Source: a virus. Taken from it: 28,136 nucleotides of DNA. Positions 1 through 28,136 of this stretch are shown piece by piece (position 1 is the first letter of the stretch; every line of letters starts with the position of its first letter). The translations under genes were made by a program, and so were the position numbers. The DNA is taken from IMG/VR virus record IMGVR_UViG_3300047462_000129, positions 1 through 28,136 of that record, one strand, 5' to 3'. The notes under the pieces are model-generated. The model did not search any database. It had not been told where the DNA came from and saw only the letters and a program-made list of their open reading frames with translations.

Positions 1-1168
1 CGTTTCCATCTCCCGATGCGGGATAGAATGTATTGAAATACTGCGTGCCTACGCCATCGGAAATATCTAATGCGCTGCCACCAGTGAGAGCCGCATATAC
101 TTTAAAATTCCCTGGAGTGGCAAGACCAAGCGTATAGTCCACATAATAGATAGTTCCAGTCGTGATAGCACTCGGTTTTGTTCCCCCTGTGCCTGCAAAT
201 AAGAAAGCGGGAACTCTTGTCGTAGAAGTGACAGTTGATGGAGTCGGCAAGGAACCGCTCAAAATGGTTGAAATGGTGCCAGTTGTCGTGACTGCAGTAT
301 ATGAGCAATATGACTGGATATTCACGCCAAGTCCCGACATCAACGATGTATTCGGAAAGATTTTTCCAATGAAGTTCCCGTCGGTGTAATAAAGGCTTCC
401 TTGATGGCCGACAAAGGCAAAATGAGGATTCGGGCTTCCTGCAAGACTGGTAGTAGTGCCACCCGAGAAAGTTGAAAATGCCGCTCCGAGATTCACAGTC
501 GGCTTGCAGAGGATATGACTCGTGGCAAAGAGGAATAGCCAGCCATTGAGTATGGCAATTCCTTGTGTTGAGCTATGTGTGTTCAAATCGGCCAAAAACC
601 ATTTCGGCTGAGTCACTCCACTGACGCTTGCCGAAGAAGAATCGTTTATGAATACATGGCCGTTCTGGTCGGCGATATAATATCTATATTGAGCGGTATT
701 GCTTGAATCGGTATAAAACTCGGTTGCTGAAGCGACTGGTGTAGAGATGATACTATTAGCCGAGTATTGAAAATCACAGCTTCCGCTCACATAGGAAATT
801 GCTGAAGCGACATCAAAAGCAAATGCAGTTGAAAGTTTTACTGTCGTACCGACAACATCAAGCACATAATAATTAGTGCCATTGGTAAGTGCTGCAATAG
901 TAGAGTTTGAAACCACAATCCACGAGCCTGGAAGAAGTGTTCCTGAAGTAAGGGTCATCAAAAGAGTAGTAGAACCTGAAACGGTGAATGATCCAGTGAC
1001 TAAATCCTGCGATTGCTTGGTACGGGCAAAATTGCACATCACTTCTCCGGTTTCCGTGCTGATATTGACCGCTTTCATATTCCCGAAGCCTTTATGCGGA
1101 GAAGAAGCGATGCCGTTTTCAAAGCCCGCTATCACTATCTCTCCGTTTTTTTCTACTTTGTAGGCCAT
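1..1168 (-). CDS. Tail/virion structural protein, C-terminus cut by window edge
   Basis: The frame is open without a stop from an ATG at 1168 to the left edge, giving at least 389 codons, so the end of the gene is missing. The product is rich in Ser, Thr, Gly and Ala with alternating hydrophobic residues, typical of beta-rich tail or fibre proteins. I recognise no named domain. A stretch around residues 185-230 (His-Ser-Ser-Thr-Gln-Gly ... Gly-Trp-Leu-Phe-Leu-Phe) could be a propeller or sandwich strand region. It starts one base after the stop of the LamG-domain gene, so the two are cotranscribed. A fibre, tip or receptor-contact role is inferred only from composition and position at the distal end of the structural operon. 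Confidence 0.75.
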   Translation of the reverse strand, partial: MAYKVEKNGEIVIAGFENGIASSPHKGFGNMKAVNISTETGEVMCNFARTKQSQDLVTGSFTVSGSTTLLMTLTSGTLLPGSWIVVSNSTIAALTNGTNYYVLDVVGTTVKLSTAFAFDVASAISYVSGSCDFQYSANSIISTPVASATEFYTDSSNTAQYRYYIADQNGHVFINDSSSASVSGVTQPKWFLADLNTHSSTQGIAILNGWLFLFATSHILCKPTVNLGAAFSTFSGGTTTSLAGSPNPHFAFVGHQGSLYYTDGNFIGKIFPNTSLMSGLGVNIQSYCSYTAVTTTGTISTILSGSLPTPSTVTSTTRVPAFLFAGTGGTKPSAITTGTIYYVDYTLGLATPGNFKVYAALTGGSALDISDGVGTQYFNTFYPASGDGN

Positions 1169-1169
1169 G

Positions 1170-1832
1170 TTACATGAACATTAAGAAGTTGCTCGGATTC
1201 GCCAATGGATATTGAAGACCGCCATTGTGGTTATAAAGCTGTTTTATCTCGGTGGTAGTCAATGCTCTTGTCCAAATACCCACCTCATCCATCTTTCCTG
1301 TAAGGGGTTTATCAGCCAAAACTCTTTCTCCGAGATAAAGGTGTGAATCCGTTGTATTTAAGACTGGGCTTCCCGAACCGATAGAAGTAGTGTCTTTGTA
1401 AATCGTAGTGGTCGTGCCATCGTAGGTAATGCACCAGAAATGCAAGTTATTATCAGGCGTGACACCTGTATCAACATCGCGTGAGTTTCCCCCTGAAAAA
1501 TACCAATGTGAGTTGACTACCCCGAAATTCCACATTGTGCCAGTGCCGTTTACACCCCAGCTTATGAAGTATTGCTCGGTCGTGGCAGTTCCTGTGATAA
1601 TTCCCCAGAATGCCACTGTACGAGCCGAAGTTCCTGTTATGCCGATATTTGAACCAGAAATCAGATTTGCACTTCCGTTGAAAATAGCACCGTTATTTAT
1701 CTTGACTGCACCATAGGTCACTGAAGTATTGGTCAGCGTAAGAGAACCTTTGGAATCTGCTGCGTTTCCTGACGATTCATCTAACTTATAGTAGTGCTGT
1801 AAACTATTGCTTAATCCTATTGGTGCTGCCAT
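1170..1832 (-). CDS. LamG/concanavalin A-like lectin domain tail protein
   Basis: A 220-residue protein made almost entirely of one concanavalin A-like (LamG_3-type) jelly-roll domain. The family hallmarks visible are an N-terminal 'HYYKLDESSGNAADSKG' segment (around residues 13-29), a central Trp-containing strand region with 'HFWCITYDGT', and a C-terminal 'GKMDEVGIWTRALTTTEI' (around residues 179-196). This fold binds carbohydrate or protein ligands and is common on phage fibres, so adhesion to the host surface is the likely role. No signal peptide is present, as expected for a virion protein. It lies between two Ser/Thr-rich structural genes. Fold assignment is fairly secure; ligand unknown. 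Confidence 0.8.
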   Translation of the reverse strand: MAAPIGLSNSLQHYYKLDESSGNAADSKGSLTLTNTSVTYGAVKINNGAIFNGSANLISGSNIGITGTSARTVAFWGIITGTATTEQYFISWGVNGTGTMWNFGVVNSHWYFSGGNSRDVDTGVTPDNNLHFWCITYDGTTTTIYKDTTSIGSGSPVLNTTDSHLYLGERVLADKPLTGKMDEVGIWTRALTTTEIKQLYNHNGGLQYPLANPSNFLMFM

Positions 1833-1860
1833 ATATTTATTTAATTATATTTATTTAATT
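1833..1860. repeat. Perfect 14-bp tandem duplication at a gene junction
   Basis: The sequence atatttatttaatt occurs twice back to back at 1833-1846 and 1847-1860. The second copy contains the stop codon of the 96-residue gene ending at 1851, and the first forms the leader of the LamG gene. It looks like a simple duplication that lengthened the gap between the two genes. Confidence 0.8.
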
Positions 1861-2141
1861 ATCGCTGTTGGGGTAGGTGTTGGTGGTGTCTGAGCATTTT
1901 TCTGTTCTTGAGTCAAAATACCCAAAGCCACCATCTGCTTTATCTGTGCATTTATGATGTCTATCTGAGACTGCAGATAAGAATTATTCTTATTGCAGCT
2001 TGCCGTATTGTTGTCTATGTCCGCCTGATATGAAGCCGCCAAAGCAGTCGGCTGGTCTAAGGTCACATTCTGCGACGCTACCGAAGTCGTCTGTATCTGG
2101 GCTGTCGTATCGTCTATTTTTGTTATTTTTTGATTGTCCAT
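1851..2141 (-). CDS. Small structural-operon protein, unknown
   Basis: A 96-residue hydrophilic protein with no family I recognise. Residues 1-35 are Thr/Gln-rich, the middle (about 36-75) looks helical or coiled-coil (repeated Gln-Ile-Asp, Ile-Asn-Ala-Gln-Ile), and the C-terminus is a short Pro-Thr linker. It sits between the long fibre-like gene and the LamG gene, so it may be a small fibre accessory or chaperone. That is an inference from position. The start is the only ATG in the usual A/T-rich context. Confidence 0.65.
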   Translation of the reverse strand: MDNQKITKIDDTTAQIQTTSVASQNVTLDQPTALAASYQADIDNNTASCNKNNSYLQSQIDIINAQIKQMVALGILTQEQKNAQTPPTPTPTAIIK

Positions 2142-2151
2142 ATAGTTATAG

Positions 2152-4017
2152 TTAAGCTACGCTAATGCACCTCCACAGAGAAGTGCCTCCATTAAACATG
2201 AAGCCTACTGTTAAGAATAATGTCGTTGAACCATTGGTCGTTGTCGGAACTGCAACCGTGCTATTCTCGGTATTTACCCAAGCAAGCGTCTGAGAAGCGG
2301 CTGAGGCGTCCAAAACTCTCACTATAGTCATCTGTCCATCTGTCGCTGAAGTCGTTGTCATCGTAATCGTAAGTGTGGCGGCAGAGTTGTTGGTGACGGT
2401 ATTAAGTCTGTAAGTGATAGGAACAGTTGCGGCATTTCCTGAAGCGGCAATTGCGTTATTGGTGAAAATAATTGCTTTCTGTGTCTGTGTTGCGGTAAAA
2501 GTCTGAGCAGTGCCGAGACAAGCGACAGTATCGGAAGTGCTTGGGAATGTCCAAGTCTGGCTATCTGCTCCCGCTGCCAATGTCATGGTATTGCTTGCAG
2601 TAAGTGTCTTTCCATCAGCTATGGTAAGAGTTGAACCTGTCGCCGGAGCGGTGATAGTTACTTTGTTTATCGTAGTAGCACTGGCGACTCCCAAAGTCGG
2701 GGTGGTAAATGATGGGGAAGTCGTCATAGCGACATTTCCTGAGCCTGAAATCGTATATTCTCCGACTACGCCAGAGTTATCATAAAGGACTTTCGTGTTT
2801 GAACCTGAAGTGATGGTAGTTGTGCCGATAGTGATTCCTCCGCCTGATTGAGCTACCCACGAAGTGACACCTGATCCATCAGTTTTGAGAACATAATTAT
2901 TTGTTCCATTATCAGCGGGAAGTTGGAACACTGTTCCTGTTCCTGCAGTAGCCGAAACTTTCAAAGCAACGCTTCCGCTTGTTGAACCATTCAAAGTCAA
3001 TTGGCCTCCTGTTCCGCTATTCGCGCCTGATTGCATCACTCCCGTTGCAGTGACTGAAAGGGCATTTATCGCTCCCGCTACTCCAAGACCCCCTGCGACG
3101 GTCAAAGCACCTGTCGTTGTCGTAGTTGAAGCAGTGGAAGTCGTAATGGCTACCGCGCCTGTCGTGGTATCGGCTGCGTTAGCTCTTAGAGTAAGATTTT
3201 GCGTAGTCAAAGTTCCTCCAGCGATAGTCTGACCTCCTGAAAGACCGGTTGAACCTACGGCATAATCGCTTCCTGCGGTGGCTGCGCTTATAGCTGTTCC
3301 ATTGCCTTTCAATACTCCCGTGATAGTCGTGGTAAGAGTAAGAGCCGGAGTCGCACCTCCTGAAGAAGAGCCAGCAAAGCCGTTTGCCGAAGCCACTGAA
3401 ACCGCCGTGACAGTACCTGTTCCTTTTGCATCAATCTGAGTTTGGATAGCTGAAGTGACTCCTTTCACATAGGAAAGTTCGGTCAAAGATGGGTAGGTTG
3501 AGGTTGAAAGAGATACGAGATTTTCCGATGAATCGGTGGCGACGATTTCCGAAGCGGTAAGTGCAGGCAGATTAAGAAGTCCGGTGCTGCCGTCCATTTT
3601 CATCAAAAGATTTGTTCCGCGCCCTTGGTTGTACCATGTATAGCTTTCAGTGCTTGGCAAACTGAAACGCATATTCGGGTCAAGATATTCAATTGTTCCG
3701 TTGTGGGTTAATGAACCGGTGCTTGTGCCGTCAAGAATGATGCCTGTAAAAGTAGGGGAAGTCTGCATGGCAACGACGGTACCCGTGCCTGTGATGGTGT
3801 ATTCTCCGACGACTCCGTTTTTATCATATAAAATGTTCGTATCTGAGCCTCCGGTGATGGTGGTTGAATCTATGACGATGCCAGAACTACCAGGCAAATC
3901 CACCAAAAGACGATGAGTCGTCGGATCGGCATAGACTTTAACTGGAGTTTTTCCGTCAACAGATGAAACCCCTATGATTGATGAGACTGAATTTTGGTCT
4001 TTTGATGCGTTTGCCAT
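2152..4017 (-). CDS. Long Thr/Ser/Gly-rich tail fibre protein
   Basis: A 621-residue repetitive beta-structured protein of the kind common in metagenomic phage fibres. Residues 1-40 form a short module with 'IGVSSVDGKTPV' and 'RLLVD' that is shared with the next gene upstream (4022-4297), probably an attachment module. Residues about 49-92 and 395-441 are a diverged internal duplication (each with 'LYD..GVVGEYTI.G.G' followed by 'TSP.F'). Residues about 441-490 carry 'GVASATTINKV' and 'TIADGKTLTASN', phrases I associate with phage fibre shafts. The C-terminal 180 residues may form the distal domain. Host-adhesion function is inferred. Confidence 0.8.
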   Translation of the reverse strand: MANASKDQNSVSSIIGVSSVDGKTPVKVYADPTTHRLLVDLPGSSGIVIDSTTITGGSDTNILYDKNGVVGEYTITGTGTVVAMQTSPTFTGIILDGTSTGSLTHNGTIEYLDPNMRFSLPSTESYTWYNQGRGTNLLMKMDGSTGLLNLPALTASEIVATDSSENLVSLSTSTYPSLTELSYVKGVTSAIQTQIDAKGTGTVTAVSVASANGFAGSSSGGATPALTLTTTITGVLKGNGTAISAATAGSDYAVGSTGLSGGQTIAGGTLTTQNLTLRANAADTTTGAVAITTSTASTTTTTGALTVAGGLGVAGAINALSVTATGVMQSGANSGTGGQLTLNGSTSGSVALKVSATAGTGTVFQLPADNGTNNYVLKTDGSGVTSWVAQSGGGITIGTTTITSGSNTKVLYDNSGVVGEYTISGSGNVAMTTSPSFTTPTLGVASATTINKVTITAPATGSTLTIADGKTLTASNTMTLAAGADSQTWTFPSTSDTVACLGTAQTFTATQTQKAIIFTNNAIAASGNAATVPITYRLNTVTNNSAATLTITMTTTSATDGQMTIVRVLDASAASQTLAWVNTENSTVAVPTTTNGSTTLFLTVGFMFNGGTSLWRCISVA

Positions 4018-4021
4018 ATTA

Positions 4022-4297
4022 TTATGTTGAATCTACTAAAAGTTTTCCATCAGACGATATATACACTTGAACTGGCGTTATGCCGTCAGCCGATGAAACA
4101 GCTATCAAAACCGTATGACTATTTTCATCACGAGAAGCGGTACCATCACCATGACTCGTTCCAGTCGTATTATCATCTACGATTAAAGTATGATTGGATG
4201 GATTTACCTGAACTCGGTCAATAGTCGTTCCATCAGTTTCTGAAACTCCTATCATTGTCGGTACGCTATTTTCGTCTATGGCTGCGGTTGTTGACAT
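4022..4297 (-). CDS. Small tail protein with two copies of a shared 35-residue module
   Basis: A 91-residue protein consisting of two tandem copies of a module: residues about 7-42 (DENSVPTMIGVSETDGTT ... HTLIVD) and about 56-91 (RDENSHTVLIAVSSADG ... KLLVD). The same module forms the N-terminus of the long fibre protein encoded immediately downstream. Because it is shared by adjacent virion genes, it is probably an assembly or attachment unit, for example joining the fibre to a baseplate. That role is inferred. It ends 4 bases before the fibre gene begins. Confidence 0.7.
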   Translation of the reverse strand: MSTTAAIDENSVPTMIGVSETDGTTIDRVQVNPSNHTLIVDDNTTGTSHGDGTASRDENSHTVLIAVSSADGITPVQVYISSDGKLLVDST

Positions 4298-4301
4298 ATT
4301 G

Positions 4302-4865
4302 TTAAACTGGTGTTACTTGTCCATCCTGACTTACTGGAAGCCACTGACAGAAGAACTGGATGACTCCCGTTGTCGGGGAATTGGTCGTGGAATAGACATA
4401 CTCAATATCGGTGGTTGCAGCAGTCTTTTTCATTGCCACGAATGGCGAGAAGTACATCGTTTCAAGTGTGGTTGGTTCTGATACTCTGCCTGCCGAATTG
4501 TTCAGAAGGACGAGAGCTGCCGAAGCCAAATCATTCTTGACTATGGTTGAACCAGCCTTTATCCCTGAAAGAGCCGTACCTGATGAAGCGGTAATGCTGA
4601 CTTGCGCCGTCTGGTCGTTTAGTCTCCAGTAGGCAGCAGTGTGGTTTGAACCGAGGTTAGTGGTGACTACGCCCCATAATCCTGTGACTTGGACGGTGCC
4701 TGTAATGTGGAAAAGAGGCACAGCGATTCCTGATGTGTTATCTCCTGTAAAGGTGATTGATTTGGTGGCCTGTAAGCCTCCGTTTGTTATCGGCACATCA
4801 TTATCATCACGGGGAAATGTTCCTCGTTGGGTCATCTGTACCGTATCTGGGGTTGGATTTGCCAT
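4302..4865 (-). CDS. Putative tail/structural protein
   Basis: A 187-residue protein of alternating hydrophobic and Thr/Ser/Gly residues, with an N-terminal 'FPRDDNDVPITNGG' that faintly resembles the module of the two downstream genes. The remainder (residues about 34-187) looks like one beta-sandwich domain, with strand-like segments around 'GTVQVTGLWGVVTTNLG' and a C-terminal 'GVIQFFCQWLPVS'. I recognise no family. Its position among fibre genes suggests a tail or decoration component. Confidence 0.65.
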   Translation of the reverse strand: MANPTPDTVQMTQRGTFPRDDNDVPITNGGLQATKSITFTGDNTSGIAVPLFHITGTVQVTGLWGVVTTNLGSNHTAAYWRLNDQTAQVSITASSGTALSGIKAGSTIVKNDLASAALVLLNNSAGRVSEPTTLETMYFSPFVAMKKTAATTDIEYVYSTTNSPTTGVIQFFCQWLPVSQDGQVTPV

Positions 4866-4866
4866 G

Positions 4867-5571
4867 TTATTTCTTTAATCTATCCATCGCTCTTTCCAAA
4901 GTCTTTCTCTGGTCGGCGAGGCGTATCTTTTCTGCTCTGATAAATTTGTTTTCTTTCTCTAAATCCGCATATTTGTTCTTGATGTCTATCTGCGAAGCTT
5001 TGACGCTGGCTTCTTTCATATCAAGTTCCTGTTCCTTTATTTCAAGCTCTTGGATTGTCTTTTCTTTAATCGCCTGAGCTTCAATAAGCGTCTTTCTAGC
5101 TGTTTCCTTTGTGCTTTCAGCTTCCGCAAGGCTTTTGATTGAGGATCGGCGTTCTTCTTCAATGCGCTGGGTTTCTTCCGAAAGATGCGCTTTGTCCACT
5201 TCCATATCCTTTGCAAGAGATTTGAGTGTGAGATGTTCTTCATTTAATTGCTTGGCATAGGCTAGTAATTCGTCCTTTTTCGCATTGACCTTTTCCCATT
5301 CGTTGTCCAAGGGTTCAAGGAGTTTTGTGCGCTTCAAATCAAGCGACCTGACTTCCTCCCCGAGGATTTCCCGTTCCCGAATGTACTTGTCAATCTCCGC
5401 TCGGACTTTCCTGATAGTTTCATCCCTAAACTTCAGGAGATTGGCCTGTTCGTCGGCCTTCATCTGCCTCAAAGAGTCCACTTTCTTCGCGAGCTTGGCT
5501 CCTTCTTGGATTTCCACTTGCCGTTCAAGGACTTTCGCCTTCGCTATGTCTGTTTTCTCTAAGAGTTTCAT
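4867..5571 (-). CDS. Long coiled-coil protein
   Basis: A 234-residue highly charged protein that is almost all predicted coiled coil: Lys, Glu, Arg, Gln and Leu with heptad-like spacing from about residue 5 to 230, no Cys, no Trp beyond one, and no membrane segment. It stands between the head-associated gene at 5573 and the tail genes. A tape-measure role is unlikely because it is short and lacks hydrophobic segments. A rod, neck or tail-assembly role is possible, but nothing in the sequence decides it. It begins next to the stop of the upstream gene. Confidence 0.7.
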   Translation of the reverse strand: MKLLEKTDIAKAKVLERQVEIQEGAKLAKKVDSLRQMKADEQANLLKFRDETIRKVRAEIDKYIREREILGEEVRSLDLKRTKLLEPLDNEWEKVNAKKDELLAYAKQLNEEHLTLKSLAKDMEVDKAHLSEETQRIEEERRSSIKSLAEAESTKETARKTLIEAQAIKEKTIQELEIKEQELDMKEASVKASQIDIKNKYADLEKENKFIRAEKIRLADQRKTLERAMDRLKK

Positions 5572-5572
5572 G

Positions 5573-6046
5573 TTATTTCAAGACTGACGCTCCTTCAGGA
5601 ACCAAGCTGTCATCTTCATTGATGACGCGGCTGATATTCCTGCCTTTCGGGTCTTTCTTGTAGTTGTCCTCATTGTCTCGCGGAAGCACTTTTGTCTTGG
5701 CTTTGGCGAGCGGCAACGGTTCCAAGCACTTCTGAATGTATGGAGCCAAGTCCTTGTCGTTATAAAGCGGTGGGCGATAGCCTTGCTTCACATCGTCTAG
5801 GTGCTTGAACTTATCCGTCTGATAAAAGACCTCAATGGCCAATTCCTTCGCAAACTTCTTGCGGATATTCTGGATTTCAATCGGCGTGGCATCGGCGATG
5901 ATAAGGGGAATGGTTGAAAGCGGAGGGAATTTGTATTCCACGCTGTTCCATTTCGCCGTAAATTCCGCGTCAGTCCAATTGGTAAATCTGAAAATCCCGT
6001 CAAAATCCTCTGGCAAAATTGATGATTTGCCCTGTTCTTCGTTCAT
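5573..6046 (-). CDS. Head/tail-associated phage protein, unknown function
   Basis: A 157-residue soluble protein. Residues 14-45 read 'GIFRFTNWTDAEFTAKWN' followed by a short beta-like segment. Similar openings occur, to my recollection, in proteins encoded beside capsid genes of uncultured phages. The C-terminal third is charged and probably disordered. A structural or head-completion role is inferred from its position in the virion block. No catalytic motif is visible. Confidence 0.65.
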   Translation of the reverse strand: MNEEQGKSSILPEDFDGIFRFTNWTDAEFTAKWNSVEYKFPPLSTIPLIIADATPIEIQNIRKKFAKELAIEVFYQTDKFKHLDDVKQGYRPPLYNDKDLAPYIQKCLEPLPLAKAKTKVLPRDNEDNYKKDPKGRNISRVINEDDSLVPEGASVLK

Positions 6047-6080
6047 AATGTTGTGCCTTTCTCAGGCTGTTATTGGTTAA

Positions 6081-6117
6081 TCCGAGCGACTACTCTCGGA
6101 GGGAAATTATCTTTCCC
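6081..6117 (-). terminator. Two tandem hairpins in the gap after the 273-residue structural gene
   Basis: Two inverted repeats follow directly on each other: tccgag/ctcgga (6081-6086 with 6095-6100) and gggaaa/tttccc (6101-6106 with 6112-6117, loop of 5). They lie in the 111-nt gap between the stop at 6158 and the next start at 6046, one of the larger gaps in the structural block. Neither has a good U run on the minus strand, so they may be RNA processing or partial termination structures rather than strong terminators. Confidence 0.4.
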
Positions 6118-6157
6118 TATATAACCCACCACTTTCGTGATGAGCTATAAGGAAAAG

Positions 6158-6979
6158 CTAGAGATTGAGGAAAATCTGTCCTACTTTTGCCGAGGTAAGC
6201 GTCTGAATTGACGTACCGACATGTGCTGCCGTCGTCAGAGAAGCGACACCGACTGCTCCAGCCGTTGCTGCCGATCTGCCGAGTGGATAGCCCACGTTCG
6301 TGACCGTGTTATCAACCAAGCAACCGACTTGTCCTTTTGCATGGACGAGGCCGTATTGCTGGACTCCGACTGCTGTCATGGCTCCTGAAGTGCCATCCCA
6401 GGTCGGGGCGGTTGAAGCCGCCAAGGCATAGATGGTTACTCCGACAGGTGCTCCTGAAGCAGATGCGGGATTGATAATGACATTCGTGTACATGTTCTGG
6501 GAAAGGGAAACGGTTGAGGTCGCATCCAAAGTGACCTGAATCGGGTCTTCCAATGTGATGACGAAGCTCGCGTTTGCCGCAGCCGGAGCATTTGAAGAAA
6601 TCTTCAATGTCTGGCCGATGCCTGTTCCCGCAGAGACCACGAGGTATCCTCCCGCGTAGTAATTCTGCTTTACGACAGTTGAGCCGTTGGTCGCGTAAAT
6701 CTGCGTGGAACCTGCTGTTGCCGGATAGGCTGCAGGAACCGTGATAGCGAGATTTTCATGTCCAGTGACTTCTGCCGCTGATTGAACGAGGACTCCTTGG
6801 GTGAGGGCGACTGCGCCGTTCTGCACCAAGACGAGTTCTCGTCCGTCTGACGTGTCAAAGCGTTGTCCGACATAGGTATCAAAGCTCTGGTCTACTGTTC
6901 CGGTTCCCGTAGAAACTGAAGTAGCCTGCTTGAAGATAGCGAGCGGAGCGACTGTTGAACGTCCTGTTATACGTGACAT
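6158..6979 (-). CDS. Putative capsid decoration / structural protein
   Basis: A 273-residue beta-rich protein that is abundant in Ala, Thr, Val and Gly and nearly free of charge clusters, encoded shortly after the major capsid gene. The segment 'YVGQRFDTSDGRELVLVQNGA' style opening (residues about 36-56) and the strand pattern 'GYLVVSAGTGIGQTLKI' (around 110-126) resemble head-decoration or structural proteins I have seen in uncultured aquatic phages. Expected partner is the capsid surface. It is preceded by a 26-nt A/T-rich gap and followed by a hairpin-containing gap. No enzyme motif is visible. Confidence 0.65.
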   Translation of the reverse strand: MSRITGRSTVAPLAIFKQATSVSTGTGTVDQSFDTYVGQRFDTSDGRELVLVQNGAVALTQGVLVQSAAEVTGHENLAITVPAAYPATAGSTQIYATNGSTVVKQNYYAGGYLVVSAGTGIGQTLKISSNAPAAANASFVITLEDPIQVTLDATSTVSLSQNMYTNVIINPASASGAPVGVTIYALAASTAPTWDGTSGAMTAVGVQQYGLVHAKGQVGCLVDNTVTNVGYPLGRSAATAGAVGVASLTTAAHVGTSIQTLTSAKVGQIFLNL

Positions 6980-7005
6980 AGTTAAAAATTAAATTAAGTT
7001 GATAA

Positions 7006-8013
7006 TTAGTTGACAATGACAGCTTCGCCGCCTGTTTTGACGACTGTTCCGCCGTTTGCGACCTTGAGTCTGTTAGTACCTGTGTCAATCCATACTGCCG
7101 TAGTGGCTCCTGGAGAGAACACCGTGCTGTTTGAGATACTGACATATCCTTGCGTGAATCCGTCCATTGAGCCGAAGACCTGCGTGAGGGCTGTGGCATC
7201 GTTGGTTGATTGCGCATAGAATTGGCAGTTCGTAAATTCAATCGTTCGGTCTATTGACGTCGTACCCGCAAAGGTGACGAAGAGATAGCCCGCATTGCTG
7301 ATCCATGACCTGAATACGCAGTTGATGAATCTGATTTTGCTGGTGGTATTTGCACCTGTTCCCGCAAAATAGATTTCTCCTTGCGTTGAGTTGTCAATGG
7401 AGACGTTGTCGTTTCCGAAGATGCAGTTGACGAATGTGTTGAGCGTTGATGCACTGAACTTTACGTTGTATGCGCCTGCGGTGACTGCATCGCTTCCGCC
7501 GATTCCATAGAAGGTGACATTCTCAAAGTAATTGCGGTTTCCAGTGATAGACATGGCTCCGAAAGAAGTCGCGTCTCCTGATACGCCTCCGTAGATTTCA
7601 ATGTTTGAGAAATAACAATCATTGGCTGACAAGGTAACGACTGGCGCTACGCCTGTGGCGGTTGATTTCGCCGCGATTCGTGAACGCTGGTCTACGAGTC
7701 CGCCGATACCGATCAAGTGCGTCAAGCTCTTGTTCCAGTTCAATGTGGTCGTCTGATAGTCGGTGGTTGAACCTGCCGTATCGCTTTCTGCAATGAGAAA
7801 GATGACGTCATTGTTATTGGCTGTAGCTTGGCTGAGCGCGTGTGAGAGCGTCTTGAAGGCAGTAGACGGAGAATTGCCTACATTGCTGTCAGAACCTGTT
7901 GAAGGTTTGACATACCAGTAGTTTCCCGTGAAACCTGCGAATCCCACGATTGAAGTCGGAAGGATTGTCTGAGGGCCGAGACCTGGAATATAATTTTGTA
8001 ATAGTGCTGACAT
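7006..8013 (-). CDS. Right-handed beta-helix (pectin-lyase-like) virion protein
   Basis: A 335-residue protein with the regular rung pattern of a parallel beta-helix: 'NYWYVKPSTGSDSNVGNSPS' start (residues about 30-49, typical of pectin-lyase-fold proteins), then rungs such as 'YFSNIEIYGG', 'YFENVTFYGIGG', 'TFVNCIFGND', 'RFINCVFRSW' and 'EFTNCQFYAQ'. These end each turn with the Asn/Thr ladders common in this fold. Phage beta-helices often degrade or bind polysaccharide, but no catalytic cluster can be assigned by eye. It lies between the major capsid and decoration-like genes rather than beside the fibres, so it may decorate the head. Confidence 0.75.
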   Translation of the reverse strand: MSALLQNYIPGLGPQTILPTSIVGFAGFTGNYWYVKPSTGSDSNVGNSPSTAFKTLSHALSQATANNNDVIFLIAESDTAGSTTDYQTTTLNWNKSLTHLIGIGGLVDQRSRIAAKSTATGVAPVVTLSANDCYFSNIEIYGGVSGDATSFGAMSITGNRNYFENVTFYGIGGSDAVTAGAYNVKFSASTLNTFVNCIFGNDNVSIDNSTQGEIYFAGTGANTTSKIRFINCVFRSWISNAGYLFVTFAGTTSIDRTIEFTNCQFYAQSTNDATALTQVFGSMDGFTQGYVSISNSTVFSPGATTAVWIDTGTNRLKVANGGTVVKTGGEAVIVN

Positions 8014-8047
8014 ATTTCTTTAAGTTAAGCCTGATAATATGCCAAGA

Positions 8048-9029
8048 CTAATTGATTCCTGTGATTCCCGTAAGTACGCCTTGTCTTGATGGGTTCGTGC
8101 AGATAAGCTGACCGCCAAAAATCATGAAGCCGTTGACGGCACCCATGTTGTATGGCCTTATCCATCCTGTCCATGTGAACGCTGAAGGATCGTATTCTGA
8201 GTCTTCGTAGACGTTTCCTTCAATGTTCTTCGCTTTCGGAGATACTTTTTCGCCTTCCCACCAGTTCAATGAGTACCAGTTGAGGAAATTCGTGTTCAAC
8301 ATATAGAAGTAGCCTGTCGTGATTTTCTTGTCGCGATAGATTTCCATACCATCCCAGATAAGGTCGGCGTATCCCGATGCCGAGGCTTTCTGCGAGATGT
8401 TCATTTCAAACTCAGACATGACGTTTCTCTGGAACGGCGTAAGGAGCTGTTCAAAGTATGCCCATGTCGTGTAGTCCGTGATAATCATATTCGGTCTCAC
8501 TGGGCCGTCTGCAATGTTATTCCAGAGCTGTCGTACCTTCAAAAGAGAGATGGTTCCCCCTGATGCGGTTACGGTTGAGTTAAGACCGGTATAAGTGGCT
8601 CGTGAAAGTCCTCCGTATGAGGAGAGAACCGAGCCGTTGTCTACGATGCCTGCAAGACCCATAGGGGCTTTGCCGCCGAATGAAGAACCATCCTGTTGGA
8701 GGAAGTTTCCGATGTCGTCGGCTGCGTCCTGTGCCCTTGATTCCATCATGACTGACATGAGTTCAAGGACTTTCATATTTGTCTTGTTCGTAGAGAGTTC
8801 TGAACCTGCGAGCGCAACGTTGGTTGCGACGAAGGTCGGATAGAACGTCATATTGACCGATACAGGCTGTTGGGTGATCGGCAGAAGGTCAAAGCCGTTG
8901 AAGGCTACTGACGCGACACCTTTCTGATATTTCATCGGGAAAAGCATCTGCGATCCGTCCCATTTCTTTACCGTTTTCTTTTCAAGGATTGCGGCGAAGA
9001 ATCTGTTATCGTGCAAGATTTGGTCTACC
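8048..9029 (-). CDS. Major capsid protein, exon 2 (main body)
   Basis: This exon encodes all but the first 23 residues of a 350-residue HK97-fold-type major capsid protein; the rest is exon 1 at 9813-9883. Joining TT (end of exon 1) to G (start of exon 2) restores one frame and gives '...YLAPALVDQILHDNRFFAAIL'. Visible family features are 'GSQMLFPMKYQKG' near the start, 'RATYTGLNS', 'IITDYTTWAYFEQLL' in the middle and 'DGMEIYRDKKI' later. These match a capsid family widespread in phages. The contiguous frame within this piece begins only with a TTG at 9016 and lacks the conserved N-terminus, which is explained by the intron. It lies just downstream of the scaffold gene in the usual head order. 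Confidence 0.88.
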
Positions 9030-9212
9030 CCATTTTTGTTACTCCCATATATAGTATGGGGAGAAAACCTCTTCGGATTTTCTTCACTAGTTTCTTCTGG
9101 TTATTGCTAGTGTTCAGACTATTGCATCACCTTTTTATGGTGTTCTTTCGTTTAGTCGTTGTCGGTGCTTTCGCTTCCGAGGCGTTGTCCTCTGCAGGGT
9201 TTTCGCCGTATA

Positions 9213-9764
9213 TTAGAAAGAATTTTGCCAGCTCCTGGTAGACTTCTTAGAATTGCACGATTTACAGAGAGGTTGGATATTTTCTATATTATCCGAACCC
9301 CCGTACAATACAGCACGAATATGGTCTTTGGTAAGTTTTATTTCTGGTTCGCTTCTTTTACAACTTAGACAAGTCCAGTTATATTGAGCTTTTAGATTTT
9401 CCCATTCTCCTTTGGAATGAAAACCGCCATTTTTTAATAGTCTTACTTTCCTTCTGATTCTTTTCCCATCGTCTTGGTAATTATAACCGACAATCTCTCT
9501 TTCAAATCTTCGGTATTGTCCTTGACGATTTTTCTCTCTTGCTTCAGCAGTATCTTTTTTTCCTCGTCGGGCCGAGCCCATTTTATACTTTTGTTCTGGA
9601 GTGAAAGATTGTCTTAATCTTGCTTGTCTGATTTTTTCAATCGTTTCAGCACTATAAATGCCTTTCTTGCCTTTATTCCATACAGGATAGTTCTTTTTCC
9701 TACCTTTATGTGCGAGTGAAATTTTCAGCCGAGTTTCAGGGGAAGTTTTCTGACCTTTTCTCAT
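9213..9764 (-). CDS. Intron-encoded HNH homing endonuclease (NUMOD3 + HNH)
   Basis: A 183-residue basic protein. Residues about 3-60 contain NUMOD3-like DNA-binding repeats ('SPETRLKISLAHKG', 'SAETIEKIRQARL'). The C-terminal domain (about 130-178) is an HNH nuclease: Cys-x2-Cys (CLSCK), then KDHI with the catalytic-type His, then 'NIENIQPLCKSCN' with the second Cys-x2-Cys. It would cut intronless capsid alleles and so spread the intron. It lies inside the group I intron, and its last three codons plus stop double as the 5' strand of intron helix P3. A good promoter ends 6 bases before its start codon, so it may be expressed apart from the capsid transcript. Confidence 0.9.
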   Translation of the reverse strand: MRKGQKTSPETRLKISLAHKGRKKNYPVWNKGKKGIYSAETIEKIRQARLRQSFTPEQKYKMGSARRGKKDTAEAREKNRQGQYRRFEREIVGYNYQDDGKRIRRKVRLLKNGGFHSKGEWENLKAQYNWTCLSCKRSEPEIKLTKDHIRAVLYGGSDNIENIQPLCKSCNSKKSTRSWQNSF

Positions 9765-9770
9765 GCTTCT

Positions 9771-9799
9771 ATTGTACTAGTTTTCAAAGAACAAATCAA
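9771..9799 (-). promoter_or_regulatory. Promoter inside the intron for the HNH gene
   Basis: On the minus strand TTGATT (9794-9799) and TACAAT (9771-9776) are separated by exactly 17 bases, a near-consensus housekeeping-sigma promoter. The -10 box ends 6 bases before the endonuclease ATG at 9764, so transcription would begin at or within a base of the start codon and give a leaderless message. It lies in the unpaired 5' part of the intron. Confidence 0.55.
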
Positions 9800-9812
9800 A
9801 CATTTTTATCTT

Positions 9813-9883
9813 AAAGCTGGGGCCAAATACTGGTTTGTCGTTGTGACAATGTCCGCATTTGGAACCTGTCCATTTGGATTCAT
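9813..9883 (-). CDS. Major capsid protein, exon 1 (N-terminal 23 codons)
   Basis: An ATG at 9883 opens a frame coding 'MNPNGQVPNADIVTTTNQ' and on to Tyr-Leu-Ala-Pro-Ala plus two bases (TT). Unspliced, it would hit a stop two codons later. Spliced to 9029 it continues in frame into the capsid body, giving a normal-looking capsid N-terminus. The start follows an A/T-rich stretch without a Shine-Dalgarno, as for most genes here, and lies 32 bases below the end of the scaffold gene. Confidence 0.85.
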
Positions 9884-9914
9884 ATTTTTTTAATAAATTA
9901 CTTGATAATTAAGT

Positions 9915-10718
9915 TTATAATCTCAAATCCTTTTTCCATCCCATGAATCCAGGTGTTCTTTTTGGCGCGGCGTTTGCCGTACCGGTGCCTGAATTAGCCA
10001 TTGAGCGGGAGGCGATTTCATTCCTCTTCTGGCTGGTATTGTCCGAGCTTGATTTCTGAGCCTGATAAAGACGGAAGGCGGCATCAAAGTCTGCATAGCT
10101 TGTGATATTGCCTTCATCATCCTTTGGGGACAATTCTTTAATGAGGTCAAAGAACTCGCTGCGGGTCTTTTCTGAGGTCGGGGAGGTGAGGTCTACGCCG
10201 TATTTGTCTTCAATGGCTTCCACTTGGGAATCAATGAATGATTCAAATTGGCGGACTTCCTGATTCATGACTTTGTCTCGGTTCTTGATTTCCTCCAGTT
10301 CCTGCTTGAGAGCGTTATTCTGCTCCGCAATAGGCCCTAGAAGGCTTGTCTTGAATACCTCGTAGGCTTCTCGGTGTTCCGGCTTGTCGCCGTAAATCCT
10401 GAGCCATTCCCTGAGTCCTGGATCGTTCACATCTCCTCCGACTGATTTCTGAAACTTCTGGGCTTCGGTGAGCATCCGTATCTGTTCTTCCTTTTCTTGT
10501 AAGCGGGCGGCCAATTCAATGGCAGACTCGCGCTCTTGCTGATACTTCGCTTCCCATCGCCTGTAATGCCTGTTCTTTTTCGGCTCATCCTCTTCGGATT
10601 TGGCCTCTGAACTTTCCGCTTTCACAGCGTCCTTTTTATCTCCGAATATGTCGGCTTTGGAGTTATCCTCGGCTGGCAATCCTTTGAAAAAGTCTTCCAA
10701 TTCGTTTGTTTTTGACAT
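9915..10718 (-). CDS. Putative capsid scaffolding protein
   Basis: A 267-residue acidic, mostly helical protein. The N-terminus is acidic and disordered (ELEDFFKGLPAED), residues about 55-170 form coiled coil with runs of Glu, Gln and Arg, and the C-terminus is basic (around 'KRTPGFMGWKKDLRL'). An acidic coiled-coil with a basic tail immediately before the major capsid gene and after the portal is the classic profile of a scaffolding protein, whose basic tail binds the capsid. No protease motif is seen. The assignment rests on composition and gene order. Confidence 0.7.
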   Translation of the reverse strand: MSKTNELEDFFKGLPAEDNSKADIFGDKKDAVKAESSEAKSEEDEPKKNRHYRRWEAKYQQERESAIELAARLQEKEEQIRMLTEAQKFQKSVGGDVNDPGLREWLRIYGDKPEHREAYEVFKTSLLGPIAEQNNALKQELEEIKNRDKVMNQEVRQFESFIDSQVEAIEDKYGVDLTSPTSEKTRSEFFDLIKELSPKDDEGNITSYADFDAAFRLYQAQKSSSDNTSQKRNEIASRSMANSGTGTANAAPKRTPGFMGWKKDLRL

Positions 10719-10825
10719 AATTGTTTTCCGTACTCCTAGTAGTCGTAGTTTCCGTACTAATTATTGATAATTTCTCTTTCTCAGAGTTATGCTTCTTTTA
10801 CGCCTAGCTTTACAAAGGCAAACAC

Positions 10826-11002
10826 TTACTTATTCTTTTTCTTCTTCTCTAAAGCGCGTTCCATTGCTTTTCCTTTTTTGGTCTCTTTTGAACCTTTCAT
10901 ATAGCCCAGCTTATTTAGAGTTCCGTAGACTGCGTGCTCTCGTTTCTCCTTTGGCATATCGCTATATTCGTGTTCTAATTTGCTTTTAAGTGGTTCTGGC
11001 AT
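10826..11002 (-). CDS. Small basic protein, 58 aa, unknown
   Basis: ATG at 11002 to TAA at 10826, starting one base after the stop of the upstream 88-residue gene. The product is Lys/Glu-rich and helical, with 'KREHAVYGTLNKLGYMKGSK' in the middle and a poly-Lys end. It resembles small phage proteins made between portal and scaffold genes but I know no function. Downstream (10719-10825) is a short non-coding gap with the decamer tttccgtact repeated at 10726 and 10750. Confidence 0.65.
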   Translation of the reverse strand: MPEPLKSKLEHEYSDMPKEKREHAVYGTLNKLGYMKGSKETKKGKAMERALEKKKKNK

Positions 11003-11003
11003 A

Positions 11004-11270
11004 TTAGTATGTATTTCCTTTAATGACTTTCCCGACCTTTTTCTTGTTATCTAATGCTTTGGATTTGGCTTTTAATGCATGAGGAATTGATTTTGTAAAA
11101 TGTTTTGTTTCGTAATTTTTGAAAGGATTTGTTTTTGCAAAATACTCTTGTTCTGATTTATAACCTTCAGCTTTAACTCTTTTTGCTCTATCCCTTACAA
11201 GAGATCTTTCGGCTTTTTCATTTTGTCTTTCAAATTCCGCTGCCCTTCTTAACATTTCTGGTGTTGCCAT
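11004..11270 (-). CDS. Small basic helical protein, 88 aa, unknown
   Basis: A Lys/Arg-rich, almost wholly helical protein beginning 'MATPEMLRRAAEFERQNEKA' and including 'YFAKTNPFKNYETKHFTKS' in its centre. No known family, membrane segment or cysteine. It belongs to a run of three small basic genes between portal and scaffold. A DNA- or head-associated role would fit the charge but is unproven. Confidence 0.65.
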   Translation of the reverse strand: MATPEMLRRAAEFERQNEKAERSLVRDRAKRVKAEGYKSEQEYFAKTNPFKNYETKHFTKSIPHALKAKSKALDNKKKVGKVIKGNTY

Positions 11271-11271
11271 A

Positions 11272-11391
11272 TTATTTTAATTTAATCTTTACTTTTATTG
11301 ATTTCACTCCTTTCTCTAAGGCTTCCGACCGTGCCTTGTTTTTCACTTTCTTGTCTATCGCTTTGTCTAATTTTGAGTCTTCGTATTTCAT
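11272..11391 (-). CDS. Small Lys-rich protein, 39 aa, unknown
   Basis: ATG at 11391 overlaps the portal stop in an ATGA junction, and TAA lies at 11272, one base before the next start. The product (MKYEDSKLDKAIDKKVKN and on) is lysine-rich and helical. The coupled start and the gapless tiling with neighbours are the main reasons to call it a gene. Confidence 0.55.
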   Translation of the reverse strand: MKYEDSKLDKAIDKKVKNKARSEALEKGVKSIKVKIKLK

Positions 11392-13223
11392 GTGGGTAGT
11401 GCGTTAGTTGCTATGGGAACATTTGAGAGGGCTGCGCTTGCCGGAGGTTCCGCTAGGGTTCCAGGCTGTGCTCCTTGCTCTTGTGGCGGGGGTGCGCCAC
11501 CTGCTCCTGATGGCGGTGCTCCCGCTAACTGGGCTAATTGACCTTGCAGTTCTGGGAAATTGAGCTGGCCATAGGCTTGAGGGTTGGTCTGATAGAGCCA
11601 TGCTTGGGCGGCGGTTTTCTGCGGATCGGGAAAGTTCAAGATTGTAAGTAAAGTTTTAATATCAATGGCTTTCTGTTCCCACAATTCAAGAGCCTGATTC
11701 ATGGTGGTAATTTCATCCTTTGGCTTCATAGAATCTGGCGCAACTGATACAAGAAGCTGTCGGTCTAGGTCGGTATTCTTCAAAATGACATACTCAACCG
11801 CTTTCATCTGTCCCATGATGGCGGCAAAATGCTGTTCGGTGTAATAGACAGCGTACATCTGTACCAACCAGTTGAAGAGTGCTTTAGCAACCTGTTCAAG
11901 CCCCTCGCCGATTCCTCCTCCGATTCGCGATGAGGAGTATTGCTGGTTCAAAATCATGCCTCTGGCGGTGGTATCTTCATTGGCTGGTTCTGCGGTAATA
12001 CCCAAAGTACCAAAGGAGCTTCGCAAGTCCTGTTTATTGGTCTCCAATGCCTTGAAAACGGCATCGGGAACGCTTGGAGCGGGGAATCTGACTATGCCTT
12101 CATTCGGATTTCCTGAAGGGTCAAGCACAGGGTTGCCTTTCTGCATGGCCATAGCCGCCTGTTTTGCGGTCTCTTCGTTGTAATGGAGGCCGTTTAAGGC
12201 GATAGAATTGTTTGAGCGGTTCAAATTGACATCAATCTGCATCTCTCGCTGGGTCACGCGGTTCTGGTTCGGGATATTCTGCTCTATGAGGCCGGTAATA
12301 TCATGCGGCTGTTCCGATGAAGAGAATACCGAGAGAAATACATACGGCTTTTTCGGCTTGGCGAAGTGATTGATGGATTTTTCGCCTTCTTTTTCGTAAT
12401 TAAAATGAGGATTCTTTGATTTATCTAAAATCTTTCCTTTGAAGGTATAGAAGCAGTAATCATCGCTCCACCATTCGGTATAAGTGACGAGGGTGCCGAG
12501 CTTGCCTTCCACTTCATCGGTGATGAACTTCTCGTGCTTCGGAAAGAGGTCTATGAGTTTTGAGGCTGAGCATTGTTTTCGCTCTCCCACGACTTCCGAG
12601 GTTGAATCGCAATATGCGTCTATACGAGATGGTATGTCAAAAATGAGGTTCTTCGGCTCTACCACTTCAAGAGCTATCTCTTGGATGCTGGAGTCCCAGC
12701 CGATTTTGATGGCTCCGAGGAAGTTGAACGCCCATGATCTAGTCAATTCCTTGAGCTTCGTCCGCACAGCCAAAGAATCGGCATGGAACTGAAGCATAGT
12801 CTTCACATTGTTTGAAATAGCATTCCCTTTTTCGCTATTGTCCGAATAAACGACAGGTTCCGGGTTCTTGGCGAGAGCCGCCGGAAGGAAAGTTTCTAGT
12901 GATTCAAAAAGGAGATTGGCAGCAATAGGGGTACCATTCGTGGCCACATAAGTACCTACGCCCTGCTTGCCTTCATACCATTGCTTATTCGCTATCTGGC
13001 GAGGCTTGATTCGGCTTTCATAAGGAGCATAGGCGATTTCTTTCTGACGGGCTAAAAGGAGGAGTTCCTCATCGGAGAGGTCTAAGCTAAGCTCGTCCAT
13101 TTCTTCTCCTGTAACGCCTTCTTTGTTATCAACAACACCGCCAACAATCTTGTTAATTTTGCTTTTAACAAGTTGGGTCGGGCCGGTTACATTTAAGCTG
13201 ATAGGATCGTTGTTTTTATCCAT
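11388..13223 (-). CDS. Portal protein
   Basis: A 611-residue protein in the portal position, after the terminase and before scaffold and capsid. It has the usual portal features: an N-terminal region with 'EIAYAPYESRIKPRQIANKQWYEG'-type residues (about 63-86), a 'LTRSWAFNFLGAIKIGWD' strand-helix segment, and a long helix region ('NQNRVTQREMQIDVNLNRS', about 329-347) typical of portal stems. The last 50 residues are Pro/Gly/Ala/Gln-rich and probably disordered. Size and layout suggest the P22-like or Podoviridae-type portal group. Its start codon immediately follows a terminator-like hairpin and U-rich run, and no Shine-Dalgarno is visible. Confidence 0.8.
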   Translation of the reverse strand: MDKNNDPISLNVTGPTQLVKSKINKIVGGVVDNKEGVTGEEMDELSLDLSDEELLLLARQKEIAYAPYESRIKPRQIANKQWYEGKQGVGTYVATNGTPIAANLLFESLETFLPAALAKNPEPVVYSDNSEKGNAISNNVKTMLQFHADSLAVRTKLKELTRSWAFNFLGAIKIGWDSSIQEIALEVVEPKNLIFDIPSRIDAYCDSTSEVVGERKQCSASKLIDLFPKHEKFITDEVEGKLGTLVTYTEWWSDDYCFYTFKGKILDKSKNPHFNYEKEGEKSINHFAKPKKPYVFLSVFSSSEQPHDITGLIEQNIPNQNRVTQREMQIDVNLNRSNNSIALNGLHYNEETAKQAAMAMQKGNPVLDPSGNPNEGIVRFPAPSVPDAVFKALETNKQDLRSSFGTLGITAEPANEDTTARGMILNQQYSSSRIGGGIGEGLEQVAKALFNWLVQMYAVYYTEQHFAAIMGQMKAVEYVILKNTDLDRQLLVSVAPDSMKPKDEITTMNQALELWEQKAIDIKTLLTILNFPDPQKTAAQAWLYQTNPQAYGQLNFPELQGQLAQLAGAPPSGAGGAPPPQEQGAQPGTLAEPPASAALSNVPIATNALPT

Positions 13224-13231
13224 AAAATAAA

Positions 13232-13261
13232 GGCGGGCAAACCATTATTGGTCTACCCGCC
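13232..13261 (-). terminator. Terminator-like leader hairpin abutting the portal start
   Basis: On the minus strand a fully paired 13-bp stem (GGCGGGUAGACCA with UGGUUUGCCCGCC, two of the pairs G-U) with loop AUAA is followed by UUUAUUUU, and the portal ATG comes immediately after that U run. It lies about 30 nt downstream of the predicted start of transcription from the promoter at 13298-13327. It looks like an intrinsic terminator or attenuator at the head of the late operon. Confidence 0.7.
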
Positions 13262-13297
13262 TCTGTTAGGTTAAGGTCTTTATTCGGTTGTCCTTAC

Positions 13298-13327
13298 ATT
13301 ATACCATATCGCACTTTCATCGGTCAA
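13298..13327 (-). promoter_or_regulatory. Promoter of the portal/head operon
   Basis: Minus strand: TTGACC (13322-13327), an 18-base spacer, then TATAAT (13298-13303) preceded by TGG, which fits an extended -10. Transcription would start near 13290. The -35 box lies just past the stop codon of the secreted-protein gene. It is the strongest promoter I see in the window. Confidence 0.75.
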
Positions 13328-13329
13328 AT

Positions 13330-14004
13330 CTAATTCACTGAATTGGTGATAGTGAGAGAAGATGAGCCTTTTGAATCCGAAGCCGTGATAGTGATTGAGC
13401 CTGGATTTGAGAAGTTGAATGCTCCTTCTGCCATACCTTTCTGCGGAAGCATCCTATTGCTTGATGATACCGAAGTGATATTTGAAGTGTATGTCCATGC
13501 GAGATCGCCTTCATTCGGATAGATGGCGAAGCCCATGAGAGCATTGTTGTCCATCTTATCTCCTGAGACTTTCCAAGAGATGGCATTACCCTCGGCTGAA
13601 ATGTCGGTAATTCCGCTTCCTTGTTGGGGCTGGACGAGAATGACCGGATTCGTGCCATCGTACATTGATTGAGCCAATGTGTAGAGGTTTGCACTCTGGT
13701 CTAAAGTAACATTTGATTGCATAGGTGCTGACTGATTAGCTGGTAATTGAACTGGTTGATTTACTGGTTGAATAACAGGTTGAGTGACTGGCTGTGGCGC
13801 AGGGGTCATAGTATCTAAAAGCGTCACTTTCAAGAGCAAGAGCTGAACCAAATCATCGCTTGCTCCCAAGTCCTTGAGGAATCGGGTGATTCCATCAATC
13901 TGAGTTTGAGTAAAAGAATCCGCAAACACGAAGCCTGTGCCCATAAAGAACACGGCCGAAAACATAAACAAACCGACTATATAATTTTTCATAGGATTTT
14001 TCAT
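13330..14004 (-). CDS. Secreted protein with Patescibacteria-like N-terminal helix segment
   Basis: A 224-residue protein with a clear signal peptide: basic 'MKNPMKNYIVGLFMFSAVFF' start, hydrophobic core and a likely cleavage after 'VFA'. The mature N-terminus 'SFTQTQIDGITRFLKDLGAS' resembles the helical 'T..QI..I...L...GA' segment common in secreted proteins of Parcubacteria and relatives, from memory. Then comes a Pro/Gln/Val linker with repeated QPV, and a C-terminal Ig-like beta domain (about 125-224). It lies between the terminase and portal, where a secreted protein is unexpected. Possible roles are host-surface modification, superinfection exclusion or adhesion, none proven. An alternative start at Met5 would also keep the signal peptide. 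Confidence 0.75.
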   Translation of the reverse strand: MKNPMKNYIVGLFMFSAVFFMGTGFVFADSFTQTQIDGITRFLKDLGASDDLVQLLLLKVTLLDTMTPAPQPVTQPVIQPVNQPVQLPANQSAPMQSNVTLDQSANLYTLAQSMYDGTNPVILVQPQQGSGITDISAEGNAISWKVSGDKMDNNALMGFAIYPNEGDLAWTYTSNITSVSSSNRMLPQKGMAEGAFNFSNPGSITITASDSKGSSSLTITNSVN

Positions 14005-14016
14005 ATTACTTAATAA

Positions 14017-14193
14017 TTACTTATTGAAGAAAACCGCCTCATTTTTATCTACCTTTTTGATTTGGCCTTCAACAATATGTATTGTACATTGTCCATATAG
14101 CATGTCAAGAGCCTTAGTCTGCCTCAAAATAGCCAATAATTTGGCCTCTTTATCGCTTAAAATGATAGGTTGTGCAAGGTTTATTTCTATCAT
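14017..14193 (-). CDS. Small protein, 58 aa, unknown
   Basis: ATG at 14193 lies two bases after the terminase stop; TAA at 14017. The sequence starts 'MIEINLAQPIILSDKEAKLL' and ends 'KKVDKNEAVFFNK', a compact alpha/beta pattern without Cys clusters or membrane segment. No family recognised. Its tight packing between terminase and the secreted-protein gene supports it being real. Confidence 0.65.
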   Translation of the reverse strand: MIEINLAQPIILSDKEAKLLAILRQTKALDMLYGQCTIHIVEGQIKKVDKNEAVFFNK

Positions 14194-14195
14194 GG

Positions 14196-15800
14196 TTAGA
14201 ATGCCATATCGCCTATATCCACTATTCTAGCACCTCTTCGGTCTCCTTCCCTGAACAAGTCTCCTCCAATCTGATCTAAAGGGTCAGAATTGATGATTTT
14301 GGCCGAATCTTCATAATACTTGTCCATGCCGATATACGCGTAGACGGTGGCCAAAGCCCAGTGATCAGGCCCTTTTCTTTTCCATACCCATCTCCACCCG
14401 TACAAAGGCTCATTCTCATCAATAATCTCCTTTACCCGATACATATTGAGCCAATGCTCAAAGTAGGGCTTCCAATCGTCTTTTGTGCCATTGAGGGTGA
14501 TTTGGTGCTCATTGAATTGGTCTACGAGAAGTTGGATAATCCTGTTTCTATCAGCTAAAACTCGTCCAGCTTCCTCTCCTTTGCCCCATCGCCTCAATTC
14601 TTTTGTTCTAGTCTCTTTGGTGAACCAGCAGAGAAATACTCGGCCTTTATATTTGGCTTGGAGCTTCCTGATACCGATAAGGTCGCCTCCCTGGTCAGAT
14701 ACGAGGATTGAATTGGGATAGGTTTTAAGGAGTTTTTCTATCTTGTCGTAGGGGTCATAGCCTTCTTTCTGTCCGCTTTCTTCCACGCTTTCGCAATATC
14801 CATGAAAGAATATGCCCTGTTTATTCATCAACACATAATGGAGATTGTGTCCAGTGTCTAGTCCGATGATGATTCGGCCTTCTTGTTTGTTCACTTCTTT
14901 GGAAAGGGAGGATTCAAGGATTGGCAGAGACAACATATCGTTCGGATTCACATACGGAAGCCCTGCTACGAAGTTGTAGAAATACTCTTTGGTTTTTGTA
15001 GCTTTATATTCAGCTATCTTCTCTGCCTTGACAGAAGGGTTAATCCAAAGCGGAATCCAGTAGCCTGACCATTCGCCTTTTGAGGTGGCAATCCACTCGC
15101 CCATTCTTCTCTCTTCATCGGTAATCTCGCTATGGCAATGAGGGCAGATATAGAGCTTATTCACATAGTCTATGCAGGATTCGTCCATCACATAGGTCTT
15201 TCCGCAGTTATGGGTTATATGCCATTTCTTCTGATCCGAGAGCATCCAGAACTTGTCTACGCCGAAATCAGGTCTTGTAGGGTTAGAGAATACCCACTTG
15301 TAGCCAAACTTGGAGTGTTGTAAGCGTGAGTCGTAAATCTCCAATATATTTTGGGGAGCTTTGTCATATTCATCCGCCACGAGCATATCAAGTGAAATCA
15401 TGATGGCTGCCCGTTCTGTCATCGCGCCGAGATAGTGAATATAGTTATTGCCTATCTGCTTTTGCGTGATGCTATCCTTATCCTTCATCAGCTTTTCAAT
15501 GATGGGATTCTGCTGAGCCATACGATTGACCTTTGAGCCGACGAACTTCTGCACCATGTCCACTGTCGGCAATATGTAGCCGATGTCTATGCCTCGGTTA
15601 TCAGCCAGCCAAATACTTTTCAATATGGCCATTGTTGAGAATCCTATCTGGCCGGCTTTCAGGCAGCAGAGATACTTTGAATTGTCCCTATAAATATCAA
15701 AGAGATAGCGATGGTTCTTGAAGTCCAGTTCAGAGCCGGTTTCAGTCTTTATCTGATTGTTTTGAAGCCATGTGATTATGGAAATCTGATCTAAGAGCAT
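14196..15800 (-). CDS. terL: Terminase large subunit (GpA-like)
   Basis: A 534-residue packaging motor. ATPase: Walker A-like 'CLKAGQIGFST' (residues 46-56), a lambda GpA-type variant without GKT; Walker B 'LVADEYD' with Asp143-Glu144. Residues about 197-222 include Cys/His pairs ending in CPHC, a zinc-binding insert as in GpA. Nuclease domain: Asp315 (IIGLDTG), Asp369 (LVSDQGGD) and Asp479 (GPDHW) are the likely metal-binding acids. It would cut and translocate phage DNA at the portal vertex. Gene order terminase, secreted protein, portal is normal apart from the inserted gene. Which kind of DNA end it makes cannot be told here. Confidence 0.92.
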   Translation of the reverse strand: MLLDQISIITWLQNNQIKTETGSELDFKNHRYLFDIYRDNSKYLCCLKAGQIGFSTMAILKSIWLADNRGIDIGYILPTVDMVQKFVGSKVNRMAQQNPIIEKLMKDKDSITQKQIGNNYIHYLGAMTERAAIMISLDMLVADEYDKAPQNILEIYDSRLQHSKFGYKWVFSNPTRPDFGVDKFWMLSDQKKWHITHNCGKTYVMDESCIDYVNKLYICPHCHSEITDEERRMGEWIATSKGEWSGYWIPLWINPSVKAEKIAEYKATKTKEYFYNFVAGLPYVNPNDMLSLPILESSLSKEVNKQEGRIIIGLDTGHNLHYVLMNKQGIFFHGYCESVEESGQKEGYDPYDKIEKLLKTYPNSILVSDQGGDLIGIRKLQAKYKGRVFLCWFTKETRTKELRRWGKGEEAGRVLADRNRIIQLLVDQFNEHQITLNGTKDDWKPYFEHWLNMYRVKEIIDENEPLYGWRWVWKRKGPDHWALATVYAYIGMDKYYEDSAKIINSDPLDQIGGDLFREGDRRGARIVDIGDMAF

Positions 15801-15803
15801 GTA

Positions 15804-16004
15804 TCATTTCTTTTCTATAAGCTGATAAAAGGCATCCTGATATGAAAGATTATTTTTATCTTTGTATCGGTCTATTTCTATGGAAGTTAGAACTTTAATC
15901 TTTTCATCGTTCTTATAAACAACTGCCTCAAGAGTAGAGTGGTCTAATTCCACCTTATATCCTTTGTCTAATAAATCTTGATTTAATCTGGCTTCGTCTT
16001 TCAT
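15804..16004 (-). CDS. Small protein, 66 aa, unknown
   Basis: A 66-residue charged protein starting 'MKDEARLNQDLLDKGYKVEL', with a probable beta-beta-alpha pattern and no Cys or membrane segment. It ends three bases before the terminase start and follows the 88-residue gene by six bases, so it is part of the packaging operon. No family recognised. Confidence 0.65.
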   Translation of the reverse strand: MKDEARLNQDLLDKGYKVELDHSTLEAVVYKNDEKIKVLTSIEIDRYKDKNNLSYQDAFYQLIEKK

Positions 16005-16010
16005 TTCTTT

Positions 16011-16277
16011 TTATTGAATCTCTTTCGGTTCCCAATTCACCTTTGAGCCGTCGGTCTTGGTGCATTCAATATAAGCTTCTTTCATATCTTCTAGGCGAAA
16101 CTTTTTCTCTTCGGGCGAATCAATATCTATCTTAGTTGCCATAATGTTTTTACCTTTCCATACTTCTGGTTCATGAAACTCATCGCCGCAGAGCATATAA
16201 TATAATCCTTCCGGCATTTCTTGCGGATTCTTTACTAGAAAGACTTGGAACGGATGCTGTTGTAGATAATCATTCAT
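16011..16277 (-). CDS. Small protein, 88 aa, unknown
   Basis: An 88-residue acidic protein. The N-terminal part 'FQVFLVKNPQEMPEGLYYML' suggests a beta-rich fold, and the C-terminus ('EAYIECTKTDGSKVNW') is charged. No recognised motif. It lies directly downstream of the HNH gene and upstream of the terminase. Confidence 0.6.
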   Translation of the reverse strand: MNDYLQQHPFQVFLVKNPQEMPEGLYYMLCGDEFHEPEVWKGKNIMATKIDIDSPEEKKFRLEDMKEAYIECTKTDGSKVNWEPKEIQ

Positions 16278-16279
16278 AG

Positions 16280-16768
16280 TTATTTTTTATTATTGCTATT
16301 AAGTTCTAGCCATTGACCTGTTTTTGAATCTCTTTTAGGAATAAATCGGGGTCTTCCTTGTGCTGAACATTTGTTTGAACAAAAACGATTCGTCTTTCTT
16401 TTAAGATGGAAATTGCCTCCACAAAACTCACATTTTTTGTAAGTCTTTAGTCCTTTATTCCATGCTGGACGAGCATCATATTTTCTATGGCATGGAACAC
16501 ATAAGGTAAAATAATTACTCATATTTCTTTCGTGTTTTTTACCTTTTTTAAGAGCAAGTTCTAATCGTAAAACACTTCCACAAAAATCACATTTATCTTT
16601 TTTCTTATCTCTAAACCATGAGTGAATACCTTGATAAGTGATATTATTTCCTTTCCACATTCCATGTTTTGAGCCAGATTGATATGGGCGCGGCTTTCCT
16701 TTTTGGGCTATACTCATCCTTCTTTTGGATTCTTCACTATGTTTAAATCCTTTTTTTCGTCCTCTCAT
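16280..16768 (-). CDS. Free-standing HNH homing endonuclease with NUMOD3 and zinc fingers
   Basis: A 162-residue basic protein with an A/T-rich coding sequence compared with its neighbours. It begins with a NUMOD3-like segment ('GFKHSEESKRRMSIAQKGK'). An HNH-type nuclease follows: 'GIHSWFRDKKKDKCDFCGS' then 'YFTLCVPCHRKYD' (Cys-x2-Cys twice, His in CH). After that comes a separate zinc finger (CEFCGGN ... FCSNKCSAQGR). It is wedged between two small genes with a one-base overlap at its start and no intron signs around it, so it is probably a free-standing mobile endonuclease that cuts nearby phage DNA. Confidence 0.85.
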   Translation of the reverse strand: MRGRKKGFKHSEESKRRMSIAQKGKPRPYQSGSKHGMWKGNNITYQGIHSWFRDKKKDKCDFCGSVLRLELALKKGKKHERNMSNYFTLCVPCHRKYDARPAWNKGLKTYKKCEFCGGNFHLKRKTNRFCSNKCSAQGRPRFIPKRDSKTGQWLELNSNNKK

Positions 16769-16914
16769 TATTTAATATTAACACCTTTCAAACTCAAATA
16801 CAAACGGGCGACAGCTTCTTCGGGAGTTTCATAATGCAATCTGAGGAATTGTGGATGTTCAGTCTTGGTATCGCATGCCAAGAATCCATTGAGGCTTTTT
16901 TCTAGATAGTTCAT
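16768..16914 (-). CDS. Small protein, 48 aa, unknown
   Basis: ATG at 16914 overlaps the previous stop (ATGA), and its TAA shares one base with the HNH start. The product begins 'MNYLEKSLNGFLACDTKTEH' and contains 'HYETPEEAVARLYLSLKG'. It resembles small phage proteins with a single helix-turn pattern, function unknown. Coupled boundaries on both sides support it. Confidence 0.6.
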   Translation of the reverse strand: MNYLEKSLNGFLACDTKTEHPQFLRLHYETPEEAVARLYLSLKGVNIK

Positions 16915-17072
16915 TGTTTTGCTTGTGATGGGCTGAATACTAAACTATGCTTTCGGCAGACATTCAAGGTTGTTCCGTTCTCCAGATAATTCTTCGGGAA
17001 ACCATCGGCGAGAAGTTGTTTCACTTCATCTTTTGAGAGTTTTTTCTTTTCTAGTTTGCAGGAACAAATCAT
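16911..17072 (-). CDS. Small Cys-containing protein, 53 aa
   Basis: ATG at 17072 overlaps the DUF5681 gene stop (ATGA) and TGA overlaps the next start. It starts 'MICSCKLEKKKLSKDEVKQL' and later has 'NVCRKH', so a Cys-x-Cys plus Cys/His cluster could bind one metal ion. No family recognised. Both ends are translationally coupled to neighbours. Confidence 0.6.
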   Translation of the reverse strand: MICSCKLEKKKLSKDEVKQLLADGFPKNYLENGTTLNVCRKHSLVFSPSQAKQ

Positions 17073-17383
17073 AATGTTTTCTTAATCTTCTCTTCAGCCT
17101 CTTTTGCAATCTCTAGGAGTTTCGGATCAAGGGTGTTTATTTTTTCTCCTTGCGTGGTGATGTCGGTCTTGTTCTCAGGATTTCCTTCAGCCATTTTCCA
17201 GATGATTTCTTTGGGCAAGCCGTGCATGAACTCTTGTCGTTCTTCTTCCGGCATGGATTCCAATACTTCTTTCGCCCATTGTTTCATTGATTTAGAACCC
17301 TTTGGTCTTCCACCAGGATTTCCGCTTTGTCCTTTTTTCCAAAGCCACGGTTTGTTATCCAACTGTTCTTGAGTTTTGTCCAT
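17069..17383 (-). CDS. DUF5681-like protein, candidate small terminase
   Basis: A 104-residue protein whose N-terminus (residues about 13-34) reads 'LWKKGQSGNPGGRPKGSKS', the hallmark of DUF5681, found in proteins encoded near phage terminases. The rest is helical and charged ('EVLESMPEEERQEFMHG' and a Lys/Glu C-terminus). No other terminase small subunit is visible, and this gene lies 1.3 kb upstream of the large subunit in the same operon, so it is the best candidate for the DNA-recognition subunit. Short length is a caveat. Confidence 0.7.
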   Translation of the reverse strand: MDKTQEQLDNKPWLWKKGQSGNPGGRPKGSKSMKQWAKEVLESMPEEERQEFMHGLPKEIIWKMAEGNPENKTDITTQGEKINTLDPKLLEIAKEAEEKIKKTL

Positions 17384-17422
17384 ACCTTTATTTTACAATA
17401 AATCTAACTATATTTCAATGGC

Positions 17423-17695
17423 TTAATGATAATACTTTCCCCGTTCTATGCCAAGATAGTCTCGTATAGTGTCTCTGAGTAAGAAGTGAAATGAGTCTTG
17501 GTGAAAGTCTTGGATAATCTTGTCTTTTTCTTCTGAAGAGGCATCCTGCCAGTTTGTCTTGGTTTTGATGAGATCGGCTATGTAGTGCTCTAATGTGCTT
17601 ATTGCTTTAGAAAGAGCATTATCTTCCTCGTTAGTGAGAGTGATTTGGTAGTTTCTGGGATATGCGAAATAGTTTGGAAAGTCTGATGGTTTCAT
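17423..17695 (-). CDS. Small helical protein, 90 aa, unknown
   Basis: A 90-residue helical acidic protein starting 'MKPSDFPNYFAYPRNYQITL', with no Cys or membrane segment. Its ATG shares one base with the stop of the upstream zinc-ribbon gene (TAATG). A 39-nt gap separates it from the DUF5681 gene. No family recognised. Confidence 0.65.
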   Translation of the reverse strand: MKPSDFPNYFAYPRNYQITLTNEEDNALSKAISTLEHYIADLIKTKTNWQDASSEEKDKIIQDFHQDSFHFLLRDTIRDYLGIERGKYYH

Positions 17696-17865
17696 TAAAA
17701 TATCATTTTAGCCATATTCTTGGCGCATTTGCCGCAAAATTGGTTCTTGGAAGTGATGTATTCGTCTACCAATACTTTGCCGTCTTGTTTCTTCACAAAG
17801 TGATATGAGCGTTTTCTCACGAAGAACTTGTTTCTCTTGCAGGTTGTGCAGCGGCCGTAAATCAT
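17695..17865 (-). CDS. Small zinc-ribbon protein, 56 aa
   Basis: ATG at 17865 overlaps the preceding TGA (ATGA). The 56-residue product carries two Cys-x2-Cys knuckles, CTTC at residues 6-9 and CGKC at 44-47, around a basic middle, so it should fold around one zinc ion. It begins 'MIYGRCTTCKRNKFFVRK'. Partners are unknown; such small zinc ribbons often bind nucleic acid or RNA polymerase. Confidence 0.7.
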   Translation of the reverse strand: MIYGRCTTCKRNKFFVRKRSYHFVKKQDGKVLVDEYITSKNQFCGKCAKNMAKMIF

Positions 17866-18032
17866 GCGTTTAATACTCTATGTTTGATAAGCTGATTCAT
17901 CAGGCTGAGGGAATTGCAGTCTTTGCAGAGATAGGCTTCTCCTTCGGACTTTATGGTATCCGATTTCCCGCAGATATAGCAGGTCTTTTCCGCTATGCGC
18001 CTATTGAGCTTTTGTTCAAGTTGTGGGTTCAT
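17862..18032 (-). CDS. Small zinc-ribbon protein, 56 aa
   Basis: ATG at 18032 lies inside the end of the upstream gene, and TGA at 17862 overlaps the next ATG. It has CYIC (residues 18-21) and CKDC (36-39) spaced 14 apart, a classic treble-clef or ribbon arrangement, followed by a short helix 'LSLMNQLIKHRV'. It forms a tandem pair with the next zinc-ribbon gene. Confidence 0.7.
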   Translation of the reverse strand: MNPQLEQKLNRRIAEKTCYICGKSDTIKSEGEAYLCKDCNSLSLMNQLIKHRVLNA

Positions 18033-18174
18033 GATTTTCCAATGTCTTTATCAAATCTCCGACCAATGTGTGCAATTTGTTTTCAAAATCCTCAAAATCT
18101 ATATCGGGATAGAGCTTCTTTATCTCATGGACGAAGTTTGATTTCTGTACCCAGATTTCTAATGTTTTGCTCAT
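18016..18174 (-). CDS. Small protein downstream of GroEL, 52 aa
   Basis: The start chosen is ATG 18174, which overlaps the groEL stop (ATGA); a longer frame upstream lies inside groEL and is not needed. The product 'MSKTLEIWVQKSNFVHEIKK' continues as an acidic helical tail. No family is recognised. Coupling to groEL may mean it is made with the chaperonin. It overlaps the next zinc-ribbon gene by 17 bases. Confidence 0.6.
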   Translation of the reverse strand: MSKTLEIWVQKSNFVHEIKKLYPDIDFEDFENKLHTLVGDLIKTLENHEPTT

Positions 18175-19745
18175 TTTTTTAGAAGAATTACCGGCTTGGT
18201 CGTGAGTATCGTGGAAGCCACCGATAATGCTGTAATTATAGCATTTTTGACAACACAAGACGAGTCCCAAATACCCTCTTCGTGCATGTCTACAATCTTT
18301 CCTTTGCGCGAGTCAAATCCGCTATTTCCTCCTACGAGCTTTATATCGCATTCCTTTTCTGAGTTCTTTACGATCTGGAGAAATGGGGCTTCAAAAGCCT
18401 TTTTAAGTATCTTGCCTCCTGGAGTATTCGGTAATTCTTGGGCTATATTGAGAAGTGCTATGCCTCCTCCGGCCACAACACCCTCCTGAAGGGCTAAATA
18501 TGACGAATTTCGGGCATCAGAGGCCTTACCCTTCAAATGACTCAACTCTGAGTCTGAATTGGCTCCTAGCCTCAAAATTGCCGTTTTGGTGTTAAGCCAC
18601 GAAGCTCGGAGGTTTGAATCATTGTCGTTTTTCTCCAAAAGGGCTTTTATGTGGTCTGAAATGTCTTGTATACCTGTGATGACAGACTCGTCTTTGGTAG
18701 CTGTAATCCTATCGCAAGTGCCGAGCCACGACATAGAAAAGCCTTTAAGAGAGGTTCCTTCTGCCGGACTTATGATAATGGCTCCCGTAATCTTGGCGAA
18801 GTCTTCAAATAACCAGTCTTTCCAAAGTGTAGGAGCTTTGATGACTAAAGTATGAAATACGAATGGCTGGCCGCTTGCGGTGCGGAGTCCCATAGAAAGC
18901 TCGGCCAAGTATTGACTGACTGACAAATCTATTTCATTGCAGAATATGACAAGCTCGTTTTTGCCTGACTTGAAGACTGATTTGAGGATAGGGTCTAGCT
19001 GAGATGGAGTGGCCAGTTTCTCCTTGCAGATAAGGACTGGAGGATTATTGTAAATAGCACTTCGGCCTTTCTCATCGCGAGCCATATAAGGGTACATAAA
19101 TCCGCAGTTTCTGAGGCGAACACCACTCACAAGGTCGTAATAGGTCGTAGGAAGGTTTGAGTTGTCTATCTCCACCATACCATCCTTACCTATCTGGGAG
19201 TAAATCTCTTGGAATATCTTGCCGAGTTCTTCATTTTCGGCGGCGATGGAAGCTACCTTTTGAATGTCTGAGTATGTGATAGGTCTCGTTTGTTTGGCAA
19301 GACTCGCGAGTATGGCAGGCAAGCAATCATTCAAAGACTCTTTAAGAGCCATTGGTTTGAGTTTGCTTTTGAGTCCTTCTCTGAGAATTGCTGCACCTAA
19401 AAGAACTGCGGTCTTTCGGCCATTTCCACTGTCTTTCTCAATCTTGGAGGTTATCTCTTTGAGGATTCCAAGGCCGATATGTTCATAAGGATCAGCGAGT
19501 TTTATCGCATCTAGTATTCGTTTGCCATCATTAGTGGTTTCATGGAAAGGCTGGAAAGGAGCTTCTAACTCGGCATTTCCTCCAGCACTTCCATAAGTAT
19601 CGCCTATCTCTTTGCATCCTTTTTCAATGCCTTTTATAAGTTTCGGCATTGCTTCTTTGGCTGATAAATAGTTATCTTTCTTTTCAAGAGCGAACAGAGA
19701 TTCTATGAATTGTTCGCGCGTCTGCTGAGGTTGTTGTGGTTGCAT
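18171..19745 (-). CDS. groEL: Phage-encoded GroEL chaperonin with altered ATP-binding loop
   Basis: A 524-residue group I chaperonin, slightly shorter than the usual ~545 and lacking the Gly-Gly-Met tail. Visible family elements are the equatorial 'TNDGKRIL' with Asp73 (Asp52 of E. coli), 'GILKEITSK', the apical region with 'GGNSG'-type loops, and 'LQEGVVAGGGIALL' with Asp410 (Asp398) 12 residues before it. In the phosphate-binding loop the usual GDGTTTA reads GNGRKTA (residues 107-113), so the catalytic Asp87 is Asn108 and two Thr are Arg and Lys. It would fold capsid or other phage proteins, probably with the GroES encoded nearby. The substitutions suggest slow or altered ATP hydrolysis; this is inference. 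Confidence 0.92.
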   Translation of the reverse strand: MQPQQPQQTREQFIESLFALEKKDNYLSAKEAMPKLIKGIEKGCKEIGDTYGSAGGNAELEAPFQPFHETTNDGKRILDAIKLADPYEHIGLGILKEITSKIEKDSGNGRKTAVLLGAAILREGLKSKLKPMALKESLNDCLPAILASLAKQTRPITYSDIQKVASIAAENEELGKIFQEIYSQIGKDGMVEIDNSNLPTTYYDLVSGVRLRNCGFMYPYMARDEKGRSAIYNNPPVLICKEKLATPSQLDPILKSVFKSGKNELVIFCNEIDLSVSQYLAELSMGLRTASGQPFVFHTLVIKAPTLWKDWLFEDFAKITGAIIISPAEGTSLKGFSMSWLGTCDRITATKDESVITGIQDISDHIKALLEKNDNDSNLRASWLNTKTAILRLGANSDSELSHLKGKASDARNSSYLALQEGVVAGGGIALLNIAQELPNTPGGKILKKAFEAPFLQIVKNSEKECDIKLVGGNSGFDSRKGKIVDMHEEGIWDSSCVVKNAIITALSVASTILTTKPVILLKK

Positions 19746-19750
19746 TTAGT

Positions 19751-19978
19751 TTAGTTTTTATATTCCCTATAATACCTAACATTTGTTGGTCGTATCACAT
19801 TTTTCAGGTGATAGCTCAGATACTTGTAATTGGTGTCTCGGTTGTGAAAGAATCTCCGGTCTCGGCAACGGGAGCATACTTCTATGACTCCGTTCTCTAA
19901 GGTCTCGGTGATGTGATAATCGTGAAGCCATAGCCCTCCGAGACAGAGGCTATTGAGCCATAGCGGATTTTTAACCAT
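19751..19978 (-). CDS. Small Cys/His protein between groES and groEL
   Basis: A 75-residue protein with 'LHDYHITETLENGVIEVCSR' followed by CRDRRFFHNR, that is a Cys-x2-Cys pair (VCSRC) plus nearby His residues. Similar short proteins with 'ENG..EVC..C..RR' occur in phages, from memory. The start overlaps the GroES stop by eight bases and the end lies six bases from groEL, so the three genes form a unit. Whether it takes part in chaperonin function is unknown. Confidence 0.65.
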   Translation of the reverse strand: MVKNPLWLNSLCLGGLWLHDYHITETLENGVIEVCSRCRDRRFFHNRDTNYKYLSYHLKNVIRPTNVRYYREYKN

Positions 19979-20228
19979 CTGATTTTATGCCTAAAATGAA
20001 CTCTGGGGCTTCTTGGACTATGTAGTATTGCTCGTCGTTCTCGTTAATCTTCTGGGTCTTCCTGACTCCTTCTGCATTGAAGTAAATCGTGTCTCCCACT
20101 TTTGCGAACTTGACCAACTCACCTACCGCGATGACTTCGCCGACTTCTTGCAGTTTCTCATCGTCAAAGAATGTATCCGCTTTGAAAGGCTTTATGACGA
20201 TCTTATCAAAATAAGGTTTGAAGTTCAT
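19971..20228 (-). CDS. groES: Phage GroES-like co-chaperonin
   Basis: An 85-residue protein matching the GroES fold: 'FKPYFDKIVIKPFKA' (N-terminal strand and first barrel segment), a shortened mobile-loop region (residues about 18-26), then 'VGEVIAVGELVKFAKVGDTIYF' split around the GEV.AVG and VGD.I.F signatures, and 'YYIVQEAPEFILGI' at the end, equivalent to the 'ESDILAIV' terminus. It would cap a GroEL ring. The loop lacks the usual Gly-Gly-Ile-Val-Leu contact, so it may be specific for the phage GroEL. Its ATG overlaps the upstream stop (ATGA). Confidence 0.85.
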   Translation of the reverse strand: MNFKPYFDKIVIKPFKADTFFDDEKLQEVGEVIAVGELVKFAKVGDTIYFNAEGVRKTQKINENDEQYYIVQEAPEFILGIKSDG

Positions 20229-20407
20229 AATCCGAGTTTATCCATTTCTTTTTCTATGTCGTCTTTGGTCTCAATGATTTTGGCTTGGGGTGAGAAAAGT
20301 TTGTCGGTCTTTTGAGTCGTCTTTTCCGCTATATTATACCTTCTGCTTGAGACAACGACAAGCACTGCTATCAACAGCCCTAGGATAATGCCGAGAAGTG
20401 TATCCAT
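20225..20407 (-). CDS. Single-pass membrane protein, 60 aa
   Basis: The ATG at 20407 gives 'MDTLLGIILGLLIAVLVVVS' directly at the N-terminus, a strong transmembrane helix, followed by a basic 'SRRYN' and a 35-residue charged cytoplasmic tail (positive-inside would put the tail in the cytoplasm). A TTG upstream at 20428 is less likely. Small phage proteins like this can be holin-like, spanin-like or membrane anchors; no specific motif decides. Coupled to groES. Confidence 0.65.
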   Translation of the reverse strand: MDTLLGIILGLLIAVLVVVSSRRYNIAEKTTQKTDKLFSPQAKIIETKDDIEKEMDKLGL

Positions 20408-20408
20408 A

Positions 20409-20552
20409 TTATTCTGATTTAACTTCAACTATCGGCTCAACTTTGGTCTTCGGCCTGACAACTGCTTGATAATTTTGCTGAATGAATAGCTCCATCCCGT
20501 ACTCTTCCAAAATCTTGTTGATTTTCTCCATCGCCTCTTTTTGTTTTTCCAT
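20409..20552 (-). CDS. Small protein, 47 aa, unknown
   Basis: ATG at 20552 to TAA at 20409, filling the gap exactly between the NinG-like gene (4-base gap) and the membrane protein (1-base gap). The product starts 'MEKQKEAMEKINKILEEYGM' and ends in an acidic Val/Pro tail. It is helical and charged, function unknown. Confidence 0.6.
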   Translation of the reverse strand: MEKQKEAMEKINKILEEYGMELFIQQNYQAVVRPKTKVEPIVEVKSE

Positions 20553-20556
20553 ATTG

Positions 20557-21039
20557 TTATTTTACTATATTATTATCTGCTTGTAAATCTGATTCTAATT
20601 CTGCTAAATATCTCTCATACCGACCTAGGAGACCGACATAGAAATCGTAGGCGTTCACGGAAATCTTCCTGTCTTCCTGTAATTGGTTCATAAAGTCTTG
20701 CCCTTTTTCCTGTAAGAGCCTAGCGTAAAAGTCTGCGCCGGCACCTCCTCTGTTGATATTGCAATTGTAGCATTGCCAGCGGAGTATGCGTATATCGTAC
20801 TTCAAAAATGCCCCTAGCGAAGCTTTTGCCCAGAGATGCCCCAATTGTCGGTTTGAGCCGGTTAGATTCGTCCTAGCGCAAGTATAGCAGTCTGAGGGGT
20901 ATAGAATGGTGGCGATTTGGCGGCACAACTCCCAGATTTTCCTCTGAATACGGGAAATAGGCTGTTTGCCTTGTTTGGCGAGCTTGCTTCGTTTTAAGGG
21001 CTTTCGGGGCTTATTCTGTTTGAATCCGGATCGGCGCAT
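20557..21039 (-). CDS. NinG-like (Rap) HNH recombination nuclease
   Basis: A 160-residue basic protein with a Lys/Arg-rich N-terminus, then CYTCAR (Cys-x2-Cys, residues about 51-56), 'RQLGHLWAKASLGAFLKYD' (about 68-86, with the conserved Gly-His) and 'WQCYNCNINRGG' (second Cys-x2-Cys). This order and the Gly-His in a 'GH...' block match the lambda NinG/Rap family (HNH/treble-clef Holliday-junction-type nuclease). The C-terminal helix region has aromatic residues. It probably acts in phage recombination or branch processing. Confidence 0.75.
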   Translation of the reverse strand: MRRSGFKQNKPRKPLKRSKLAKQGKQPISRIQRKIWELCRQIATILYPSDCYTCARTNLTGSNRQLGHLWAKASLGAFLKYDIRILRWQCYNCNINRGGAGADFYARLLQEKGQDFMNQLQEDRKISVNAYDFYVGLLGRYERYLAELESDLQADNNIVK

Positions 21040-21357
21040 CTATTTATCTTTATTGGGGGAGAGGGCTTCTAAGATGGCGGGTTTAATCATTTCTTCGTAC
21101 ATCATTTGGTAGAGTTCGGCTTTTTCTATCATCTCTTTGTCAAACTTGCGCCAAACTTCAAATTTCAATTTGTTTAAGATTTCTTTTACTTCCTCCATTC
21201 CTTCCTGTTTGCCGAGAGTGTGGGCTGCATTGATATATCCATCAAGTTCGGATGTATGCAAATAATCGTAAAGGAGATTTGGTCTATTGGCATCACACAT
21301 CTCTTGATGAGCTTCTTCTATAAGTTTCTCTATTGGGGCTTGTTCTTTCTTTTTCAT
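21040..21357 (-). CDS. Helical protein, 105 aa, unknown
   Basis: Start placed at ATG 21357 (Met-Lys-Lys-Lys-Glu) because the longer frame would run through the separate zinc-ribbon gene encoded in another frame. The product is acidic and helical, with 'SELDGYINAAHTLGKQEG' (a small-residue helix) and a basic C-terminus. No known family. It ends immediately before the NinG-like start. Confidence 0.6.
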   Translation of the reverse strand: MKKKEQAPIEKLIEEAHQEMCDANRPNLLYDYLHTSELDGYINAAHTLGKQEGMEEVKEILNKLKFEVWRKFDKEMIEKAELYQMMYEEMIKPAILEALSPNKDK

Positions 21358-21373
21358 AGGTTTGGATGGGGGA

Positions 21374-21526
21374 TTAGCCGATTGATAAAATTTTGTCTTT
21401 GGGCGTGCAGGTGCATTTCCAGAGATAGGGCGAAAGTTTCTTGGTAATCGGGTCAATCTGTTGTTCCATTTCTTTTCCGCAAATTCGGCATATTACTTTT
21501 TCAAGTTTTTTTTCCTTCATACTCAT
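21374..21526 (-). CDS. Small zinc-ribbon protein, 50 aa
   Basis: ATG at 21526 overlaps the stop of the upstream gene (ATGA); TAA at 21374. The product reads 'MSMKEKKLEKVICRICGKEM' and later 'WKCTC', so C-x2-C and C-x-C could hold a zinc ion. It lies in a different frame from the long frame that covers this stretch, and its coupled start and cysteine pattern make it the better gene call. Confidence 0.65.
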   Translation of the reverse strand: MSMKEKKLEKVICRICGKEMEQQIDPITKKLSPYLWKCTCTPKDKILSIG

Positions 21527-21921
21527 TTCCCTTCTTTTAATGAATGGATAATCTGTTTTATTTCTTTGATGGCGGCGTTGTGTCCAGCGATTCGTTCTGG
21601 GTCAAACCATCTTTCTCTCTCATCATCGTATGCTATGATTGGCGGCAGTTTCTTCTCTATCTCCTCTAGAAAAAAAGATTTGATTTTCTCCTTTTGTTCT
21701 TTGGCGAGATTGAATCTCATTACGAGGGCATCAAATTTTTCGTCAAAAGTAATCGGCGGAGAAAAATCGTGTTCTTCTTTAGTCGGTATCCCATCTTTCG
21801 CACAAGGAAAAGAATCTTGATGAATACCCAAACCACACTTTTTACAGCTTATATCCCTAGTTTCGCTAAAAGGTAGTTTCTTCAATTCTTCTATTCTTTT
21901 TTTGAATGGGGTCTTCTCCAT
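21523..21921 (-). CDS. Cys-containing helical protein, 132 aa, unknown
   Basis: A 132-residue charged protein. The N-terminal part has 'DISCKKCGLGIHQDSFPCAK' (C-x2-C plus a further Cys), then a long helical region (residues about 60-125) with Lys/Glu-rich helices. It could be a small metal-binding adaptor. No family recognised. It is coupled to the downstream zinc-ribbon gene. Confidence 0.65.
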   Translation of the reverse strand: MEKTPFKKRIEELKKLPFSETRDISCKKCGLGIHQDSFPCAKDGIPTKEEHDFSPPITFDEKFDALVMRFNLAKEQKEKIKSFFLEEIEKKLPPIIAYDDERERWFDPERIAGHNAAIKEIKQIIHSLKEGK

Positions 21922-21930
21922 AGTTTTATT

Positions 21931-22107
21931 TTATTGCCCTTTTATAAAGAATCCCATTGAGATATAGCCGAGTCCCACATAGCCGAAAAGCCCGATAAGA
22001 TGCGCCGCATTAGCAGTATCAGGTGTATTCCAGTATAAGCCAGTCAAGAACGCAATGATTGCCGCCGTTGAAAGCCCTTTAATTGCTGTTTTTATTTTTC
22101 TATTCAT
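21931..22107 (-). CDS. Two-pass small membrane protein, 58 aa
   Basis: The start chosen is ATG 22107 (MNRKIKTAIKG), eight bases after the stop of the frame at 22115. The product has two hydrophobic segments, 'TAAIIAFLTGLYW' (about 14-26) and 'LIGLFGYVGLGYISMGFFI' (about 37-55), joined by a short polar turn. Such size and topology fit a holin-like or membrane-anchored protein, but no lysis partner is visible. A longer start at 22140 is possible. Confidence 0.6.
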   Translation of the reverse strand: MNRKIKTAIKGLSTAAIIAFLTGLYWNTPDTANAAHLIGLFGYVGLGYISMGFFIKGQ

Positions 22108-22114
22108 TTTATTT

Positions 22115-22268
22115 TTAATTACTTCTACTAAATTGTTCATCAGAAACAGAATGGAAGATTGAAGCGTTCGGGAGATACCTATGCTTCACGGCAACGTATC
22201 CTTTTATACTTGTCTCTCGTTCACGTGAAGTTAGTTCTACGAGATCGTAAATTTCTAAGCTACCCCAT
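22115..22268 (-). pseudogene. Possible 50-codon frame shifted by one base inside element E1
   Basis: A frame of about 50 codons ending at TAA 22115 has a protein-like product, including 'GYVAVKHRYLPNASIFHSV'. It has no ATG of its own. An ATG with an ideally spaced GGAGG lies at 22268, but after ATG GGG it reads TAG. Removing one G of the GGGG run (22263-22266) would put that ATG in frame. So this is either a frameshifted or mis-assembled small gene, or a chance open frame across a structured RNA (see E1). The downstream membrane-protein start at 22107 fits a gene ending at 22115. Confidence 0.35.
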
Positions 22269-22279
22269 TTCAATCCTCC
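22153..22279 (-). ncRNA. E1: structured-RNA-like element with kissing loop
   Basis: Read on the minus strand, an 11-bp helix GGAGGAUUGAA/UUCAAUCUUCC (22269-22279 with 22153-22163) encloses about 105 nt. Its one imperfect pair is G-U on this strand but A-C on the other, which favours minus-strand RNA. Inside, hairpin UCUCGU/ACGAGA (22239-22244 with 22215-22220) exposes CUUCACG (22224-22230). A second hairpin GGAUAC/GUAUCU (22196-22201 with 22173-22178) exposes CGUGAAG (22184-22190), so the two loops can pair over 7 bp. It opens with SD, AUG, GGGG and lies directly after the Gly-repeat gene. It shares sequence and layout with E2. Confidence 0.5.
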
Positions 22280-22304
22280 GGTCTGGTTCTGATGGGATGA
22301 AGAA

Positions 22305-22571
<267 letters not shown>

Positions 22572-22575
22572 AGAT

Positions 22576-22938
22576 TTATGATTCCCATACCTTAACGCTT
22601 TTAATTGAATCTTTGGCTTCTTGTGTTGCATCAATGATTTCAATGACTTGATTTATCTCAATCGTATCAACCTCGCACGGAAACTTGCACTCTCCGGCTT
22701 TTTTCGTACCTTCCATCGCAAGCTGTGAAAGAGAACACGCACCTGACCAATACCAGAGTCTTCTAGCGTTTTTCAGTACGACCGATTCGCCGTTCTTTTC
22801 TTTCAAATAGCCAGCGAATACTCCAGCATTTACGCTTCTGATAATGACATACTTCATTCCGTCCAATGTTTCGGCGATTTTCTTAATATCGCTTTCCTTC
22901 ACATAATTCACTCCATCAATACTAATAACTTTAACCAT
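22576..22938 (-). CDS. DUF6948-like phage protein
   Basis: A 120-residue protein. The core 'KYVIIRSVNAGVFAGYLKE' (residues about 29-47), 'VVLKNARRLWYWSGACSLSQ' (about 53-72) and 'CKFPCEV' (about 83-89) match the DUF6948 pattern as I know it from phages. A 27-residue N-terminal extension with a beta-hairpin look ('MVKVISIDGVNYV') precedes it. Function is unknown; the aromatic 'RLWYW' and the Cys-x3-Cys (CKFPC) are the conserved points. It is transcribed from E2 and followed four bases later by the Gly-repeat gene. Confidence 0.8.
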   Translation of the reverse strand: MVKVISIDGVNYVKESDIKKIAETLDGMKYVIIRSVNAGVFAGYLKEKNGESVVLKNARRLWYWSGACSLSQLAMEGTKKAGECKFPCEVDTIEINQVIEIIDATQEAKDSIKSVKVWES

Positions 22939-23003
22939 TTCTTTTTGCAGTAGGTTGCAAGCCGTTTATTTTAATAAATCTATTCCTCTGATGAAGAACA
23001 GGT

Positions 23004-23113
23004 GGGGAAGCTTCACGCTGGTTGGCAACATAGTTTTTTTCTAGAGGTTGCCCTTGCCGCTTTTTATTTAGTGTATATATCCACTAGAAGCTCTCGGACA
23101 CCAGCTCCCCCAT
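23004..23113 (-). ncRNA. E2: structured-RNA-like element with pseudoknot
   Basis: Minus-strand RNA: GGGGGAGC (23104-23111) pairs with GCUUCCCC (23004-23011), continued by UGGU/ACCA. The single non-canonical pair is G-U here and A-C on the other strand. Inside, UUCUAG/CUAGAA (23084-23089 with 23039-23044) and GGCAAC/GUUGCC (23047-23052 with 23024-23029) interleave to form an H-type pseudoknot. It opens with an SD (GGAG, 23119-23122) and AUG at 23113 that starts a 9-codon frame ending in UAG at 23084. It lies about 65 nt upstream of the DUF6948 start. The rest of the 202-nt gap (22939-23140) shows nothing else I can name. Confidence 0.5.
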
Positions 23114-23140
23114 CTATTCTCCATCTCTTTGAAAAAGAAC

Positions 23141-23320
23141 TTATATCTCGGTGATTCGGATTTTGATTAACTTGCCGTTCGGATACATTCGTTCCATATC
23201 GCTGTAATAAATCTTAGTTCCTTCTTTCATAAACGCAATCGTATGGAACAATATACTTCCTTTATGTTTTATCGCCCACGCTTTCATCTCAATCTTCTTT
23301 TTTGTTTGTTTGGGGGACAT
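23141..23320 (-). CDS. Small basic protein, 59 aa, unknown
   Basis: ATG at 23320 to TAA at 23141. The product starts 'MSPKQTKKKIEMKAWAIKHK' and contains a beta-type middle ('SILFHTIAFMKEGTKIYY') with a basic tail. It starts five bases after the end of the preceding gene. No family recognised. Confidence 0.6.
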   Translation of the reverse strand: MSPKQTKKKIEMKAWAIKHKGSILFHTIAFMKEGTKIYYSDMERMYPNGKLIKIRITEI

Positions 23321-23325
23321 ATTAT

Positions 23326-23589
23326 TTAATGATTTTTATTCTTCTTGATAATGTCGTATTTTATTTTCGCCCAGTCTTCGTGAGAGCATTGATGAGGATT
23401 TTCTGCGTGAGCTATCTGGTAAATCGTAGTGATTATTTTGGCGGCAAATTTCAGATTCTTTTTTAGTATTCTTTTATCCCAATTTTTGTGTGCTGTGCCG
23501 ACATCATACAAGAAACACTCCATATCCATTGCGAAATCGCCACCTGTAAGAACTTCTATTGCTTCCATTGCTTTGTAAATGTTTTTCAT
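23326..23589 (-). CDS. Small helical protein, 87 aa, unknown
   Basis: An 87-residue protein that is helical, with a mixed hydrophobic and basic pattern ('NLKFAAKIITTIYQIAHAEN') and a single Cys-containing loop ('HQCSHEDWAK'). No known family. It is tightly packed in the accessory operon. Confidence 0.6.
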   Translation of the reverse strand: MKNIYKAMEAIEVLTGGDFAMDMECFLYDVGTAHKNWDKRILKKNLKFAAKIITTIYQIAHAENPHQCSHEDWAKIKYDIIKKNKNH

Positions 23590-23590
23590 A

Positions 23591-23662
23591 TTATTGTTTG
23601 GCTACATATTCTACACAAGGGCAGTGGAGGCAACCGATTCCTTCTTTTTTATTCTTAGGCAT
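23591..23662 (-). CDS. Very small Cys-rich protein, 23 aa
   Basis: ATG at 23662 to TAA at 23591 gives 'MPKNKKEGIGCLHCPCVEYV' plus three residues. The C-x2-C-x-C cluster and the exact tiling between neighbours (5 and 1 bases) suggest a real small metal-binding peptide, but at this length chance cannot be excluded. Confidence 0.45.
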   Translation of the reverse strand: MPKNKKEGIGCLHCPCVEYVAKQ

Positions 23663-23667
23663 GGAGA

Positions 23668-23994
23668 TTAATCAATGACAATTCTTAATTCTTTGCCCCA
23701 CGGATTGTATTCCATTTCGTGCCTGACTTCCCGTGCGCCTTTTTCAACCGATTGTGTGCCGTGTTCCTCATCGCCGCCGATATGCTGGATGATATAATTT
23801 TCTTGGCAAGATATGTATTCCTTGTCTCCTTTTTTCCAGCGATAGATGGGTTTTTTCTTTGAAACGACTTCGTGGCGGTTTCCCGTAGTGTTTGATTCCT
23901 GCAAGATATGTAATTTGGCTTTTTTGGCTGTTGCTGGCGGTTTAATTGATTTGACCGGATAGAGAATCAGATCGCCGTGATTGTTTACTTTCAT
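23668..23994 (-). CDS. Small partner protein of the DUF6745-type gene
   Basis: A 108-residue protein: 'NNHGDLILYPVKSI' (residues about 4-17), then 'TTGNRHEVVSKKK' (about 36-48), 'YIIQHIGGDEEHG' (about 67-79) and a C-terminal 'REVRHEMEYNPWGKELRIV'. This order (His-Gly-Asp, Thr-Gly-x-His, ...His-x-x-x-x-Glu-Glu-His, ...R-x-E-Y/W...) matches small phage proteins that I recall being encoded next to DUF6745 genes. The repeated His/Glu residues would suit a metal-binding cupin-like barrel. The function is unknown. Confidence 0.65.
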   Translation of the reverse strand: MKVNNHGDLILYPVKSIKPPATAKKAKLHILQESNTTGNRHEVVSKKKPIYRWKKGDKEYISCQENYIIQHIGGDEEHGTQSVEKGAREVRHEMEYNPWGKELRIVID

Positions 23995-23996
23995 AG

Positions 23997-25127
23997 TTAT
24001 GATTTTATTGAATTTCTAAGCTCGTCAACCGACTGATGACGGAGTTTCGCCACTGTGTCCAATGCCTTCTCGGAATCCAATGGCACGAATTTCGCATAAG
24101 GTTTTTCCGAAGACCATCCTTTGTACGATAGGATTCTCGCTTTGCCGATGTCTTTCAGCTCTATTTCGTACAAATCATATCCTCCGCATTCGTCTGAATG
24201 GTCAATCAGTTTCTTTTCCACCTTCTCCAAAAGTTCTGAAATCGGTCTGTCTTGGAGTATCGCCGAACGCTGGTCAATGTCAGTCCATGACAAGATTTCT
24301 CCAATGTCGGCAGATTTGGCTTTTTGCCACTGGTCTTTCTTAAATTTGATTCCGTGAAGATAGTAAAATCCTTTTCCATCTTTCCATCTAATTGCCGGTT
24401 CGGTAAGAGAATGAAATCTGTTTTGAGAATCAATCCTGACTATCGGAGTTTGAACAAGATACAATGTGTCTTCCCATTCAACCCAATAGCCGAGTCCAGC
24501 TTCTTTGGCTTGCATCAACAATTCGCAGTATTCAAGATATATCTTGTCGTCTTTTGTCGGTTTTTTCTCGTCAGGATTTTGGCAGTATTCAAATACAAAG
24601 ATATACCAATCAAAGTCATAATCAAGGGCTGTCCAAGACCCCGCATACCCCGCAGACCACGCAGACCTCGCAGACCTCGCAGACCCCGCAGACCACGCAG
24701 ACCACGCAGACCTCGCAGACCTCGCAGACCTCGCAGACCCCGCAGACCACGCAGACCTCGCAGACCTCGCAGACCTCGCAGACCCCGCAGACCCCGCAGA
24801 CCACGCAGACCTCGCAGACCTCGCAGACCCCGCAGACCACGCAGACCACGCAGACCTCGCAGACCTCGCAGACCTCGCAGACCCCGCAGACCCCGCAGAC
24901 CACGCAGACCTCGCAGACCTCGCAGACTTTTCAAAGTCCGTATCAAAAATATCCGTACACCATTTGATTTTCCTCGGTCTATCTAACTTGAATAAATCAA
25001 AAGTCTTCAAAGCCAGTTCTTCCGCTTTTTTCTTATCTAATTCAAAATCCGAACGCTCAACATTCCTGCATTGCCGTTCAATCAATTCTTGAGTCTTTTT
25101 AGAATAACCTAATTTTTTGTCTATCAT
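23997..25127 (-). CDS. DUF6745-like protein with 32-copy Ser-Ala-x repeat insert
   Basis: A 376-residue protein. Residues 1-67 are a charged helical region ending 'IKWCTDIFDTDFEK'. Residues 68-163 are 32 tripeptides, 31 Ser-Ala-[Arg/Trp/Gly] and a final Tyr-Ala-Gly. Residues about 164-210 are an acidic/aromatic helical segment. The C-terminal half (about 228-376) resembles DUF6745: 'AIRWKDGKGFYYLHGIKFKK', then 'DIDQRSAILQ', 'GGYDLYEIEL' and 'AKFVPLDS'. In other DUF6745 proteins I recall similar short repeats with Trp/Arg/Gly variation before this domain. Function is unknown. It starts ten bases after the preceding small gene's stop. Confidence 0.75.
   Translation of the reverse strand: MIDKKLGYSKKTQELIERQCRNVERSDFELDKKKAEELALKTFDLFKLDRPRKIKWCTDIFDTDFEKSARSARSAWSAGSAGSARSARSARSAWSAWSAGSARSARSAWSAGSAGSARSARSARSAWSAGSARSARSARSAWSAWSAGSARSARSAWSAGYAGSWTALDYDFDWYIFVFEYCQNPDEKKPTKDDKIYLEYCELLMQAKEAGLGYWVEWEDTLYLVQTPIVRIDSQNRFHSLTEPAIRWKDGKGFYYLHGIKFKKDQWQKAKSADIGEILSWTDIDQRSAILQDRPISELLEKVEKKLIDHSDECGGYDLYEIELKDIGKARILSYKGWSSEKPYAKFVPLDSEKALDTVAKLRHQSVDELRNSIKS
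24639..24926 (-). repeat. 32 tandem copies of a 9-nt unit, one variable base
   Basis: Coding strand units are TCT GCG NGG with N being A, T or G, giving Arg, Trp or Gly. Only that base varies, apart from the last unit (Tyr-Ala-Gly). The residues always follow in the order Arg, Trp, Gly, with 2-3 Arg, 1-2 Trp and 1-2 Gly per cycle. An 11-unit (99-nt) block is repeated in full or with short deletions. All six frames are open through it, so other-frame reading frames here are repeat artefacts. Confidence 0.95.
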
Positions 25128-25136
25128 TTTTAATTC

Positions 25137-25310
25137 TTAATTCTGATAATCAAACTGGATGTCAAAGAATCGTTGGCGGGCGAGCTGGAGCCTTTTGCGG
25201 GCTTTGGATTTCGCTATCTTCGCCTGATCCTCTTTCTTTGAGGCTTCCATCATCTCAATCGTTGCGCCGCCAAGTTCCTCAATAATTTCTTGGATGTCTT
25301 GCTTATTCAC
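25137..25310 (-). CDS. Small protein, 57 aa, unknown
   Basis: GTG start at 25310, overlapping the upstream gene by eight bases, to TAA at 25137. The product begins 'MNKQDIQEIIEELGGATIEM' and ends in an Arg/Lys-rich helix 'KARKRLQLARQRFFD'. A small helical protein; no family recognised. The GTG is the only start that overlaps the upstream end in the usual coupled way. Confidence 0.55.
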   Translation of the reverse strand: MNKQDIQEIIEELGGATIEMMEASKKEDQAKIAKSKARKRLQLARQRFFDIQFDYQN

Positions 25311-25434
25311 TCTTCTTATTTGCTTTACCGGCGTTCCGCGCTCTCTCTACTCTCTGTTTCTTGGTAAGTTTCTTTGCCGACCTTTTGCCCAACTCGGACA
25401 TCACTGCGCTGATTGTTTCTTTATTTACTTCCAT
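25303..25434 (-). CDS. Small basic protein, 43 aa
   Basis: ATG at 25434, 14 bases inside the end of the preceding gene, to TAA at 25303. It reads 'MEVNKETISAVMSELGKRSA' then Lys/Arg-rich, resembling the short 'LG.R.AKKLT..QR...AR.A.KAR' basic proteins common in phages and plasmids. Its partner is unknown. Confidence 0.6.
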   Translation of the reverse strand: MEVNKETISAVMSELGKRSAKKLTKKQRVERARNAGKANKKSE

Positions 25435-25654
25435 ATTTTTTGAGATATTCATAGTTATATAAGGCGAACCAGAAAATGTGTGTTTCCCAATAGCTGACCT
25501 TGAGATTGGCTATGGTGCAATTCTCCATAAATATATGGTCTTCGGGCTTTTTGAAGAGTCGCCACATCCAATATCTGATTTGCATATACATATACCAATA
25601 ATACTTTCGCGCGCCTTTCATATTGAAATACTTGTTTTCTACTTTTAATTTCAT
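25421..25654 (-). CDS. Small basic aromatic-rich protein, 77 aa
   Basis: ATG at 25654 is the first gene after the control region, six bases below a -10 box. The product is rich in Tyr, Trp, Phe, Lys and Arg ('GARKYYWYMYMQIRYWMWRL'), with no Cys pair. No family recognised. Being first in an operon, it could be an early or takeover protein, which is only inference. Confidence 0.55.
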   Translation of the reverse strand: MKLKVENKYFNMKGARKYYWYMYMQIRYWMWRLFKKPEDHIFMENCTIANLKVSYWETHIFWFALYNYEYLKKYGSK

Positions 25655-25660
25655 ACTTCC

Positions 25661-25688
25661 ATTCTAATCTTTCCGTAAGATAAGTCAA
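25661..25688 (-). promoter_or_regulatory. Promoter for the accessory operon
   Basis: Minus strand TTGACT (25683-25688), 16-base spacer, TAGAAT (25661-25666). The -10 box ends six bases before the ATG at 25654, so the message would begin at or next to the start codon. It is the last promoter before the operon genes. Confidence 0.6.
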
Positions 25689-25731
25689 GCGGTAAGTTCA
25701 GCCAAAATGTTGATAACTTTTTCCCAAACTA

Positions 25732-25755
25732 AAACCGCCCAATAATGAGCGGTTT
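25732..25755 (-). terminator. Intrinsic-terminator-like hairpin
   Basis: Stem AAACCGC/GCGGUUU (25732-25738 with 25749-25755), ten-base loop, then a U-containing tail (UAGUUUGG) on the minus strand. It lies 44 nt upstream of the -35 box of the accessory operon promoter, so it would insulate that operon from leader transcripts. Confidence 0.5.
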
Positions 25756-25813
25756 CAATTTCAAACCCCGCCAGCGCCAGACCTTGTATGGGTCTCTTTA
25801 AGTATATCATAAG

Positions 25814-25839
25814 AAAAGCCCGCAATAAAGCGAGCCTTT
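25814..25839 (-). terminator. Intrinsic-terminator-like hairpin
   Basis: Minus-strand stem AAAGGCUCGC/GCGGGCUUUU (10 bp counting two G-U pairs, loop UUUAUU) followed by a U-rich tail (UCUU). It lies within the leader between the promoter at 25948-25976 and the operon start. Confidence 0.5.
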
Positions 25840-25947
25840 CTCCTTGGATCAAATTTGCCCTATTCATAACCCAGATAGGCGGGTCTCCGGTTAGGGAGAG
25901 GAATGTCTTTGAAGACTAAACCTGGCGGTAAAGTGCTTCATAACTAT

Positions 25948-25976
25948 ATACTACCACATAAGATAAAAGGGTGCAA
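25948..25976 (-). promoter_or_regulatory. Promoter with extended -10
   Basis: Minus strand TTGCAC (25971-25976), 17-base spacer, TAGTAT (25948-25953) preceded by TGG, an extended -10. It lies just past the terminator at 25996-26026. Its leader would run through two hairpins before the first gene. Confidence 0.5.
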
Positions 25977-25995
25977 GGGGCTATAAACGAAAAAA

Positions 25996-26026
25996 TCGCC
26001 CTTTGTTTGCGACAACGTTTGGGCGA
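25996..26026 (-). terminator. Terminator just downstream of a promoter
   Basis: Minus-strand stem UCGCCC/GGGCGA (26021-26026 with 25996-26001) with a 19-nt loop, followed by six U (25990-25995). It ends transcription from the MTase block or from the promoter at 26043-26071, whose predicted start lies only about ten bases upstream. Confidence 0.6.
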
Positions 26027-26042
26027 CTTTCCCTATCCCTTA

Positions 26043-26071
26043 ATACTATCATATCGTTATCCACTTGTAAA
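26043..26071 (-). promoter_or_regulatory. Promoter overlapping a DnaA-box-like site
   Basis: Minus strand TTTACA (26066-26071), 17-base spacer, TAGTAT (26043-26048). The spacer contains a DnaA-box-like sequence (26057-26065). Transcription would start near 26036 and meet the terminator at once, giving a transcript of roughly 46 nt unless antiterminated. Confidence 0.5.
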
Positions 26072-26084
26072 CACTTTATCCACA
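26057..26084 (+). other. DnaA-box-like pair, candidate origin element
   Basis: TTATCCACT (26057-26065, one mismatch) and TTATCCACA (26076-26084, perfect bacterial DnaA box) lie 10 bases apart in an A/T-rich stretch. A further TTATCAACA-like site is on the other strand at 25708-25716. Clustering in a non-coding region suggests a replication or DnaA-regulated site, not proof of an origin. Confidence 0.45.
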
Positions 26085-26231
26085 ACTCCTGAACTTCACT
26101 TTTAAAGTGTATTTGTTAAAATAATCTAACTACGGCGACAACGGATGGTAGGAACTCCTATAACACAATTTGTATTTATGTTTTTCCGAGGGGGACTTTT
26201 TCTTTTTTCTCTTAATTCTTCTCAGGACTTC

Positions 26232-26645
26232 TTACAGATTCTCTCTTTTATCTTTTACAAACTTTTTAAGAATCACATTCTTATAATAGTTTCTATAGTA
26301 ATCAGGATGATTCAAAATCCATTTTTTTAAATATATTTTGTTATAGTTGGGGTGTTTTTTCCTAAATTTCTTTGCTTGTTTTCTTTGACTTCTTATATAC
26401 CACTTACATTTAACATAATTTTTCCAAGATTCTTTTTTATGAAGATAAGAACAACCTGATTTTCTTATCCACGAACCACAAAACATTTGGGCTGGCTGAG
26501 TTTTATAATACTTTTTTCCACACCTAAAACAAATATCTGTTCCCAATCCAATATATCCTTTGGATTTTTTCTTTCTTGTTCGTATCATACGAGTAGACCA
26601 ATCTCGTTTTACCTTATATCCATGAAATGCAGTTATTCCTTTCAT
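26232..26645 (-). CDS. Zinc-finger protein of homing-endonuclease type, 137 aa
   Basis: A 137-residue very basic protein, A/T-rich in coding sequence compared with its neighbours. Residues about 39-65 hold 'CFRCGKKYY' and then 'MFCGSWIRKSGCSYLHK', a four-cysteine zinc-finger pattern. The rest is Lys/Tyr/Asn-rich ('KKHPNYNKIYLKKWILNHPD') and probably helical DNA-binding. It resembles DNA-binding regions of HNH/NUMOD-type mobile proteins but lacks a clear HNH triad, so it may be a nuclease remnant or a DNA-binding accessory. It is coupled to the upstream gene (ATGA). Confidence 0.6.
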   Translation of the reverse strand: MKGITAFHGYKVKRDWSTRMIRTRKKKSKGYIGLGTDICFRCGKKYYKTQPAQMFCGSWIRKSGCSYLHKKESWKNYVKCKWYIRSQRKQAKKFRKKHPNYNKIYLKKWILNHPDYYRNYYKNVILKKFVKDKRENL

Positions 26646-26950
26646 AGTAATTTATTCTGTTTCGGTTTCTTCACATATACCAACTTCCTGCACATAAACT
26701 CAAACGCCCCCTTATAATCCCTGGAATCCTCAAAAGTCCCTTTCTTTATAGAGAGATAGATTTTGGTTGCATCTAAGGGAGAAGCGGGTTTTAGACGGCG
26801 GGCGATGATTTTCCAGTTCTTGAGGGGATCGTCAGAATAGATGACTTTCTGGGCTATGAGGGATATTACCTCTTTCTTGGGAAGAACAGGGATTTTGAAA
26901 GGTGTAGTCAGTGCTTTTACCAGTTCAGATATGTGTTTCATTGTTTTCAT
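26642..26950 (-). CDS. Basic protein, 102 aa, unknown
   Basis: A 102-residue protein starting 'MKTMKHISELVKALTTPFKI', with a second possible start at Met4 (26941). It contains 'NWKIIARRLKPASPLDA' and ends in a Lys-rich tail. It is helical and no family is recognised. It overlaps the end of the upstream gene by 17 to 26 bases depending on the start. Confidence 0.6.
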   Translation of the reverse strand: MKTMKHISELVKALTTPFKIPVLPKKEVISLIAQKVIYSDDPLKNWKIIARRLKPASPLDATKIYLSIKKGTFEDSRDYKGAFEFMCRKLVYVKKPKQNKLL

Positions 26951-27158
26951 TTTTCATTAAACCGACTTGTACTCCGCTTAAGAATACTCCTTCAATGAAT
27001 TGCTTAGTCGTTTCAAGATTATCCACTTGTAACTTTTTGATTGAATCGGCAAAACCTCTTCCATATCCGATTTCATATAAATCAAGAATGATTTGCTCTG
27101 GTATATCGGGATACTTTTCAATAATTTCTTTTAATTTTTCTTTGGTTTTCTTTTTCAT
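26925..27158 (-). CDS. Helical protein, 77 aa, unknown
   Basis: Start placed at ATG 27158, overlapping the zinc-ribbon gene stop (ATGA), rather than the longer frame from 27269, which lies across the neighbour in another frame. The product 'MKKKTKEKLKEIIEKYPDIP' continues with a hydrophobic small-residue helix region ('FIEGVFLSGVQVGLM'). Function unknown. Confidence 0.65.
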   Translation of the reverse strand: MKKKTKEKLKEIIEKYPDIPEQIILDLYEIGYGRGFADSIKKLQVDNLETTKQFIEGVFLSGVQVGLMKNENNETHI

Positions 27159-27298
27159 TTCTTTTTCCTCATATACTCCCTCGCCCATATCCTGTTCCGC
27201 TCTCTCCGGCAATTCTCGCAGAGATGACCTTGCTTGGAGATGTGGAGCTTCTCTATGGGGGCGGAGCAATTTTTACACTTGGTAATCTGATAGTTCAT
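27155..27298 (-). CDS. Small zinc-ribbon protein, 47 aa
   Basis: The start chosen is ATG 27298, overlapping the methyltransferase stop (ATGA); a longer upstream start would run through that gene. The product begins 'MNYQITKCKNCSAPIEKLH' with CKNC (residues 8-11) and CENC near residues 27-30, then a basic tail 'RRERNRIWAREYMRKKK'. A typical small zinc ribbon with a nucleic-acid-binding tail. Confidence 0.7.
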   Translation of the reverse strand: MNYQITKCKNCSAPIEKLHISKQGHLCENCRRERNRIWAREYMRKKK

Positions 27299-27945
27299 AA
27301 ATACGAGATTATTTCTTTGAAGAGATTTGGCGGAATCACGCCTCTTGCGGTTGCGGAGTTCCCTCTCGCCCGTTCCCATTCTAGGTTGTAGATTCCCTGC
27401 ACGCCAGTCTTTGAGCCTCTGCCAGCCCGTTCGTGGCACGGTGCACCGTTCTTGCACATCTTCCCGTTCCAACCCTTGAGGTTAGTCCATATGTCGGTCG
27501 GCTTCATTATCTTTGACCCGTACTGGCAATACGATACCGTGATGCGCCTGTAATCTTGTATGCCGTTCCGTTCAAACACCTCGTCAATGATTTTCCGCAT
27601 CATACCTCGCGGATTCTCAATGAACCAGTATTTCGGATTGGTCTCTTTGATGATCCGAATCGCCTTTTCAAGCATCGCTATGCCGTGCAAAGTCTTCTCG
27701 TTCTTCGGCTTCTTATCCTTAGTCCAGTAATGGCTTATGGAAGCCACCGAGAAAGTCGTGCAAGGAGGGCTTGCCCAGATGAGGTCTGGAGGATAAGGAA
27801 GCTGGTCTTTCGTGAGAGAGAATATGTCGGCGACCAGATCTGGCTCCAAATCCGCATCATTGTCAATCGTGAAAGTCTCCCAACCCTGTTCCTTGAAGAC
27901 TTTGCTCGCGCTTTTCGTGCCGCTGAATAATTCAATGGTTTTCAT
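27295..27945 (-). CDS. Short C5-cytosine DNA methyltransferase-like protein
   Basis: A 216-residue protein. Motif I is 'IELFSGTKSASKVF' (residues 4-17, the SAM-binding loop), motif IV is 'ASPPCTTFS' with catalytic Cys62, and motif VI is 'ENPRG' (110-114), in place of the more common ENV. The C-terminal part holds 'KPTDIWTNLKGW' and a basic 'RGNSATARGVIPPNLFKEI', equivalent to the end of the catalytic domain. It is too short to hold a usual target-recognition domain, so specificity may be relaxed. It would transfer methyl groups from SAM to cytosine to protect phage DNA or mark it. Coupled to both neighbours by ATGA overlaps. Confidence 0.8.
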   Translation of the reverse strand: MKTIELFSGTKSASKVFKEQGWETFTIDNDADLEPDLVADIFSLTKDQLPYPPDLIWASPPCTTFSVASISHYWTKDKKPKNEKTLHGIAMLEKAIRIIKETNPKYWFIENPRGMMRKIIDEVFERNGIQDYRRITVSYCQYGSKIMKPTDIWTNLKGWNGKMCKNGAPCHERAGRGSKTGVQGIYNLEWERARGNSATARGVIPPNLFKEIISYL

Positions 27946-28109
27946 TTTCTTTTTCTTTCTTCAAATTCTTTCATAATCTCTTTCTTGAAATCTTCGTGTT
28001 CCTTAATTAATGTTTTATACATAATTCTTATATCATCAGCAGTCCTAGATTCAATCTTATGTGCTAACTTATATATCAAGTCAGCAATGAAGTTTCTAAA
28101 TTTTTTCAT
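27942..28109 (-). CDS. Small basic protein, 55 aa, unknown
   Basis: ATG at 28109 to TGA at 27942, overlapping the methyltransferase start (ATGA). Product: 'MKKFRNFIADLIYKLAHKIE' and a charged helical tail. Amphipathic helix and high charge; no family recognised. It is the first gene in the window in the transcribed direction. The 27 bases beyond it hold nothing I can name. Confidence 0.6.
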   Translation of the reverse strand: MKKFRNFIADLIYKLAHKIESRTADDIRIMYKTLIKEHEDFKKEIMKEFEERKRK

Positions 28110-28136
28110 ATTTTTCTTTTATCAGTTAATAATTTG

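Follow-up and report, generated by a model that had tools for sequence, protein, structure and literature searches.

The head operon of this phage opens with a promoter, a short leader, two overlapping hairpins and a U run that ends at the start codon of the first gene. We propose that this unit may be a transcription switch of the attenuator or antitermination type, probably relieved by a small protein, a reading to which we give slightly less than an even chance. The two hairpins covary among relatives, the unit stands at the head of the structural operon, it co-occurs with the gene for the small protein, and among related phages it alternates with promoters of a leaderless type. A sequence-only reading of the same DNA had lacked both the mini-hairpin and the co-occurring small protein. 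The stretch analyzed, here called the window, is the whole of IMG/VR record IMGVR_UViG_3300047462_000129 (28,136 bases). Matches to PHROG identify genes for terminase, portal, major head protein and GroEL in it, and the genes upstream of the promoter and hairpin point the same way as the portal operon. The features that concern us are the following.

11388..13223, minus strand: portal protein gene, first in the downstream head operon (PHROG portal family, E 3.6e-7; start backed by alignment)
13224..13264, minus strand: terminator-like hairpin and U run touching the portal AUG (stem scan, fold energy, covariation, match to covariance model R1)
13260..13270, minus strand: mini-hairpin CCU-AACAG-AGG, whose 3' strand AGG doubles as the base of the terminator 5' arm (covariation and search-matched tests)
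13271..13291, minus strand: short leader whose last part is a conserved A/C-rich lead-in, unpaired and of the CYMAA type, CCTTAA in the window (column counts)
13298..13327, minus strand: promoter, TTGACC (13327-13322), 18 nt, TATAAT (13303-13298), with a TG-extended -10 (11/12 consensus)
13330..14004, minus strand: 224-aa gene, an insertion that separates the small-protein gene from the promoter in the window phage (ORF list)
14017..14193, minus strand: 58-aa protein, of unknown family and co-occurring with the element, the candidate trans-acting factor (clustering, HMM, AlphaFold2 model of relative L104)

Several other features of the window may be recorded here. The GroEL gene (18171-19745, PHROG match) is preceded by a short ORF that looks like GroES (19971-20228), both on the minus strand. 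Two ORFs on the same strand are highly repetitive (23997-25127 and 22305-22643), with SARSAWSAG-type repeats in one and GSGYGYGDG in the other. Inspection of the sequence also finds HNH-endonuclease-like genes among the structural genes (9213-9764 and 16280-16768, minus strand), and another upstream of the portal gene in the relative L101.

The promoter had been described as the strongest in the window. It has near-consensus boxes and an extended -10, and it shares the first rank with a second 11/12 site (TTGACA-16-TACAAT, 14108-14081, minus strand, no TG), which lies within the small-protein gene and from which the inserted 224-aa gene could be expressed. Outside positions 5000-20000 of the window no promoter-like site scores above 10/12. 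Transcription is predicted to start at about 13291, 27 nt ahead of the terminator stem, in agreement with the earlier estimate of about 30 nt. An exact TATAAT lies at the corresponding position in 21/33 and 12/27 relatives, compared with about 8-10% of shuffles. Attenuation by a leader peptide was considered and rejected because the leader, inspected by eye, contains no ATG or GTG start followed by an open frame.

The terminator-like stem consists of 16 pairs (13264-13229), followed by ATTTT and by the portal ATG at 13223. The hairpin, its U run and their contact with the portal AUG are thus as previously described, with a stem that is longer than the 13 bp given then. This is the sole strong terminator-like site found in scans of the window, the runner-up having 9 pairs. 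The minimum free energy of the leader is -27.7, compared with a mean of -10.4 for shuffled sequences (z = -6.1), and none of 200 shuffles was equally stable. A GC-rich stem with a U run immediately after it is the sequence signature of an intrinsic terminator, and the hairpin would be expected to terminate transcription. Covariance model R1, to whose training set the window belongs, matches positions 13225-13280 with 31.3 bits. A search of positions 13100-13500 against Rfam yielded nothing at the gathering score, which is 55 for the best match (17.1 bits).

The absence of a Shine-Dalgarno (SD) sequence before the portal gene had been taken to mean that the hairpin may occlude the ribosome site. 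The absence is real, and the argument fails because the window phage seldom uses such sequences: an SD match of at least 5 nt precedes only about 5 of the 45 listed genes, and most gene starts in the window are preceded by A-rich sequence without one. An internal portal start at codon 42, an in-frame ATG with a good SD, was rejected since homology reaches further upstream; in the alignment with L004, the nearest distinct relative, the portal homology (EGVTGE and earlier residues) extends 5' of this ATG.

The portal protein of L004 is 51-52% identical to that of the window phage, and a hairpin of different sequence with a U run again stands directly before its ATG. Portal-protein searches gave about 107 loci. 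In about 35 of these, in what we call the first clade, the portal or other first operon gene has a promoter, a leader, a hairpin and a U run, in that order, ahead of its ATG. The same order of promoter, hairpin, U run and AUG is present in 33 loci of a second clade, described below. This retention of promoter and then terminator in many diverged phages partly supports the earlier proposal, in which transcripts would stop before the head genes unless antiterminated. In L100, L101, L094, L013 and L016 the element, located with R1, lies ahead of a gene inserted before the portal, with the AUG of that gene just after the U run, and inspection by eye places it likewise in L096, L009/L031 and L012. 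Whether or not portal comes first, the AUG falls 0 to about 20 nt past the U run. The element is therefore tied to the operon head and not to the portal gene, and a conserved promoter and terminator in this position support the existence of a control point for the head operon.

R1 finds essentially one element per locus. Among 37 whole records there was no confident second copy, and one record had a weak extra match (E 0.66). In L048 the element occurs twice, as an inverted copy within a 4.9-kb contig that is probably an assembly palindrome. As a detector R1 is only moderately sensitive on the held-out clade, whose 53 loci gave 18 hits at E<=1; for 12 of these hits E was below 0.1. An exact-pattern scan of viral contigs returned only two contigs, both already in the locus set. 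A distant portal clade (L032, L033, L038/L040, L041, L043) has the hairpin, the U run and the AUG, and the small protein was not detected there, which shows that the terminator alone can persist. Most of these distant loci carry acidic low-complexity ORFs upstream of portal.

Many relatives also possess a DnaA-box-like sequence, TTATNCACA (with at most 1 mismatch), upstream of the portal promoter, and its distance from that promoter is roughly constant; the window has no such sequence. Examples are L101 and L100 (TTATCCACATCTTGACA), L106, L110, L166 and L172. It was found in 18/31 loci of the first clade (7.1 vs 0.9 per kb) and in 34/52 loci of the second, where about 0.19 are expected per region, and it occurs in phages with and without the promoter-terminator element.

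Directly upstream of the terminator stem, relatives have a mini-hairpin of 3-5 bp with an A/C-rich loop. Its strands differ among loci and remain complementary: CCU/AGG in the window, and elsewhere CCG/CGG, CCA/UGG, CUC/GAG, CUG/CAG, CUUG/CAAG, CCC/GGG and others. In a structure-guided alignment of 28 sequences, 94% of pair cells are paired compared with 60.5% after shuffling, two-sided changes occur at 9/9 pairs across both helices of this alignment, which was built to fit the structure, and the covariation score is 0.93 vs 0.26, a signal that is lost when the partners are slid. This alignment was padded with N and its register was picked to fit, so that it leans toward the structure, and separate search-matched tests were run for that reason. 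In these dealt-combination tests the strands were chosen freely in both the real and the dealt sets, which removes the bias of the eye toward complementary strands. With this free choice, a mini-hairpin was found in 25/28 loci, compared with 7.0 +/- 2.2 for dealt combinations (maximum 16 in 20,000). In the held-out second portal clade, which played no part in the discovery, the values were 27/33 and 13.5 +/- 2.6 (maximum 24 in 2,000). RNAalifold returned no structure from a plain MAFFT alignment because stem lengths vary among the loci. The terminator form is favored over the mini-hairpin form by 0-8.6 kcal/mol across loci, with the window at 8.6, and the mini-hairpin would therefore need kinetic or protein help.

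A source of such help may be encoded a short distance upstream. The 58-aa protein of the window has relatives mostly of 58-90 aa, whose gene was placed upstream of the element in 27 loci by BLAST clustering, an HMM detecting most of the remainder. The gene is retained despite insertions between it and the promoter, the window included, where the inserted 224-aa gene has no Pfam match and is absent from this position in relatives. An AlphaFold2 model of the family member from L104 has the order helix-helix-strand-strand (pLDDT 93.5), and comparison of this fold with PDB and viral structures produced no significant match (best E 0.58 and 0.16). Across 32 members there was no significant match to Pfam or PHROG, the best Pfam entry being DUF7706 at E 0.0013, below its cut-off. 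The antiterminator gene that the earlier proposal presupposes was thus not found as a known family among the proteins searched; the candidate is instead this neighboring gene. With a median pI of about 6.4 (medians of 6.3-6.5) and a net charge of -1 the protein is not basic, and these values therefore do not suggest that it binds RNA directly.

In the first clade the element is present in the small-protein-positive loci that were read, and six related loci without the element (L103, L109, L014/L111, L017, L021 and L049) are also without the small protein. L110 alone clearly departs from this pattern: on this short contig the element is present and the small protein was not detected. A search with the small protein led to L127, with a divergent portal preceded by a hairpin, U run and AUG in the same arrangement, and a search with the L127 portal fetched 80 more loci, our second clade, of which 52 were distinct and had enough sequence to be scored. 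There the terminator-like hairpin is present in 33/34 loci with the small protein and in 4/18 without it (P = 2e-8, relatedness ignored). A -10 box located 5-8 nt before the portal ATG shows the opposite distribution, 0/34 with the small protein and 16/18 without it (P = 1.5e-11, relatedness ignored), and its position predicts that the head-operon mRNA of the element-less phages is leaderless. This box (TATAAT/TATTAT like), mostly exactly 6 nt before the portal ATG, is present in L155, L161, L165, L166, L172, L174, L181 and L184, and also in L036, L037, L042, L045, L047 and L109. On the second-clade portal tree we count no fewer than 4 changes in the small-protein state. In nearly all of 4 independent pairs the leaderless promoter goes opposite to the small protein, and with so few pairs a sign test cannot reach significance. 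The first clade adds about 2 changes, one in a clade of five and one in L103; L105 was left out of this count, having too little upstream sequence. The element and the small protein could also travel together through adjacency alone, with no functional link between them.

Regulated antitermination is plausible, given the mini-hairpin that overlaps the terminator and the small protein that is encoded nearby and co-occurs with the element. RNA polymerase would start at the promoter and, after a leader of about 65-70 nt, would by default terminate at the hairpin and U run, right at the AUG of the first gene. As long as the mini-hairpin stayed closed, the lowest 3-5 pairs of the terminator stem would be unable to form, the shortened hairpin would no longer reach the U run, and polymerase would read into the head genes. 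The mini-hairpin would thus act as the antiterminator. What holds it closed, or modifies the polymerase at this point, would most likely be the adjacent small alpha-alpha-beta-beta protein, and its action would yield a late switch.

Next in probability, and in our judgment unlikely, is a fixed attenuator and insulator, in which the hairpin always ends a set fraction of the transcripts from the promoter and from the upstream terL operon and so fixes the output of the head genes, with no factor acting in trans. The presence of a strong hairpin and U run in every element-bearing locus is as expected for such a device, as is the retention of the hairpin by the distant relatives in which the small protein was not detected. 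However, the second conserved hairpin at the stem base and the co-occurrence with the small protein are left unexplained. Somewhat less probable again is a post-transcriptional role, in which the hairpin would be a 5'-UTR structure serving to protect, process or present the start codon of a first gene that has no SD, for instance through cleavage that leaves a leaderless-like mRNA or through control of translation by a protein. The closeness of the AUG to the U run irrespective of the identity of the first gene speaks for this role, and so do the element-less relatives with their predicted leaderless mRNA. But a U run right behind the stem is what a terminator needs and a UTR structure requires neither, and in the window phage SD-less starts without hairpins are the norm. 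We regard it as improbable that the promoter and terminator yield a free, trans-acting small RNA (about 65 nt) whose location before portal is secondary; the short distance from promoter to terminator and the conserved unpaired A/C-rich stretch would suit it, but the AUG of the first gene stays directly behind the element even after gene insertions, a placement for which an RNA acting in trans would have no need. An ordinary terminator of the upstream operon behind a chance promoter agrees with the co-directional upstream genes and is very improbable in view of the retention of the promoter before the terminator in many diverged loci, with exact TATAAT boxes well above the shuffled frequency.

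We therefore return to the antitermination switch. With a little less confidence than in the switch itself, we suggest a two-part late switch that has not been described previously, made up of a small helix-helix-strand-strand protein and a terminator with an overlapping 3-5 bp mini-hairpin, and replaced in evolution by a leaderless promoter where the protein has been lost. If this is correct, it would constitute a new family of RNA/protein antitermination modules governing particle production in uncultured phages. One portal relative lies within a contig of a Parcubacteria metagenome-assembled genome and another is a TM7 phage, and Candidate Phyla Radiation hosts are plausible for the window phage; gene control in such phages is a little-studied area on which the switch would bear. 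The small protein was found in none of 287 genomes of the phylum to which the Parcubacteria genome belongs. The element gave 6 weak hits in 192 genomes of that phylum, and these were judged to be chance because they are low-complexity and mostly pair-breaking. The analysis would then offer a concrete protein-RNA pair and a defined RNA motif for databases, and the sister phages with a leaderless-type promoter would provide a natural comparison.

Among known systems, the unit shares with LicT/BglG an RNA hairpin that overlaps a terminator, with stabilization by a protein proposed here. In LicT/BglG the protein, which has a CAT domain, stabilizes the RAT hairpin; RAT is about 30 nt long, whereas the mini-hairpin has 11-15 nt. 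The likeness to ANTAR/EutV lies in the overlap of a small hairpin with the 5' part of the terminator, which makes the two structures mutually exclusive. EutV, a dimeric ANTAR protein, stabilizes a dual-hexaloop RNA in which a hexaloop hairpin overlaps an intrinsic terminator (PMC8934654). In contrast to the two hexaloops of ANTAR targets, with A1 and G4 throughout, there is here a single 3-5 bp mini-hairpin whose loop is AAC-rich; the loops are mostly of 5-8 nt and have A1/G4 in some cases only. The small protein had no Pfam match to an ANTAR domain. Two stem-loops in a phage leader just past the promoter, with an influence on termination that is proposed here, also recall HK022 put. The HK022 putRNA is about 70 nt long, has two stem-loops and acts without a protein on terminators at least 10 kb away (PMC9378689). 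It is separate from the terminator, whereas here the second stem carries the U run. Bypass of an intrinsic terminator, the role that we propose for the small protein, is shared with AlpA, which binds a promoter element and polymerase (PMC9371919), and with Xp10 P7, which binds the elongation complex (PMC6624301); both are set apart by the mechanism described for them.

In the lambdoid pR'-tR' arrangement, as here, a promoter is followed by a terminator and then by the late genes. The lambdoid Q gene is located close upstream of its promoter-terminator, and the candidate regulator gene of the window phage is likewise close upstream. The Q protein of phage 21 binds promoter DNA through a helix-turn-helix (PMC6606751), whereas the conserved signal here is an RNA structure at the terminator. 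Nothing in the Pfam and PHROG comparisons of the 32 members, or in the helix-helix-strand-strand AlphaFold2 fold, identified the small protein as a member of the Q family. The unit thus resembles ANTAR/LicT and lambdoid Q and is a member of neither, and we file it under no known system because it does not combine all the defining features of any one of them. By analogy, it appears closest in mechanism to ANTAR/EutV, and closest in position and purpose to the lambdoid pR'-tR'/Q switch.
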